A stretch of 64,000 bases of DNA from Opitutales bacterium (GTDB lineage Bacteria; Verrucomicrobiota; Verrucomicrobiia; Opitutales; Intestinicryptomonadaceae). The DNA lies in assembly GCA_015061945.1 (NCBI GenBank), contig SUVP01000002.1:62001-126000 (forward strand), given 5' to 3'. Shown piece after piece: positions 1-64,000 of the stretch. A program made the position numbers and the translations under genes. Within the stretch, counting starts at the first letter, position 1; the number at the start of each line of letters is the position of its first letter. The notes under the pieces were generated by a model. It saw only the letters and a program-made list of their open reading frames with translations. It ran no database searches and was not told where the DNA came from.

Positions 1-1312
1 TGAACGTTGGCGACCATACAAACGTTTTACCGTTTGAAATTATCTCATCTCGAGAATCTGCAAAACGATAATTTTCTGTATACAACATTCCTGTCTGTTG
101 GAGCATTTCGCCATAGCGTAATTTTATTTTTTCGCCTTTGGGTGCCGACATTTTTATTTCAGCCCAGCCGACCATATTTTGCCCCATATCGACAATAAAC
201 TTTTTGTCGCCAATTTTTCTGATATTTACAGGTTTTAAATATTGCATAGGGCGAATCATCGTGTTGCGACGTGCATCTTCAAAGTCAGGTTTCGATTTAA
301 TTTTGTACGAAGCATTTTTCCAATTTGAATCGTCAAACCCTACTTCATTCCAGCCGTCCATTTCCAAACGAGCATCGTATTTTTCGCCCATATAAATATC
401 AGAATATTGAATTGCTCCATACGAGCTTTTCCACGATTTGTCTGTTGCAAGTTGCAAGTTTGAGCCGTCGTCAAATTCGATATCGAGATAAATTTTTATT
501 GCGGGAATATCGCCGTAAACGCCTTTGTGTCGCCACCCGATTGTGCCAGCATACCAGCCATCGCCGAGCAATGCACCGATTGCATTTTTACCTTTTTCGA
601 GAAGTTTTGTGATGTCGTATGTATTAACTTGCACACGTTTGTTGTAATTTGTCCAGCCAGTTCCCCATACGTCATCTCCGATTTTTTCGCCGTTAATATA
701 CGCGTGGAAAACACCCAAACTTGCAACGTACATACGAGCTTTTTTTACTTGTCGATTAAGTTCAAATTCTTTGCGGAAATACGTTGGTTGAACTTCTGTC
801 TTTGCTGGTTTCTTTACGATTTTGTTTCCGCTACGAAGTGTCGGTTGCCACTTGCGTGGTTTGAATGGCGAGCTAATCCATTCTCCCAAAAAATCGGATT
901 TATCCAAGAGACCTGCTTCAAAAAATTTCACGTCCGACCACATCGATTCTCTGCCCTTGTTGTCCCAATATTTTACACGCCAATAAAGACGTTCTTGCGA
1001 CAACAATTCGCGATAAAATGGAATATTTATACTTTGCGAGCTTTCGACTTTTTTAGTATCCCAAACCGACGTTCTGTATAAGTCAGTTTCTGCAAGTGAA
1101 AAATCTTCGGGGTTATGTACAACTTGGATTCTATACGCTGTTTGTTTTATATTGTCGCCTTGTGGAAGTTTCCATGAGAACGACAATTTGCGTAAACAAT
1201 ATCCTACTGGATTATCAAAATTTTCTCCGACAGTTAAATCGTACGGCTTCAAAATATCCGCAAATATCGAAACTGGCAAAGTGAGCAATAATAGTGTATT
1301 TAAAAATTTCAT
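1..1312 (-). CDS. Alpha-L-rhamnosidase, GH78-type (N-terminal part, cut by window edge)
   Basis: The reverse strand is open from an ATG at 1312 to the window edge, giving about 437 residues. It starts with a signal peptide (MKFLNTLLLLTLPVSIFA). After a fibronectin-like first domain comes the bacterial rhamnosidase N-terminal domain, recognisable from ARMYVASLGVFHAYINGEKI, then GTGWTNYNKRVQVNTYDIT and LGDGWYAGTIGWR. A beta-sandwich ending in VDMGQNMVGWAEI follows. The catalytic (alpha/alpha)6 barrel lies beyond the edge, so catalytic residues cannot be checked. The family releases terminal alpha-L-rhamnose from rhamnogalacturonan, plant glycosides or bacterial polysaccharides. The signal peptide places it in the periplasm or outside. 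It faces away from the DUF2062 gene. Its role in pectin use with the distant GH105 gene is inferred. Confidence 0.9.
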   Translation of the reverse strand, partial: MKFLNTLLLLTLPVSIFADILKPYDLTVGENFDNPVGYCLRKLSFSWKLPQGDNIKQTAYRIQVVHNPEDFSLAETDLYRTSVWDTKKVESSQSINIPFYRELLSQERLYWRVKYWDNKGRESMWSDVKFFEAGLLDKSDFLGEWISSPFKPRKWQPTLRSGNKIVKKPAKTEVQPTYFRKEFELNRQVKKARMYVASLGVFHAYINGEKIGDDVWGTGWTNYNKRVQVNTYDITKLLEKGKNAIGALLGDGWYAGTIGWRHKGVYGDIPAIKIYLDIEFDDGSNLQLATDKSWKSSYGAIQYSDIYMGEKYDARLEMDGWNEVGFDDSNWKNASYKIKSKPDFEDARRNTMIRPMQYLKPVNIRKIGDKKFIVDMGQNMVGWAEIKMSAPKGEKIKLRYGEMLQQTGMLYTENYRFADSRDEIISNGKTFVWSPTF

Positions 1313-1448
1313 AAAACAGCAAAGTATCAAAAAAACAAAAATTTTCAACACATAAAGAAAAAAATCCATTTGATTTAGTGTTAAAATATGCTCGCAATAA
1401 AAATCGATTTTTGATTTTATCGAACAGAAATAATAAGGAGATTTTGCT

Positions 1449-1940
1449 GTGAAAATTTTTTCATACATTAAAGAAAAATTTAAACTACTCTATAATAAGA
1501 TGGTCGGCGAAGAAGCATCTTCCTCTTACATCGCACGCGGTTGGGCAATCGGAATGTTCTTTGGGTGTTCAATTCCATTCGGGGTACAGTTGATGCTTTC
1601 AATACCTTGTGCATTTATCCTCAAAGGTAGCAAAATTGGTGCGACAATCGGCACATTTATAACAAACCATTTTTCGATTTTTATTATCTATCCACTGCAA
1701 ACTTATGGCGGAGCAAAACTGATTGGTTTGCCTCTCTCGTATGATGACATTAAAAGTGCGATGATGGAAGTTATCGAAAAACAAAATTACGAAACTTTAT
1801 TGTCGTTAGGCGTCGATATTGCGATTGCGTTTGCTGTCGGTGGGTTAGTTATGGCACTTGTTTTCACCCCGATAACTTATTTTGGTGTAAAATATTTGGT
1901 TGATAAATATCGTGCAAAAAATGAAAAAAATAATCAATAA
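1449..1940 (+). CDS. DUF2062 membrane protein
   Basis: A 163-residue protein starting at a GTG, supported by an AAGGAG ribosome site about 8 bases upstream. It matches the DUF2062 pattern: a short amphipathic N-terminus, then ARGWAIGMFFGCSIPFGVQ, a hydrophobic hairpin with GATIGTFITNHFSIFIIYPL, and a second pair of membrane segments (residues about 115-150) before a charged tail. Family members are small inner-membrane proteins of unknown biochemical function, sometimes next to glycosyltransferase or lipid genes. Here it stands alone between a rhamnosidase and a porin, so context gives no clue. The family call is firm; the function is unknown. Confidence 0.8.
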   Translation: MKIFSYIKEKFKLLYNKMVGEEASSSYIARGWAIGMFFGCSIPFGVQLMLSIPCAFILKGSKIGATIGTFITNHFSIFIIYPLQTYGGAKLIGLPLSYDDIKSAMMEVIEKQNYETLLSLGVDIAIAFAVGGLVMALVFTPITYFGVKYLVDKYRAKNEKNNQ

Positions 1941-2007
1941 GAATGCGATTTTTGTTGCAAGATAAAAAGTATTTATCAACATATCTAATCTTTTAACTGC
2001 AAAAACT

Positions 2008-2835
2008 ATGAAAAAAACAATAATCACAATCACATCGATAGTCGCATGCGCATTCGCATCGTTTGCTGCGGACGCTGCTTGCACAAACGCTTGCTGTGCA
2101 TCTAAGCCTGCAAAGCAAATCAACACACTCGCAGACGAAGAAGTATGTGCAAATCTTCTCGAAAGATTCTCGGCTTCTGTTTCTGTTGGTTATGAATCAG
2201 AATATGTATTCCGTGGCTTGAAAGTACAAGGTGCATCAATCAACCCAGAAGTTGATTTTGCATACGACCTCGGAAGCGGTTTCGCTGTATACGCTGGTGT
2301 TTGGGGTAATATGCCTGTTAAGTCAGACACAGAAAACGAAATGGATATTTACACAGGTATCACATACGATTTCCAAAACTTCACATTTGATCTCGGATAC
2401 CTCGCATATCTCTATAACGAAGACACAGAAAATTCGCACGAAATTAAATTCGCTGTTTCTTATGACACAGTCGACCTCCTCGGCGAATTCAATGTTAGCC
2501 CAACAGTTGCATTCTACCACGACTTCTCTCTCGATTCATACACATTGGAAGCAGGTTTGACATACTCAGCACCTGTTACAAAATGGATTGCTGACAGAAA
2601 CTGGGGAACAATCGATCTCGCAGCAGTATACGGTTGGAACTCTGTAAAGAGCCTCAGTGCTGGTCGCGACGGCTACACATACATCGCTCTCTCAGCTGAC
2701 GCAGTTGTTGCTCTTAACGACTACTGCAAATTCTCTGTTGGCGTACGCTATGCATACGCACACGACAGACCAGCATGGTACAGAGATTGCGACGAAACTG
2801 TATGGTTCGGCACATCGATGACAGTTGGTTTCTAA
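2008..2835 (+). CDS. TorF/Gcw_chp-like outer-membrane beta-barrel protein
   Basis: A 275-residue secreted protein with a signal peptide (MKKTIITITSIVACAFASFA) and a small Cys-rich stretch after cleavage (residues about 24-31, CTNACCAS). The body alternates short aromatic-rich strands and ends in Phe (TVGF), the usual outer-membrane barrel signal. The segment SVGYESEYVFRGLKVQGASI resembles the start of the Gcw_chp/TorF putative porin family. Codon choice (CTC, GAC, TAC, ACA) is more biased than in neighbouring genes, suggesting strong expression. It has its own terminator and no operon partner. It probably forms an outer-membrane channel, but substrate and pore function are inferred only. Confidence 0.65.
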   Translation: MKKTIITITSIVACAFASFAADAACTNACCASKPAKQINTLADEEVCANLLERFSASVSVGYESEYVFRGLKVQGASINPEVDFAYDLGSGFAVYAGVWGNMPVKSDTENEMDIYTGITYDFQNFTFDLGYLAYLYNEDTENSHEIKFAVSYDTVDLLGEFNVSPTVAFYHDFSLDSYTLEAGLTYSAPVTKWIADRNWGTIDLAAVYGWNSVKSLSAGRDGYTYIALSADAVVALNDYCKFSVGVRYAYAHDRPAWYRDCDETVWFGTSMTVGF

Positions 2836-2850
2836 TTTAATCAACACATC

Positions 2851-2885
2851 AAAAAAATGGCTTCCTTCGGGGAGCCATTTTTTTT
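2851..2885. terminator. Bidirectional rho-independent terminator
   Basis: A stem ATGGCTTCC / GGGAGCCAT closed by a stable TTCG loop, flanked by an A-run on the left and a T-run on the right. It sits between the convergent porin and birA genes, so it can end both transcripts. Confidence 0.85.
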
Positions 2886-2899
2886 GCATTACAAACATT

Positions 2900-3688
2900 T
2901 TACTTTTTAATAATCGATGCTTCCAAACCTGCAATCTGCTTTATTTCGCCAGTTTTAAGCTTTAACAAAAGCTCGCCATTATTGGCAATTCCAGACGCAA
3001 TACCCGATAACACGCTACTGCCGACATCTATCTGAATATCCTTTCCTGACAACCAATCATAATGCGAAAATTCTCTCGCAAGATTTTCCGTAGACTTTGC
3101 TCGAACAGTTTCAAGGATTGCCAACGCTACAATTTTTGCAATATCGTACATCGAGAAATTTTGCGTTGTCGAGTCTTCTAAAATTCCGATAGTTTCAGCG
3201 ATAGACTCGTCAACGGGATTTTCCGGATGAAAGCAATTTATACCTATTCCCAAGATTATAGATTTTTCCGTGGCATCGATTTTTAATTCCGTAAGCATTC
3301 CAGCGATTTTTTTGCCCGTCGAAGAATATATATCGTTTGGCCATTTTATGTAAAGTTGTGTTGATAATTTTTTTTCGAGTGCAGAGCAAACCGATACGGC
3401 GACACGTGTTGTAAACGAGCGTATTAAAGTTGAATCGTGTGGAGCTGGAATTACAACCGACATACATAGTGTTGTGTCGGGTTGGGCATACCATTTGCGA
3501 GAAAGCCTCCCCTTGCCTGCGTTTTGCTCACGTGCGACCACAACAAATGGAGCTTCGACTTTTTCGGACAATAATTTTGATGCGTACACATTTGTGCTAT
3601 CGACACAATCGAGCCAAAAAATTTTATCTGCAAATTCTGTATTTGAAAATGCCGAAACTAATTTTGATTTCTCGAATATCTCTCGCAT
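2900..3688 (-). CDS. birA: Biotin--[acetyl-CoA-carboxylase] ligase, single-domain
   Basis: A 262-residue ligase that activates biotin with ATP and transfers it to the lysine of biotin carboxyl carrier proteins. Diagnostic motifs are DSTN (residues about 30-33), the biotinyl-AMP loop AGKGRLSRKW, KWPNDIY, GKKIAGML and ILGIGINC. It lacks the N-terminal helix-turn-helix of E. coli BirA, so it should be only an enzyme and not the biotin-operon repressor. It lies downstream of clpC but behind a terminator, so it is probably transcribed from its own promoter or by read-through. The target carboxylase is not in this window. Confidence 0.93.
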   Translation of the reverse strand: MREIFEKSKLVSAFSNTEFADKIFWLDCVDSTNVYASKLLSEKVEAPFVVVAREQNAGKGRLSRKWYAQPDTTLCMSVVIPAPHDSTLIRSFTTRVAVSVCSALEKKLSTQLYIKWPNDIYSSTGKKIAGMLTELKIDATEKSIILGIGINCFHPENPVDESIAETIGILEDSTTQNFSMYDIAKIVALAILETVRAKSTENLAREFSHYDWLSGKDIQIDVGSSVLSGIASGIANNGELLLKLKTGEIKQIAGLEASIIKK

Positions 3689-3726
3689 TTTTTTATTTTC
3701 CGAAAACTAAACATTCTTACAAGCAC

Positions 3727-3755
3727 AAAAAAAACGCCACGTTTGTGCGTGGCGT
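3727..3755 (-). terminator. Rho-independent terminator after clpC
   Basis: Read on the minus strand: stem ACGCCACG, loop CACAAA, stem CGTGGCGT, then eight T. It lies just after the clpC stop and before birA, closing the mcsA-mcsB-clpC transcript. Confidence 0.85.
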
Positions 3756-3763
3756 GATGTAAA

Positions 3764-6259
3764 TTAAATCTTTTTGCAGACGCCTTTGCCACCCGATTTT
3801 TTCTGTTTAAAAACGAGTTTTTTTGAATCATCCGAAAGCGACACAACAATCTTTTGCGACGATTCCACCAAATTGCCTTTTAAGATTTCTTCCGCAAGTG
3901 CGTCTTCAAGCTCACGTTCGATTGCACGTTTTAGTGGACGTGCTCCGTATTTTTCGTCCCAACCTTTTGAGATGAGAAAATCTATCGCATCAGAATCGAG
4001 TTCAATAGTCATACCTTTTTCGGCGAGACGCAAACGGAGTTTATCGAGTTCAAGCTCGATAATTTTTTCCATATCTGCTTTTCGCAACATTCTAAACAAG
4101 ACAATATCGTTTATACGATTGAGAAATTCTGGGCGGAACGATTTTTTCATTTCGTCGAGAACCTTCTCTTTGAGTTTCTCATAATCTTCGTCAAAATTGT
4201 TTGCGTCAAAGCCCATTGATGGATTTTTCTGCAAAATGTTTGCACCGACATTACTTGTCAAAATTATAATCGTATTGCGGAAATCTACTGTTCTACCGAG
4301 GCTATCGGTTAGGCGTCCGTCCTCCAAAACTTGAAGGAGAATTTGCACGACATCAGGATGTGCTTTTTCGATTTCGTCAAAAAGAATTACACTGTATGGG
4401 CGACGGCGTACTTGTTCTGTAAGTTGTCCGCCGTCTTCGTGTCCGACATATCCAGGGGGCGAACCAATCAAACGAGACACCGAGTATTTTTCCATATACT
4501 CCGACATATCGATTTGGATGAGCGATTCTTGTTTGCCGAACATTTGTTCTGCGAGTGTCTTTGCCAAGTATGTTTTGCCAACACCTGTCGGACCAAGGAA
4601 AAGGAACGAACCAATCGGACGCTTTGGATCTTTCAACGCTGCTCTCGAGCGACGCAACGCACGGGCGATAACGCTTGTTGCTTCTTCTTGTCCGATTACA
4701 CGCTTTTGCAAATAATCTTCAAGCTCGAGAAGTTTTCGGCTTTCTTCTTTTTCCATTCTCGAAAGCGGAATACCTGTCCATGTTGAAACGACCGTGTAAA
4801 TATCGTCATCAGAAACTTCGACTTGCGTTTTATCAATCGACTTCTTCCATGCAGAAACGATATCTTCTTTTTGTTTCTTCAACGATTTTTCTTCGTCTCT
4901 AAATTTTACAGCGTCTTCAAAACGTTGTTCACGAACAGCGTTCTCTTTTTCGACATTCACTTGTGCGATTTTCTCGTTTATTGCGACAACCTCTTGCGGA
5001 CGTTCCAACATTTTTATGCGTGCGCGCGAACCTGCTTCGTCGATAACGTCGATGGCTTTGTCTGGTAAAAATCTGCTTGTGATATATCTTTCTGAAAGTT
5101 TCACAGCCGATTCCAACGCTGAATCTGTATAAATGCAATGGTGATGTTTTTCGTAATTTGCACGAAGTCCCTTGAGGATTGCTATTGCATCTTCTCGAGA
5201 CGGCTCGTCAACTTTCACACTTTGAAAACGTCTATCGAGTGCACTGTCTTTCTCGATGAATTTGCGATACTCTGCAACTGTTGTTGCACCTATACATTGA
5301 AGTGAGCCTCTCGAAAGTGCTGGCTTGAAGATGTTTGATGCGTCCATTGCACCTTCAGATGCTCCTGCACCGACAATCGTATGAAGTTCGTCGATGAACA
5401 AAATGACATCGCCAACTTTTTCGATTTCTTCCATCACGGCTTTTATGCGTTCTTCAAATTGTCCACGATATTTTGTACCCGCAACCATCAACGCCATATC
5501 AAGAGTGATAACACGTTTCGATGCTATTATTTCAGGCACTTCTCCCGACGCTATTTCTTGTGCCAACCCTTCTACGATTGCCGTTTTGCCAACACCAGCT
5601 TCGCCAATCAATACAGGATTATTTTTTGTGCGTCGGCACAATATTTGTATGACACGCATAATCTCTTTGGCACGTCCGATTACTGGATCAAGCTTGCCTT
5701 TCTTTGCTAATTCAGTAAGATCTCGACCAAACGCTTTGAGTGCACTTTGTTTGCCTTGTTCCATTGGCTCTGCACCTTCAGACATCGGAATATCTTGCTC
5801 TGGATTTTCTGGCATATCGCCAACAAATTTTGGATCAAGTTCTGCGAGAATTTGCTTGCGACAAATATCTATATCAACGCCAAGTTCACGCAATACTTCA
5901 GATGCCACGCCTTCGCCTTCTCGAAGAAGTCCAAGCAAAATATGTTCTGTGCCGATGTAATTGTGCTTAAGTTGCGACGCCTCGTACGATGCCAACGCGA
6001 GAACTTTTTTCACACGTTGCGTATGTTGCAAATTTGCATTTTCTTCAGGCGGAAGATTGCCAACCTTGCGGACGACTGCCTCGTTGACATTTTCCAAATT
6101 TATGCCCATTTTGCGAAGTACATTTACTGCCACGCCTTGACCAAGACGAATCAATCCAAGCAAGATATGTTCTGTGCCGATATATCCGTGCTTGAGTCTT
6201 TCAGCTTCTTTGCGAGACAATGTTAATACTTGTTGAGCTCTGGGTGTTAAATGTTGCAT
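3764..6259 (-). CDS. clpC: AAA+ unfoldase ClpC
   Basis: An 831-residue Hsp100 unfoldase that feeds substrates to the ClpP protease. It has two N-terminal Clp_N repeats (residues 1-145, with the paired [11 protein letters not shown] / [11 protein letters not shown]), a first AAA module with Walker A GEAGVGKT (219-226) and Walker B ILFIDE, a middle domain containing a UVR-like helix pair (about 440-463, [11 protein letters not shown]) typical of ClpC rather than ClpB, and a second AAA module with GPTGVGKT (556-563). The C-terminal ClpB_D2 domain follows. The start at 6259 gives the canonical [12 protein letters not shown]-terminus. It is the last gene of the mcsA-mcsB-clpC operon, so it probably degrades arginine-phosphorylated proteins marked by McsB. 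No clpP is in the window. Confidence 0.97.
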
Positions 6260-6305
6260 AGAAATTCTATTCCCTACAATTCTACAAACGCATAAAAATT
6301 TTGCG

Positions 6306-7355
6306 TTATTTAATTTTTAATTTTGGAAGAGCTTTGACTACGCTGTTTAGGTACGATGCTCTCACTTTATCGCGTTCTTGCGAGTCAATCTCTCTGATAT
6401 TGAATTTTCGTTGTATATGTGCTGGTTTTATATCGAGCATTACTTCGTCAATCATATTGATTGCGTAAGTCGCATCTTGCATAAGCCCCATATCTGCACA
6501 AAGACGCAATGTTGACAAATGTTCCATTGCTTCTGCAGTATCAATAAGCCTACAATTTTTCAAGATTGCAACAGCTCGAGATATTTTATCCTGTAATATT
6601 ATCGGCGAATCTTGCCACAACTTAAGGCGGGCGTTTATTTCAAACTCGCAAACTTTTTCACCAAACTTTATTATCTTTTTTATGATGTCGTCTTCCGACA
6701 TCCCCAAGGTTTGTTGGTTCGATATCTGGAAAAACGCTCCGTATGAATCGCTACCTTCGCCATCTGCACCTCGCACGACCATTCCAAGTTGATTGAGACC
6801 TCGTGCGATTTTTTCCATTTGTTCGGTCAACGCAAGTGCTGGCAAGTGCATCATAAGCGATGCACGCATTCCAGTGCCTACATTTGTTGGGCATGCTGTT
6901 AGATAACCGAAGTCGTCGCTATATGCGTATTCGATATTTTTTTCGATAGCATCGTCTGTTGCGTTCAGTTTACGCCACAAAGATTTTAAGCATTGTTTCA
7001 CCCCAAGTGCTTGCACACGCAAATGGTCTTCTTCGTTTATCATTGCCGACAAAGAATAGTCTGCTGAATAAAATACGCCAGATGCTGGTGAACCTGCGGG
7101 TAATTCTCGACTTGCCAATTTATCTTCAATCAACATCGCTCTGCCGAACTCTGATATTTCCGACATTTTCACGCACTCGCCACCTTTGAATTGTCGAGCC
7201 TTTGAAAGAGCGTTGAAGCAAATATCGTAAATATTTGCAAGCTCATCGGGCGACGCAGAATTTGCAAATCGCTTACCCGCAATATTGCGAGCAAGACGTA
7301 TGCGTGATGTCATTATGATTGACGAATTTTTTTTATGTTCAGTTGAGTCAATCAT
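6306..7355 (-). CDS. mcsB: Protein-arginine kinase McsB
   Basis: A 349-residue ATP:guanido phosphotransferase-fold kinase. Visible motifs are SRIRLARN (residues 17-24, nucleotide phosphate binding), NEEDH (about 107-111, catalytic glutamate), CPTNVGTG with Cys155, and RGADGEGS near 220. In Firmicutes McsB phosphorylates arginines on misfolded proteins and on the repressor CtsR, targeting them to ClpC-ClpP. Its ATG overlaps the mcsA stop by four bases (ATGA), showing translational coupling. It lacks the extra N-terminal domains of animal creatine and arginine kinases, which supports McsB. Confidence 0.95.
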
Positions 7356-8008
7356 TTTGTTTTCCCGATATCATTAAGTTTATCTCGCAACTTGGCGGCG
7401 TCTTCATAACGCTCTTCAGAAATTGCATCAGCCAATTTTTTTTGGAGCGATTCTTCTGTTTCAACCTCGTTATTTTGCGATTCTTTCTCGGCTGGTTTTA
7501 TATTGATTTTTATCGTCTTTTCAGCGAGCGAAGCAATTTCTTCGAGTGCTGTTTCGAGATTTTCTTCAAATACTTCTTCTCCGATTATTTCTTCAAAATC
7601 GCGTAATTTTTTAGATACATCGATTTTTGCAAAGCAATTTGCCTTGTGATTTTTTGGAGCTTTCCCTTTGTGTTCTGTTGAAGAATGCATCCCTGCGAAC
7701 AATTCAAAAAGCTTATTGCCAAGTGCCACATAGCAGTCTGGACACGAAAAGCGTGAGCCTTTTGCCATTTCTGACAACGACGCACCGCACGTTGGGCAAG
7801 TGTCTGTCTTGACAATATCTTTTTTCATCATCTTCTCAAACTCTTGGAGTTTTGGAAGCAAATCCATCGGCATATTTATTGCATCAAACGACGCTTTTTC
7901 GGCACATTTTGAGCATAGGTGAATTTTCACCTTCTTATTGTCGATAATCTTGGTGATATGTACTGTTGCGGGTTTTCCGCAAATATCGCATTTATGTTCT
8001 GTAGCCAT
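7352..8008 (-). CDS. mcsA: McsA-like zinc-finger/UVR activator of McsB
   Basis: A 218-residue protein with paired zinc-knuckle cysteines in the N-terminal half (CDICGK, CSKC, CPTCGA, CPDC) and a C-terminal UVR motif (residues about 180-215, EERYEDAAKLRDKLNDI), the same order as Firmicutes McsA. It is the known activator of McsB and a ClpC adaptor. The middle (about 100-170) is acidic and Lys-rich and is likely flexible. It is the first gene of mcsA-mcsB-clpC and follows purA by 59 bases that hold an inverted repeat. No ctsR gene is present upstream, unlike the Bacillus operon. Confidence 0.92.
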   Translation of the reverse strand: MATEHKCDICGKPATVHITKIIDNKKVKIHLCSKCAEKASFDAINMPMDLLPKLQEFEKMMKKDIVKTDTCPTCGASLSEMAKGSRFSCPDCYVALGNKLFELFAGMHSSTEHKGKAPKNHKANCFAKIDVSKKLRDFEEIIGEEVFEENLETALEEIASLAEKTIKINIKPAEKESQNNEVETEESLQKKLADAISEERYEDAAKLRDKLNDIGKTK

Positions 8009-8032
8009 TTCCCGTTTTCATATAAAGTTATC

Positions 8033-8052
8033 GCGAACACCTTAATGTTCGC
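8033..8052. promoter_or_regulatory. Inverted repeat upstream of mcsA, possible operator
   Basis: A perfect 7-base palindrome, GCGAACA-CCTTAA-TGTTCGC, 25 bases before the mcsA start and 15 bases after the purA stop. No T-run follows on the minus strand, so it does not look like a good intrinsic terminator. It matches neither the CtsR heptad repeat nor CIRCE. The half-site resembles a Gram-positive LexA box, but the spacer is too long. Operator or mRNA hairpin are both possible. Confidence 0.4.
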
Positions 8053-8067
8053 AACAACCATTTTGCA

Positions 8068-9612
8068 TTAAGCAAATTTTAGAAGTTCGTCGGTCGACGG
8101 CACGTCTCTTATAATTTGAGACTGCATCGGACCTACTCCTATATATCGTAAATTTGGCTTATAACTTAAGCCGTTTTTCGACGCTACCTCTATTACACTT
8201 TTTACGCAGAATGCGACGTATCTTTTTGCATTTTCCGGAAGCTCGTTAAACGAACGAACTTTTGAAATATCTTCTTCCCAACCTTTCAGCTGAACGTATA
8301 CTGGGCGAAGTTTTTTGCGGAGTGAATCGCAACGTGGAACGCCATAGTAAACCTTACCAGTAGAATCGTCGATATACGATGTGCAAACGAGCAATTCACC
8401 GCCTTGCCAGCCACCTGAATATGAAAGTGCGTCGAGCTTATTGATTACTATGTCTTCGTATCCGCCATAGCGAAGTGCATCGCCTTTTTCGACAGCATCG
8501 AACCAACCGACCATTCTTTGTCTGCCAGTACTTGTGCCAAATTCAAGTTCTTTAAGTTTTTGTGCGAGCGGATGTGCGTCGTCCATTTGGGTAAGGAAAA
8601 CGTGTGTGCCAACTTTTGTATCGTAAGCTTTGCAACATCCGAGAGTATGGACTGTACGCAACGGAACGCCTGAGCTCTGGAAAAATTCAGGAACACCAGT
8701 GTGCGATGCCGTAACGTTTGGAGCAAATCCATGACGCTTATCAAGCCAATACGATTGTCCGTATTCGCCGAGAATATATCGACCTTCTGCGAGAGTCTTT
8801 AAGCAAGCTTCGCGAACATCGCCGATATTTTTTGCGAGTTGTTTACCTGTATTCCAGTAATCGTCAACAACAGCATCGATATTAATTTCAAAAGGCTTTT
8901 CGCCCATATATTTTTCAAAATTAAAATCGGCTTCTTCAAATACGCCTTCGTTGATTGATTCTGCATTTGCACGCAATTCAGCTTTTGTGAGAGTCGCAAA
9001 GAAGCTCGCCCACTTTTCTGGCGATACTTTGCAAACGTGTTGAATGATATCGCAAGCACGTTTTAATTTTGCTGAAAGTTTTTTTGCAAAGTCTTCTTTA
9101 TTGCCGAGAAATTCTCCGTAGCAAATTTGGAATTGACCAACTTCGTCAGCATACGAAGGTGTTATACCACGCCCAGTTGAGCCACGAGGCTCTTCTTTCA
9201 AGATATTAACACGATAATCTTCCCAAGCCAAGTCGAGCAAACGGTGTCCGACATCACTCATCATCGTACGTTCGTCGATAAGGAGACGGTCAAAAATCTT
9301 ATATCCACGTTTTTCAAGTGGAGCACCTTCCCAAATAAATTTTCTTGGGTCTGCCACAACGCCGGCACCGACTGCGAGAATTTCAACATCATTCTCGATA
9401 ACACCAGCTGGCAAAAGATTCAATTTTACTCCGCCTGCGGTATGGCCCGAGTTAGCACCACCATTGACTTTCATCACGATAGCCACAATATCTTTGCGAC
9501 CCGAGTTCGCTTTGAGTTCGTCTATAACTTCATAGACGAGACGTCCTTTACCTTCGTCGCCCATGCTGATACCAACATCGGCAATAATTTGACTTTTAAA
9601 TTCTGTAAGCAT
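8068..9612 (-). CDS. purA: Adenylosuccinate synthetase, long divergent form
   Basis: A 514-residue GTP-dependent ligase joining IMP and aspartate in AMP synthesis. Common bacterial PurA has about 430 residues, so this is about 80 longer, with additional sequence in the region about 165-270. Essential motifs are kept: GDEGKG (18-23, with the catalytic Asp), GGANSGHT (51-58, catalytic His57; the first His of the usual GGHNAGHT is Ala), [29 protein letters not shown], and NKLDAL for GTP binding. The N-terminal P-loop reads VGISMGDEG instead of the usual GxQWGDEG. Because the catalytic Asp is retained, it is a synthetase and not the phage-type PurZ. It stands alone upstream of mcsA. Confidence 0.88.
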
Positions 9613-9754
9613 TGCTATTAAAATCTATAATAAAAAAACCGTTCAACTATAATGACCTACTCTTTTGATTTTACAACACCATTTTTCAACTTTTTCACTT
9701 AATTTTCGCCCAGAATACGCCAATTAAACGCAAATATTCAAATCCGACTAAAAA

Positions 9755-10861
9755 TTAGTTAGATTTTTTAATCAAGATGTTTGCCAAAAGATCTTTCACA
9801 CGTTCGCGTGCTAAAGTTTCGCTCTTTTCGATTGGAGTTGTTAATTGATAATGACGCCAACATTTTTGGCTATCAGAAAGACGGAATTTTGTGAAGTATC
9901 CAGTCGAAAAATTTTCACAAATAAAGAACGAGTATGCTCCAAATTTTTGGTTGTTTGATTGCATTATCAACTCATTCACTTGGATTTTATGTTCGCCAAC
10001 ATTCAAATAAATTTGTCGAGACGTGATTATTGCTACCCCTGCACTTCTCATGCAAATTTCTATTGGGTGAATATCGGCAACATCGCCGACATCAATTGCA
10101 AGCAACGCAACGTTAGAATTATCGTTATAATAAATTTTGCGTTTTATATTTTTTGCGTGCTGAAAAAGTCGCTTATCGAGGTCGTTTTCGGGAATATCTG
10201 CACCAATCCATTTTCCCGCTTTTATCGTATTTGTATTTATTATGGCTGTGTCGCCAACGGGGATTTCTCTCGCTCTGATTTCTGCAAAAATAGCAGTAGC
10301 GAGTGCACACGAACAGAATATGACTGAAGTCGCATGAGGATATCTTCGCAAGTATAAAGTACAGAATGTCCACGCAACGAAAAACGCAATTCCCAACAAT
10401 ATTTTCGCAAAAAAGAATGCCGATATTGTGCCGATGCTCAAGTTGAAGCAATAGTTAAACCAAAACGAAAGATTTGGTATTGTTAGCAAAACAAAAAAGA
10501 TTGTAGGCACTTGTGCCAAAAGCACTTTATGCCCGAACATTGAGTCGGTCGACAACGCAATTATTGCGATTGCTAAAACGAGTCCAACCGCGTTAAAACT
10601 AAATCCTAACGCAATGTACGCAAGTATCGCAAGCCCGATAAATACAATTAGAATTTTTGAATTTGTTTTGCTTACATTCGCAATTTTTGCTTTACGTCTT
10701 ACATGCTCGCATGCACAAATTACAAATGGCAAACCTATCCAAATAATCGCATCGTATCTTTCGTACGGCGAGCCAAGCCAAGATGAAATAAGATATGGCA
10801 ATTTTATCAATAGTGGTATTATTGATAATGTGAAAAAAATTATTTTCAGACTATTTGCCAT
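9755..10861 (-). CDS. Exosortase-associated membrane protein with EpsI-like C-terminal domain
   Basis: A protein of about 368 residues. I start it at ATG 10861, which has an AAAGG site about 9 bases upstream; a TTG at 10882 is the alternative. The N-terminal half is about seven hydrophobic segments resembling an exosortase membrane core but with no Cys-Arg-His triad. The C-terminal half (about 205-368) is soluble and resembles EpsI (DUF3485): VGDTAIINTNTIKAGKWIGA, then DIHPIEICMRSAGVAI like the HxPxxCxxxxG motif of that domain. It overlaps the exosortase stop by 11 bases and ends the operon. EpsI domains are often fused to, or adjacent to, exosortases; their role is thought to be accessory to sorting or polysaccharide export. 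Confidence 0.6.
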   Translation of the reverse strand: MANSLKIIFFTLSIIPLLIKLPYLISSWLGSPYERYDAIIWIGLPFVICACEHVRRKAKIANVSKTNSKILIVFIGLAILAYIALGFSFNAVGLVLAIAIIALSTDSMFGHKVLLAQVPTIFFVLLTIPNLSFWFNYCFNLSIGTISAFFFAKILLGIAFFVAWTFCTLYLRRYPHATSVIFCSCALATAIFAEIRAREIPVGDTAIINTNTIKAGKWIGADIPENDLDKRLFQHAKNIKRKIYYNDNSNVALLAIDVGDVADIHPIEICMRSAGVAIITSRQIYLNVGEHKIQVNELIMQSNNQKFGAYSFFICENFSTGYFTKFRLSDSQKCWRHYQLTTPIEKSETLARERVKDLLANILIKKSN

Positions 10862-11675
10862 AATCAGACCTTTCGTCTTCAATTTTTCTCAAGAACAATC
10901 CGAACCCAATAAATAGAATCATTGTGAAAATAATTGCAAACAATCCTAACGCAAAGTGGGCATCACCCTCAAGGATTTTGTCGCCATACAATTTCATTCC
11001 GACGACTGACAACACCACACGAGTTGCGTTGCAAAAAATAAAAATCGGGATTATACATAAGAAATAAATTGTCCGTAAAAAATATTGTTTGAACATTACC
11101 ATTGCAGACAACCACGCTAACAAAAATAGAGTCCACAAATGCTCAACACCACTGCATGCGGTTGTTATTATAATTTGTTTGTTTTCCACATATAACGATG
11201 TTCCTTGCGATGTTGTATCAAACCCCAATAACATCAAAATTCCCTTTGCAATGATAGTTTCCAAGACTCGCATAGGATAACTAACCGTTATGTGAACATT
11301 AGAATAATTCGGTACGCCAAGAATCCAAATAGCAAGTGGCAAGACACAAATGAAGGTCGGTTTTATCCCGCAAAAAAATAGAACGCACGCAACCGAAACA
11401 AAGAATAATGCAAAATGCAACAGCTGAAAATATCCGGCAAACCCCCCAGCTATTAGCAATAAAAAAGCGAAGAATTTTTCAAGATTGCTTGCGTGTAAAT
11501 TCCCTACATTTTTTAGAGCAGTAAACGCTACGCATCCGCCCAACGCCCACAAAGAAAACACTGCTTGAATATCGCTCGATGACAAACAAAGATACCCAGA
11601 CCATACAGCTAAACTTGCGACAAATAATAATAAAATCGCAAAATTGCCTTTATTATAATCTATGGTTTTGAACAT
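10851..11675 (-). CDS. Exosortase/archaeosortase family transpeptidase
   Basis: A 274-residue polytopic membrane protein with about eight helices. The exosortase catalytic triad is clear: Cys174 in TTACSGVEHL, Arg219 in CNATRVV, and His240 in GDAHFALGL, with the expected spacing and membrane topology. The family cleaves C-terminal tripartite signals (motif, membrane helix, basic tail) on exported proteins, probably joining them to cell-surface material. It lies one base after the TPR gene and downstream of two small proteins with matching C-terminal tails, which are the obvious substrates. The subtype cannot be fixed by eye. Confidence 0.9.
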   Translation of the reverse strand: MFKTIDYNKGNFAILLLFVASLAVWSGYLCLSSSDIQAVFSLWALGGCVAFTALKNVGNLHASNLEKFFAFLLLIAGGFAGYFQLLHFALFFVSVACVLFFCGIKPTFICVLPLAIWILGVPNYSNVHITVSYPMRVLETIIAKGILMLLGFDTTSQGTSLYVENKQIIITTACSGVEHLWTLFLLAWLSAMVMFKQYFLRTIYFLCIIPIFIFCNATRVVLSVVGMKLYGDKILEGDAHFALGLFAIIFTMILFIGFGLFLRKIEDERSDYGK

Positions 11676-11676
11676 A

Positions 11677-13995
11677 TTATTTTTTCAACATCTTTTCCAA
11701 TCGAGAGATTTCTGCAGATATCTCTTTGTTGTCTGGATGTAATTTTGACGCTTTTTTTAAGACTGAAATACGTCTATCAATTTTGATGTCTCGTTGTTTT
11801 GAAAATTCCACTAAAACGTTTACGAGAACGATCTCGATTTCAGTTGATTTTTGGCGTTGAAGTGATCTTTCGAGAGTTGCAATTGCTTCCTCATAAAGAT
11901 TGCCGAATGCCAATATTTCGCCCAAATTTGTTATTGCCGACAACCCGGTTGGTGCCAAATTTACAGCTTTTCTTGCCGATGCCAACGCTTCGTCAAACAT
12001 TCCAGCTTTTTTGTAAGACCTCGATAATTCGAGAAAAATATTTGATTGCGAAGAATGCTCTTGAGACAGTTTTTGAAGTAATTGAATCGACTTTGTGCAA
12101 AAATCTTTTCCGCCATTTCGAATCAACGATGCCATACGAAAACGCAACACAGCAGAATCTTTCTTTTGTAAAAATTTTTCTGTTTCATCTAAAACATCTT
12201 TATATTTTTTTGCATCTGCGTAAGCCGTTATCAATTCCGAAAGTAAGACATCGGACGAATCGTCCATTTTATAGGCGTTTTCGAGCAATTTAATTTGCTC
12301 GCTCGTTTTGCCGTTTATTTTCGCATATTTTGATTTCAATAGAAGTGCGAGAATTTTATTATCTTTTTCTTTTGATGATTCTATTAAATTCAACGTTGCG
12401 AAAAAGTCGTCATAAAATTTGTTATCGAGCATAAAATTGCCAACTTCAGCACCGATTACGACTGATTTTTGCGATGCTTTCATCGCTTGCATATAAAATT
12501 TGCGAGCATTGTTTTTATCTTTTTTTGCAAGATACGCTCGTGCTGAAAACAGGATTGTCATAGCGTCGGCTTTATTGCTCTTAAGTTTTTTGTTCGCAAT
12601 AGCTATAACATCATCGTAATTACCCAACGCCATTGCCGACGCACATGCAATATTAAATGTCGATTCTGAATATCCTAATTTTTCTAAAACTATTTTCGAT
12701 GAATTATATGCTGAGTAAAAATCACGCTTATTGAATTTTCTGTGCATATTCAATAAGTTCGCAAAAGGATTATCTGGAGAGATTATAAGCAGAGAGTCGA
12801 GCAAAGAATCGTCATTTCTATTTTTATTTAAAATCTCGCAAAGAATTTTTACGACCTCAATTTTATCGGACTCTGTAATTTGATTAGCAAACTTTGCAAT
12901 GTTAGATGCAATCATTGATGCCGATGCGTACGCTCCAAGTTTTGATATACATTTAAGCTCTAAAATTCTGCCAGAAATACCTTGTGCAAAATATCCCGAC
13001 GCACTTAATTTTTCGCGAGATTGTTTCCAATCGCCTTTGAGAAAAGACTCGTGTGCAGAAATGTAATAGAACAATTCGAGTGACATTTTATCTTTTGCTT
13101 CAAACAAAGTTTTGAATTTTGCGAGTGCATCTAAATCTTTTGCAATTGAAGCAAGCTCGACACCCTCGACAATCGGTGCTACTAAATATCGCTTAAATTT
13201 TGCGAACTCGATATACTTCAAAATTGCTGTTTTTACATTGCCTTCCCATTCAGCTATCGATGCTTGCAAGGCGATTAAATCGCTAACAATGACAACATCG
13301 TCAGAATTTATTTTAGATAGAATGTCTTTTGCTGGTTGCACATCGCCATTGAATAGATTGATACTCGCAAGCCCTATCATTGAATCGAATCTTTCGGTTT
13401 CGTTTTTTGATTCTGCCAATGCCGATTTAAATTCAGCCTGTGCCGATGCAAAATTTCTCGACGATATATACGATACCCCAACAAGCATTTTCTTATACGC
13501 CGAACTTTTTACATACTTTTGCAAACCTGCAATATTTTGACGTTTTGCAGAACGTGCATAAGATTTCGCCACTGCATAAATGTACGAATCGGGCAAGAAA
13601 GATTTATCGGCGAGTGATTCAAATCTGAGTTGAAGGATTGAATCTGCCCCCGAGATAATCATCGCACGAAAGTAATTACGCTTTGCGTCAACATCGAGTG
13701 GATTGAGGTTTGATATCATCAACCAAAAATATGCCGAGTCTTTATAATTGACTTTTTCTTCAGCGAGTTTTGCAAGCACTCTATATGCTTCTTCGCACGA
13801 TGTATCGTTTGAAATTATCGAAAAATAAATGCTATACGCCTTATCTTTATTACCACGAGTTAATTCTTCGCGTGCGGTTATCAAGCGTTCAGAAGTTGTG
13901 TCAGATGCAAAAGAGATTCCTACAAGCAACGCAATCAGCAACACCAAGAATACCGACAATCCTCCGAGTACAAACTTCCGCAAATTTTTAGACAT
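11677..13995 (-). CDS. Membrane-anchored TPR protein of the exosortase locus
   Basis: A 772-residue protein with one N-terminal membrane anchor (residues about 8-30) and the rest helical repeats facing the periplasm. Tetratricopeptide-like units are visible throughout, for example ARAYLAKKDKNNARKFYMQA and ALASARKAVNLAPTGLSAIT. PEP-CTERM/exosortase loci commonly carry a large TPR protein (PrsT-like), and this is probably the counterpart, though it lacks a lipobox. It follows the substrate gene by 10 bases and precedes the exosortase by one, so it is co-transcribed. A scaffold role for substrate or polysaccharide handling is inferred. Confidence 0.7.
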   Translation of the reverse strand: MSKNLRKFVLGGLSVFLVLLIALLVGISFASDTTSERLITAREELTRGNKDKAYSIYFSIISNDTSCEEAYRVLAKLAEEKVNYKDSAYFWLMISNLNPLDVDAKRNYFRAMIISGADSILQLRFESLADKSFLPDSYIYAVAKSYARSAKRQNIAGLQKYVKSSAYKKMLVGVSYISSRNFASAQAEFKSALAESKNETERFDSMIGLASINLFNGDVQPAKDILSKINSDDVVIVSDLIALQASIAEWEGNVKTAILKYIEFAKFKRYLVAPIVEGVELASIAKDLDALAKFKTLFEAKDKMSLELFYYISAHESFLKGDWKQSREKLSASGYFAQGISGRILELKCISKLGAYASASMIASNIAKFANQITESDKIEVVKILCEILNKNRNDDSLLDSLLIISPDNPFANLLNMHRKFNKRDFYSAYNSSKIVLEKLGYSESTFNIACASAMALGNYDDVIAIANKKLKSNKADAMTILFSARAYLAKKDKNNARKFYMQAMKASQKSVVIGAEVGNFMLDNKFYDDFFATLNLIESSKEKDNKILALLLKSKYAKINGKTSEQIKLLENAYKMDDSSDVLLSELITAYADAKKYKDVLDETEKFLQKKDSAVLRFRMASLIRNGGKDFCTKSIQLLQKLSQEHSSQSNIFLELSRSYKKAGMFDEALASARKAVNLAPTGLSAITNLGEILAFGNLYEEAIATLERSLQRQKSTEIEIVLVNVLVEFSKQRDIKIDRRISVLKKASKLHPDNKEISAEISRLEKMLKK

Positions 13996-14005
13996 TATTC
14001 TTTAA

Positions 14006-14488
14006 CTATCGTGTATTGCGTCTTTTTTTTGATACAAAGAAATATCCGCCTGAAAAAGACAACAAGCCGAGCAACGCAGTAAACACTACTGGTGGCAAAG
14101 GTGAACCAGATGGCGAGACAGGATTTGTTCCAACCGTAAACGAAAATGGAATCGTAAAGCCATAGTCGTTGCTATTGATATTGTACACACCCGACTTCCC
14201 TGTTTCTTCTGCATAATAGTACAGAAGACCTCTTTTTGCGAATCTTATTTTATCGCCATCTTTAAATTCGAGAGCCTTATTTATATTATTTTTATCAATA
14301 ATATTGAATTTTTTGTCATCGTTTAAAAAGTACCCAAATTGATGCAAATAAAGCGATGAGTCTTCGGGCAAAACGAAAATCGTAGTATCGCCAGTGATAT
14401 TGAGAGTTCCATTTTCAAAAGTCCAACCTGCAAAAAGGTTTGTTGATGCAAATGCAAAAATACCGAATAATGTTAATAATTTTTTCAT
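14006..14488 (-). CDS. Small exosortase substrate-like protein, PSG-x-PLP C-terminus (copy 2)
   Basis: A 160-residue secreted protein with signal peptide MKKLLTLFGIFAFASTNLFA. Its C-terminus is a tripartite sorting signal: PSGSPLPP starting at Pro126, a hydrophobic helix VVFTALLGLLSFSGGYFFV, then KKRRNTR. The central domain is homologous to the upstream gene: DTTIFVLPEDS, FGYFLNDDKKF, NINKALEFKDGDKIRF align with their partners there. The domain family is not recognised. It overlaps the upstream paralogue by four bases and is followed by the TPR and exosortase genes. It is likely cleaved within the PSG-x-PLP tail and displayed on the surface. Confidence 0.75.
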   Translation of the reverse strand: MKKLLTLFGIFAFASTNLFAGWTFENGTLNITGDTTIFVLPEDSSLYLHQFGYFLNDDKKFNIIDKNNINKALEFKDGDKIRFAKRGLLYYYAEETGKSGVYNINSNDYGFTIPFSFTVGTNPVSPSGSPLPPVVFTALLGLLSFSGGYFFVSKKRRNTR

Positions 14489-14982
14489 TTATGTTTTCTC
14501 CTTAATTTAAAGTATATTGTACCCAAAGCCGATGCACCTATGAGTGCAGTAAATATCACGGCAGGCAAAGGTTGCCCCGATGGTTGATATGGTTTTGGCA
14601 CAACAGTAAATTTTATATCGCCATTACCATGTCCACCAATTTTATAAATATTATTGTGGTGATCGTCTTTATCAGCCTTGAACAAAGTAATTTTTATTTC
14701 AGCATTTGCGTTATGTTTTTTTACAAAGCTAACTTCATCGCCTTCTTTGAAATTAAGAGCTGTGTTGATATCTGATTCTGTGATTGCGTAGAAAGTATCA
14801 TCATCATTGAGATAATATCCGAACCCAGTTAAATCATAATCATCTCCGATTGGGGACACAAAGATAGAAGTGTCGCAATCGAAAACGAATGCGTGTTTAC
14901 CTTTGTCGAACACAAATGCAAACAAAGATGTTGCCGAAAACATCGCAACGCAAATTAGAATCTTGAAAAATGATGATTTCAT
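14485..14982 (-). CDS. Small exosortase substrate-like protein, PSG-x-PLP C-terminus (copy 1)
   Basis: A 165-residue paralogue of the next gene and the first gene of the exosortase operon. It has signal peptide MKSSFFKILICVAMFSATSLFA, a central domain with FGYYLNDDDTFYAIT and NTALNFKEGDEVSFVKK, and a C-terminal signal PSGQPLPA (from Pro134), helix VIFTALIGASALGTIYF, then KLRRKHK. A His/Asp-rich insertion (DKDDHHNNIYKIGGHGNGD) precedes the signal and may bind metal or be a linker. Identity between the two copies is strongest in the FGYxLNDD block and in the PSGxPLP-x-V-x-FTAL tail, suggesting duplication and a shared sorting enzyme. Confidence 0.75.
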   Translation of the reverse strand: MKSSFFKILICVAMFSATSLFAFVFDKGKHAFVFDCDTSIFVSPIGDDYDLTGFGYYLNDDDTFYAITESDINTALNFKEGDEVSFVKKHNANAEIKITLFKADKDDHHNNIYKIGGHGNGDIKFTVVPKPYQPSGQPLPAVIFTALIGASALGTIYFKLRRKHK

Positions 14983-15023
14983 CTTAATAAAAGAGAGATA
15001 AAATTTAATTACTTACATATACA

Positions 15024-17729
15024 ATGCAAGCTTTTTATATGTACATTTCCAGAATTTTAAAAATATTGTGCCTCTCGATATTAGGTCTGTTGGGCATAGA
15101 TTTATTGTGCGATACTCGCATTGTTGAAAAAATCATTTCATTGCCTTCTACAATTTCATCAGCAATAAAATTCAAATTAAACGATTTTAAACCTACTGAA
15201 AAAATTGACGTAGCTATCAACGGCAATATCAGAGTTGAGATTTTAGATGATAAAAATATATGTGTAGTTGGCACATACGCCGACTTTTTGCAATCGCGTT
15301 TCCAAGCCGAGTGTGGAAGTTTTCTTCGTGGGATTGATAGCCCACTCGCCAATCTCAAGGATTGGTCGAGAAATGTATTTTATAATATTATGGGTGCAGA
15401 AATAATCTTGAAGTATCGCCCCATAATCGCAAAAGCATATCAGGACTACAATTCTTTTGAATTTAACAACGGTTTAAAAATCAAAAATGGTGGATACTGG
15501 ATTAACCCAATCGGACAAGCAGATTTCCCAAGCTCGACAAACGGCAAACCAAAATTAACATACAATGCCGAAGTTGCACATTACGCATTTCTCGAACTCG
15601 AAACTCCACTTAAAGCAGGTGTTAGATATACGATAAAAACGCCACTTGGCGAAGTCGCTACATTTTCGTATCCCCAAGCCGACGGAAATAAAATCATAAA
15701 ATTAAATCAGGTCGGATATGCACCAAATGCCGAAAAAAAATTTGCATATATCGGCACATGGCGTGGCACGTTGGGAGCGTTGCCTTTGCAACATCTGCAA
15801 GATAAAAACTTTTCAATCTTGAGTTTGCCCGATAGGAAAGTTGTATTTACAGGCAAATTAGAAAAACGTCAAGCCGACCCGAAATACAAAACAGGTTCAG
15901 CTTTTACTGGCGAAAATACATATCAAGCCGATTTCTCAAAATTGAAAAAAGAAGGGAAATTTATTCTACACATAGATTCTCTCGGCGAAAGTATGCCTTT
16001 TAAAATTTCAAACGATTCCGTTGGCGAAGCATTTTTTGTTCACGCAAAAGGTCTCTATCACAAGCGTTGTGGAATTGCGAAAGAATCCCCCTACACAAAT
16101 TGGCATTCGGGAGTATGTCATAAAATAATTTATCAATCAAATTTTCCTCCAAACAATAAGCACTATAAGCCCGACTCAAAAAGAAAAGATTGCGGATTTT
16201 TTGATAAAAACGGCAAGCAAATTAACGTTTCGCAATTTGAACTTATATCGCTAAACGCTAACACAAATACCCCGTTAAACGCTTGTGGAGGTTGGCACGA
16301 TGCTGCCGATTACGACCGCCGTCCGTATCACTACGATGTCGTTTGCGATATCCTAACATCTTACATCTACAAACCCGAAAATTTTTCCGACGGACAATTA
16401 AATATTCCAGAATCGAAAAATGGTATTGCTGATATTATCGATGAAGCAATTTGGGGAATGAAACTTTGGAAGAATTTGCAAAATCAAAATGGATCCGTTG
16501 GTGGTTGGATTGAAGCAGATAGTCATCCCAAAGAATATAATCCACATATCGACAAACAGCCATACTTCCTTTCTGCGTCAACCCGTGAAAGCACAATGCA
16601 ATACGCATCACACGCATCTATGCTTTCGCTTGCTCTCAAAAATGCTGGCAAAATTAAGGAATCAAAAGAGTGGCTCGATTCCGCTAAAAAAGCGTACCAC
16701 TGGGCAAAGTTAAGCATAAACAGATTTTCTGCCGAATACGTTTATCCCGAAAATCCGAATGCAAAAAATTCTCAACTTGTAAAAATAATTTATAAGGAAT
16801 CGGTTGATATTCCGTCGGAGTTTATTTTTAAGGGTGCGTTTAATCTCTACTTACTCACCGATGATAAAATTTATCTGAACGATTGTGTGAGAATCGCAAA
16901 AGATATGACGAAAAAATTTATAGAAACAACTTGGCGAATAAATCCATTTTTCTTCAGCGAGTTTCTCAAATATGGTTCTGGAATAAAAGAGCTTTCCGAA
17001 CTCCATTCTGAATACAAAAAACGTGCGTTGATGTATGCTGATATGAGACTCGGTTGGCTTGAAAATGCTTATCCGTACAGGATTGCGTGGTACCCACATA
17101 ATCATCCGTACGTTTCGCATATGGCGTGGGGAAATTTTCATCCGTTCAGAAATGCAAAGTATTTTATCAATGCATACGAGCTTACAAAAGATAAAAAATA
17201 TTACACAGCAGTTTCGCTTTGCAACGACTTCCACAACGGTGCAAATCCATTTGGACAAACAATGACTTCTGGACTCGGCAAAATTTATCCAGTGAAATTT
17301 CTCGACCTACCCTCCTACTCTGACAATGTTTCGGAGTATGTCCTCGGGATTACCCCTTACAGAAATACATTTGGAATAAATCGAGAGTCGTTAAAGCTCG
17401 GCTATGCCTTGATATATCCGCATCGCAAAGATAGAAACTTTACACCAACACCAATAATGTTGCTTCCAAAATCGACAATCGGTGATTACAAAAATATCGA
17501 GAATTTTTCGAAAAAAATCGGGAATCTTTTGCCTATTTGGCGAAGATATACAAATGTAGAGGCATATTCTGTGTCCGCAAGCGAGTATACCGTCTCAGAG
17601 ACAATAGCTCCTGCAATGTCAGTGTGTGGATGGCTTTTAGAGCCGAATTTTAGCCCATCCGACGAACTAAAGAATCGCAACCCCGCAAAAGATTATCGCA
17701 AATTAGACGGCTATGCACCCTTGCCATAA
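15024..17729 (+). CDS. Membrane-anchored GH9 (cellulase-family) glycoside hydrolase
   Basis: A 901-residue protein with an uncleaved-looking N-terminal membrane segment (about 9-29), a large region of about 200 residues with no recognised domain, a CelD-type N-terminal Ig-like domain (about 222-330, starting IIKLNQVGYAPNAEKKF) and a GH9 (alpha/alpha)6 barrel. Catalytic candidates are Asp426 and Asp429 in CGGWHDAADY and Glu859 in SETIAPAM; GANPFGQTMTSGLG is the usual pre-terminal GH9 motif. GH9 enzymes are mostly endo-beta-1,4-glucanases, but the specificity here is unknown. It could trim the organism's own exopolysaccharide. It starts 41 bases from the divergent exosortase operon (Met6 at 15039 is an alternative start) and overlaps the 3' end of the EPS operon by 19 bases. 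Confidence 0.85.
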   Translation: MQAFYMYISRILKILCLSILGLLGIDLLCDTRIVEKIISLPSTISSAIKFKLNDFKPTEKIDVAINGNIRVEILDDKNICVVGTYADFLQSRFQAECGSFLRGIDSPLANLKDWSRNVFYNIMGAEIILKYRPIIAKAYQDYNSFEFNNGLKIKNGGYWINPIGQADFPSSTNGKPKLTYNAEVAHYAFLELETPLKAGVRYTIKTPLGEVATFSYPQADGNKIIKLNQVGYAPNAEKKFAYIGTWRGTLGALPLQHLQDKNFSILSLPDRKVVFTGKLEKRQADPKYKTGSAFTGENTYQADFSKLKKEGKFILHIDSLGESMPFKISNDSVGEAFFVHAKGLYHKRCGIAKESPYTNWHSGVCHKIIYQSNFPPNNKHYKPDSKRKDCGFFDKNGKQINVSQFELISLNANTNTPLNACGGWHDAADYDRRPYHYDVVCDILTSYIYKPENFSDGQLNIPESKNGIADIIDEAIWGMKLWKNLQNQNGSVGGWIEADSHPKEYNPHIDKQPYFLSASTRESTMQYASHASMLSLALKNAGKIKESKEWLDSAKKAYHWAKLSINRFSAEYVYPENPNAKNSQLVKIIYKESVDIPSEFIFKGAFNLYLLTDDKIYLNDCVRIAKDMTKKFIETTWRINPFFFSEFLKYGSGIKELSELHSEYKKRALMYADMRLGWLENAYPYRIAWYPHNHPYVSHMAWGNFHPFRNAKYFINAYELTKDKKYYTAVSLCNDFHNGANPFGQTMTSGLGKIYPVKFLDLPSYSDNVSEYVLGITPYRNTFGINRESLKLGYALIYPHRKDRNFTPTPIMLLPKSTIGDYKNIENFSKKIGNLLPIWRRYTNVEAYSVSASEYTVSETIAPAMSVCGWLLEPNFSPSDELKNRNPAKDYRKLDGYAPLP

Positions 17730-19555
17730 TCTGAATTTTTGCCAAACAATCGGTATTTGATAACACGCAAAACAAATAGCGGATTGCCGATAACATATCG
17801 GACAAAAAGTCGACAAGGCTCCTGCAATAAACGTCCAAACCATTCAAGCCCGAGTTTGCGAAAAATCGGATTGCGTTTCAAGTCTCCCGAGTAAACGTCG
17901 CACAAACCGCCGACAGCCAAAACTACGCCACACTGCAATTTATCTATATTTTCAAGTACCCACTTCTCTTGAATAATTGCACCAAACCCGACAAAGAGAA
18001 AATCAACGTTTGCATCATTTATCTCTTTTACGACAACATTGTCGTCATCAAAATATCCATTGTGTGTTCCTGCAATTTTTAAATTTGGATACAACTTTTT
18101 CAAGTTTTCAGAAGCCCTAAAGGCGACACCTTCTTTACCGCCCAAGAAATACATTGAAAGATTTTTCTTGCTTGCAACTTCGCATAAGTACGGGAGCAAA
18201 TCTGTCCCATTTAAATTGTCTCGATAGTTGTATCCTAAAATTTTGCACGCCAAACTTACACCACTTCCGTCGGGCAAAACGTAATCAAATTGACGCAAAC
18301 GTTCGCGTTGAGAAAAATTTTCATAAGCACAATTCAAATAATGAGTGTTTATAAATGCGACACTTGTCTTCGATTTTTTCTCTGCTTTTTCTGCGAGAAT
18401 ATTTGCAATGTCATTCATTCTACCATTGTAAAATGGTACGCCAAAAATTTTTAAAGAACTACATTTTGCATATTGTTTGCGACACAACGCAGACAATTTT
18501 TCTGAATGCTTTTCCCACGAAAATAATTTGACTCTTTCGCGACCCTTTTCAATCAAACGTGCAACTTGAATTTCATCTGAAAGCAACGTTGTTAACGCCG
18601 AACAAATTTCATCAACCGAGTGCGGATTAAACTGAATCGAGGCATCGCCACCAACCTCAGCGAGTGCTGAAACGTTTGAACACGCACACGGCAAATCGCA
18701 AAGCATAGCTTCGGCAAGTCCGAGACCAAAACCCTCCGCAAACGACGGAAAAATAAAGGCTCGTGCATTTTTGTACAAAGCCGAAAGCTCCGCATTAGAA
18801 ACAAATCCCGAAAAAATAATCTTGTCTGAATCGGGACTTTCTTTTGCCATTTTTCTAATCACATCAGCCCCATTCCAATCTGCTCCGACAAACACAAGCT
18901 TATGATTTTTTCTTATTTGCTCTGGTAATTTTTCAAATGCAGAAATTAAATTTGCGTGATTTTTTGCTGGATGTTCGATTCTCGAAACATACAAAACATA
19001 CTTATCTAACCCAAGTTTTTTTAATATGTTGTTATCCGGCTCGCAACGTGCAGAAACGCCATTATAATTCAGTTCAATCTTATTTTTATCAAGCTTCCAA
19101 TACTTTGCTATATCTGATTTTGTCGAGTTGCTGATTGCTACAATTTCATCAAATGTACGACCCAATATAGGTTGAATTTTGAATAGCTGAAACATTCTCA
19201 ATGCACAGTATTTATCGGAAACTCGATACTGCGATAAATCGTGAATGACACCAACTTTGGCAGTTTTGCCAAACGGCACAAAGCGTCGATTTCCAGCAAG
19301 GACAAGCACGCAATCATATTTGCGCGCAATAAACGGAAGTACAAAAATACTCCACAAATAATTTGCAAATGACTTTGAAAAAATCTTAGGAACACGAACC
19401 TGCTTGAATTCTTGGAAGTCGGCAACAGCGTCGTATTCCACAACGAGTGTTATATCGTCTTCAAAATTTCTCAGTTCCTTAAGAACGGATCTCATATACG
19501 ACGACAATCCTGACTTACCTGAATCATAGCCAAGACAACTAACTAAAAGCTTCAT
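17711..19555 (-). CDS. Fused glycosyltransferase: GT4 plus WecG/TagA/CpsF (GT26)
   Basis: The start is set at ATG 19555, giving an ATGA overlap with the upstream gene and the GT4-like N-terminus MKLLVSCLGYDSGKSG; an upstream in-frame start at 19657 would lie inside the previous gene. Length is 614 residues. The N-terminal part (1 to about 365) is a GT4 retaining transferase with VLYVSRIEHPAKN and the nucleotide-sugar motif EGFGLGLAEA (about 274-283). The C-terminal part (about 369-614) is a GT26 transferase: INTHYLNCAYE, DYVLPDGSGV, LNGTDLLPYL, FVGFGAIIQEKW. GT26 enzymes (WecG, TagA) add ManNAc-type sugars to lipid-linked acceptors. It is the last gene of the EPS operon and likely catalyses two additions to the repeat unit. 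Confidence 0.88.
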   Translation of the reverse strand: MKLLVSCLGYDSGKSGLSSYMRSVLKELRNFEDDITLVVEYDAVADFQEFKQVRVPKIFSKSFANYLWSIFVLPFIARKYDCVLVLAGNRRFVPFGKTAKVGVIHDLSQYRVSDKYCALRMFQLFKIQPILGRTFDEIVAISNSTKSDIAKYWKLDKNKIELNYNGVSARCEPDNNILKKLGLDKYVLYVSRIEHPAKNHANLISAFEKLPEQIRKNHKLVFVGADWNGADVIRKMAKESPDSDKIIFSGFVSNAELSALYKNARAFIFPSFAEGFGLGLAEAMLCDLPCACSNVSALAEVGGDASIQFNPHSVDEICSALTTLLSDEIQVARLIEKGRERVKLFSWEKHSEKLSALCRKQYAKCSSLKIFGVPFYNGRMNDIANILAEKAEKKSKTSVAFINTHYLNCAYENFSQRERLRQFDYVLPDGSGVSLACKILGYNYRDNLNGTDLLPYLCEVASKKNLSMYFLGGKEGVAFRASENLKKLYPNLKIAGTHNGYFDDDNVVVKEINDANVDFLFVGFGAIIQEKWVLENIDKLQCGVVLAVGGLCDVYSGDLKRNPIFRKLGLEWFGRLLQEPCRLFVRYVIGNPLFVLRVIKYRLFGKNSDYGKGA

Positions 19556-20697
19556 ATCAATTCCAAAAATGATTTTAAAAATTTCTCTTTTGAAAAGTTT
19601 TCTGCGACAAACGAATAGCCGTTTTTGCCCAATCTTTTGCGTAAAGATGAATCGCAAGCAAGTTTATCTAATGCCGATGCAAAGGCTAAAGTATCACGTC
19701 GTTTAACAATAATGCCGTTCTCTGCATTCTTCAGCCAATCCGATACACCACCAACATCAAAGCCTACAACACATTTTGAATTTGCCATTGCTTCAATCCC
19801 GACAAGTCCGAATGGCTCTTGCCAAAGCGACGGAAAAACCACGACATCACATGATTGATAATAAACCACTGGATTATCAACAAAGCCTACAAATTCAATC
19901 TTCTCATTGAGTTTCAAGTGCTTTGCAATGTCTTTAAAATAAGGGGTTCGCGAGCCATTTCCCAAAATAGTTAGGAAGAAATCTTCTTTCATTTTTGCGA
20001 CAGATTCCAACAACAAGTGCAAGCCTTTGCTAATAACGTGTTGCCCTGCAAAAAGAATCTTCAATGGTTTTGTTGAATCTTTTTTGCATTGCGAAAAACT
20101 TTCAACAAATGCTGGCAAGAGATGAATTCTTTTTTTATCCACGCCATTTTTCACAAGTTCATCGCACATAAAATTTGAAATTACTACAAAGTTTTTAAAA
20201 CGCATAGCAACAGAATTTAACTTTGGCATTTCAACAAAACTTCGCTTTACCAATTCAGAAAATCCATTTGCAAAGTGGCGTGGAGGCACAGCCAACGAAC
20301 AAAGTCCGCAAGCAATTCTACCATACTTACGCTCGCAATTTATTCGCTTGTAAGGGTAATATTTGTAGCCTTTGGGGCAAACGTATGTATGGTCATGCAC
20401 AAAAAGTGTTGGCGAAAAATTATCAAGTGCATACTCGAGGAAATCGGCATCTTCGGTGCGATGCATTGTCGCAAAATCATATTTTATGTCTTTAAGATGT
20501 GTTGCGTTTTTCCAATCGACGCAATTTTCAAATACCGATTCAAAAATATCGAACTTCAAAGTTTTCTTGCGATAAATCATATCGCAGACAAAACCATTTT
20601 CTTTCAAAAATTTTGCGACCGAGTAAATATATTTTTCTGTTCCACCGATAAACCCAGCAAAGTCAGAAATAAACAATATGCGTTTTTTTTCGATCAC
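19552..20697 (-). CDS. Glycosyltransferase, GT4 family
   Basis: I start this gene at GTG 20697, which has a strong AAGGAGG site 7 bases upstream and a GTGA overlap with the previous gene's stop; the longer ORF start at 20766 lies within that gene. Length is about 381 residues. It is a GT-B fold enzyme with an N-terminal SDFAGFIGGTEKYIYSVAKF glycine-rich acceptor loop and a C-terminal donor domain containing KILFAGQHVISKG and EPFGLVGIEAMA. A Cys-rich insertion around residues 120-150 (CERKYGRIACGLC) is seen in some cyanobacterial and gut EPS glycosyltransferases and may bind metal. It adds one sugar to the EPS repeat unit at the cytoplasmic face; donor sugar unknown. Confidence 0.87.
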   Translation of the reverse strand: MIEKKRILFISDFAGFIGGTEKYIYSVAKFLKENGFVCDMIYRKKTLKFDIFESVFENCVDWKNATHLKDIKYDFATMHRTEDADFLEYALDNFSPTLFVHDHTYVCPKGYKYYPYKRINCERKYGRIACGLCSLAVPPRHFANGFSELVKRSFVEMPKLNSVAMRFKNFVVISNFMCDELVKNGVDKKRIHLLPAFVESFSQCKKDSTKPLKILFAGQHVISKGLHLLLESVAKMKEDFFLTILGNGSRTPYFKDIAKHLKLNEKIEFVGFVDNPVVYYQSCDVVVFPSLWQEPFGLVGIEAMANSKCVVGFDVGGVSDWLKNAENGIIVKRRDTLAFASALDKLACDSSLRKRLGKNGYSFVAENFSKEKFLKSFLELI

Positions 20698-21911
20698 TTT
20701 GAAACCTCCTTGTAAAACGCCAAAGTTTGTTTTGCGACAGATTCCCACGAGTATTTTTCGGCACATATCGAAAACGCATTTTTTGAAATTTCATTACGAT
20801 TTTTTTGCGAATCAAAATATGCATCTGTCATTTGTGAAATATTATTTGGTTCAAATAAAAAGCCAGATTTAGCGTCGTCAACAAGATGCCCTAACCCACC
20901 GATATTTGATGCAATCACAGGTAAACCCGACGCCCACGCTTCGAGAACGACAATCCCGAAAGGTTCGTGTATACTTGGCAAAGCAAACACATTTGCAGAT
21001 TTATATGCCGATAAAAGCAAATCGCAATCAGGGGGCAATCCTCCACACAAAGTCAAATGTTCGATGAGTTTCATCTCTTCAGCCAAGCTTCTTATTTGGT
21101 TAAAATAATCATTATTTGTGATAAAACCGACCAATGCCAAATGCACGTTTTCGCCTTTAGAAATAAGGTTTTGCAAAAGATGCAATAATGCGACTTGATT
21201 CTTCTGTGGGTCTATTCTCGACACGCACAAAATCAATTTTCTATTTTGTGGAATTGAAAATTCTTTGCGAAAATTAGAGTTCGATTCTTTTGAAAATTTT
21301 TCAACATCAACTCCATTTGGAATATGAGCAACTTTCTTGTGTGGATATGCCAACTGCATCTTTTCAAATTCATTTTTACCGATACAGATTATACCATCGC
21401 AATCGGCGACAACGTCTCTGGGCATCCCATAAAATTTTTCGATTATTTTCCCATAGCCGATTCTATTTTTAAGTGGACTCAACATTAAATCGGTTTCAGA
21501 TTTTGGAACATCCAAATATCCTCCGTGAAAAGACAACACGCACGGAGCCCCAATTTTCCTTGATGCAACAAGTGCAGTTTTTGCAATTCTACCCAAATTA
21601 TGAGAGTGTATAACATCAAAACAGCCTTTGCAAAGATGCTTGTAAAGCCCCAATGAGAAAGGGTTTCCGCCTTTCTTGTCGAGCGATAATTTCCTTTTTG
21701 AATCCAAGAAAAGATGTGGATAAAAATAATCAAAACGAGAAATATCGACGTCGTCCTTGCGTTCAAACTGGCAATCGCAAAGTGCCTTTGTTGCGAGAAT
21801 TTCGGCAGACACATTTTGTTTTGCGAACTTTTTAGTTAAGTTCCACACTGCCGATTCTGTACCGCCCCACTCTTCAAAAACAAAGCGTCTGATGATATTT
21901 GCAACTTTCAT
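20694..21911 (-). CDS. Glycosyltransferase, GT4 family
   Basis: A 405-residue GT-B fold retaining glycosyltransferase. It has the glycine loop FEEWGGTESAVWN near the N-terminus, VIHSHNLGR in the acceptor domain, KLILCVSRIDPQKNQ at the start of the donor domain, and EPFGIVVLEAWASGLPVI as the nucleotide-sugar motif. It overlaps the preceding GT2 gene by four bases (ATGA) and the following GT4 gene by four (GTGA), so all three are translationally coupled. It builds the lipid-linked EPS repeat unit in the cytoplasm. Donor and linkage cannot be read from sequence. Confidence 0.88.
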   Translation of the reverse strand: MKVANIIRRFVFEEWGGTESAVWNLTKKFAKQNVSAEILATKALCDCQFERKDDVDISRFDYFYPHLFLDSKRKLSLDKKGGNPFSLGLYKHLCKGCFDVIHSHNLGRIAKTALVASRKIGAPCVLSFHGGYLDVPKSETDLMLSPLKNRIGYGKIIEKFYGMPRDVVADCDGIICIGKNEFEKMQLAYPHKKVAHIPNGVDVEKFSKESNSNFRKEFSIPQNRKLILCVSRIDPQKNQVALLHLLQNLISKGENVHLALVGFITNNDYFNQIRSLAEEMKLIEHLTLCGGLPPDCDLLLSAYKSANVFALPSIHEPFGIVVLEAWASGLPVIASNIGGLGHLVDDAKSGFLFEPNNISQMTDAYFDSQKNRNEISKNAFSICAEKYSWESVAKQTLAFYKEVSK

Positions 21912-22732
21912 TTGACGCCTTTTCTACCCAAGTAATACGCTCTTTTCTGAAGATAGCGAACATATACGCAAGATGGTATTTCAATGAATTTTCCAGTCTT
22001 GAACGCAAATTTTACATCTCGCAAAACATCTACTACAATTCGACGCAACATATCTATGCGAGTAAATCCATTTCCCAAAATTTTCCTATCGGCACTTCCC
22101 TCGCCTTTAAATCTTCTTATCAAAGATTCTTTGTTGTAGTTGTGCGAATGCTCGACTTGTGCCGTTGGAACATATACTACTTTGTAATTATTTTCTCGGG
22201 CTGTTTTGACAAACATCACATCTTCTGAAAAATTCAAGGTGTCATCAAAATTTATAGAATTAAATACTTTTGCCGACACTGCTGAACTCGCCATAGAAAA
22301 GAAAATATCCGACACGCTTTTGTCGAGTGGGAATGCGTTTGCATAATCGCACTTCACCCACAATTTTGCGTCTTTGCGTGGTAGTTGACGTGCGTAAGTT
22401 ATATCGGCATTCCCTTGTAAAATAGGCGATACAAGGTTTTCCAGCCACTGTGAATTTTGCGGGATAGCATCAAGATTATTGAATACATAGATGTCGGCTT
22501 GCGTGTGCGAAACTGCCATATTTAAAATTTTACCAGGGATATATGTTCCCTCAGGGATGTCGATTATTTCGATATTCCCAGCGTTTTCATAAACTTGACG
22601 TGTACCGTCTGTCGAAGAATTGTCGAAAGCAAAAATTTTGAAATCTGAGAAAGTCTGTTCAAGCAAAGCAGAAAGTGTTTGCTTTGCGTACGCAATGTCG
22701 TTTCGACTTCTTACTATTACGGCAATTTTCAT
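21908..22732 (-). CDS. Glycosyltransferase, GT2 family
   Basis: A 274-residue GT-A fold inverting glycosyltransferase. It starts with VIVRSRNDIAYAKQTLSAL, continues with FDNSSTDGTR and has NNLDAI in place of a classical DxD motif. SEDVMFVKTARENNYKVVYV is the acceptor/catalytic-base block of rhamnosyl- and galactosyl-transferase-like GT2 enzymes. The C-terminal tail has a weak hydrophobic or amphipathic stretch and many basic residues, suggesting peripheral membrane contact. It lies 5 bases after the flippase gene and overlaps the next GT4 gene. Confidence 0.85.
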   Translation of the reverse strand: MKIAVIVRSRNDIAYAKQTLSALLEQTFSDFKIFAFDNSSTDGTRQVYENAGNIEIIDIPEGTYIPGKILNMAVSHTQADIYVFNNLDAIPQNSQWLENLVSPILQGNADITYARQLPRKDAKLWVKCDYANAFPLDKSVSDIFFSMASSAVSAKVFNSINFDDTLNFSEDVMFVKTARENNYKVVYVPTAQVEHSHNYNKESLIRRFKGEGSADRKILGNGFTRIDMLRRIVVDVLRDVKFAFKTGKFIEIPSCVYVRYLQKRAYYLGRKGVK

Positions 22733-22737
22733 TTTTA

Positions 22738-24267
22738 TTATTTCCCCAATATGCGTGATGACAGAATATCTGCTATATATTTGCGTTCATCACGCGAAAG
22801 CATAATTATCCAACCAGCTCCCAAGTAAACTAAGCCTGAAAGGAAGTACGCAATAATCAATGCGAATATTGACCACGATGTTTCGCCAAAAGATTTTTCA
22901 ATACCAAAGCAAAATACACCTGCGATAAGTGCGACAAAAAATGGTTTTCCATATATCGCAAAAAGGTCAGAAAAACCGATGTTTAATTTTTTAAATGCAA
23001 CTGGAAAAATCACCACTACTGAAATCAACACGTTTGGAATCAACGATGCCCACGCAATTCCGATTGTTCCAAATTTTTGGCAGAACCATATCCCCAATGC
23101 GATTGTCGCAACCGCTTGAATTGTCGAAGACATCGCAATGAACTTGTGCTTGCTCGACACCTGTAAATATCTATAAGGAACGTTGCGAACTGCACAATAT
23201 ACAAATTGTGAAATTAAAAATATTCTGCAAATCGCAGTTATTTCAAGCGATGTAAAGCCAAACAAAACTTTCACAGTTTGTGGCGTTAAAACGTAAAATA
23301 ATATCGTTGCCCCAAAAGACACAAACGTACTAAAACGCATTCCGTTTACAAGGATTGTTTTTAGCCCTGCTAAATCGTTTTTCTTTGCGAGGTTTGACGC
23401 AACTGGAATAACGTTATCTTGAAATTGCGATGATAACGATTGCGACATTTCAGGCAATCTTGTCCCAATTTGATATGCACTAACCGACGGCAAGCCAAGT
23501 ATTGAGCTGAGGATAAATCTGTCGGTCTTTGCGGTTATCAACATAGCGAGAGAATTTAGATATACAAAGAAACTGAAGTTCCATATTTCTTTGAACACGC
23601 TAATATCGATTCTCGGCAAGATGCGAAAAGTTGGAATTTTTTTCTTAACAATAAATGCTAAAAATGCGGTAAAGCCAACATTCATTACAGTCGAGAATAT
23701 TACAAATGCGATAAATTTTGAGTGTGCGGCAATCAACGCATAAATCCCGAAAATTTCGACGATTCGCAAAAGAATCATCACAATATTTTTAAGATATATC
23801 AGTCGTAGACCAGTGAGAATATCGACAAAAGTCGAGAGCGGGAAAAGAATTGCCATTCCAACACCGAACACGAGGAGTGCGTATTGGCAGTCGGACATCA
23901 TTGTCGGATTCGATATATTTGTCCACGCACCCATATTGAATATCCCAAGTCCTACAACCCCCAAAATTACAAGGGATACGCCAAAATAAGCAAACATCAC
24001 AATCGATATTATCTTATTATACTTTTCGGGATTTGTTTCAAAAAGATGTTCTGCTGTGAACTTTTGAACTGTTGCACCAAAGCCAAAATTGAACACTGCA
24101 ACGTATGTAAAAAATGCCCATAGGATACTCCAAAAGCCGTAGTAGTCCTCACCTAATGCACGATAAAGAAAACGCGTAATCAATATAACGTAGATTATGC
24201 GGATTGCGATTAGTGCGTAATTTGACAGCGTATTTATCGCAACAATTTTATTTAGCGAGCGATCCAT
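22738..24267 (-). CDS. Polysaccharide flippase, Wzx/RfbX-like (MATE/MOP superfamily)
   Basis: A 509-residue integral membrane protein with about 14 predicted helices and the N-terminal pattern of polysaccharide translocases (NTLSNYALIAIRIIYVILITRFLYRALGEDYYGFWS, of which the YR..G...YG part is characteristic). Conserved positives in the first half (KTDRFILSSILG) fit Wzx. It would move the lipid-linked repeat unit across the inner membrane for polymerisation by the Wzy-like protein encoded nearby. Its start overlaps the 3' end of the phosphatase-fold gene by 20 bases. Confidence 0.88.
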   Translation of the reverse strand: MDRSLNKIVAINTLSNYALIAIRIIYVILITRFLYRALGEDYYGFWSILWAFFTYVAVFNFGFGATVQKFTAEHLFETNPEKYNKIISIVMFAYFGVSLVILGVVGLGIFNMGAWTNISNPTMMSDCQYALLVFGVGMAILFPLSTFVDILTGLRLIYLKNIVMILLRIVEIFGIYALIAAHSKFIAFVIFSTVMNVGFTAFLAFIVKKKIPTFRILPRIDISVFKEIWNFSFFVYLNSLAMLITAKTDRFILSSILGLPSVSAYQIGTRLPEMSQSLSSQFQDNVIPVASNLAKKNDLAGLKTILVNGMRFSTFVSFGATILFYVLTPQTVKVLFGFTSLEITAICRIFLISQFVYCAVRNVPYRYLQVSSKHKFIAMSSTIQAVATIALGIWFCQKFGTIGIAWASLIPNVLISVVVIFPVAFKKLNIGFSDLFAIYGKPFFVALIAGVFCFGIEKSFGETSWSIFALIIAYFLSGLVYLGAGWIIMLSRDERKYIADILSSRILGK

Positions 24268-25429
24268 TTCTCAAATTTTCAATATCGTTTTTCATCAACG
24301 CAAAGAAATCTTTTACGTTCTTTGGTTCAATTTGCGGAGATTTTGTCGAAATCAAACATGCGTAAGAATCGGGAGCGTCGGGGGAATATCCGTGCATTCC
24401 GTTGAGTGCTTTTGCACCTAAATCGCATGGTGAAATCTGTACACCTTCGTCCATAAGAAAAATATCTTCACCATATTTTGCGTTTGGAAAATCTATACCA
24501 TACTTGCGTTTTTCATCTTCAGAAATAAATCTACCCTTGCACGATTGCAAAGCAGTGCGAATTTTATTTTTCACTTCTTCAGATTTTGTCGGATACCAAA
24601 TGCGTGCCATTGTGGAATCGAGGAACGACACATAGTCTTTGCCAAATTTCAGTTTGAGCGACTTTATGACTTTTGCCAAATCGCAAACTTCCTTCGTTGG
24701 AGTCATCCCGTGGTCAGATATAATTGTAAAGTCGAAGTCGGTGGAATTATCTTTTAAGAAAGCGATAAGGTCTCGGATTTTCTCAGCGTATGTTTCGATT
24801 TTATTTTTTATTGCGACATCATCAAAAACGTTATCGTGCATAAACGAGTCGAACTCACCACTATATATGAATGCAAATTCTGCTCCATTTTTAATTGCGT
24901 TTTTTGCGTCTACAATATTTTGCGATTCACTTTTACGCCAATCAGAAATATGAAAATTTAGTCCCGATTCTTCTAAAACATCGAATAAATTTTTCACTGG
25001 TGAGAGTCCGTTTTTTGCGAATATATCATTTTTTTCGCAATAATCGAAGTATGGTAATTGTTCAAAAGGCACGCCATAAAGGCTGAAATATCCAGTATAC
25101 CCAAAGTATTTTGCGACAAGCTTCGAGATTACTCTTCTGATACGACCTCTATTAAACAAGCATTTTGGATGAAGCCCCGCCCCGAACAAAAATTTCATAT
25201 ACTTGAATTTTTTGAAAGGCGAGTTTTTGGGGTCGTAATAAAAGAACGAGAAATGCCCGTGTTTATCGGGCGTTTCGCCTGATAAAATTGTTGGCATTGC
25301 CGTCGATGAATAGCCAAACTGCATTTCTATTTTTCGTCTATGCAAAAGTTCATTTTCTAAAAAACCGTATTTATTCACAATCTCCCAGCCGAGAGCATCT
25401 ATAAACATATAAACTGAAATTTTTTTCAT
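24248..25429 (-). CDS. Alkaline-phosphatase-superfamily protein (nucleotide pyrophosphatase/phosphodiesterase-like)
   Basis: A 393-residue protein with the metal-ligand set of type I phosphodiesterases: Asp11 (FIDALGW), a nucleophile block GYSSTAMPTILSGETPDKHG with Thr43 the likely nucleophile, SGEFDSFMHD, IISDHGM and GMHGYSPD. There is no convincing signal peptide (MKKISVYMFIDALG is part of the fold), so it probably acts in the cytoplasm. It lies between the polymerase/ligase and the flippase in the EPS operon. It could remove or transfer a phospho-group on a glycan intermediate or a nucleotide sugar; this is inference. The family has phosphatase, phosphodiesterase and phosphoglycerol/phosphoethanolamine transferase members. 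Confidence 0.75.
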   Translation of the reverse strand: MKKISVYMFIDALGWEIVNKYGFLENELLHRRKIEMQFGYSSTAMPTILSGETPDKHGHFSFFYYDPKNSPFKKFKYMKFLFGAGLHPKCLFNRGRIRRVISKLVAKYFGYTGYFSLYGVPFEQLPYFDYCEKNDIFAKNGLSPVKNLFDVLEESGLNFHISDWRKSESQNIVDAKNAIKNGAEFAFIYSGEFDSFMHDNVFDDVAIKNKIETYAEKIRDLIAFLKDNSTDFDFTIISDHGMTPTKEVCDLAKVIKSLKLKFGKDYVSFLDSTMARIWYPTKSEEVKNKIRTALQSCKGRFISEDEKRKYGIDFPNAKYGEDIFLMDEGVQISPCDLGAKALNGMHGYSPDAPDSYACLISTKSPQIEPKNVKDFFALMKNDIENLRNGSLAK

Positions 25430-26766
25430 TGTGCGATTCCTTTCATCTGTCGAGCCGTATTTATTCTGACATTAGTCATCGTTGCCACGATTGCAAAAAT
25501 TATCATAAGTTCGTATGAGTTTGTTTGCTGTTTTAAAATCCATTCAAAGCAGGATTGACCATATACCGCAGTGAGTGCACCTAACACGCCTACAGCCATA
25601 TAGAAACCTCCAGCATTTTTATACGCCTTTATATTTTTGATATTTTGCCAATAGTAGTACAAGAACCACATCAGAAGCGACGCAAATGTAATCCATCCAC
25701 ATTCTGCCGCCACAAGCAGATATATAGTTTCAACAATACCACTTTTGAAATCTTCGTCTGGGCGTTTTATCCCTGTATTTTCCCAGTATCTGTACGGTGG
25801 ATTTATCTTCAAGCCCCAGTTATTCAAGCCTACGCCAAAGAATTTATCTTCTGCCATATTTAACGCAGCTTTTGCGAATGCGACACGCCCTTCTGCCGAT
25901 GTCTCTGGTGCATTGACAAATCGGTCGACAACCATAGGTGCCGCACGCATTGTAGCGACAACCGCCAAAACGATTAAGAGCAAAAGTATTTTCTTCTTTC
26001 GTGGATTCATTCCATTTCGCAAAGATAGTATAATCACCATTCCCAGCGATAAAGGCAGGAAGATAATAGCTCCTCGAGAAAGCGACAATATTACTGCACA
26101 CGACGCACACGCAAATGCCATCGCAAAAAGATAGTATGTGCGTTTGTCTAAATCTTTATTTAAAATTACCGACAAGAAAATTGGAGCAATCATATTTGAG
26201 AACATCGCAGTAGAGTTGCGGTGGATAAAGACACCCGATGGCTGATATACCCCAAAAAACAAGCGTTGCACAAGCATATGGAAAAACGTGAATATTATAA
26301 ACCCACCGAGTGCGTACAAAATAATATCAAAATTTTTATTTCTGATTATGCAATTATAGACTGTGATAAAAAAGATGTAGTGCAATATCATCTGCATAAC
26401 AACATACCCAGAATAAATGCGGTTATCGGCATTTATAATTGATATGCACGATAGCACGAAATACAAAATATAAAAGCGAGCTCCTCGGGGAAAGAATACG
26501 ACATTTTTTCTTCCGTCAGATGCAATCATCGCACCCAAGAGCGAGAATGCAATCATATCTGTTGCCAACACTTCGTATCCACGGACAGTCCCTTTGTAAA
26601 ACTCATCGGTAAAAAAATTGATACCTGTCGAGTACACAAACGGAATGAACAATATCATCAAAAAATACGCAATTTTTTTGTAGCGATTGTTGTTTTTCAA
26701 AAGACCAATCGCTACTGGAACACCTCCGAATAGGAGTGCAAAAAACACTATGTGTTTTAATCCCAT
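25426..26766 (-). CDS. O-antigen ligase/polymerase-family protein (Wzy-like)
   Basis: A 446-residue membrane protein with about 11 helices and a large periplasmic loop (about 280-345) starting after RAAPMVVDRFVNAPETS. The loop contains GRVAFAKAALNMAEDKFFGVGLNNW, the Wzy_C/O-antigen ligase block (the G-x-G-x-x-x-W part). SLSRGAIIFLPLSL before it is also typical. It is placed between Wza and the flippase, so EPS polymerase is the best reading; a ligase function cannot be excluded. It overlaps the following gene by four bases. Confidence 0.82.
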   Translation of the reverse strand: MGLKHIVFFALLFGGVPVAIGLLKNNNRYKKIAYFLMILFIPFVYSTGINFFTDEFYKGTVRGYEVLATDMIAFSLLGAMIASDGRKNVVFFPRGARFYILYFVLSCISIINADNRIYSGYVVMQMILHYIFFITVYNCIIRNKNFDIILYALGGFIIFTFFHMLVQRLFFGVYQPSGVFIHRNSTAMFSNMIAPIFLSVILNKDLDKRTYYLFAMAFACASCAVILSLSRGAIIFLPLSLGMVIILSLRNGMNPRKKKILLLLIVLAVVATMRAAPMVVDRFVNAPETSAEGRVAFAKAALNMAEDKFFGVGLNNWGLKINPPYRYWENTGIKRPDEDFKSGIVETIYLLVAAECGWITFASLLMWFLYYYWQNIKNIKAYKNAGGFYMAVGVLGALTAVYGQSCFEWILKQQTNSYELMIIFAIVATMTNVRINTARQMKGIAQ

Positions 26767-26772
26767 TTGCGT

Positions 26773-27834
26773 CTATCGAGAATTTCCAAACCAGTACGCT
26801 GGCGGATTCATCAACAAATTGATGAGCTGTGCTGTTGGCAAAAGTTTTTTGACAAATACGTTGTACTCGCCAAGTGCGTCTTTGGGGATATAAAGAATAT
26901 CTCCTGCTGCGAGCGAAAAGTTTGGTTCGCGTCCAGAAATAACTTCGTCGATATTTATCTTGAACACTTTGATTGGTTCGTTCTTTGCTTTTTCAGACTT
27001 TCGGATGACCAAAGCTGTTCCCCAGTAATCGTCGGCGAGACCACCGCAATACGCCAAGACATCGATAAATGTTGTACCTGTTTTCCAGTTGACTACACGA
27101 GGGCTTTTAACTTCGCCGATGACCATTACACGAGAGTCTTCACGCTTTGGAATGTAAACTAAATCTCCGGGGAATACACGGATATTGTGAAGTTGATTTC
27201 CACGAACAATTGCTTCAAAGAAATCGACTGGGAGCATTTTGCCATTTCTTATGATGTAAGAATTGCTGATGTCAGCCAAATCGATTGTGTTGTCGTCGAG
27301 AATCCCGATTGCGTACCCCTTACCTTTTGCGATTAAATCGGCAATACGTGTGCTTGATGTCACCGAGTATTCGCCAGGTTCGCGTACTGCACCTAAAAGT
27401 GTTGCCGTTTTGCCTTGGATAGTTTCAGGCATAAGTGAAACTTGTGGGTGTTTGATAAGTTTTTTGAGTGCGTCTTCGAGCTTTTTTGTAGCTTCTGTTA
27501 TCGTCAAATCTTTTACCATTACAGGTCCAACGGCGTCCATAACGATGTATCCGTCAGGCGTAACGATTGTCGACGCTGTCGAGTTATTGTTCAACTCGTC
27601 TTCATTGTAAACTCTGATTCTGAAGCGGTCTCCACCTTGCAAGCGATATGGTGGATACGGCGTTTTCTCTAATTCAATCAATTCTTTTTCGACATCGACT
27701 TTCTTTGAATCGATTTTCTGCGCACCGACTTTTTCAACATCTGGAGGGAAAACCAAATCGTCAGGGTCAATATCGTGTTGGCAACCGCATACAAAAAGCG
27801 ATGCTACAATTATTCCGCTAAAAAACTTTTTCAT
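26773..27834 (-). CDS. Wza-like polysaccharide export lipoprotein
   Basis: A 353-residue lipoprotein with lipobox FVCG-Cys18. The Poly_export domain begins PYRLQGGDRFRIRVY and continues with VTPDGYIVMDAVGPVMVKDL. Two SLBB-type segments follow (AVREPGEYSVTSSTRIADLI, MVIGEVKSPRVVNWKTGTTF), then LAAGDILYIPK. The C-terminal helix (KLLPTAQLINLLMNPPAYWF) may be the outer-membrane spanning helix. It forms the outer-membrane exit channel for exopolysaccharide and would partner with the Wzz-domain protein encoded just upstream. Confidence 0.92.
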   Translation of the reverse strand: MKKFFSGIIVASLFVCGCQHDIDPDDLVFPPDVEKVGAQKIDSKKVDVEKELIELEKTPYPPYRLQGGDRFRIRVYNEDELNNNSTASTIVTPDGYIVMDAVGPVMVKDLTITEATKKLEDALKKLIKHPQVSLMPETIQGKTATLLGAVREPGEYSVTSSTRIADLIAKGKGYAIGILDDNTIDLADISNSYIIRNGKMLPVDFFEAIVRGNQLHNIRVFPGDLVYIPKREDSRVMVIGEVKSPRVVNWKTGTTFIDVLAYCGGLADDYWGTALVIRKSEKAKNEPIKVFKINIDEVISGREPNFSLAAGDILYIPKDALGEYNVFVKKLLPTAQLINLLMNPPAYWFGNSR

Positions 27835-27843
27835 AATTTTAAA

Positions 27844-30800
27844 TTATCGACGTTCGTAATAGTATCGTGGAACTTGGATTAGCAATCCGCCAAAATCCTT
27901 TTCTTCTGTGAGCAAATTCTTCACCATATTCTTTGGGGTAATCACATTTACTTTTCGGGTTGAATCGAACGCTGGTATAAATATGATTGCGTTTGCAATC
28001 TTTGCCAACTGCGACACAACAAGGTAATTATCCTTACAAAGAATTGTCATTGCGACAGTATCGTGTTTTTTTAAGAGTACTTCGATGTCGTCAACTAAGC
28101 GGTGATATTTTTCTTCGTGAATATGCAATGGGTCGTAATATTCAAACACGCCTGACGTTGCCGTTTCTGCATCATCAACTTTAATCGACTTATAAAATTT
28201 TGGCGGAGTTCTACGTTCTTCTTTATAACGACAATCTATGCGGAACGTATTTAAATCATTAAATGAATTGAGGGTAATCATATCATCAATAATCGAATTG
28301 CAACATTGCGAATCGTTATATTTGACGAACAAAACTATGCCTTTTTTCTTGTTCAATTTGTTGATAAATGAATACGACCTTGTGATAGCAGAGTCGCGAA
28401 CATGCTTTGCGACAGATCCCATCAATGGCACTTCGCCAAAGTCTTTTATTGCAAAGTTTTCAAATTCTTTTGATGCCAAAAATCTAAATTTCAGAATTTT
28501 TGCGAGCACCACATAAGCGATATATAAAATCGACATAAACACTGCGAGTGCGACTGTTTTTATGTTACGATTCTTCATTGTCGACGACGAGGGAACATCG
28601 GCATGGCTGAAGATAGTCAAGTCAGGTATGGATGTAGTCAACAACACTTCGAGGTTTTGTAAGCTTAAATTAATTCGCTCTAATTGTTTCAACAAGGCGT
28701 CTTCACGTTGACGCAATTCTTCGTATTTATGAAGGTTATCATGCACTGCTTCGATTTCTGCTTGAGCAACTTTTATCTCATTTTCATAAACAGAAATCAT
28801 CTTTTGGAGCGATTTTTTTTCGAGTCTCGCACTCAAAAGCTGAGTTTCAAATTCATTATATGTAAGATTTTTTCGATATGTAATTTTGCTTGGCAACGAC
28901 TTTTCTTTTTTGAGAGCTGCCTGTTCTTGCAAGTCTTTAATTTCCTCCAAAAGCATTATGATTTTAGGGTTTTGGTCGGTATAACGCTTGCGAAGTTGCT
29001 TTAAGGTTGAGAGCTTCCCTTCGAGCGAAATTTCGGTAGTATGGTCGTGCGTTGTTTCAAACTCTACATCTCTCGGAGTTTCTCTCAAGAGTCTTTCGAG
29101 TTCTTCTATTTTTATATCTGTATCCGAAAGTTTAATTTTTGTTTCGGCGAGTTTTGCACTTATCGTTGATAACTCCGTTTTGCGAAGTTCCATTTCTTCG
29201 GGCGGAAAACACTTATACTCTTTAGACATCAACGCACACATGCTATCTTTTATGCGTGATATTTCAGCCAAGCGTTCTTTCTTTTTCGACAATCTATCGT
29301 TTACCATTTCATTAATTGCCGAGTTCTGACGCGACAAATATTCGGCAATCCCGAAGTCAGCAACTTTATTTGCAATGGTTGTAGCAATCTTTGGCGATGG
29401 TGCGTATGCTGTGATTGTGATAATATCCGACTTCGCTTTTTCGACACTAACAACGACATTTGAAAGCATCGAAGGCTTGTAGTTGGGCAACGACATTTTT
29501 AAATCTGCCGAGACTTTTCCCGATACATTGCTCGATGTAAAAATGTGTGCAACTGTTTCTGTTCGCATCGGGATATAAAATGTTGGAATTTTATCTGACC
29601 TTGTCTGGTGATAAATTTTCACTGTCGACGACCATGCTCGTGCGGAGTAGTGTCCGTAAAAATATAGCAGTTGCGAACCGACCACTAGAGTTATCACAAA
29701 CACTGCCAAAATGCCTTTCCACTTTGTAATCAAGTAGAGAAGCATTGCACGAATATCGAACATAAACAGACTCAAAAAGTTTTCAGAAACATCTCTATTT
29801 TGAATGATTGAAGAAATACTTTCTCCGTCTGGATTGCGAATTAAATTTAAATCATCTGATTGCATATCTGTTGAAGATTTTTTTGTAGTAGAAGAATCTG
29901 TTCCCATATCGGAAATGACTTCTTTCAAATAGCGTTCGGCATAAGACAAGCGTGCAGAATATGTATCATAAACTTCTTCTCGTTTTTCGAGAAATACTTT
30001 TTTGTTTGCGAGTGCATACTCGGTGTATCTTTCTAATTTTTCCAAACGGCAGTTGTCGACATTCCCTGCTGGACTTGCACCAAACTTACTCAAGAATGTT
30101 GCTATCTTGCTACCTCGAGAAATACCAACGATTGGCGTACCTACATTTGCCGACAATATAAGAAGGTGCAAACGCGAAGAGATAATTGCATCGCAATGCG
30201 ACGCTACTGCAAGCACGTTTCGCCAATCAGATATTTCGCCGAGTAAAAATGTTTTTTCTTTGAACTTTAATTTTTTTTGGATTTCCGACATCAACGCAGT
30301 GTCGGTTTTAGGATTCATCGGGATGAAAAATATTTTTCTATTTTTTTCAGCCAACAAAGAATCTAACGTTTTGGCAAAGCCGTCTAAATCTGACAATGCT
30401 CTTTGCGACGATACGCATACGCCGATTTTTTCGCAATCCGACATCAACGCATTTTTCTTTTCCGCCGAAAGACAATTCAAAAATTCATCGCTATGCGAAG
30501 TTAAGATTGTCGCCGAATCTGCCGCAACGATTGCATTTGGCAACGATGCAAATTTACGCAATCTCTTTAGCGACAACGTATCGCGTAGAACGACCATATC
30601 GCACTTTTGCAAAACGCTCGCAATAGTCTTGCCTATTTTGCGAGACATATATCTTTCTGCGAGTGTTTTTACGTCTATTTTATTAAGCGTAAACTTGCTT
30701 GAAATATTGCAGAGTTTTGCTTTCTTCCCACGCAACTTAAAGTATGCTGGGTTAAACTCGCTATCCATTCCGACATTCCATACGACTGTTCGCAAGCCAG

Positions 30801-31119
30801 CTTTTTGTGCAATTCGCAAGCCTACAAGCCCAGCTTCTGGATAATCTGACAAACCTGTCGCACCTGCCCAAAGATAAACATCGCTCTCTTTTATCGCTTT
30901 GATTGTTTCGGCACGATTTGAATCAAGATTGCCAAAGCCGAGCAACCCGACTGCTTTGCAGTTGAACAATTTTGCCGTTTCCGTCGGCTTTGCCGTTGCA
31001 ACACAGATTTGGCAATGTGGAAAATTGCGACGCAAAATTTCAATAGTAGACTCTAATATCGCCTCATCGCCGATATTATCGCAACCAAAAGGAACTGAAC
31101 CTAAAAAAAACTTTATCAT
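27844..31119 (-). CDS. Triple fusion: polysaccharide pyruvyl transferase - Wzz copolymerase - kinase-like domain
   Basis: A 1091-residue protein. Residues 1 to about 400 are a polysaccharide pyruvyl transferase domain (CsaB type): FGCDNIGDEAI near the start, LRIAQKAGLRTVVWNVGMDS, SSRLHLLILSANVGTPIVG. A Ser/Thr-rich linker (about 405-445) leads to a Wzz chain-length domain with membrane helices near 457-486 and 852-878 and long periplasmic coiled coil between. The last 210 residues resemble the cytoplasmic part of BY-kinase copolymerases but have no Walker A: the equivalent position reads KGIVLFVKYNDSQCCNSII. A Tyr-rich tail (RYYYERR) remains. It probably couples ketal-pyruvate decoration with export and length control. 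The 3-in-1 layout is unusual. Confidence 0.82.
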   Translation of the reverse strand: MIKFFLGSVPFGCDNIGDEAILESTIEILRRNFPHCQICVATAKPTETAKLFNCKAVGLLGFGNLDSNRAETIKAIKESDVYLWAGATGLSDYPEAGLVGLRIAQKAGLRTVVWNVGMDSEFNPAYFKLRGKKAKLCNISSKFTLNKIDVKTLAERYMSRKIGKTIASVLQKCDMVVLRDTLSLKRLRKFASLPNAIVAADSATILTSHSDEFLNCLSAEKKNALMSDCEKIGVCVSSQRALSDLDGFAKTLDSLLAEKNRKIFFIPMNPKTDTALMSEIQKKLKFKEKTFLLGEISDWRNVLAVASHCDAIISSRLHLLILSANVGTPIVGISRGSKIATFLSKFGASPAGNVDNCRLEKLERYTEYALANKKVFLEKREEVYDTYSARLSYAERYLKEVISDMGTDSSTTKKSSTDMQSDDLNLIRNPDGESISSIIQNRDVSENFLSLFMFDIRAMLLYLITKWKGILAVFVITLVVGSQLLYFYGHYSARAWSSTVKIYHQTRSDKIPTFYIPMRTETVAHIFTSSNVSGKVSADLKMSLPNYKPSMLSNVVVSVEKAKSDIITITAYAPSPKIATTIANKVADFGIAEYLSRQNSAINEMVNDRLSKKKERLAEISRIKDSMCALMSKEYKCFPPEEMELRKTELSTISAKLAETKIKLSDTDIKIEELERLLRETPRDVEFETTHDHTTEISLEGKLSTLKQLRKRYTDQNPKIIMLLEEIKDLQEQAALKKEKSLPSKITYRKNLTYNEFETQLLSARLEKKSLQKMISVYENEIKVAQAEIEAVHDNLHKYEELRQREDALLKQLERINLSLQNLEVLLTTSIPDLTIFSHADVPSSSTMKNRNIKTVALAVFMSILYIAYVVLAKILKFRFLASKEFENFAIKDFGEVPLMGSVAKHVRDSAITRSYSFINKLNKKKGIVLFVKYNDSQCCNSIIDDMITLNSFNDLNTFRIDCRYKEERRTPPKFYKSIKVDDAETATSGVFEYYDPLHIHEEKYHRLVDDIEVLLKKHDTVAMTILCKDNYLVVSQLAKIANAIIFIPAFDSTRKVNVITPKNMVKNLLTEEKDFGGLLIQVPRYYYERR

Positions 31120-32444
31120 TTTTTATTTTCTATATTTTCTTCGATATATACTCTCCCATTTATCGAAGCCCATTTTCCCATTATTTTAGATGATATTCTT
31201 TTTGGCAACACTTTTAATATCACAATTTTCACAAAACCTGTCGTACGTTTTGTCAAGCGAGTGATTGCGTGTTGCATTCTGATTGGAAAAAATCTCAAAA
31301 ATAATTCTGTTGTTCTTTGCAATAATGTCGGATAACCGAGTGTCTGCCATAGTGCCGTTTCAAAATCTGACGACTTCAGTAATTCTCTGAATTTTTTGTA
31401 GTCTTTGTGTGGCGACACTTTTTCGCGAAGTGGAATATTATATTTCAAACACTCTTCAAACGGGAATTTTTCGAGCTTTGCAAAGCTTGCTATATCATCA
31501 TACATACCGATTGCTTTTGGTGTGTTGAGTAGAATCAACGACACGCCCTTGCCTGAATCCCAATTTTTAGATATTCTTTCAATCCCCCAAAAATCAGCAA
31601 TAGTTATATCAGATATTCGCTGTGGTTGTGAGAACGGACAACCTTTGCAAGATTCTCTTTTGAATAGTGCCGATACAAAACCTTTAAACCAACTATCCTT
31701 AAATTTCACAAGCTCCGAGCCATCTTCAAAAATCGTGCGTGAACTTTGCGATGAATACATTGCAAGCGATTTTGCTTTTGCACGAAAATCGAATCGAACA
31801 ATTTTTTTACCGTATTTTTTTTCGATATCCGAAAGGTATTTTTTCCAAACCGACGGACTCCCTACGCCATGGCACGAAAAGTCGACAGTCAATAAATTCT
31901 CTTGTAATTTTTCGCCCACAAATAATTTCAGCGATGCTATTTGACATGGCGTTCCTGAAAAAAGAACGTGTTTGCCTTGTTTTAAAAATTCCTTTGTTTG
32001 CTTAAAAGTTTCTACCGTATCGCTTGGGATATACTTCGATTTTCTGAATGATGCAATTTCTTCAAGCGATTCTGCCTTGCGATGTTTTACAGAAAAATCT
32101 TCGAGCATTTCTGCACCAAAAAATACGCAATCTCCATTTTTCGCAAATGCTTGCGATATTGCCGAAAATGCCCCACCCGATGAGCTTTCACCGGCAACTT
32201 CAACATTTTTATGAATGCCAGCAACCGAAAAATCAGCTTGTTTAAATGTCAATTTTTTCAGCGATTCTTTGTTTATCGGACACACACTTTGACACAATTT
32301 GCAATCGATACATTTGTCTGAATCCAAAATAGGAATCGGGAATCCGTCGGCATTGCGTTCCATACGCAAGGCACCAGTTGGACAGATTTGTACGCATCCA
32401 CCACAACCACAGCATTCTTCTAATTGAATTGAAGTTTTAAGCAT
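31116..32444 (-). CDS. Coenzyme F420 hydrogenase/dehydrogenase beta-subunit-family ferredoxin-reductase
   Basis: The start is set at ATG 32444, two bases past the previous gene's stop; the longer form to 32516 would overlap that gene. Length is 442 residues. Two [4Fe-4S] motifs lie at the N-terminus (CCGCGGCVQICP and CIDCKLCQSVCP), followed by FrhB-type N and C domains (SSGGAFSAISQAF, LFSGTPCQIASLKLFVG, DFSCHGVGSPSVWKKYL, ITIADFWGIE). Despite the name, homologues in capsule and EPS loci are common beside polysaccharide pyruvyl transferases, as here, and probably act in sugar or ketal modification, not F420 metabolism. It overlaps the next gene by four bases. Confidence 0.85.
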   Translation of the reverse strand: MLKTSIQLEECCGCGGCVQICPTGALRMERNADGFPIPILDSDKCIDCKLCQSVCPINKESLKKLTFKQADFSVAGIHKNVEVAGESSSGGAFSAISQAFAKNGDCVFFGAEMLEDFSVKHRKAESLEEIASFRKSKYIPSDTVETFKQTKEFLKQGKHVLFSGTPCQIASLKLFVGEKLQENLLTVDFSCHGVGSPSVWKKYLSDIEKKYGKKIVRFDFRAKAKSLAMYSSQSSRTIFEDGSELVKFKDSWFKGFVSALFKRESCKGCPFSQPQRISDITIADFWGIERISKNWDSGKGVSLILLNTPKAIGMYDDIASFAKLEKFPFEECLKYNIPLREKVSPHKDYKKFRELLKSSDFETALWQTLGYPTLLQRTTELFLRFFPIRMQHAITRLTKRTTGFVKIVILKVLPKRISSKIMGKWASINGRVYIEENIENKK

Positions 32445-32445
32445 A

Positions 32446-33483
32446 TCACGAAAGTTTATTCCAAATATTTTTGTAGTCAGCAATCGCCGATTTATCCAGC
32501 GTTTTCGCATTTTCAATCAATTCTATTGCTATTAGCGAAAGAGTCGATTTTGGGTCGGCAAAAATTGTAAGTTTTTTGAATTTTGCAAAGTCTTTAAGCA
32601 ACTTTATGTTCGTTATAAAATCTTTTATTCGGCGCTTAAAATTACGCTTTTGCAGGTATTTTTTATTTTCAAAATAAGCTTTTTTCAGCAACGCAAAAGC
32701 TGATTTTAATTCGTATTCATAATCAGATTTTGAAAAATGGATTTTTGGAAAAGCTTTAAAATCGGTCGCATTTTTATACGCAATTTTTATATCTTCGGGA
32801 TAATATCCTCTTTGAATTTCAAGTAGTCTCGATGAGATTTTAAACGGCAAGTTATTTGATTTTGCCAAGTAAATATCGCCACTTGCAAACAATGCTTTGT
32901 TGATATTGCGTGCGATGAAATCGGCGTCAGATTCGGATATTTCAGCTTTTTCAAAAAGTTTTTGGCTCGCATACAAAAGCCCCGAAAACCTGTTCATTGC
33001 AAGTTTCATAATTTCTGATTCTACCACTTCGGTTTTATCAGAATTTAAAATAAAAATTTTTTCAAAGGATTGTAAATCGCCAAAAACTACGTTTCGGCAC
33101 AATGCCATTTCTCGCCACGACATAATATCCATTCTCGCCGACGCATAACTAACTTTTACAGCTTTTGAAAAATCCACATCTATCTTTACCATTTCGCTAA
33201 ACTCTTGCGAAAGTGTCGCAAAGAAAGAATCAATCTCATTTAAATCAGCGTTGCTTGCATCGTCATTTGCGAGAACAAAAAAATCTAAATCGTTGTAAAG
33301 AGTTGCACCATTTGACGATTCATAAATGCCACCTTCGCCTCTACCATAACCTCCGCCAAACACCACAAATTGCAGATTTTCTCTTATCGAACTTTGCGAG
33401 ATTCTTTCTTTTAATCTTTCGATAAGCGAGTCGAGCAAAGTTTCTAAATCGGCATTATAGACAAAAGTGTATTTTGATTTCAT
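32446..33483 (-). CDS. Putative nucleotidyltransferase-fold protein of the EPS operon
   Basis: A 345-residue protein not matched to a named family. The N-terminal part carries a nucleotidyltransferase (pol-beta-like) signature: FGGGYGRGEGG (about 42-52), then YNDLDFFVL with the two acidic residues Asp65 and Asp67, and MVKIDVDF as a third acidic position. The C-terminal half is helical and Lys-rich, with no clear motif. No signal or membrane segment is seen. It sits between the NDP-sugar pyrophosphorylase-like fusion and the F420-type reductase, with an ATGA overlap upstream. It could transfer a nucleotide to a sugar, lipid or protein; that is inference. Confidence 0.55.
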   Translation of the reverse strand: MKSKYTFVYNADLETLLDSLIERLKERISQSSIRENLQFVVFGGGYGRGEGGIYESSNGATLYNDLDFFVLANDDASNADLNEIDSFFATLSQEFSEMVKIDVDFSKAVKVSYASARMDIMSWREMALCRNVVFGDLQSFEKIFILNSDKTEVVESEIMKLAMNRFSGLLYASQKLFEKAEISESDADFIARNINKALFASGDIYLAKSNNLPFKISSRLLEIQRGYYPEDIKIAYKNATDFKAFPKIHFSKSDYEYELKSAFALLKKAYFENKKYLQKRNFKRRIKDFITNIKLLKDFAKFKKLTIFADPKSTLSLIAIELIENAKTLDKSAIADYKNIWNKLS

Positions 33484-34796
33484 TTACTTTGGTCTCCAAA
33501 TATCCGTGATACGAGAGAACGCAACACGACCTGCAAATCAGTCTTTATCGTTCTATGATTTTTGTAATGCAAGTCATCCATAACACGCCATTGATTATCT
33601 TTTTTACCAATTGAACCTGCGTATGTAAATGCACCAACTCGATAATGTTTTCCGTAAAATTTCATATTTTTAGGGTCGGACGCAACTTGAACTGAATCTC
33701 CAACGAGTCGGATTTTACCGAGTATTGTCGCCCACAAAAACGGAAGTTTATCTTGCGAGAATTTGAAAAAATATATGTCGCGTAGACGTGGAGAACGTGT
33801 GTACAAACGTATTTTCCACTTCTGTTCATTTTTACCCAGCAACTCAATTTCGGAATACTTCGGTTTCCCAAAAATAAATGACAACACATAAAATGGTGCG
33901 AGTCCGACAAATAGGAACAATGCAAGTGTTCGTTCAAAAAGTCGCTCAAAGGCTTTTATGGCGACATATGCATATGTATCTGACATCTCAAACGAAGTCG
34001 GCATACGAGTTCTTTCTTCGCTTTGAGGGTCGATAATATTTTGACGGAAAACAATCTTACCATCTATCGTTAAATTTTCACCGACGTAAGTTCTATCAAA
34101 TACTATTGAGTTGCGAATTGTAGTTCTTCGGTCGATAAGCGAAAGTTTACCGATAATAACAGAGCTTCCGATATTGCACGCACATTCAATTTGCGTATTG
34201 TCGTCGATAACTAACGGAGGAGTAAGTTCGGCTTTGTACATTACAACATCGTTCATACCCATAAATACGCCATCTTCCCCACCGTAACCTTTCATCAAAA
34301 AGCAGGATGTATACTTATTCAAAAGCGACATATTCACATCAAAATATTGCTTTAATGAATTTATCTGCAATGGGACAATAGGTGGCAAACCATCGATTTT
34401 TTCGGACATTGCGACGATTTCACTATCAATTATATCGGCATAATCTGTGCAAAGATTTTCTATCGACACCAAACTATCTTTAAAATTTTTGTCGTAACAA
34501 ATTAACGCAAACTTATCAAAACAGATGTCATTGGGGTTTTGTTGCAAAGGCGTGTCGTCATCAATTTCTATCGAGACTGGCGTACCCCATTTGCTCATCG
34601 ACTTGATGTGCGAGAACAACGCAATATCGTATTCTTGTGCGACAACTACAATTTCAGAAACGCCACACAGCAAGCAATAGTCGATATAGAACTCGATTAT
34701 CGGCTTATCCAAGACTGGAATCATATATGGATTTATAGTATCAAAGTTGTTTGTCCACGAATTTTGCGGACAAACACATTTAATTATCGCCTTCAT
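33480..34796 (-). CDS. Fusion of degenerate sugar nucleotidyltransferase, left-handed helix and sugar-transferase-like domain
   Basis: The start is ATG 34796, overlapping the previous stop as TGATG, with AAAGGTG about 9 bases upstream; 438 residues. The N-terminus looks like an NDP-sugar pyrophosphorylase (PYMIPVLDKPIIEFYIDYCL) but lacks the usual GxGTR signature loop, having KCVCPQNSW instead. A short hexapeptide helix (about 195-260, CNIGSSVIIGKLSLID) follows. Residues about 275-438 resemble a bacterial sugar transferase (FERTLALFLFVGLAPFYVLS, then GKIRLVGDSVQ where active enzymes have SLVGPRP). Both enzymatic parts look decayed or repurposed, so a regulatory partner of the adjacent initiating transferase is possible. 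Confidence 0.65.
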   Translation of the reverse strand: MKAIIKCVCPQNSWTNNFDTINPYMIPVLDKPIIEFYIDYCLLCGVSEIVVVAQEYDIALFSHIKSMSKWGTPVSIEIDDDTPLQQNPNDICFDKFALICYDKNFKDSLVSIENLCTDYADIIDSEIVAMSEKIDGLPPIVPLQINSLKQYFDVNMSLLNKYTSCFLMKGYGGEDGVFMGMNDVVMYKAELTPPLVIDDNTQIECACNIGSSVIIGKLSLIDRRTTIRNSIVFDRTYVGENLTIDGKIVFRQNIIDPQSEERTRMPTSFEMSDTYAYVAIKAFERLFERTLALFLFVGLAPFYVLSFIFGKPKYSEIELLGKNEQKWKIRLYTRSPRLRDIYFFKFSQDKLPFLWATILGKIRLVGDSVQVASDPKNMKFYGKHYRVGAFTYAGSIGKKDNQWRVMDDLHYKNHRTIKTDLQVVLRSLVSRIFGDQSK

Positions 34797-35506
34797 CAAT
34801 ACGCACCTTTTCCAGTTAGAATTGCGGGTATCGTCTTTAGGAGAATGGCGATATCCTTGAGTAGTCCGTGATTTTTTATGTACTGCTCATCCAACAAAAC
34901 TTGTTTTTTAAATGGAATATCACTGCGTCCTGAAACCTGCCAAATGCACGTTATCCCTGGTTTGATGTGCAGACGCTTGCGTTCATCAAGAGTATATTGT
35001 GCAACTTCAGTTGGCAATGGTGGACGTGGTCCGACAAGGCTCATCGAACCTTCGAGTACATTAAACAACTGAGGAAGTTCATCGATAGAATACTTCCGAA
35101 TAAAACGTCCAATGCGTGTTATGCGTGGATCATTTTTCATCTTAAAGATGACACCATCCGAACTATCATTTTGATCGAGAATTTGCGACTTTCTTTTTTC
35201 GGCATCGACAAACATCGAACGAAACTTGTAGAAAGTGAAATGTTGCCCATCTTTACCGACACGAATTTGGCGATAAATCACCCCGCCCTTCGACTCAAGT
35301 TTTATCAAAATAGCGACCGCAACAAATAAAGGAATCAGCAAAATAATCATTGCCAGCGACACAATTATATCGAGCATACGTTTGACAAAATAAGTAGTAG
35401 CCACCGAGATACGCCATACTACCATTTTCCCGCGACCACTAAAAATGCGAGGCAATACAATTCTCATAGAATTGCCCCTTGCAACCTGTATCCTATTTTC
35501 GTCCAT
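34796..35506 (-). CDS. Initiating undecaprenyl-phosphate sugar phosphotransferase (PglC/WcaJ C-terminal type)
   Basis: A 236-residue monotopic phosphoglycosyl transferase and the first gene of the EPS operon. It has a membrane helix (about 39-67, KRMLDIIVSLAMIILLIPLF), then RVGKDGQHFTFYKFRSM, the catalytic Asp-Glu pair in SIDELPQLFNVL, MSLVGPRPPLP, and KPGITCIWQVSGRS. It transfers a sugar-1-phosphate to undecaprenyl phosphate at the inner membrane, starting the repeat unit. A basic N-terminal tail of 35 residues precedes the helix. It has an AAAAAGAG ribosome site just before the start. Confidence 0.93.
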   Translation of the reverse strand: MDENRIQVARGNSMRIVLPRIFSGRGKMVVWRISVATTYFVKRMLDIIVSLAMIILLIPLFVAVAILIKLESKGGVIYRQIRVGKDGQHFTFYKFRSMFVDAEKRKSQILDQNDSSDGVIFKMKNDPRITRIGRFIRKYSIDELPQLFNVLEGSMSLVGPRPPLPTEVAQYTLDERKRLHIKPGITCIWQVSGRSDIPFKKQVLLDEQYIKNHGLLKDIAILLKTIPAILTGKGAY

Positions 35507-35543
35507 AACGCTCTTTTTATAAAAATGTACCTACCATAAATAT

Positions 35544-35549
35544 AGTCAA
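35544..35549 (-). promoter_or_regulatory. Possible -35 element of the EPS operon promoter
   Basis: TTGACT read on the minus strand, in the 161-base gap between the divergent EPS operon and AAA gene. No well-spaced consensus -10 box follows; an AT-rich stretch with TATAAA lies about 22 bases on. Position and sequence suggest a promoter, nothing more. Confidence 0.25.
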
Positions 35550-35667
35550 GGAAAATACACTCTGTTCATTGATGATAGCAATCTATTAAACGCAATAATT
35601 AATTTAGCAAATAAAGTTGAAATGTGTGATTTAATTCATAGGCTACAAACTACAAACAATAAATATT

Positions 35668-37323
35668 ATGTCTTCAAATTATAACAATACTCCTAATGAT
35701 ACAGGTTGGGCACTTATCTATTTTTTGATAGTTGCCGTTTTCTTCACATTTATCGCATTTGCAGTACACATTGTGCTTGGTATTATAGTATTATTTGTGT
35801 TCGCAGGTATCTATTGGTACATTACAGAAAGTGAAAAAGAAAACAAGACAAAGTCATCCCCTACATCAAATCGTTCGTCGATTCGTAAAAGACAAAATTT
35901 ATTAAATACTCAATTTATATCTCAAGCGTTCTTTAACGATTTACTGAAACAAACAAACGAAGTCATATCATTTGCAAGAATGTTAGATTACGATTCCAAA
36001 TTTCATGAATTTACGGATGAGTTAAATAATGTTAAAATTGAATTCACTGACGATTCTTCATTGGGAAGTTTCGATTCAAATTCTTTCATAAGCAAAATTC
36101 AGTTGATAATACTCGTCGACTTCGCAAGAAGTTTGTTGCACGCAGGACATAAATTAAATCTAAAATCAAAAGAAGGTTTTGGTCTTTTGGTCTTGATGTG
36201 TTATACTATTTACGATAGCAAGATGTCTTACGATATGATAGAAGTTTATAGACAAAAACTTGTAAATATAAGCGAATCCATTATAAATCAACTTCTACAA
36301 GTTCCCGAGCCAGAAGAAAAATTCATTTTAAGTAAATTAATTGGTGATTATAATAGCGATTATAAACTACAATATCATATTCTAATTTATAGATACATCT
36401 CATTAATTGCTAAATGTGATTCAGTAGTAACACAACAAGAAAATGATTGGATGGACGAAATTATGACGTTAGGAAAAAGTGGGACGGCTACACCTGTCTC
36501 TGAATCCTTTTCAACTGAAACTACATCGCCCATTGAAGAGTTAAATACATTAATCGGATTAGACAGTGTAAAAGCTGAAATATCAACTTTAACAAATTTA
36601 ATAAAAATCCAACAACACAGAAAGACAAAAGGACTAAAAGTAACAACACCATCGTATCATTGTGTATTTACTGGAAACCCAGGAACTGGGAAAACAACTG
36701 TCGCTCGAATTGTATCTGGAATTTATAAAGATTTAGGTATTTTAAAAAAAGGTCATTTAGTTGAAACAGATCGCTCGGGATTGGTCGCAGAATATGTTGG
36801 TCAAACGGCTATTAAGACAAATAAGATTATTGATAAAGCTCTTGATGGTGTCTTATTCATAGATGAAGCTTATACTTTAGTAAATCAAAGTCAAAACGAT
36901 TTCGGATACGAAGCTATTGCTACACTTTTAAAAAGAATGGAGGATAATAGAGATCGTTTAGTTGTTGTCCTTGCCGGATATTCAAAGGAAATGCAAGACT
37001 TTATAAACTCAAACCCAGGCTTGCATTCGAGATTTAACAGATATATAGATTTTCCCGATTATACAGTGGAGGAACTACTTCAAATATTTAAGTTGCGTGC
37101 AAAAAAATTTGAATACATTATCACGCCAGAAACTGAAGAAACTCTATTACTCCTATTTAAAAAGGCAATAGAAAGCAAAGCTGATGGTTTTGGAAATGGA
37201 CGCTATGTGAGAAATATATTTGATAAAACTATTGAACGCCAAGCGACACGTTTGTCTTCTCAAAGCAATCTATCTGTTGACACACTATCTAAAATATTAC
37301 CTGAAGATATTCCAAATGAATAA
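35668..37323 (+). CDS. Membrane-anchored CbxX/SpoVK-type AAA+ ATPase with TerB-like region
   Basis: A 551-residue protein with two N-terminal membrane helices (about 14-32 and 35-52) and a charged linker. The helical middle region (about 80-280) has a weak TerB/DnaJ-adjacent look (CDSVVTQQENDWMDEIM). The C-terminal CbxX/CfqX-type AAA module has Walker A GNPGTGKT (336-343), Walker B LFIDEA (396-401) and arginine-finger region GLHSRF. CbxX proteins remodel Rubisco or, in Bacillus, act in sporulation and secretion contexts; neither partner is here. Codon use (TTA, AGA, few TCG) is more AT-rich than in neighbours, hinting at separate acquisition. No Shine-Dalgarno is visible before the ATG. Substrate unknown. 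Confidence 0.8.
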   Translation: MSSNYNNTPNDTGWALIYFLIVAVFFTFIAFAVHIVLGIIVLFVFAGIYWYITESEKENKTKSSPTSNRSSIRKRQNLLNTQFISQAFFNDLLKQTNEVISFARMLDYDSKFHEFTDELNNVKIEFTDDSSLGSFDSNSFISKIQLIILVDFARSLLHAGHKLNLKSKEGFGLLVLMCYTIYDSKMSYDMIEVYRQKLVNISESIINQLLQVPEPEEKFILSKLIGDYNSDYKLQYHILIYRYISLIAKCDSVVTQQENDWMDEIMTLGKSGTATPVSESFSTETTSPIEELNTLIGLDSVKAEISTLTNLIKIQQHRKTKGLKVTTPSYHCVFTGNPGTGKTTVARIVSGIYKDLGILKKGHLVETDRSGLVAEYVGQTAIKTNKIIDKALDGVLFIDEAYTLVNQSQNDFGYEAIATLLKRMEDNRDRLVVVLAGYSKEMQDFINSNPGLHSRFNRYIDFPDYTVEELLQIFKLRAKKFEYIITPETEETLLLLFKKAIESKADGFGNGRYVRNIFDKTIERQATRLSSQSNLSVDTLSKILPEDIPNE

Positions 37324-37385
37324 ATATCGCTTTTTTATCTAATAATAAAACATCGCACATTTTAATTTGATTTTCTTCTCACACA

Positions 37386-37416
37386 AAAAAAGGCATCGAT
37401 AATCGATGCCTTTTTG
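37386..37416. terminator. Bidirectional rho-independent terminator
   Basis: Stem GGCATCGA / TCGATGCC with a 3-base loop, an A-run before and a T-run after, between the convergent AAA gene and nrdJ. Confidence 0.85.
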
Positions 37417-37435
37417 TTTGATGTTTTGAGAGCAA

Positions 37436-40400
37436 TTATGCTCCGCAACCACCGTCTTTATATCCGCAATCGCGACATGAACGGCACTTGCCGTCGAAAA
37501 CGTATGAGTATGAGTGGCACTTCGGGCATGTTAATGCACTGCTCATAGCCTTGTCTGCTCTCTTTGGCTTTGGTGGTGTTGCCATCAATGGAAGTTCTGT
37601 TTGCATCGGCTTATGTTCTACGCCCTTAATTTTGAGTGTATGTGTGGAATTCGAGAACATTTCGCTGATGTAGTTTTGGTCGAGCGAACGCAAGCGACGT
37701 TCGTTTTCGGCTGGGAACATCCAATCGAGCAACTGCATCAAGAGGTCAACAATACTCTTACAGTTGTGGATTTCAGGCTTATCTTCTTCTTGATATTCGC
37801 CAATCTTTACCCATCCAGATGGATCAAACGACATATATCTAAATGATGAAATAAAGCTATCAAATGGTACACCATATTGCAAGGCGATTGAGAACGCCTT
37901 ACAGAATGCGTCAAACATACCATTGATAAATGATCCACCTTGACCCAAGTGTCCAAAGATTTCTGCACATGTACCAGTTTCAGAAATACCGACAGTCATA
38001 AAACCGTTGATATCGTTGCCGATTGTGAACTTTACTGTCTGTCCCCAACGGCGATATGGCAAGCGTTTACGGATTGGATTTGCGTGTTCTTGAATTCTGA
38101 TTTGTGTAGCTGTCTTGAGCAGTTGTTGCCATGCTTCTTGAACTTCTGTTGAATCCAAACGTGTGCTATAAACTGCGTTTGCCTTTGAACCATCGCGATA
38201 GATTGCAATACACTTTACGCCGAGTTCATGGCTTTCAACAAGACTGTTTGCGATGTCCTCTTCGGTCGCCGACGATGGCATATTGATTGTCTTCGACGAC
38301 GCACCCGAGATAAATGGTTGAAGTGCACCAAGCATCTTGACGTGGCCTTCTGTTGCGATACAACGTGTTCCGCCGTATGGAATATTTGCACAATCGAACA
38401 CTTTAAGTGTTTCTTGGCTAATCCACGGAATATCTTCCATATGTCCGCAACCGAAGTAAATCGACATATCGTTGATAGAAAGTTTACCCTTTTCTGATTG
38501 CGATGCGAGTTGCTTAATGAAGCTGAAGTACTCGTCGTCATCATGGAATACAGAAATGCGTGAGCTAATTTCTTTGCAAGTTTCGCCACCTTCGCTGAGG
38601 TTACGCAAGATGTCGATACGTTCCTTGACGTGTTTCGATTGCAAGAAGTTTTCAACCCCTGCCAAGCCTGATACTTCTGCGACGATTGTTACAATTTGTT
38701 CAAATGAATAGCCGAGTTTTGCCAAGCCCATTGGAACAAGACCATTGATAAGTGTCATTGTACCGCCACCGCTGAGTTGCTTGTGTTTTACAAGTGAATA
38801 TTCTGGTTCTGCAGATGTTGTACCTTCTTCATAAATTCCGAGTGGAGCACTGATTGTTCCTGTCGGAGCAATACATGTTACAAAGCTATTGCGGAAAGTT
38901 TTTGATGCACGAACAACGTTCCACATTTCGCCAGCTTCTGCGATAACTGCACGCCATTCGTCGCCGATATTCAAGCCGTCTGCGCCGATACTCAAACGGA
39001 AACCTTCCAATGCGTCTGCTGGTGTGAACGATTCTTCGTTCGGCAAGTCCATATTCTTTTGCGAACCGACTTTCATACCAGTCATCTTCTTGAGTTCATC
39101 ATTCATCAACGAGTGCATATTGATAACTCTGCGCATACTTCCCTTGATGAGTGGGAATTTTGTGAATGTACCCAAGACATCTGAAAGTTGTGCACTGACC
39201 GCATAGCAAGTTGATGTCAAAAGCGATGCCAAGCTTGATGCGATTGCTCTGCCTGTCGGTGAATCGTAAGGAATACCGAGCGACATCAACAAGCCACCAA
39301 CGTTTGCAAAACCGATACCTGTTGTGCGATAGTTGACTGTGTTAATTGCGATTTCTGGAATTGGGAACCCGCCCTTTGATACGTTCATATCGGCAGCCAT
39401 CATCGCAATTTGTACCGCTTTCTTGAAACGCTCAATATCAAATACACCGTTGCGATAGAAGCGAAGAATATTGAACGAGCTAAGGTTGCAAGAGCTAAAT
39501 ACAGGTCCGAGATATTCCGAGCAAGGATTACTTGTTTCAATCATCAATTCGTCGCGGAATGTGCTCCAGAAGTTGATAATATCGTTATTGTGCAATCCTG
39601 GTTCTGCGTTGTTCCAAATTGCTGTTGCCATAATGCTGAGCAATTCAGATGGATCGTACTTGCGAACGATATGCGATGGATCTTTAACCCAACGTGTAGC
39701 GTATTTTTCGCCATTCTTATATGCGAGCCAGAAACCGCTCTTCATCGAGACAGTGTGGTTTGCATTTTGGTTTGAAAGTGTCTGACCATATACGAGGTCG
39801 TCCATTGCAGGGCTGAAAGACTTATCGACCACAAATGGTGTCGAGAGCAACATTCTTGCTGCGATGTGTTCTTCTGGTGTGCCGTCTTTGAGCTTTTGTT
39901 CTGCGAGCTTACGGAGTCCGTACTGAACATTGTGTTCTTGCAAGATAACTTTTGCGAGTTCTTCTTGCTTAAACTTTGTGTGTACAAATTCAAATACGTC
40001 TGGGTGGTCTGAATACATAACGACCATTCTCGCTGCACGACGTGTTTTTCCGCCCGACTTGATTGCACCAGCCATTTTGTCCCAACCTCTGTCGAACGAG
40101 AGTGGGCCCGATGCTGAACCTTTTCCTGCGATTGGTTCGCCTTCGCTTCGCAATGATGAAATGTTGATACCAACACCAGAGCCACTCGAGAAAATGCAAC
40201 CTTCTGTATATTGATGTTTAAGGATTGCTTCCATCGAGTCTTTCACGCCCAAAATAAAGCATGCACTCGCTTGTGGATTTGAGTATGTTGAAATAGCTTT
40301 TTTTGCTTCAACAACGCCTTTCTTTGTTTCTACACCATAGAATGCTTCGTTGCCGTGGTTGCCGAGAATATCGCGGAGGTCAGGACGTCCCCAACGCCAT

Positions 40401-40858
40401 TGTTCCCATTGACCAATATTAAACCAAACTGGGCTGTTTGGAGCCCAAATTTGATGCAAGAGCATATACTTCATTTCTTGGTTGAATACCAATGCCGACT
40501 TTTCGTCTGCGAAGTATCCCATTTGGAAGCCCCAAACTGTGTATGTGTTTGCGATACGGTCGAAAATATGTTTGAGTGAATCTTCGTATTCTGGAGTACC
40601 AGGGTCTTTACCAAAAATGTATTTGCTGATTGTAATCTTAAGTGCATTATCGCCCCAGTGTGCTGGTACTTCTACGCTTTTGCGTTCAAAAACTGTTTCG
40701 CCAGCTGCAAACATCTTGATATCGGCACGAACCCACTTTGCTGTGTCGTAAGCAAATGTGCCTTCTTTTGTGAAAAATCTTTGAATCTTAAAACCGCCTG
40801 ACGGGCCCTTTTTGCCCAAGTCAAGTATTTGATTTCCGTCTACTGTGATTTTAGCCAT
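37436..40858 (-). CDS. nrdJ: Adenosylcobalamin-dependent (class II) ribonucleoside-diphosphate reductase
   Basis: A 1140-residue B12-dependent reductase making deoxyribonucleotides without oxygen or an iron subunit. It shows the class II core: SACFILGVKDSM, GSGVGINISSLRS, ETSNPCSEYLGP (the NPCSE active-site block), SSCNLSSFN, and the finger-loop region GIYEEGTTSAEP. It ends in a zinc ribbon (last 30 residues, CPKC...CRSCRDC...GGC), which supplies redox cysteines. The length is typical of the long cobalamin form. This fits an anaerobic or microaerophilic life and requires a B12 supply. The upstream 334 bases were searched by eye for a cobalamin riboswitch, and none was recognised. Confidence 0.96.
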   Translation of the reverse strand: MAKITVDGNQILDLGKKGPSGGFKIQRFFTKEGTFAYDTAKWVRADIKMFAAGETVFERKSVEVPAHWGDNALKITISKYIFGKDPGTPEYEDSLKHIFDRIANTYTVWGFQMGYFADEKSALVFNQEMKYMLLHQIWAPNSPVWFNIGQWEQWRWGRPDLRDILGNHGNEAFYGVETKKGVVEAKKAISTYSNPQASACFILGVKDSMEAILKHQYTEGCIFSSGSGVGINISSLRSEGEPIAGKGSASGPLSFDRGWDKMAGAIKSGGKTRRAARMVVMYSDHPDVFEFVHTKFKQEELAKVILQEHNVQYGLRKLAEQKLKDGTPEEHIAARMLLSTPFVVDKSFSPAMDDLVYGQTLSNQNANHTVSMKSGFWLAYKNGEKYATRWVKDPSHIVRKYDPSELLSIMATAIWNNAEPGLHNNDIINFWSTFRDELMIETSNPCSEYLGPVFSSCNLSSFNILRFYRNGVFDIERFKKAVQIAMMAADMNVSKGGFPIPEIAINTVNYRTTGIGFANVGGLLMSLGIPYDSPTGRAIASSLASLLTSTCYAVSAQLSDVLGTFTKFPLIKGSMRRVINMHSLMNDELKKMTGMKVGSQKNMDLPNEESFTPADALEGFRLSIGADGLNIGDEWRAVIAEAGEMWNVVRASKTFRNSFVTCIAPTGTISAPLGIYEEGTTSAEPEYSLVKHKQLSGGGTMTLINGLVPMGLAKLGYSFEQIVTIVAEVSGLAGVENFLQSKHVKERIDILRNLSEGGETCKEISSRISVFHDDDEYFSFIKQLASQSEKGKLSINDMSIYFGCGHMEDIPWISQETLKVFDCANIPYGGTRCIATEGHVKMLGALQPFISGASSKTINMPSSATEEDIANSLVESHELGVKCIAIYRDGSKANAVYSTRLDSTEVQEAWQQLLKTATQIRIQEHANPIRKRLPYRRWGQTVKFTIGNDINGFMTVGISETGTCAEIFGHLGQGGSFINGMFDAFCKAFSIALQYGVPFDSFISSFRYMSFDPSGWVKIGEYQEEDKPEIHNCKSIVDLLMQLLDWMFPAENERRLRSLDQNYISEMFSNSTHTLKIKGVEHKPMQTELPLMATPPKPKRADKAMSSALTCPKCHSYSYVFDGKCRSCRDCGYKDGGCGA

Positions 40859-41192
40859 GTCCTGTAATGCTTTCCTAATTTAAGGGGTTGTGAATGTGTG
40901 AAATGAATGTGTAAAAAAATTGTCGAAAAACGCAAAATACAAAGAGAAAAAAAGACAATGCCTACTGCCTGTAAACAGAACGCATATTCAAATTTATTTT
41001 TCTTGTATCGCTTTTTCTGACAATAACACAAAACCCAAAAAGCAACATTGTCAAATGTAATTTTAAAATATTTTTAAGTTTTTGCAAATTACTAATACTA
41101 ACGCTCTTGCAAATCAACAAAAGCCCCATTGCCTTATTTTTTCGAGCAATTATAAAATAACAAAAGACAAAGAAAAATAGTGTAAAACATCA
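40859..41192. other. Intergenic region upstream of nrdJ
   Basis: 334 AT-rich bases between the RNA methyltransferase gene start side and nrdJ. It should hold the nrdJ promoter. No ORF with coding character, tRNA or convincing riboswitch was seen. The only structured element is a short direct repeat near nrdJ (listed separately). Confidence 0.5.
40891..40912. repeat. Direct repeat TGAATGTGT x2 before nrdJ
   Basis: Two perfect 9-base copies, TGAATGTGT at 40891 and 40904, start-to-start 13 bases, 33 bases upstream of the nrdJ start. Read on the minus strand they are ACACATTCA. Two sites beside an nrd gene could be a regulator's binding pair (NrdR is the known case), but they do not match the NrdR box well. 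Confidence 0.35.
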
Positions 41193-42071
41193 TTAAATAT
41201 CAAACGATACTTTTGCATATATTGAAAGAGGTAAATCAAACCCTTTGGATGATTTTATTGCGAGTTCCCCGCACTCAAATTTAGCATTTTTTCTATTGCC
41301 GAAATATTGCATAAGCATATTCGATGCCATAATTGATGATGCTTCGATAGAATACAATGTCATCAATACAAACATAGGTTTTTTAGACAAAATTTTCGAG
41401 CATACATCGAGCAATTCTGGGAGCATTTTTTCAAGCTTCCATAGCTCATTTCTTGGACCTCTACCAAATGCGGGAGGGTCGAGAACAATGGCGTCGTAGA
41501 CAGAGCCTCTACGTTCTTCACGTTTTGCAAATTTTAGTGCATCATCAACAATCCAACGTATTGGAGCATTTGCAAGACCGCTTTCTTCTTGATTTTTTCT
41601 CGCCCAATCAACCGATGGTTTTGATGCATCGACGTGTGTTGCAAAAAAGCCACCTTTTGCACCTGCGAGAGTTGCTCCACCCGTATAGCCAAATAAGTTC
41701 AAGAGTTTTGGCTTACCTTCGCCTTTATAATTTTTTGCAGAATCTTTGATAAACTGCCAATGTGGCGACTGTTCTGGGAAAACACCCAAGTGTTTAGTTC
41801 CGTCCATAAATTTTGTACGGAATTTAATCGACTCCCAATCCATTATTGGAGCTGGAATTTTCTTATAAAATTGCCAATAAGTATTTTTTTTCTCTTCGTC
41901 GAAATGTTTTGCGTGTGCATTTTTCCACAACTCTGGAGAGGATGGTTTCCACCATGCTTTTGGCTCACTTCTGATTACAATTACGTCGCCAAAACGCTCA
42001 AGTTTGAGCCTATCGCCACTATCAATAAGCTCATAATCCGACCACTGCGAGTTGAGGATTTCTATATTCAT
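41193..42071 (-). CDS. RlmI/RlmK-like class I SAM-dependent (rRNA) methyltransferase
   Basis: A 292-residue methyltransferase. The SAM-binding motif I is LNLFGYTGGATLAGAKGG, followed by THVDASKPSVDWARKNQ and the catalytic LDPPAFGRGP, the layout of RlmI/RlmK-type 23S rRNA methyltransferases. It is shorter than RlmI and lacks the N-terminal PUA domain, having instead about 100 residues starting with a small beta-rich segment. The exact target nucleotide is unknown. Its ATG shares one base with the hisA stop, so the two genes are coupled. Confidence 0.8.
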   Translation of the reverse strand: MNIEILNSQWSDYELIDSGDRLKLERFGDVIVIRSEPKAWWKPSSPELWKNAHAKHFDEEKKNTYWQFYKKIPAPIMDWESIKFRTKFMDGTKHLGVFPEQSPHWQFIKDSAKNYKGEGKPKLLNLFGYTGGATLAGAKGGFFATHVDASKPSVDWARKNQEESGLANAPIRWIVDDALKFAKREERRGSVYDAIVLDPPAFGRGPRNELWKLEKMLPELLDVCSKILSKKPMFVLMTLYSIEASSIMASNMLMQYFGNRKNAKFECGELAIKSSKGFDLPLSIYAKVSFDI

Positions 42072-42808
42072 TACGCATTCGCAATTTTGATAATATTCTT
42101 TAAATCGACACGTTTTTCGTATATCGCCTTGCCGACGATTGCCCCGTGAAGATTAGGATATTTCAGCGAAAGTTCTTTTAAATCTACAATATCTTTATCT
42201 GCCGAAACACCACCCGATGCAATCAACTGCGATCCAAATGGAGCTATTGTTTGCAACATTTTTTCTTGTGCTGGCAAGTTTGCTCCCGACAACATACCGT
42301 CGGTATCAATGTCTGTATAGATGAAAGTTTTTACGCCACCTTTTGCGAGGCGTTCGGCGAGTTCATACGCTGTATATTCAGCAACTTCAACCCAACCTTT
42401 AATTGCAACTTTCCCACCTTTTGCATCTACGCCAACTGCGATTTTTTCGCCATATTTTTGAGCGAGTTCTTCAGCAAATTCTGGATTTGTACAAGCTTTT
42501 GTACCGATGATTGCCCTGCTCACGCCAGCGTCAAACGCTGCACGCACAGACGATTCATCTCGCATACCACCACCGAGTTCTACGAACATACCGAGTTCTG
42601 CAATCGCTTGAATTGTCTTGAGGTTTCGCATAGCACCTTCAAACGCACCGTCGAGATCAACTACATGGATTACATCTGAACCTGCGTCGACAAATGCTCT
42701 TGCGGCATCTACGGGATTTTCAAAATAAACTGTGCTATCGTTTGCCAGACCTTTACGCAAGCGAACGCACTTACCATCCTTAATATCTACTGCTGGATAA
42801 ATTTTCAT
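42071..42808 (-). CDS. hisA: HisA, ProFAR isomerase of histidine synthesis
   Basis: A 245-residue (beta/alpha)8 isomerase for the fourth step of histidine synthesis. It has the duplicated half-barrel signature: IYPAVDIKDGKCVRLRKG with catalytic Asp8, VELGGGMRDE, AIIGTKA, AVGVDAKGGKV, YTDIDTDGMLSG with the second catalytic Asp, and LIASGGVSADKD. The length is standard. It is not in a his operon here; the neighbours are a methyltransferase and a TPR/FGE-like protein. Confidence 0.96.
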   Translation of the reverse strand: MKIYPAVDIKDGKCVRLRKGLANDSTVYFENPVDAARAFVDAGSDVIHVVDLDGAFEGAMRNLKTIQAIAELGMFVELGGGMRDESSVRAAFDAGVSRAIIGTKACTNPEFAEELAQKYGEKIAVGVDAKGGKVAIKGWVEVAEYTAYELAERLAKGGVKTFIYTDIDTDGMLSGANLPAQEKMLQTIAPFGSQLIASGGVSADKDIVDLKELSLKYPNLHGAIVGKAIYEKRVDLKNIIKIANA

Positions 42809-42815
42809 ATCAATC

Positions 42816-44507
42816 TTATAGTTCTACAACAATACGGAATCCGACCATTCTGTTGCGTTGTTTTGGGTCAAAATCTTTCAATGGGATTTCTGTCATTGCG
42901 TCGAGCGATGTCTGTGCACCACCACCGATAATTTTAATATTTTCGGTTGCCGATGAATCCTTCTTTACAAATTCTGCGACATTGCCGAGCAAGTCAAAAA
43001 ATCCTTTGTCGTTAGATTTTTTTGTAGCGACAGGTTGAGTCATCCCACCACTATTCATATTATTCCATGAAATATCGTTTAAATCTACATATCGCAAAGA
43101 ACCAATTACAGTTTTGTATTCTGCCAAACTTGGTAATTCGACTTTTTTGCCTAAAAGCCACGATGCACGTTGGCAGAAACGTTGTGCGTCATCGAGCGTA
43201 ACGGAATCGACTGGACGCTTCAAATTGTCTGAATAACGGCTTGGATTTTCTTGCATCACTATTGAATACAATTCTTGCGAAACTTCTGTTTTAAGCATTT
43301 TTCTCGATTTTGAATTTTCGATTGCATTCAATGAAGAATAAATCAATTTCTGTACTTTTGAAATATCTTTGACCATAAAATCGATATATCTTAAACGCAT
43401 AAGAATATCGTCGGGCAAGAGTTTGCTTTGTGGGAAATTCTTAGTAAAGTGTTCAGTTTTTCTGATGAGGTTTGCAGTTGTTTCTGGCACTTGCGACATA
43501 TCGCCTTTTTGGAGCGACTTTATCAAAGTTGCATCTTGTTCTTTAATTTCTTGTGCAAACTTCCAGCTGTACGCTTCAACTTTCTTTAACTCGTATTCGC
43601 GAGCTTTTTCTTCCGATACAAGCTTACTTTTTGGATACAATTTATTGATATTGCGTTGGCATTGTGCCGCATCAGAATAAGCTTCAGAGGCGATAAGGTA
43701 TTCACCTTTTGCTTCGGCTTCTTTAGCTTGTTTTAAGTGTTCGACGATTTTTTCAGCAAGTCCGCCTGAATTGAGAGATTGCAATTCGGATTCGATTTGC
43801 ATCAAACGTGAAAAATCGGTATAAATCGAGCTTGGGTATGTTGCGTGCAAGTGTGAAATAGCTTCCAACGTTTTTTCGTACAATTCTTTTGCCTTGATAA
43901 CATCGCCCTTTTCGCGTGCTTGAATTGCCGATTTCTCAAGCTCGACACTTTTCATATAAGCTGGTTGAGCTTCGAGCATTTTTACTTTTCTATCAAAATT
44001 TACACGCTTTGTGATATTGTTAAATTTTGAAAGTGGATATTCTGCATTAACTTTTGATTGTAAATCGTAAGCTTCTTTAAAAAGATCTCTTGCAGTAGAA
44101 ATATCTTTTCTATCTTCAGCTTCTTGTGCACGGATTGCGATAGAATCTATCGTTTCGCTGATTGGCTGTGCTTCTACGTTTTGGAGTCTTGTTTGAAGTT
44201 TCATCAAACGTTCTGCAGGGGCACGGCTTCCAGTCAAAGCTCTATCGATATATTTTTCTTGAAGTGCGATTGCATCTCGAAGTTTTTCGATAGCCTTCTG
44301 TGTGATTGTATTTGCTGTGGCAGCTTGTTCAAACTCCATCTCCAAGCGTTCTGACTCTTTTAGCAGACGTGAACTTTCTGCAAGAGGGTCAATATCATTA
44401 AATTTGACTTGTTCGACTTTACCTGGTCCGAGCAGAGTCAAAAAGTAAAATACTCCCAAAACGAGAGATGCCAACAACGTGAAAAAAAATGCTTTAAGTA
44501 TTTTCAT
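42816..44507 (-). CDS. Membrane-anchored helical-repeat protein with FGE/sulfatase-modifying-like C-terminus
   Basis: Start chosen at ATG 44507 (563 residues); an upstream TTG at 44519 is possible. It has a single N-terminal anchor (KILKAFFFTLLASLVLGVFY) and a long alpha-helical, coiled-coil or TPR-like region (about 30-425) with repeats such as AREKGDVIKAKELYEKTLEA and AEAKGEYLIASEAYSDAAQC. The last 130 residues resemble a formylglycine-generating-enzyme/SUMF1 fold: VELPSLAEYKTVIGSLRY, LLGNVAEFVKK, and RNRMVGFRIVVEL. The cysteine pair needed for FGE activity is not seen, so it is likely a structural or binding member. It is probably periplasmic. It lies 7 bases before hisA; no functional link is evident. 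Confidence 0.65.
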   Translation of the reverse strand: MKILKAFFFTLLASLVLGVFYFLTLLGPGKVEQVKFNDIDPLAESSRLLKESERLEMEFEQAATANTITQKAIEKLRDAIALQEKYIDRALTGSRAPAERLMKLQTRLQNVEAQPISETIDSIAIRAQEAEDRKDISTARDLFKEAYDLQSKVNAEYPLSKFNNITKRVNFDRKVKMLEAQPAYMKSVELEKSAIQAREKGDVIKAKELYEKTLEAISHLHATYPSSIYTDFSRLMQIESELQSLNSGGLAEKIVEHLKQAKEAEAKGEYLIASEAYSDAAQCQRNINKLYPKSKLVSEEKAREYELKKVEAYSWKFAQEIKEQDATLIKSLQKGDMSQVPETTANLIRKTEHFTKNFPQSKLLPDDILMRLRYIDFMVKDISKVQKLIYSSLNAIENSKSRKMLKTEVSQELYSIVMQENPSRYSDNLKRPVDSVTLDDAQRFCQRASWLLGKKVELPSLAEYKTVIGSLRYVDLNDISWNNMNSGGMTQPVATKKSNDKGFFDLLGNVAEFVKKDSSATENIKIIGGGAQTSLDAMTEIPLKDFDPKQRNRMVGFRIVVEL

Positions 44508-44568
44508 AAATATAACCAAGTATTCTTTCGTTAATTTAAAAAAAAGTCAATTTATATAATCTAATTAT

Positions 44569-45855
44569 TTAAGATTGCGACCATTTTGAGAATGCGTCGA
44601 AAAGTCGGGTCGGCACTCTTGCGAGGATTTCTACGCCCTCATCAACATTGCGTTGTAAGCTGATTGCACCAAGTTTGTGGAGTTCGGCAACGGCTTTATA
44701 TTCTGAATGTGGGATTAGCAACTTCATCGATTTTGATGAATCAGAAATCATAACTTCAATTTTCGACAACAATTCATTAAGCCCTGCTCCAGTGCGTGCA
44801 CTTGTCCAAACTGCTTCAGGATAGAGTGATTTTAGCTCGTAAATTTGGGCATCATCATTGGCAGAATCAATTTTATTCATAACCATTATGATTTTCTTGT
44901 TATCGGCACCCAGCTCCTCGAGAACTTTAAATGTTGTTTTGATATGTTCAATCGCATCAGGATTAGAACAGTCGACTGTATGAATAAGGAATTCTGATAC
45001 GACAGCTTCTTCGAGTGTAGCTTTGAATGCTTCGACAAATCTATGTGGAAGTTTTCGGACAAAACCGACAGTATCGGTCAATAATACTTCTGAACCATTG
45101 GGAAGTTTTAGGCGACGTGTCGTGGGGTCGAGCGTGGCAAAAAGTTTGTCTTGTGCTAATAATCCAGCGTTGGCGAGTGCGTTTATCAGCGACGATTTCC
45201 CTGCGTTCGTATATCCGACAACCGCCGCTGTTGGCACAGGCACACGCATTCTTCGCTTGCGTTGTACGCTTCGCATAGTACGGACTTTTTCGAGCTCAAC
45301 TTTCAGTTTCGCTATTTTGTCGGATATAAAACGCTTGTCGAGTTCGAGCTGACTTTCACCACCACCACGTTGAGTTACGCCACCACCACGCTGTCTGTCG
45401 AGGTGCGACCACGCTCTCCTCAAGCGAGGCAATGCATATTCAAGCTGTGCAAGCTCCACTTGCAAACACGCTTCTTTTGTTTGGGCTCTCGACGCAAAAA
45501 TATCGAGGATTACTTCTTGACGATTTATTATCGACAAATGCGATTCTCGCTCCCAATTTCTCTGCTGTGCTGGCAAAAGTTCGTCGTCAAAAATTATTGC
45601 ATCTACATTTAGGGAATGTGCTTTTTCGGCAATCTGTGCGAACTTTCCCGCACCGACAAGAAAGTGTGCCGATGGCTCACGCAAATATGCAATCTCTCTC
45701 CCGACAACTTCGATATCGAGATTTTTCGCAAGCTCGGCAAGCTCGTCCAACATCCCCGACGTTTGCATTTCCGACTCATCCGGACGCCTAATCCCGACAA
45801 GCAACGCTCTTTGTTTTTCGGCGGATTCAGCCTTAATATCAATCAACTCCGCCAT
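44569..45855 (-). CDS. hflX: GTPase HflX
   Basis: A 428-residue ribosome-associated GTPase that splits stalled 70S ribosomes under stress in well-studied species. It has the HflX N-terminal domain (LVGAGKFAQIAEKA, FDDELLPAQQRNWE), a helical region with the HflX signature QVELAQLEYALPRLRRAW and RGGGESQLELDKR, and a TRAFAC GTPase domain: VVGYTNAGKSSLINAL (G1), DTVGFVRKLPH (G3) and NKID (G4). A short CTD follows. It is transcribed alone, divergent from the PPi-PFK gene. Confidence 0.95.
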   Translation of the reverse strand: MAELIDIKAESAEKQRALLVGIRRPDESEMQTSGMLDELAELAKNLDIEVVGREIAYLREPSAHFLVGAGKFAQIAEKAHSLNVDAIIFDDELLPAQQRNWERESHLSIINRQEVILDIFASRAQTKEACLQVELAQLEYALPRLRRAWSHLDRQRGGGVTQRGGGESQLELDKRFISDKIAKLKVELEKVRTMRSVQRKRRMRVPVPTAAVVGYTNAGKSSLINALANAGLLAQDKLFATLDPTTRRLKLPNGSEVLLTDTVGFVRKLPHRFVEAFKATLEEAVVSEFLIHTVDCSNPDAIEHIKTTFKVLEELGADNKKIIMVMNKIDSANDDAQIYELKSLYPEAVWTSARTGAGLNELLSKIEVMISDSSKSMKLLIPHSEYKAVAELHKLGAISLQRNVDEGVEILARVPTRLFDAFSKWSQS

Positions 45856-46016
45856 ATTTATACTTCAGCCAATAACAATTTAAACATTGAGATAATACTT
45901 AACTTCTTCTTATTTTTCTTCAAGTTTATTTTAAAATCCTGAAAATTTACTTGCCCAAAAGGATTAGTTAAATAAGCTTTTGAACAATTTTTTTTAATCA
46001 ATAAATATAGATAGAT

Positions 46017-47219
46017 ATGAACAAACCTAAAAAAGTCGGAATCCTCACAGCAGGTGGCTTGGCTCCCTGCCTCTCAAGTGCAATCGGCGGTCTTATCGAA
46101 CGCTACACAGAAATCGATCCTTCAATCGAAATCCTTTGCTACATCAATGGATACAAGGGTCTCTTGCTCGGCGATAGCATCAAAGTTGACGCAAAAATGC
46201 GTGAACAAGCTCACTTGTTGCACCTCTATGGTGGCTCGCCAATCGGCAACTCTCGTGTTAAGCTCACAAACGTTAAAGACTGCGTCAAACGTGGACTCGT
46301 AAAAGAAGGCGAAGACCCACAAAAAGTAGCGGCCGACCAACTCGTAAAAGATGGTGTTGATATCCTCCATACTATCGGTGGCGACGACACAAACACTGCT
46401 GCAGCAGATTTGGCAAAATATCTTAAAGATAATAATTATGAGCTCACAGTTATCGGCTTGCCAAAGACAATCGATAACGATGTATACCCAATCCGCCAAA
46501 GCCTCGGTGCATGGACAGCAGCAGAAGAAGGTGCAAAATTCTTCAAGAATGTAGTTGCAGAATGTGGTGCAAACCCTCGTATGCTCATCATCCACGAAGT
46601 AATGGGTCGCAACTGCGGTTGGCTCACAGCGGCAACAGCATGCAAATATCGTGAAATGCTCGCAACTGGTAAATTCGCCGATGGTTTGGGGCTCACAAAG
46701 GACCGCCGTGAAGTTCACGCAGTATTTATTCCAGAAATGGAAATCGACATCGCAAAAGAATCGAAACGTCTCCGTGAAGTTATGGATAAGAATGACTGCG
46801 TAAACATCTTCATTTCAGAAGGTGCTGGCGTTAAGACAATCGTTGCAGAAATGGAAGCTCGTGGCGAAGAAGTTCCACGTGATGCTTTCGGACACGTAAA
46901 GCTCGATGCTGTCAACCCAGGAAAATGGTTCGGCAAACAATTCGCTGAAATGATTGGTGCAGAAAAAGTGATGGTACAAAAGAGCGGATACTTTGCTCGT
47001 GCAGCAGCAGCAAATGCCGACGACTTGCGTCTCATCAAGAGTTGTACAGACCTCGCAGTTGAATGCGCAATGCGTCGTGAAGGCGGTGTTATCGGACACG
47101 ATGAAAACAACGGCAATATCTTGCGTGCATGCGAGTTTGAAAGAATCAAGGGAGGCAAACCATTCGACGTTTCGCAAACTTGGTTCACCGATATGCTCAA
47201 AGAAATCGGTCAAGCATAA
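46017..47219 (+). CDS. pfp: Pyrophosphate-dependent phosphofructokinase
   Basis: A 400-residue phosphofructokinase. The donor-site motif is GGDDTNT (121-127): the second Asp where ATP-dependent enzymes have Gly marks PPi use. PKTIDNDVYP (149-158) is the fructose-6-phosphate catalytic loop, and MGRNCGWLTA binds the sugar phosphate. It interconverts fructose-6-phosphate and fructose-1,6-bisphosphate reversibly, so it can serve glycolysis and gluconeogenesis, saving ATP. Strong codon bias indicates high expression. It has its own terminator. PPi-PFK is common in fermentative and PVC-type bacteria. Confidence 0.94.
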   Translation: MNKPKKVGILTAGGLAPCLSSAIGGLIERYTEIDPSIEILCYINGYKGLLLGDSIKVDAKMREQAHLLHLYGGSPIGNSRVKLTNVKDCVKRGLVKEGEDPQKVAADQLVKDGVDILHTIGGDDTNTAAADLAKYLKDNNYELTVIGLPKTIDNDVYPIRQSLGAWTAAEEGAKFFKNVVAECGANPRMLIIHEVMGRNCGWLTAATACKYREMLATGKFADGLGLTKDRREVHAVFIPEMEIDIAKESKRLREVMDKNDCVNIFISEGAGVKTIVAEMEARGEEVPRDAFGHVKLDAVNPGKWFGKQFAEMIGAEKVMVQKSGYFARAAAANADDLRLIKSCTDLAVECAMRREGGVIGHDENNGNILRACEFERIKGGKPFDVSQTWFTDMLKEIGQA

Positions 47220-47237
47220 TCAAGAAATTGAAAAATC

Positions 47238-47273
47238 AAAAAGCGTTCCTTGTTTAGTAGGAACGCTTTTTTG
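47238..47273 (+). terminator. Rho-independent terminator after pfp
   Basis: Stem AAAAGCGTTCC / GGAACGCTTTT with a 10-base loop, ending in a T-run, 19 bases after the pfp stop. Confidence 0.85.
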
Positions 47274-47307
47274 TTGTTTAATAACTCAATTTTATTATAA
47301 GTAAGAT

Positions 47308-48411
47308 ATGAAAAATTTAAATACAACACGTTTACACTCACTTGATATTTTACGTGGACTGGATATTTTTATACTCGTTTTTGCTGGACCCTTTTTGTTC
47401 CAACTTTTGAAAATTTTAAATATGCCCGAACTTGAATTCTTGCGTACACAGCTCTCGCACGCTAATTGGGAAGGCTTCTATTTTTGGGATTTGATTATGC
47501 CACTATTTATGTTTATGGCAGGCGTGTCGATGCCGTTTTCGCTATCAAAATATCAAGGAAATAGAATATATTTTAGAATCGTAAAACGTGTGTTTTTGCT
47601 ATTTTTCTTTGGTGCATTAGTTCAAGGTAATTTACTGAAATTCGATTTGCACTCGCTTCGCCTCTATTCAAACACACTCCAAGCAATCGCTATTGGATAT
47701 TTGATTGCTTCTGTAATTTTACTGAACTTTAAAACAATCAAGTGGCAGATTATAATTACTTCCCTTCTCTTTGCAACTTACTACGCTTTAATGTGTGCTT
47801 TTGGCGATTTTACTCCAGACGGGAACTTTGCAGAAACTGTCGATAAGGCTCTTCTCGGACGTTGGAGAGACGGTGTACGTTGGTCTGAGAATGTTTGGTC
47901 TTTTTCAAAAAACTATCACTATACATGGATTTTAAGCTCATTGAATTTTGGCATAACTGTTATGCTTGGTGCGTTTGCAGGCGAGATTATGCGAAACGGC
48001 ACAGACAAATTTAGAAACGCAAAAATCCTATTTTTAACTGGCATTGCCCTTGTTATTGCAGGACAACTTGTCGGATTACATTTCCCGATAATAAAAAAGA
48101 TATGGTCGAGTTCAATGACACTTTATAGTGGTGGACTTTGCTTTTTAGCAATGGCAATTTTCTACTGGTATATTGATTGTATCGGTCGTGGCAAGTGGCT
48201 TGATTGGCTGAAAATATACGGTATGAATTCAATTTTTGCATATGTAGTTAGCCACGTTATAAGTTTTAAAAGCATCCCAAATTCGCTGTTTTTTGGGTTA
48301 AAATCTACGCTTGGCGACTACTATCCACTACTAATAAATTTTTCAGAATATTTAATACTTTTTTATATTTTATATTTAATGTACAAAAACAAAATCTTCT
48401 TAAAAGTTTAA
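47308..48411 (+). CDS. NagX/HGSNAT-like transmembrane acyltransferase family protein
   Basis: A 367-residue membrane protein with about 10 helices. The N-terminus RLHSLDILRGLDIFILVFAG is the DUF1624/HGSNAT-type signature, and FWDLIMPLFMFMAGVSMPFS follows. The relative in animals (HGSNAT) acetylates glucosamine of heparan sulfate across the lysosomal membrane; bacterial NagX-type members are linked to amino sugar uptake or modification. No amino-sugar genes are nearby, so its substrate is unknown. It follows pfp but lies behind that gene's terminator and has its own terminator. Confidence 0.8.
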   Translation: MKNLNTTRLHSLDILRGLDIFILVFAGPFLFQLLKILNMPELEFLRTQLSHANWEGFYFWDLIMPLFMFMAGVSMPFSLSKYQGNRIYFRIVKRVFLLFFFGALVQGNLLKFDLHSLRLYSNTLQAIAIGYLIASVILLNFKTIKWQIIITSLLFATYYALMCAFGDFTPDGNFAETVDKALLGRWRDGVRWSENVWSFSKNYHYTWILSSLNFGITVMLGAFAGEIMRNGTDKFRNAKILFLTGIALVIAGQLVGLHFPIIKKIWSSSMTLYSGGLCFLAMAIFYWYIDCIGRGKWLDWLKIYGMNSIFAYVVSHVISFKSIPNSLFFGLKSTLGDYYPLLINFSEYLILFYILYLMYKNKIFLKV

Positions 48412-48412
48412 C

Positions 48413-48444
48413 AAAAAAAGCCATCAGATTGATGGCTTTTTTTG
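48413..48444. terminator. Bidirectional rho-independent terminator
   Basis: Stem GCCATCA / TGATGGC with a 3-base loop, an A-run before and a T-run after, between the convergent acyltransferase and glycoside hydrolase genes. Confidence 0.85.
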
Positions 48445-48459
48445 TATGCAATTTCGCTC

Positions 48460-51400
48460 TTATTCAGCGACAATTTCAAAGTACATTGACGGATTCTTTG
48501 ATGTGTCGATATCCAGCTTCAATGTTCCGTTTGAATTTTCAATCGGTATTGCGTCAAGGCGTTCACCGCTGATTTTTAACGGATAGACTGTATATTTCTT
48601 GTCGGACACTTTTAGTGTCGCAGAAAGTTGCCCTGTTTCAATCAAGATTGGCAATTTGCCCCATTGCCCAAGTTTTCTACGGCTTGCCGAAAGTTCTACA
48701 TCGCTCGGCACGTTGTCGGTCGCAATAGCTAAAACCATACGCGATGACTCTGCGAGTGGCTTGTTGTCTATTGATACAACACCTATTGTCCCTTTGCGAT
48801 TGAATGAGTTTATCGTAAGCTCGCCAAGTTGCATCGGCTTTGAATTTTCATTGACGATTGCTACAACCGATTTCGGAGTAATAACAGTCATCTCACGCTT
48901 CTTGCCGTACATTGTGATTTCGCCAGTGTCGGATTGGAAAATCAATTCTGATGGATTGGAAATATTCGATTTATCCAAAATTCCTTTATCTTTCAAAGTT
49001 GCGACAAAATCGTCAATCGGATAATCTTTGCCGACGTTTTTGCCTGCTCCTGTGAATTGTTGATCAACTATAACTTCAGTTGCACCAAACGGCTTCATTT
49101 TGATGTCGGCTGGTTTAATTTCGACATCATCGTTTCTTTTCACGTCTGGGAAATTGACTGCCAAGCCTGTCATAAGAGAAATCATACGCTGTTTCTCATT
49201 TATCGCCAAAGAAACAAGTGGATCTTTTTCCATAAAGTTTTTGTCGATTTCAACGTCAACTCGGTGTGGAGAACGTTTTACGTCGCCACGATAGAACAAA
49301 AAGTATGTGAGAAAATCGTTCACACGATAGACTGGATTTACTCCGATATTGAAGAATCCGAGTCTACCACCGTCAATCGATACAGGGCTGTCGAATGCTA
49401 CGAGTGCGTCGTAGCCATTCAGTGCCGAGTACGCTGGGAACAAGACACCAGCTTCGTGCGCAAATTTATTGAAATAGCAATGTTGATATTCTGTTACTGC
49501 AATCGGCATACCTGCTACCCTCTTTGCGACTGTTCCACGCCAATACGAACCGACATCGTCAAGAGAACTTACTTGGCGAACCTCTGCACCCAAGCTGTAT
49601 GACGACGGATGGCAGTGATACACATTAATAGCAGTGTAATTGCCAGCAATCGCACTCAAATAAGTCCAATGAACAGTACGCATACAGTTGTTTTGGTGAG
49701 TCGGCACTTTCATCCCGATTTCATCGCAAATAACTTTACGGCAGAAGTCCTGCATATCGGTCATCGCTTCGATAATAAAGCGTGCATAAACCGGATTGCT
49801 TGAACGATTGCCCCAATTTGAAATATCTAAATCTTCAAACTTTTCAGCTTTGCTATCTTGTTTCCACGGCTTGCCGACTTTCTCGCAATATGCGAGAAAC
49901 TCTTTTACATCTTTAAAATGTCTTGCCAAATATTGAGCAAATTTTTTGTGGAGTAATTCTTTACCTTCAGCTGTGATTGACGGATACGACGACACTCCCA
50001 ATTCAAACTCGTTCCAATACTCGATTGTAGCAATAGACGGATCGTCTTTCCACGCTTTCTTTGTGTATGGGTTGATGTGTTCGAGTTGCATTTTTGCGAG
50101 CTTTCGCCAAGCTTGGCGAGCATCTTTTTCGCCGAGCATCATTTTGACTTTTACAGTAAAACGATCATTCCAAGTAAACGACGGGTCGCCTGTGTCATGA
50201 CTGCAAAGATAGAAGAATGAGTAGATACCCTCACGCCCCAACGCATAAAGGAAATAGTCGTATAGGTCGCGATTTAGTGCGTGCATTTTGTATGGTGCTT
50301 CAAACTCACGTTTATTCATAACAAAACGCCAACGCAACGCATTAAAGCCTTGTTTTTTCAGCATTGCAACGTATCTATCTATTTCTTCATGAGTCTTAAT
50401 CCGAGTGCCGAATTGACAAATCAGCGAGAAGAAATTTGCCGATTTAAAGCGAACTGGCTCGTTGGGTTTATCGGCAAATTCAAAATTTCCACTTTTGCCG
50501 ACAACTACTCTACCATACTTACCTGCTGGTGCTTCAACCGATGCAGAAAAATCAAGTGCTGTGCAAGCTTTTACTTCGTATGAATCGGCAGAAACTGGTT
50601 TCCAAATTTTCGGGTCAAATACATAATTTTCGGTTGTACGAACTTCTCGAGATGAGATAGTCATTGCAAAAATCATCCAATTTTTCTTTGACAACAATTT
50701 GATTTTTTTCACTAAACCGAGGTGGTCGCCACCCTTCAAATCAAATCGGCTCATATAGATTACGCCATCGCCTTTGGTTGTGTAAACGGGCAATGCGTTG
50801 TCGTACGCTTGTGGAGCTTTATCTGAATCGGCTACATCAACAGTGTTGCGAACATCGAGAGTACGTTCACGACCGTCTGCAAATGTTATTTTTATTTTCG
50901 CAAAACTCCAGAATCCCCTACCCAACGTGTGCAAAACATAAAGATATTTTCCACTCAACGGATTGTCCGACAAATCAACTTCTACTTCATCTTTAGATTC
51001 AGATGTTGCTAACGTCGCAAAGCCAGTTTCCTTTTGTGGACGCAAAACTTTAAACTTCATACCTGCAACTTCTATCGGATTTTTTCTCGGACGAAGTTTG
51101 TTAAACGGCTTTATGTCTTTCGGCAAATTTTCGCCTTTGTACGACGCATTAACTGCCTTTGATAAATCGACAATTTGACAATCATTCCAACTATCGTTTA
51201 CCGCTACATCGACATTGAATTCTATCTTGTCGCCTTTTTTGAATTTTACGACCTGAAGGAATCTGTGCCACGATGCCGATGATATACATTTGTCGCCTTG
51301 GAAACGTGGTAAAAACGACGATATAAACGGCTTGCCGTCTTTAATTTTCCAATTATTCAAACCATTTTGAAAATCGCCATTCGGGATAAGCTTTCCATTG

Positions 51401-51726
51401 ATTTTGATATTGTCGAAATACATCGACGTTTTCGGTTTGTTGCTCATCATAAAAATTGTAGCCGACATATCTGCTTCGGCTATGAATGCAACTTCCATTG
51501 TACGCCAACGTGTCGAGCGAGCCTCGTAAATAGCGTCAATACCACCGTCATCACGTTTTGTGATTATTGCATTAGAGCCGTCTTGTATGGGTGTCAAAGT
51601 TCCTCCATGAGAAACGAGCGTGAGCTTGGCTGGATACTTAACAACTGGGATTTTCTTTCCCAGTTGCGCATACCCTATCGGCGACAAAACCATCGCCGAT
51701 AGTATAAATAATAGAATTTTTTTCAT
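48460..51726 (-). CDS. Large secreted clan-A glycoside hydrolase with CBM-like N-terminus
   Basis: A 1088-residue protein with signal peptide MKKILLFILSAMVLSPIGYA. Residues about 75-200 resemble a CBM4/9-type jelly roll (NGDFQNGLNNWK). A second beta domain (about 215-385) is shared with the upstream paralogue, and the TIM barrel starts near residue 425. The likely acid/base Glu573 is in IEYWNEFE and nucleophile Glu746 in AVTEYQHC, the beta-4 and beta-7 positions of clan-A hydrolases such as GH5. NVYHCHPSSY before the nucleophile is also conserved in the pair. A C-terminal beta domain (about 960-1088) ends the protein. Family number and substrate are not known. It is 15 bases after its paralogue, in one operon. 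Confidence 0.75.
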   Translation of the reverse strand: MKKILLFILSAMVLSPIGYAQLGKKIPVVKYPAKLTLVSHGGTLTPIQDGSNAIITKRDDGGIDAIYEARSTRWRTMEVAFIAEADMSATIFMMSNKPKTSMYFDNIKINGKLIPNGDFQNGLNNWKIKDGKPFISSFLPRFQGDKCISSASWHRFLQVVKFKKGDKIEFNVDVAVNDSWNDCQIVDLSKAVNASYKGENLPKDIKPFNKLRPRKNPIEVAGMKFKVLRPQKETGFATLATSESKDEVEVDLSDNPLSGKYLYVLHTLGRGFWSFAKIKITFADGRERTLDVRNTVDVADSDKAPQAYDNALPVYTTKGDGVIYMSRFDLKGGDHLGLVKKIKLLSKKNWMIFAMTISSREVRTTENYVFDPKIWKPVSADSYEVKACTALDFSASVEAPAGKYGRVVVGKSGNFEFADKPNEPVRFKSANFFSLICQFGTRIKTHEEIDRYVAMLKKQGFNALRWRFVMNKREFEAPYKMHALNRDLYDYFLYALGREGIYSFFYLCSHDTGDPSFTWNDRFTVKVKMMLGEKDARQAWRKLAKMQLEHINPYTKKAWKDDPSIATIEYWNEFELGVSSYPSITAEGKELLHKKFAQYLARHFKDVKEFLAYCEKVGKPWKQDSKAEKFEDLDISNWGNRSSNPVYARFIIEAMTDMQDFCRKVICDEIGMKVPTHQNNCMRTVHWTYLSAIAGNYTAINVYHCHPSSYSLGAEVRQVSSLDDVGSYWRGTVAKRVAGMPIAVTEYQHCYFNKFAHEAGVLFPAYSALNGYDALVAFDSPVSIDGGRLGFFNIGVNPVYRVNDFLTYFLFYRGDVKRSPHRVDVEIDKNFMEKDPLVSLAINEKQRMISLMTGLAVNFPDVKRNDDVEIKPADIKMKPFGATEVIVDQQFTGAGKNVGKDYPIDDFVATLKDKGILDKSNISNPSELIFQSDTGEITMYGKKREMTVITPKSVVAIVNENSKPMQLGELTINSFNRKGTIGVVSIDNKPLAESSRMVLAIATDNVPSDVELSASRRKLGQWGKLPILIETGQLSATLKVSDKKYTVYPLKISGERLDAIPIENSNGTLKLDIDTSKNPSMYFEIVAE

Positions 51727-51741
51727 ATAGATTTTTTGAGA

Positions 51742-54501
51742 TTATTTCTTTGCGACAATTTCAAAGAAGACTGCTGTATGCTTTGTCGTATCGACATCGA
51801 GAATCAACTTGCCGTCTTTTACTTCAAGCGGTATTTCATCGATTCTTTCGCCGTTCATCTTCAGTGAGTACATTGTGTATTTCTTGTTGCCGTCAACTTT
51901 TAGCTCTGCAAAGAATTTACCTGTCTCAATAACCACAGGCATTTTCCCCCAACCTGTTACATACAAGCGATTCTTTGAAACACCAAAACCACTCATCGCA
52001 GTATCTGTTGCGATTGTGAGAATAAGCTTATCAGATTGATTAAGTGACTTGTTGTCGAGCGAAGAAAGTGCGATTGCAACGTCAGTACTTACCGATTTAA
52101 TCGTCATATTGCCGAGCTTTTCGTTCTTTGTCGATTTAAGCATCGTGATTGCTTCTGTCTTTGGCGTTACTACTTTCACAAGCTTTTCATTTGAACGCAT
52201 CGTGATTTCTTTTGTATCGGTTTGGAAAATTCTATTCTTTGCGTCAGTCTTGTTGTCTGCCGTAAGGATTCCATTTTTGCGAAGGATTTTTTCCATTTCA
52301 TCTGGCTTCATTGTGATAGATGGCTCGAGTGTCAACACTGGTTTAGAAATCTCAACTTTCTTGAGATCGTCAATTTTACGAGCTGTTGGGAAGTTGATTG
52401 CGAAGCCCGACATCAATGACATCATCGAGTACGAAATATTGTACGATGCAAACGCTGGGTTTGTTTTCATCGCTTTTTCATCAAAGAGAAAATCTACTCT
52501 GTTTGGCGAAACCTTGACGTCGCCACGATAGAACAAGAAGTAGTTGATAAAATCGTTTGCACGCAAAATTGGGTTTTCTGCAACATTGAAATATCCCATT
52601 TCCCCGCCTTTAGGAGCTACTGCTGCGTCGAACACAATCAATGCCCCATAATCTTGATAAGCAGAGTATGCTGGGAAGATAATGCCAGCTTCGTGCTTAA
52701 ATGGATTAAAGTGGCAGTGTTGATATTCTGTAACTGCTGTTGTCATACCAGCAATTCTTCTGATAACAGTTTTACGCCAGAATTCTGCATCGGTTTCCAA
52801 CTGACTTGCCCCTGGGACAATACCACCGATACGATAAGTCGACGGGTGGCAGTGGTAAGTATTTATTGCGTTATAGCTTCCACTTTCAGCACCTACAAAT
52901 GCCCAATAAACTTGTCTTGCACAGTTGTTTTGGTGGATTGGAGCTTTCATACCAATTTCGTTGCGAATTGTATTTTCCCAAAATGCGTTTGTTTCACGCA
53001 TCGCTTGAACGACAAAATCGCCATAATCATTTGTACGATTATCCCCAATAGAAATATCAACATCTTCAAACTTCTTTACCGGCACAGTTTGTTTTAAATT
53101 AGGATTTGCTTTTAGGAATTTTTCAACTGTACCATATTTCTTTTGCAAATATTTTGCATAATTTGCCTTGAGAATATCACGACCTTCTTTTGTGAGCTTT
53201 CCATAATTTTGAGCACCTTGTTCAAACTCGTTCCAGTATTCCAACGTTGCGACAACTGGATCGTCTTTGAGTGCCATTTTTGTGTATGGATTGACGTGTT
53301 CAAGCTGTGCCTTTGCGAGCTTTACCCAGTTTTCACGAGTACTCTTATCGCCAAACATCATCTTAACTTTTACAGTATTGCGATCGTCCCAACGATAATT
53401 TGGGTCGCCAATATCGTTCGAGCAAAGATAATAGAAAATGTAGATACCTTCACGCTTGAGTGCGTAAATGTAATAGTCGTACATATCTTGGATGTCTTCA
53501 TACAAAACGTGCGGTGCCTTGTATTCTGCTGCACCTCTAAACGCCGGACGCCAACGAACTGCATTGTAGCCTTGCTTCTTGAGAATATTGACGTATGCGT
53601 CAATGTCAGCGTGAGTACGAACTAAATCGCCTGTTACGATTGGTGCCGATGGGTCGACAATATTTTTCTTAACTGGGAAGCGATTTGCCAAACGCAAGTT
53701 TGTCCCTTTAAATCTGACAGGAACGCCAGGCTTGTTTTCAAATTCAAAATGCCCTGTCTTGCCGATTACAACACGTCCGTCGATACCACAAGGTTTGCCA
53801 GTCATACCTTCAGTGAGGTCGAGTGCCGATCCACGCTTAATATCGAGATTTTCCATATCGATTGGCTTCCAAATTGCTGGATCGTAAACAAAGTTTTCTG
53901 TCGTTGGCGTTTCAGAATCAGAAACAGCTATACCCGCAATATACCAAGTAGATTTTGACTCATTATAGAAAGTGATTTTCTTGACAGGTTCAGGTCTTGC
54001 ACCACCGACAGCATATTCAACGACATAACGAGTTAAATAAAATGCCGATGTTTTGTCTTTGTTGACATATACAGGCAAAGCGTTGTCGTAAACCTTGGGT
54101 TTTCCGTTTAGTAAACCGATATCGCGATTTCCCTTAACCCAAGGCGACGATGTTCTGCCATCGCCAAATTCAACGTTCATTCTCCCACCGAAGCTATCGG
54201 TATCAGTAGCGTGCAAAAGGTAGACATACTTTCCACTTTGCTTGATGCTATCACTAACATCGATAGTATAAGACGAATTTGCGGGAACTTTGATAAGCCA
54301 ATTTCCGCCATTTTTTGCTGAATCGGCAAAGATAAAATCCATTCCCCCTGCCTTGAAATGTCCAGCTTGCGGAGCGTGAATAGAATCGACACTTCCATTT
54401 ACAGCCTTTGAAATATCAGCTGGTTGATTTAACGCATTGCAACCTGCAAGAAGAAATGCACTTGCGAGCAACGTAATAATAGATTTTTTCACATTTGTCA
54501 T
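51742..54501 (-). CDS. Large clan-A glycoside hydrolase lipoprotein, paralogue of the downstream gene
   Basis: A 919-residue lipoprotein with lipobox LLAG-Cys21, so it is probably membrane-tethered, unlike its signal-peptidase-I-type paralogue. It lacks the CBM-like first domain but shares the second beta domain (YVYLLHATDTDSFGG, DNALPVYVNKDK), the barrel and the C-terminal beta domain. Catalytic candidates are Glu425 (LEYWNEFEQG) and Glu592 (AVTEYQHCHF). Segments with near-identical blocks include YNAINTYHCHPSTY, HEAGIIFPAYSAY and NYFLFYRGDVK. The two probably act on the same polymer in sequence or on chain ends versus interior. It is first in the two-gene operon; the substrate is unknown. 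Confidence 0.75.
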   Translation of the reverse strand: MTNVKKSIITLLASAFLLAGCNALNQPADISKAVNGSVDSIHAPQAGHFKAGGMDFIFADSAKNGGNWLIKVPANSSYTIDVSDSIKQSGKYVYLLHATDTDSFGGRMNVEFGDGRTSSPWVKGNRDIGLLNGKPKVYDNALPVYVNKDKTSAFYLTRYVVEYAVGGARPEPVKKITFYNESKSTWYIAGIAVSDSETPTTENFVYDPAIWKPIDMENLDIKRGSALDLTEGMTGKPCGIDGRVVIGKTGHFEFENKPGVPVRFKGTNLRLANRFPVKKNIVDPSAPIVTGDLVRTHADIDAYVNILKKQGYNAVRWRPAFRGAAEYKAPHVLYEDIQDMYDYYIYALKREGIYIFYYLCSNDIGDPNYRWDDRNTVKVKMMFGDKSTRENWVKLAKAQLEHVNPYTKMALKDDPVVATLEYWNEFEQGAQNYGKLTKEGRDILKANYAKYLQKKYGTVEKFLKANPNLKQTVPVKKFEDVDISIGDNRTNDYGDFVVQAMRETNAFWENTIRNEIGMKAPIHQNNCARQVYWAFVGAESGSYNAINTYHCHPSTYRIGGIVPGASQLETDAEFWRKTVIRRIAGMTTAVTEYQHCHFNPFKHEAGIIFPAYSAYQDYGALIVFDAAVAPKGGEMGYFNVAENPILRANDFINYFLFYRGDVKVSPNRVDFLFDEKAMKTNPAFASYNISYSMMSLMSGFAINFPTARKIDDLKKVEISKPVLTLEPSITMKPDEMEKILRKNGILTADNKTDAKNRIFQTDTKEITMRSNEKLVKVVTPKTEAITMLKSTKNEKLGNMTIKSVSTDVAIALSSLDNKSLNQSDKLILTIATDTAMSGFGVSKNRLYVTGWGKMPVVIETGKFFAELKVDGNKKYTMYSLKMNGERIDEIPLEVKDGKLILDVDTTKHTAVFFEIVAKK

Positions 54502-54906
54502 AATTATAGTATTGATTTAGGTTAAAATTTAAATTCCTTCAAATGTGGATAAGATAAAATACCCCTCCTAAAATTCAAGACTATAATAAAGGATAAAAAT
54601 ATGTTTACGCAAATATGTATGAACGTCATTTTCATCCTCTGTTCTTCGGGGATGAATTCTTCTATCATTGCCATAAACTTTTTGTCGGCTTTGTACATCT
54701 ATTCTAAGTTCATATTGTTCTTCTTGCTCTTTGTGATCTTTTACATCTACTCCGTGAATAATTGCGTCTCATTATTGCAGGTAAATTTCATTTAGGTAGG
54801 GATAGCAAAAAAACCTTGCACCGACGGGAAAGTTCATCATTATTTATAGATTCAATTGCATTTGATATTTGAATCTTCAAATGCAGTGGAGGATTTATAT
54901 CTTTAT
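54502..54906. other. Divergent intergenic region with hairpins and doubtful small ORF
   Basis: 405 bases between the clan-A hydrolase operon and the cytochrome gene. A 64-codon ORF (54601-54795, plus strand) has an AAAGGA site 7 bases before its ATG and two hydrophobic stretches, but its composition and the hairpins inside it argue against confident calling. TTCATCC / GGATGAA (54631-54656) and a perfect 9-base inverted repeat TGCATTTGA / TCAAATGCA (54857-54885) are present, the latter 21 bases before the cytochrome start. It must hold promoters for both directions. Confidence 0.4.
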
Positions 54907-56748
54907 ATGAAAAAAATTTTCAGCTTATTTTTTATCATTTTTGCGATGACATCAAATATGCTCAACGCAAACTCTGCCGTTTATGGCGATATCCCAAACT
55001 ATGGCGAAAAGTATCTCAGTCCCGATTTCGTCAAAGCTTGCAATGACCGCGTTTTTATCACCGCTCGCACTGGAGACGAACTCATAATTTTGTCGAAAGA
55101 TAAAATCCAGCGTCGTGTTGCTCTCGGCGGACACCCTTCGGGCGTTGCAATTTCTAAAGACGGAAAAATTGCTTATGTTTCGATTGCTCATCCCGACGGG
55201 AAACTTTTGAAAATTAACACTGTAAACGGCAAAATAATCGCAAACGTTCCAGCTGGACATATGCCTCGTGCGGTCGAGTTATCGCCAAATGGGAAAGTCG
55301 TCTATGTTGCAAATCAGTTTGAAAATATAATCCGTGCGTTCGACGCAAAATCGCTCAAGGAAATCGGCAAAGGCAATGCTATTCGAGATCCGTTCTCGAT
55401 TGCAATCACCCCAGACAACACGAAAATCCTTGTCGCAAACCAACTCCCTGAATCAAAAGGTGGTCTTTACGAAGAAAACATCGCAGCTGCCGTTAGCGTG
55501 ATTGATGCAAAAACTTTTAAGACCATTGCTAAAATCGACCTCCCAAATGGCTCGATTAACGCTCAAGAGATTGTCGTATCGCCCGACGGAACTTTTGCGT
55601 ATTGCACGCATGTTGTAGCACGTTTCAATGTGCCTACAACCCAAGTAGAACGTGGTTGGATTAACACAAATGCCGTCAGCGTTATCGACGTTGCACAAAA
55701 TAAATTGTTGGCGACTGTATTGCTCGATGACATCGAGCTTGGTGCAGCAAATCCTTACGGTATCGCTATCGCACAAAACGGACGTTCGCTTATTGTAACA
55801 CACGCTGGCACGCACGAAATAAGTGTTATCGACAGGAAAAAGCTCGACACTCGCATACTCGATGCTTTCGCAAAATCGCAAAATCGCACAGAAACTTTTG
55901 AAGCAATATGCAACGACCTTGCGTTCCTTTCGGGAATCCGTAAACGCATAAAGCTTGACGGTTTCGGACCTCGCCATATCGCACCAAAAGGCGATTGCGT
56001 CTATGTCGGCTTGTATTATTCAGATGTAATAAACAAAGTTGATCTCAATAATTTTGGCGTTTCAAAAATATCGATTGGCGGAAATGAAAAGCTCAATGAG
56101 ATTCGCAAGGGAGACTTGTATTATCACGACGCATCATTGTGTTTCCAAAAGTGGCTTTCGTGCGTAACGTGCCATACGGAAGTCCGTTCTGATGCGTTAA
56201 ATTGGGACCTCCTCAACGATGGAATGGGTAATCCCAAGCAATCAAAATCTATGCTTTTTGCACACTTCACACCGCCTACTATGATAACTGGAGTTCGCAA
56301 AACTGCCGAACTTTGCGTAAGAAAAGGTATACAATATATTCAATTTACAAGACGCCCTGAAGCAGATGCAAAGGCGATTGACGAATATATGAAATCGCTC
56401 CAGCCAGTGCGTAGTCCGCATTTGGTTGGTGGAAAAATGAGCGAAGCACAAGAACGTGGGGAAATGATTTTTGAAGAAGCAAAGTGTTCGCATTGTCATA
56501 CAGGAAAATATCTGACCGATATGAAGAGCCATAATGTAGGATCGGGGCTTGACGAGTACAAGGACTTTGCCTTTGACACCCCTACCCTCAAAGAAGTATG
56601 GCGAACAGCTCCGTATTTGTACGACGGCAGAGCTCGCACTATTTTCGAGATGCTCAAGAAATTCAACACACAAAACAAACACGGCATAACATCAAAACTA
56701 TCTGACGACGACCTGCGAGACCTCGAAGCATACGTCTTGACACTTTAG
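54907..56748 (+). CDS. Exported YVTN beta-propeller and c-type cytochrome protein
   Basis: Start set at ATG 54907, giving signal peptide MKKIFSLFFIIFAMTSNMLNA; GGAGG lies 14 bases upstream, a rather long spacing. Length is 613 residues. The first about 360 residues are YVTN/lactonase-type propeller blades (GHPSGVAISKDGKIAYVSIA, GHMPRAVELSPNGKVVYVAN). Two heme-binding motifs follow, CVTCH (about residue 422) and CSHCH (about 529), with distal MSEAQERGEMIFEEAKC like di-heme peroxidase (MauG/CcpA-type) domains. It would sit in the periplasm and carry electrons or oxidise a substrate. No cytochrome c maturation genes are in the window. It faces the clan-A hydrolase operon and ends 57 bases before the TRAP genes. 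Confidence 0.8.
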   Translation: MKKIFSLFFIIFAMTSNMLNANSAVYGDIPNYGEKYLSPDFVKACNDRVFITARTGDELIILSKDKIQRRVALGGHPSGVAISKDGKIAYVSIAHPDGKLLKINTVNGKIIANVPAGHMPRAVELSPNGKVVYVANQFENIIRAFDAKSLKEIGKGNAIRDPFSIAITPDNTKILVANQLPESKGGLYEENIAAAVSVIDAKTFKTIAKIDLPNGSINAQEIVVSPDGTFAYCTHVVARFNVPTTQVERGWINTNAVSVIDVAQNKLLATVLLDDIELGAANPYGIAIAQNGRSLIVTHAGTHEISVIDRKKLDTRILDAFAKSQNRTETFEAICNDLAFLSGIRKRIKLDGFGPRHIAPKGDCVYVGLYYSDVINKVDLNNFGVSKISIGGNEKLNEIRKGDLYYHDASLCFQKWLSCVTCHTEVRSDALNWDLLNDGMGNPKQSKSMLFAHFTPPTMITGVRKTAELCVRKGIQYIQFTRRPEADAKAIDEYMKSLQPVRSPHLVGGKMSEAQERGEMIFEEAKCSHCHTGKYLTDMKSHNVGSGLDEYKDFAFDTPTLKEVWRTAPYLYDGRARTIFEMLKKFNTQNKHGITSKLSDDDLRDLEAYVLTL

Positions 56749-56775
56749 ATAAAAGCGTTTCAGCTTTTCTAAAAC

Positions 56776-56807
56776 GATTTTGTTGTCGATTTTACTGAAA
56801 CAAAATC
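56776..56807. terminator. Possible AT-rich hairpin between convergent genes
   Basis: Inverted repeat GATTTTGTT / AACAAAATC (9 bases, loop 14) in the 57-base gap between the cytochrome and dctM genes, overlapping the dctM stop codon. It has no GC-rich core, so terminator function is only a guess. Confidence 0.3.
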
Positions 56808-58092
56808 ATTTCATAATCGACGGAAGCCACAACGATAACGCAGGAATAAAGGTAATAAAGAGTACTACGATTATCATCGCAATTACATATGGAATCAACT
56901 TTGGGGCAACTGCACCTATATCAGTTTTGCCAACTCCGCAACCAAGAAATAAACACGTTCCAACAGGTGGTGTACATAATCCAATCGAAAGATTTGCAAT
57001 CATTATTATCCCGAAGTGCAAATCGGTAATACCCAATTCTCTGACGATAGGTAAGAATATTGGGGTAAAAATAAGTATTGCAGGAGTCATATCCATAAAT
57101 GTTCCAACTAATAACAAAATCAAATTTATTACGAGTAACAAAATGACCTTGTTATCAGATATCCCCATTATCGCTTGTACAATTTCTTGCGGAGCATTTG
57201 TCATCGTCAATACCCAACTCATTGCACACGAAGCTCCCACAATTAACATCACTATACCAGTTGTCTGTGCTGAATCTGCAAAAATTTTGGGGAGTTCTTT
57301 TATTGAGATATCGCGATAAACAAAAACTTCTAACACAAACGCGTATAATACCGATATTGCGGCAGATTCAGTCGCAGTAAAGATTCCACCTAAAATACCA
57401 CCAATAACAATAACAATCAAAAACAGACTTAAGAATGCACGCTTAAATGTCACCCAAATCAGATTAATGTTGAAACTACCTTCTCCTTTTATGTTTTTTT
57501 TGAGAATGTAAAAAGAGCTTGTTACCATCAGTGCAAATGCGAGTAGAAGTCCCGGAATAATTCCCGCAATGAATATCGCACCAACCGAGAGTCCTCCGAC
57601 AGCAACTGAATAGACAATCATTGTATTGCTCGGAGGAATCAGCATTCCAGTCGTTGATGAACAAATTGTAAGAGCTGTTGCAAAATCTTTATCATAACCC
57701 TTTTCTTTCATTTGTGGGATCATAAATGCCCCAATTGAACTAACCGCAGCAGCTGATGAACCAGATATTGAACCAAATAACGTACAAGCAATCGTATTAA
57801 CGTATGCAAGTCCTCCTGGGAACCGAATCACAAGTGCAGACGCTAAATCTATCAGACGTTGTGCCATTGTACCATGCCCCATAATTCTCCCCGACAAAAT
57901 AAAAAATGGAATAGCAAGCAATGCGAAAGAATCTACGCCATGAGCCATTGATGTTGACGAAATTTCAAGAGGTTCGCGTCCAGTCGCCATTATTGCTATT
58001 GTGGACGATATTGCGATAACAGAAACAATCGGTACTCCCAAAAGTAGCATCGACACAAACGACAAACAAAGTACTATAAAAGCAATACTCAT
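56806..58092 (-). CDS. dctM: TRAP transporter large permease (DctM)
   Basis: A 428-residue inner-membrane protein with about 12 helices, the ion-coupled channel of a tripartite ATP-independent periplasmic transporter. Family features include the hydrophobic N-terminus with LLLGVPIVSVIAISS, HGVDSFALLAIPFFILSG, SSAAAVSSIGAFMIPQM and SIGLCTPPVGTCLFLGCGVG. It works with DctQ and the binding protein encoded upstream, using a sodium or proton gradient to import organic acids. The gene ATG overlaps the dctQ stop by four bases (ATGA). Context with Kdu enzymes suggests an acidic sugar or oligouronate as substrate. Confidence 0.93.
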   Translation of the reverse strand: MSIAFIVLCLSFVSMLLLGVPIVSVIAISSTIAIMATGREPLEISSTSMAHGVDSFALLAIPFFILSGRIMGHGTMAQRLIDLASALVIRFPGGLAYVNTIACTLFGSISGSSAAAVSSIGAFMIPQMKEKGYDKDFATALTICSSTTGMLIPPSNTMIVYSVAVGGLSVGAIFIAGIIPGLLLAFALMVTSSFYILKKNIKGEGSFNINLIWVTFKRAFLSLFLIVIVIGGILGGIFTATESAAISVLYAFVLEVFVYRDISIKELPKIFADSAQTTGIVMLIVGASCAMSWVLTMTNAPQEIVQAIMGISDNKVILLLVINLILLLVGTFMDMTPAILIFTPIFLPIVRELGITDLHFGIIMIANLSIGLCTPPVGTCLFLGCGVGKTDIGAVAPKLIPYVIAMIIVVLFITFIPALSLWLPSIMK

Positions 58093-58604
58093 TTTGATTC
58101 CTTTTTCACTGGAGAAACTAAAGTATCAATGATATTTTCAATTAAAAATACCGAAGCAAAAAATCCGCTAAATGGCACACAAAGATAAATATGCCACATT
58201 GAAATTGGTAAAGTTATAAGTTCGTTCGACGATTCAATCGATGTTGAAATCAACATTATTCCGCCACATACAAGTACCGCAAAAACAAACAACAAAGAGA
58301 TTAAATAGCCAATTATATCGGCAACTTTTTTTGAAGATATTGAAAATTTTTCTTTCAAGAAAATAAGTCCTACATGTACACCATCGGCAAACGCAAGTGC
58401 ACCACCAAAAAACGACAAACACACAAGCAATGTGCGTGCGAGTTCATCAGTAAAAACAGACTGTTCACCATAGATATAACGAGTGATAACACCCCAGACA
58501 ACAATAGAGGTCATCAGTGCAATCAACACTGCACAAATTGTACGAAGTGTTTTTCGCAAAAATTTTGTAACAGGTGCTATGAATTTTTTTATGGTATATA
58601 ACAT
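58089..58604 (-). CDS. dctQ: TRAP transporter small permease (DctQ)
   Basis: A 171-residue membrane protein with four helices, the small subunit of the TRAP transporter. VWGVITRYIYGEQSVFTDELARTLLVCLSFFGGALAFA contains the usual R-Y..G....W/EELAR.L pattern of DctQ, and HVGLIFLKEKFS follows. It overlaps dctP by one base and dctM by four, so the three are one translational unit. It is needed for assembly of the DctQ-DctM complex. Confidence 0.9.
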   Translation of the reverse strand: MLYTIKKFIAPVTKFLRKTLRTICAVLIALMTSIVVWGVITRYIYGEQSVFTDELARTLLVCLSFFGGALAFADGVHVGLIFLKEKFSISSKKVADIIGYLISLLFVFAVLVCGGIMLISTSIESSNELITLPISMWHIYLCVPFSGFFASVFLIENIIDTLVSPVKKESK

Positions 58605-59611
58605 TATTTTGTATTAATTATTTGTTTGATAATTTCAGCGTCTTCACCCGTATATTTTGAGAATATTTTTTCTGTAATTTTCCGAAAATTTGATTTGTCA
58701 ACGTTTATAAATTCAACCCCTTTTTCTTTCAAAATATCAACTGCTTCTTTTTCACTTTTCGCCCAAAGTTCACGTTGGAATCTTGATGATTTTTCAGATG
58801 CTTTTTTCAAAATCTCTCGTTCTTTTTCAGATAGTATAGACCATGTTTTTTCTGAGATAATAAGTACGTCGGGGATTCTTGTATGCTCATCAAAAATGAA
58901 ATATTTGCAAATCTCATAATGTGCACTTGTCAAGTATGTGGGCAAATTATTTTCGGCACCGTCAACCAAACCTTGTGCAAGTGCCGTATATGTCTCACCA
59001 GAAGAAATCGGTGTTGGAGATGCACCAAAGCACGAAACCATTTCCATATCTGTACGCGAATTCATCACTCTAATTTTCATTCCTTTCAAGTCTTCAGAAG
59101 ATGATATTTTTTTCTTTGATGTATAAAAGCAACGTGAACCAGCATCGTAATAACATAACCCAATAAACCCTGCGTTTTTTAAATATCTAAAAAAACTTTT
59201 GCCTATATTTGAATTCAAGACGTTCCAATAATGATTTGAGTCGCGATACAAATATGCGAGAGTTAAAAGATACATCCGTGGAACAAATGTACCAAGCTGT
59301 GCTGTTGATGCCTTTGTCATATCGAGCGAACCATTGTTTAATTGCTCAATACATTGTGGCTCGCTACCAAGAACTCCACCAGAATAGATGTCGAGCGAAA
59401 GCTTACCAGATGACATTTTCTCGACTTCATCTTTCATATAGAGCATCGCTTTGTGAACTGGGTGCGATGCATCGAGACCATGTGCGAGCTTTAACACTTT
59501 TTTTGAATTTTGCGAAGTTCCACCAAAGACTGCGTTAAAACCTACAATGAATGTTGTAGCGAGCATACCTACTAAAACACCGAGCATTAAAAACGATAAT
59601 TTTTCTTTCAT
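58604..59611 (-). CDS. dctP: TRAP transporter solute-binding protein (DctP family)
   Basis: A 335-residue exported binding protein with an N-terminal hydrophobic segment (LGVLVGMLATTFIVGFNAVF) that may be a signal peptide or anchor. Family motifs are KLAHGLDASHPVHKAMLYM, DIYSGGVLGSEPQCIEQL, DLKGMKIRVMNSRTDMEMV (with the conserved Arg that binds a substrate carboxylate) and LAQGLVDGAENNLPTY. It captures a carboxylate-bearing ligand in the periplasm for the DctQM permease. It lies 5 bases after the IclR gene. Confidence 0.92.
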   Translation of the reverse strand: MKEKLSFLMLGVLVGMLATTFIVGFNAVFGGTSQNSKKVLKLAHGLDASHPVHKAMLYMKDEVEKMSSGKLSLDIYSGGVLGSEPQCIEQLNNGSLDMTKASTAQLGTFVPRMYLLTLAYLYRDSNHYWNVLNSNIGKSFFRYLKNAGFIGLCYYDAGSRCFYTSKKKISSSEDLKGMKIRVMNSRTDMEMVSCFGASPTPISSGETYTALAQGLVDGAENNLPTYLTSAHYEICKYFIFDEHTRIPDVLIISEKTWSILSEKEREILKKASEKSSRFQRELWAKSEKEAVDILKEKGVEFINVDKSNFRKITEKIFSKYTGEDAEIIKQIINTK

Positions 59612-59616
59612 AAATT

Positions 59617-60372
59617 TTATATTCCACTTGAAATTCTTTGCGAAAGTTCATCTGCAATAACCGATATAATTTTGTATATTTTTGGAGCGTTCTTTTTTTC
59701 AAAACGTACTGCTGGAGCTGTTATTCCCAATGAAGCCACAATATCACCATTTGAGAAATGAATGGGGACAGCCAAACATCTGATTGAATCATGGTATTCT
59801 TCGTTATCGATAGCATACCCAGAATTTAGAATATTTTTAATCTCTTTCTGCATTGTGCGAAAATTTGTGATTGTGTTTTTTGTCCGTTTTGTGAACTTAA
59901 TTTTCTTCACAAAGAGAGGATCTTTTTTATAAAGTTCTGCTAAAATAACCTTACCAGTCCCTGAACAATGAATATCTACCAACGATCCCGCATGCGATGC
60001 GACATGCAAAGCAAGTGGACTTACACAAACTTTAGCAATTAAAATTTTGTCGCCTGAAAGTATCCCTATGTGTGATGTCTCACCAGTTATAGCTGTAAGT
60101 TTTTTGAGATATGGAAATGCAATTTCGCCGATATTCGCACGCAACGATGTTATATTACCAATCTTAATCAACGCATCACCAATTTTATATCTTTTATCGC
60201 AACGAATTAAAAAACTTTTTTGAACTAAAGTCTCTAAAATTCGCATTGCTGTTGTACGCGATATACCCATTTTTTGTGATATTTCCAAACATGAAACAGA
60301 TATTCCACTCTCTGTTATATGCGTTAAAATATCGCAAGCTTTCTCTAATGTTGGGACTTTATATTTACTCAT
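59617..60372 (-). CDS. IclR-family transcriptional regulator (KdgR-like context)
   Basis: The start is ATG 60372 (MSKYKVPTLEKACDIL, the normal IclR N-terminus); a TTG at 60393 is less likely. Length is 251 residues. It has a winged helix-turn-helix (SCLEISQKMGISRTTAMRIL), then an IclR effector domain (GETSHIGILSGDKILIAK, HCSGTGKVILA, YAIDNEEYHDSIRCLAVPI, GDIVASLGITAP). IclR regulators of the KdgR type sense 2-keto-3-deoxygluconate and repress uronate genes. It is the first gene of iclR-dctP-dctQ-dctM and is divergent from kduI, with an operator-like palindrome between them. Confidence 0.9.
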   Translation of the reverse strand: MSKYKVPTLEKACDILTHITESGISVSCLEISQKMGISRTTAMRILETLVQKSFLIRCDKRYKIGDALIKIGNITSLRANIGEIAFPYLKKLTAITGETSHIGILSGDKILIAKVCVSPLALHVASHAGSLVDIHCSGTGKVILAELYKKDPLFVKKIKFTKRTKNTITNFRTMQKEIKNILNSGYAIDNEEYHDSIRCLAVPIHFSNGDIVASLGITAPAVRFEKKNAPKIYKIISVIADELSQRISSGI

Positions 60373-60430
60373 AGTGTTCGTTTTTCCCACCAATATATTA
60401 GCATTCCCAAATATTTTAAAAGATATAATT

Positions 60431-60462
60431 TTACAATATGTTCAAATCTGAACATTTTGTAA
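60431..60462. promoter_or_regulatory. Operator-like palindrome between iclR and kduI
   Basis: TTACAAtATGTTCA-AATC-TGAACATtTTGTAA: two 14-base arms matching at 13 positions around a 4-base centre. It lies 59 bases from the iclR start and 58 from the kduI start. A TTGAAC -35-like hexamer on the minus strand lies inside it, consistent with autorepression. It is a good candidate for the binding site of the adjacent IclR protein. The sequence differs from the enterobacterial KdgR box. Confidence 0.7.
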
Positions 60463-60519
60463 AACAGGAATTTTTTTAATGTCGACAAAAATAAAAGGAT
60501 TAAAAGATAATCTGCGACA

Positions 60520-61350
60520 ATGAAAAAGAAATATATACCTTGTAAACTCGCAACAAAAAACATGGACACAACCCAGTTGCGAGAAAACTTTTTAATTGAT
60601 GACCTCTTTGTTCCAGGAGATCTCATTTTGTATTATACAGACTGCGACAGAGCTGTTGTAGGCTCTGCATGCCCAATCGACAAGCAAATAGAGTTGACTT
60701 CGCCTAAAGAACTCCGCGCCGATTATTTCTGCGAACGTCGCGAGCTCGCTATTCTCAATATCGGTGGTAAAGGAGTTGTCAATGTTGACGATGTTGCATA
60801 TATTCTGGAAAATCTTGAGATGTTATATGTCGGACGTGGTACAAAAAAAATATCTTTTGAATCTTTATCACAAGAAAAGATTGCAGAATTTTATATAGTT
60901 TCTTACCCGTCGCACAAAGAATATCCGACGACAAAATCAGCTAAAGGCGATGCAAATATTTTATCCTTAGGGAATCAATCGCAGGCAAATGTACGCAAGA
61001 TACATCAAGGAATCTGCCAAGCAAGAATCCAAAGCTCACAACTTGTAATGGGATTTACTCAACTCGCCGATGGAAGCGTTTGGAACACGATGCCATCGCA
61101 CACACATGAACGTCGCTCCGAAGTTTATTTATATTTTGATATCGAACCAAATGAATGCGTATTTCATTTGATGGGTACTCCTGATGAAACACGTCATATT
61201 ATTGTAAGAAACAAACAAGTAGTGTTGTCGCCATCATGGTCAATTCACTCTGGAGTTGGCACACGCAACTATACTTTCTGTTGGAGTATGGGAGGGGAAA
61301 ATCAGAACTTTGATGATATGAACGAAGCCCCAACGAAAGATTTAAAATGA
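60520..61350 (+). CDS. kduI: 5-keto-4-deoxyuronate isomerase
   Basis: A 276-residue cupin enzyme converting 4-deoxy-L-threo-5-hexosulose uronate, the product of pectin or glycosaminoglycan lyase digestion, to 3-deoxy-D-glycero-2,5-hexodiulosonate. Zinc ligands are His194, His196 and Glu201 in PSHTHERRSEVYLYF and His243 in SWSIHSGVGT. Other KduI features are FERRELAILN-type CERRELAILNIGGKG and MGTPDETRHIIV. The length is standard. It overlaps kduD by four bases (ATGA), so the two consecutive pathway steps are translationally coupled. Confidence 0.97.
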   Translation: MKKKYIPCKLATKNMDTTQLRENFLIDDLFVPGDLILYYTDCDRAVVGSACPIDKQIELTSPKELRADYFCERRELAILNIGGKGVVNVDDVAYILENLEMLYVGRGTKKISFESLSQEKIAEFYIVSYPSHKEYPTTKSAKGDANILSLGNQSQANVRKIHQGICQARIQSSQLVMGFTQLADGSVWNTMPSHTHERRSEVYLYFDIEPNECVFHLMGTPDETRHIIVRNKQVVLSPSWSIHSGVGTRNYTFCWSMGGENQNFDDMNEAPTKDLK

Positions 61351-62120
61351 GTTCAGTTTTTAATTTATTTTCGCTCGAAGGCAAGCTTGCACTTGTTTCT
61401 GGTTGTAAGCGTGGTATTGGGTATGCTTATGCAGAAGCACTCGCAGAAGCTGGTGCTGACATCATCGGCGTTTCGGCTACACTTGAAAAAGACGGTGGAA
61501 AAATCGGTCAATCTATACAGAGATTGGGTAGAAAATTTTATTCATACACTTGCGATTTTTCAGATTGTAATTCTGTAAAAAACTTTGCCCGCACTGTCCT
61601 ATCTGAGCATGGTTGCCCTGATATCCTTTTTAATAACGCTGGAACAATCCTTCGTAAACCAGCATCGGAACATCCAGATGACTATTGGTTCAAAGTAATT
61701 GATGTTAACCTTAACTCCCAATTTTTACTTTCGCGAGAAATCGGTGCAAAAATGATTGAACGCAAAAGCGGAAAGATTATTTTCACTGCATCTTTGCTGA
61801 CTTTTCAAGGTGGGATAACTGTCCCTGGATATGCGGCAAGTAAAGGTGGAATAGGTCAGCTAACAAAAGCACTTGCGAATGAATGGGCAAAGTTTGGGGT
61901 AAATGTAAATGCTATTGCACCAGGATATGTTGCAACTGATAATACATCGGCTCTCCGTGCCGATAACGTACGTTCAACACAAATTTTAGAGCGAATACCA
62001 GCAGGAAGATGGGGTACGCCCAATGATTACAAAGGTGTTGCATTATTTTTAGCAAGTTCAGCTTCAGACTATGTAAATGGCGAAATTGTCGTAGTAGATG
62101 GTGGATGGATGGCAAGATAA
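61347..62120 (+). CDS. kduD: 2-dehydro-3-deoxy-D-gluconate 5-dehydrogenase
   Basis: A 257-residue short-chain dehydrogenase acting after KduI to give 2-keto-3-deoxygluconate. It has the nucleotide loop SGCKRGIGYAYAEAL, NNAGTILRKPA, a catalytic Ser in IIFTASLLTFQGG, YAASKGG (Tyr and Lys), and the C-terminal GEIVVVDGGWMAR typical of KduD. It is operonic with kduI upstream and with the GH105 gene 39 bases downstream. KDG kinase and aldolase, which would complete the route, are not in the window. Confidence 0.94.
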   Translation: MSSVFNLFSLEGKLALVSGCKRGIGYAYAEALAEAGADIIGVSATLEKDGGKIGQSIQRLGRKFYSYTCDFSDCNSVKNFARTVLSEHGCPDILFNNAGTILRKPASEHPDDYWFKVIDVNLNSQFLLSREIGAKMIERKSGKIIFTASLLTFQGGITVPGYAASKGGIGQLTKALANEWAKFGVNVNAIAPGYVATDNTSALRADNVRSTQILERIPAGRWGTPNDYKGVALFLASSASDYVNGEIVVVDGGWMAR

Positions 62121-62159
62121 AAAACTTTAAACAATAATATAACTACGGGAAAAATAACT

Positions 62160-64000
62160 ATGAGAAAACTATACCTGATAATAATATCTATATTTGTAGC
62201 ATCATTGTCGTTTGCTACTCAAACGACACAATTAACGGTTTCTGAAGTTATGGCAACACTTGAGAAATCAGCAGACTACCATATGAGAAATATAGCAGTT
62301 TCGGCACTCACTAATGTAAATTGGGATTATAGCGAAATGCCAACTCGCGTGTGGCACATTTCTCCCTATTACGATGGTATGCTCGCACTGGCAAGGGTTT
62401 CGGGTAATCCAATCTATTGGAAAGAAGTTTTGCGACACGGCACATCGGTCGGTTGGACGCCAAATCCAAATGCAAAAGCGTTTTATCATGCCGATGATCA
62501 TGCCGTCGGACATGCTTGGCTTGATTGTTATCTTGCGGATAAGTCGCGTACAGAACGTTTGAATCCTATCAAAAAGCTTTTCGACAAAATCATTAACGAC
62601 ACAAAAACATTTGATATGTCCAAATTCAATATTCGCAGACATGGACATACGCCACTTCAGACATGGACTTGGTGCGATGCACTCTTTATGGCACCACCAA
62701 CCCTTGCACGATTGTATATTATCACTGGTGATAAAAAATATCTCGACTATATGAACCAAGAATTCAAGTGGTGCTATGATACGATGTTCGACAAAGAAGA
62801 AAACTTATTTTATCGAGACACAAGATTTATCGGTAAGAGAACTAAAAATGGAAAAAAGATAATTTGGTCGCGCGGTGATGGGTGGGTCGTTGGCGGATTA
62901 ACTCAAGTGATTTCACTACTTCCCAAAGACGAACCGAGCAGAAAATTTTATGAAGATTTGTTTGTTGCAATGATGACTAAAATTGTAACGCTGCAAGGAT
63001 CCGATGGCTTGTGGACTGTAAATCTTATCGATGCAGAAGATATTAAAGGTGGCGAAACCAGTGGTAGTGCATTCTTTACTTACGCATTGGCGTGGGGAAT
63101 TAACAACGGATACCTCGAACGTGAAAAATATTTCTCGCAAACAATAAAAGCTTGGAAGGGTCTTCTTACAAGAATCAACGATAACGGCAAAGTTGGATAC
63201 GTTCAACCTGTAGGCTCCAAGCCTAATTCATTTTCAAAAGATACAACCCATGCTTACGGTGTCGGAGCCTTCCTCTTGGCTGGTTCTGAAATAATCAAAT
63301 TGTTGGGTGGGGGGGCAAATGTGTCAGATGCAGAACTTGCTCGCAGAGCACAAGCCATTTACGATGCAGAGTCCCCACAAGCACGTGTTTATATTGAACC
63401 ACGTCGCAAAGATGATGTCGCTTGGGAGAATGATAAAATGGCATTTCGCGTTTATGGACCAGCATTGAAAGATTCAATAGAAAATAGCGGTATCGATATT
63501 TGGGCAAAAACTGTTTCATACCCAGTTGTAAATAAATGGTACGAAGACAATTTTGCAAAAAGACGAAGCTATCACAAAGATTACGGCGAAGGTTGCGATT
63601 CTTACAAGGTTGCCGATAGTGTTGGTCTTGGTGGTACTGGTATTTGGAAAAACGGTAAACTTTACCAAAGCAATGTTTACGCATACGCTGATGTAATCTG
63701 GCAAGCAGAAGGCAAAATTAAATTTGTTTTGACTTACCATTACAATGTCGAAGGTAAAGATTATACAGAATACAAGGTTATCTCGTTAAAAGTAGGAGAC
63801 GATTTCTGTAAAGTACAGTCGAAATTTCGTTCAGGTAAACGCACTTGGAACGGAAAACTTTACGAGAAAGATACAGTGAAAGATTTAGAGGTTGCCGTTG
63901 GCATTCTTGCACAAAGTTCCAATGCAAATGCGACTTTAGCAAACGGCAATATCACTGTTGAAGACAAGATGTCTGGCAAAACTTCTATTGTTCAAAAGGT
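62160..64000 (+). CDS. GH105 unsaturated glycuronyl hydrolase fused to DUF4861 (cut by window edge)
   Basis: Open from ATG 62160 to the window end (613 codons visible), with signal peptide MRKLYLIIISIFVASLSFA. The first about 380 residues are a GH105 (alpha/alpha)6 barrel: VWHISPYYDGMLALARVSG, DHAVGHAWLDCY (with the Asp expected to protonate the unsaturated sugar), TWTWCDALFMAPPTLARLY and WSRGDGWVVGGL. From about residue 400 comes a DUF4861-type domain (ARVYIEPRRKDDVAWENDKM, FRVYGPALKDS, HKDYGEGCDSYKVADSVGLG), seen fused to or beside GH105 in polysaccharide loci. GH105 enzymes remove the unsaturated uronate left by lyases, feeding KduI. It is third in the kduI-kduD operon. A run of seven G at 63308-63314 lies in frame. 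Confidence 0.9.
   Translation, partial: MRKLYLIIISIFVASLSFATQTTQLTVSEVMATLEKSADYHMRNIAVSALTNVNWDYSEMPTRVWHISPYYDGMLALARVSGNPIYWKEVLRHGTSVGWTPNPNAKAFYHADDHAVGHAWLDCYLADKSRTERLNPIKKLFDKIINDTKTFDMSKFNIRRHGHTPLQTWTWCDALFMAPPTLARLYIITGDKKYLDYMNQEFKWCYDTMFDKEENLFYRDTRFIGKRTKNGKKIIWSRGDGWVVGGLTQVISLLPKDEPSRKFYEDLFVAMMTKIVTLQGSDGLWTVNLIDAEDIKGGETSGSAFFTYALAWGINNGYLEREKYFSQTIKAWKGLLTRINDNGKVGYVQPVGSKPNSFSKDTTHAYGVGAFLLAGSEIIKLLGGGANVSDAELARRAQAIYDAESPQARVYIEPRRKDDVAWENDKMAFRVYGPALKDSIENSGIDIWAKTVSYPVVNKWYEDNFAKRRSYHKDYGEGCDSYKVADSVGLGGTGIWKNGKLYQSNVYAYADVIWQAEGKIKFVLTYHYNVEGKDYTEYKVISLKVGDDFCKVQSKFRSGKRTWNGKLYEKDTVKDLEVAVGILAQSSNANATLANGNITVEDKMSGKTSIVQK

Follow-up and report, generated by a model that had tools for sequence, protein, structure and literature searches.

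The window analyzed here, a stretch of 64,000 nucleotides from the genome of an Opitutales bacterium (contig SUVP01000002.1), codes on its minus strand for a five-gene cassette that, in our assessment, is very probably a self-contained exosortase sorting system with its own C-terminal signal and few substrates, the VPEP proteins of the same genome being served by another exosortase. The evidence comprises a recurrent gene order, a C-terminal tail that is almost confined to genomes with the cassette, the grouping of the exosortases in a clade apart, the conservation of their catalytic residues and a small number of substrates per genome.

Organization of the cassette

All five ORFs named in a first-pass annotation of the window are present on the minus strand, from 14982 to 9755. 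The arrangement described there, two tandem secreted paralogs ending in PSG(Q/S)PLP directly upstream of genes for a TPR protein, an exosortase and an EpsI-like protein, is borne out by the ORF calls, the paralogy of the small proteins and the PF09721 match of the exosortase. Substrate 1 (14485..14982) is a secreted protein of 165 aa, identified by its paralogy with substrate 2, by the tail profile and by an ortholog adjoining the cassette in a genome of the same genus (G009). Its predicted sorting tail (14488..14583) has the form PSGQPLP-AVIFTALIGASALGTIYF-KLRRKHK. Substrate 2 (14006..14488), likewise identified by paralogy and the tail profile, has 160 aa and a PSGSPLP tail (14009..14113) of the form PSGSPLP-PVVFTALLGLLSFSGGYFFV-SKKRRNTR. 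The two share 35% identity over 161 aa (E 6e-27), and both combine a signal-peptide-like start with ends (PSGQPLPAVIFTAL... and PSGSPLPPVVFTAL..., respectively) that continue into a hydrophobic helix and basic residues. Substrate 1 matches the tail profile at E 3e-21, being itself a member of that profile.

Next in order is a TPR-repeat protein of 772 aa with one N-terminal hydrophobic segment (11677..13995), recognized by the Pfam TPR models and found as the conserved middle gene at the same position in relatives. It is followed by the exosortase of 274 aa with the catalytic residues Cys174/Arg219/His240 (10851..11675; PF09721), and by the EpsI-like protein (9755..10861), in which weak profile matches point to a C-terminal half of the EpsI/DUF3485 type, with an IHPxxxC motif, joined to a hydrophobic N-terminal half. 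The two substrate ORFs overlap by 4 bases, and gaps of 10 bases and 1 base separate substrate 2 from the TPR gene and the TPR gene from the exosortase gene, respectively. The EpsI-like ORF opens at the TTG at 10882; its first ATG places the start at about 10861 and gives an overlap of 11 bases with the exosortase gene. Thus, the earlier description of all overlaps and gaps as 10 bases or less holds for the gaps and the 4-base overlap, and fails for the last overlap as counted from the ATG. The arrangement is not due to chance, because dozens of other genomes have their genes in this order and proteins with this tail.

Family assignment of the enzyme and its partners

The window exosortase scores 93.1 bits against PF09721 (cut-off 25.7) and 38.3 bits against the general signature TIGR04178 (cut-off 23), and possesses the conserved Cys, Arg and His of the exosortase/archaeosortase family; the residues equivalent to C174, R219 and H240 are invariant in 42/42 cassette exosortases. 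It exceeds the cut-off of no named subfamily (Xrt) in NCBIfam release 20.0, and neither do the cassette exosortases of relatives that were scanned. In a tree of 70 exosortases, which has long branches and drew warnings from the tool, the cassette enzymes fall on one side of a single branch with a support of 97/99. The EpsI-like protein matches TIGR02914 (20.5 bits, cut-off 42.8, E 3e-4) and DUF3485 (22.4 bits, cut-off 26.1, E 1e-4) weakly. In all loci that yielded the two genes, the EpsI-like gene directly adjoins the exosortase gene and has the same strand. The TPR protein reaches 64.9 bits against the PrsT model TIGR02917, far under the cut-off of 312.2. Sequence searches recovered no solved relative of the exosortase or the EpsI-like protein; a single structure-database match to the exosortase at E 0.14 was taken as chance.

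Recurrence in related genomes

Within its genus the window exosortase has one good match, that of G009 (37%), and its order adds the matches of G103 and G065; all three genomes carry the TPR, exosortase and EpsI-like genes in the order of the window. G009 codes for two tailed substrates (SGQPLP) at the same place as in the window, and in G103 the product of one convergent neighboring gene ends in SPTGQPLP. In G065 no substrate adjoins the cassette; a tail profile built from five other tails recovered two tailed proteins on other contigs (E 8e-12 and 6e-10). As the tails of G065 itself were left out of that profile, we consider this genome to be the cleanest single test of the association. A search of the window genome with the tail profile gives only its own two tails, and 13 of 14 cassette-less genomes give none, the lone match being a weak one in G066 (E 0.026).

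Within the genus of the window, its own genome and G009 have both cassette and tail, while the other genomes have neither; the same contrast is seen between G065 and its congeners G050 and G080, which are without both. Another member of the window's genus, G010, shows neither an exosortase nor a PEP-CTERM match; therefore, members of this genus differ even in whether they have any exosortase system.

The EpsI-like profile matches 4/373 genomes of the order and 51/388 of the phylum. A scan of named-genome contigs with the window exosortase as a single sequence gave no match, whereas the EpsI alignment gave 55 loci, nearly all titled as Lentisphaeria or Verrucomicrobia, some only as "uncultured bacterium"; the cassette-bearing named genomes include Victivallis vadensis DSM 14823 and Oligosphaera ethanolica DSM 24202. 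Overall, the cassette is found in many Lentisphaeria and, within the order of the window, in a few further genomes, its usual gene order being substrate(s), TPR, exosortase and EpsI-like protein. A sub-group of loci from rumen Lentisphaeria (L125-L128, L130) has the cassette exosortase and EpsI-like protein without a recognizable TPR match or adjacent tail, and in these genomes a weak tail is found elsewhere.

Co-occurrence of the tail with the cassette

The co-occurrence of exosortase and motif across genomes, a check proposed in the first-pass annotation, was assessed in a phylum sample of 388 genomes with the EpsI-like profile as marker, the marker and tail searches being taken as one sample since their sizes and handles agree. 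The marker is present in 51 genomes and the tail in 47: 43 have both, eight the marker only, four the tail only and 333 neither. The one-sided Fisher p of 3e-44 treats related genomes as independent and ignores common descent. Moreover, part of the co-occurrence is expected, because the tail profile (A8) was partly built from cassette-adjacent proteins. More independent evidence comes from tails on contigs other than that of the cassette, for example in G065, G502, G627, G632 and G680.

The discordant genomes are only partly explained. Among those with the tail only, PF09721 finds nothing in G615 and G654, which may reflect incomplete assemblies, the tail match of G575 is weak (6e-4), and G598 codes for one exosortase, left unplaced here. 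Among those with the marker only, G618 and G651 have variant tails (SGQPAP/QGQPAP) adjoining the cassette, and G560 has its cassette on a contig of 3.4 kb. The EpsI and exosortase matches of G480 and G643 appear to fall in one long frame, and these are probably fused classical proteins. The remaining marker-only genomes are G443, G544 and G649.

The predicted sorting tail and the substrate bodies

Across relatives the tail has the consensus (S/T)GQPLPG followed by a helix and a K/R-rich end. Conservation centers on (S/T)GQPLP, after which most tails have G and those of the window's lineage A or P. Of the PSG prefix and FTAL context earlier singled out as distinct, the SG belongs to the core, whereas the leading P and the FTAL context characterize the lineage of the window. 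Genomes with matches have one to three such tails, and the substrates are not always adjacent to the cassette. The window tails match no sorting-tail model of NCBIfam release 20.0 or Pfam above its cut-off, and no named CTERM family, which upholds the proposed distinction from the classical PEP-CTERM; the tails of relatives give weak, sub-cut-off or marginal matches, the sole exception above a cut-off being one tail that slightly exceeds that of the loose LPXTG anchor model.

The substrate domain was described as unrecognized, and it remains so: outside the tail neither Pfam nor NCBIfam gives a match to the window pair, and hhalign comparisons of the window bodies with those of other groups gave no significant relation (probability 8% or less), while the tail is common to all. 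Two proteins adjoining the cassette in relatives (L122:14697-15398 and L123:1120-1833) have the variant tails QGQPAP and SGQPAP, respectively, and the latter weakly matches DUF4114 (24.7 bits, cut-off 27). AlphaFold models of two substrates, both of which look all-beta with a C-terminal helix, are of low confidence (pLDDT 59 and 70), and a PDB comparison with a limit of E 0.001 gave no match for either, for which reason we claim no fold for them. Possibly, the body of the window substrates is a diverged beta domain of the DUF4114 type.

The polysaccharide neighborhood

In the window the neighbors of the cassette are a gene of the GH9 type and an extended polysaccharide operon (17711-35506) with glycosyltransferase, Wzy-like, export and sugar-transferase genes. 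The GH9-type protein (15024-17729; PF00759 with CelD_N) is encoded divergently to the cassette at a distance of 41 bases, and G009 has the same divergent neighbor (L049:11448-14123). Within the operon we observe a GT4 glycosyltransferase joined to a WecG domain (17711-19657), a pyruvyl transferase joined to a C-terminal half that by eye resembles a chain-length regulator (27844-31119) and a protein (32446-33483) that shares the motif GGGYGRGEGG with L051:3899-4996, both nucleotidyltransferase-like by eye and lying in the polysaccharide neighborhoods of their genomes. Further along, 48460-54501 codes for two large tandem proteins, paralog-like by eye with a YWNEFE motif in both, possibly glycoside hydrolases. 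In the window this neighborhood fits a matrix or capsule function, and the suggested tie between the displayed protein and the operon is only a lead. The neighborhood is not general, because no exopolysaccharide genes are evident by eye next to the cassettes of V. vadensis and O. ethanolica; for this reason we do not take the cassette to belong, as a rule, to an exopolysaccharide operon.

Proposed mechanism

By analogy with exosortase systems, for which Sec export, tail retention and cutting at the motif provide the precedent (PMC1569441; PMC12188702), we propose that signal peptides direct both small proteins into the Sec pathway, after which the C-terminal helix would keep them in the inner membrane and the basic tail would face the cytoplasm. 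The enzyme (Cys174/Arg219/His240) would recognize (S/T)GQPLP on the outer side of the helix and cut there, and the mature protein would be passed to an acceptor or released. As accessory factors of the exosortase we propose the TPR protein together with the membrane-fused EpsI-like protein. The cassette exosortase is predicted to serve only the few proteins with the (S/T)GQPLP tail, the many VPEP proteins of the genome using another exosortase. A fuller picture can be offered tentatively, and we would sooner expect it to be wrong than right in some part: this unnamed exosortase/SGQPLP-CTERM system might be the sole exosortase system of much of Lentisphaeria, might have spread to a few members of the window's order, working there alongside PEP-CTERM with no substrates in common, and might link one or two small proteins of the surface covalently to an acceptor.

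Alternative explanations

The window genome codes for three exosortases, one of them a separate EpsI-linked general exosortase (C1:240423), and for about 54 PEP-CTERM proteins over the cut-off, as against only two PSGxPLP tails; 20/20 of the inspected PEP-CTERM tails read VPEP(S/A). This equipment would accommodate the view that the cassette tails are diverged ordinary PEP-CTERM processed by the general exosortase, with the neighboring exosortase having another job. We hold this to be highly improbable in light of nine cassette-bearing Lentisphaeria (G380, G446, G377, G502, G515, G438, G397, G581 and G513), in which the cassette exosortase is the only PF09721 match, leaving no second enzyme of this family available, and which have SGQPLP tails in 9/9 and zero PEP-CTERM matches (E 0.01). 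Conversely, G001 and G050 code for exosortases and PEP-CTERM proteins and have neither cassette nor SGQPLP tail. One enzyme for each signal is the simplest reading. Nor does the abundance of PEP-CTERM proteins in the window genome indicate that these are served by the cassette exosortase, because a separate exosortase is present and relatives with PEP-CTERM that are without the cassette are also without the PSGxPLP tail. Together with the co-occurrence, the separate exosortase branch and the few substrates, this sustains the dedicated, self-contained sorting system envisaged in the first-pass annotation. Regarding the third exosortase-family protein of the window genome (G000:C2:83117-83884; L003, L054:7028-7897), it has ECNG instead of the usual CSG, its best weak named matches are XrtR/XrtP, and no EpsI-like gene was noticed adjoining it.

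The shared tail could also reflect the common descent of one protein family encoded beside the exosortase, the tail being a membrane anchor and no sorting signal. Many substrate genes do share one position, just ahead of the TPR gene, and a F-G-Y-Y ... D-K-I-G-F-W (D-x-I) pattern is visible in alignments across several substrate groups, which could then be one very diverged family. Yet the bodies have diverged beyond sequence recognition between groups while the tail is near-invariant, tailed proteins unlinked to the cassette still track it, one group has a DUF4114-like body with the variant SGQPAP tail, and a plain anchor would need neither a motif nor an association with an exosortase; we accordingly consider this explanation improbable. 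It is harder to choose between attachment and release. That the exosortase cuts the tail and merely frees the proteins, without covalent attachment to a sugar or lipid, is in our view a serious contender only somewhat short of an even chance, as the sequence points to no acceptor; the exopolysaccharide operon beside the window cassette would better fit an attached matrix protein, although such genes are absent there in V. vadensis and O. ethanolica.

Significance

Exosortase targets are usually many and diverse, because of which it is hard to learn the effect of one enzyme on one substrate. The cassette is a compact set of enzyme, accessory proteins and one to three substrates, and in several genomes its exosortase is the only one found. 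As V. vadensis and O. ethanolica are cultured, exosortase chemistry could be addressed there for one enzyme acting on one substrate. The tail and the exosortase subfamily occur together across gut and marine relatives, and the motif can be named for annotating surface proteins of gut Lentisphaeria. In literature searches covering papers outside subscription, no description of an SGQPLP tail/exosortase pair was found; the string "SGQPLP" appeared only in an unrelated Mycobacterium paper, and titles and counts gave no apparent link between exosortases and Victivallis.

Comparison with known systems

One point of comparison is PEP-CTERM/exosortase A (XrtA) with EpsI and PrsT (Haft et al. 2006, PMC1569441). 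The cassette resembles it in the tripartite tail (motif, helix, basic residues), the signal peptide, the pairing of an exosortase with EpsI-like and TPR partners and, in the window, the exopolysaccharide neighborhood. It differs in its motif, (S/T)GQPLP rather than PEP, in having few substrates versus dozens, in the scores against the XrtA (53.6 bits, cut-off 208) and PrsT (64.9 vs 312) models and in the joining of the EpsI-like half to a hydrophobic N-terminal half. The window tails have no match to the PEP-CTERM model TIGR02595 at E up to 1 and are absent from the PEP-CTERM matches of their own genome. With VPLPA-CTERM/XrtD the cassette shares the PLP core, as the slight resemblance of PLPA to VPLPA had suggested, and XrtD is the best-scoring named model for the window exosortase; however, its 64.9 bits stand against a cut-off of 400, and the tails do not match the VPLPA model at E up to 1. 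XrtV is the best-scoring named model for the cassette enzymes of G103, G065 and G009 (61-78 bits), which are nevertheless far under its cut-off of 313. Against XrtC of the VPDSG-CTERM system the window exosortase scores 14.9 bits (cut-off 300), and there is no tail match.

Some likeness to PID-CTERM (NCBIfam NF046080 and NF046081, with XrtX) is seen in 3/19 Lentisphaeria tails, which are weakly alike in the helix and basic part; these reach up to 18.5 bits against a cut-off of 26, the window tails do not match, and the cassette exosortases scanned do not match XrtX at the thresholds used. Against the LPXTG/sortase model the window tail scores 13.0 bits (cut-off 15.9), and the one relative that attains 16.8 does so via its helix and basic part, the LPXTG motif being absent. 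In coding for an enzyme together with one or two targets, the cassette parallels the rhombosortase/GlyGly-CTERM and sortase cassettes, although the enzyme families are unrelated; PMC3237569 uses the term dedicated system in this sense of an enzyme encoded with its targets. Taken together, these sequence comparisons lead us to read the cassette as a probable exosortase system with its own signal, that is, a new pair within the known exosortase/C-terminal-signal type.
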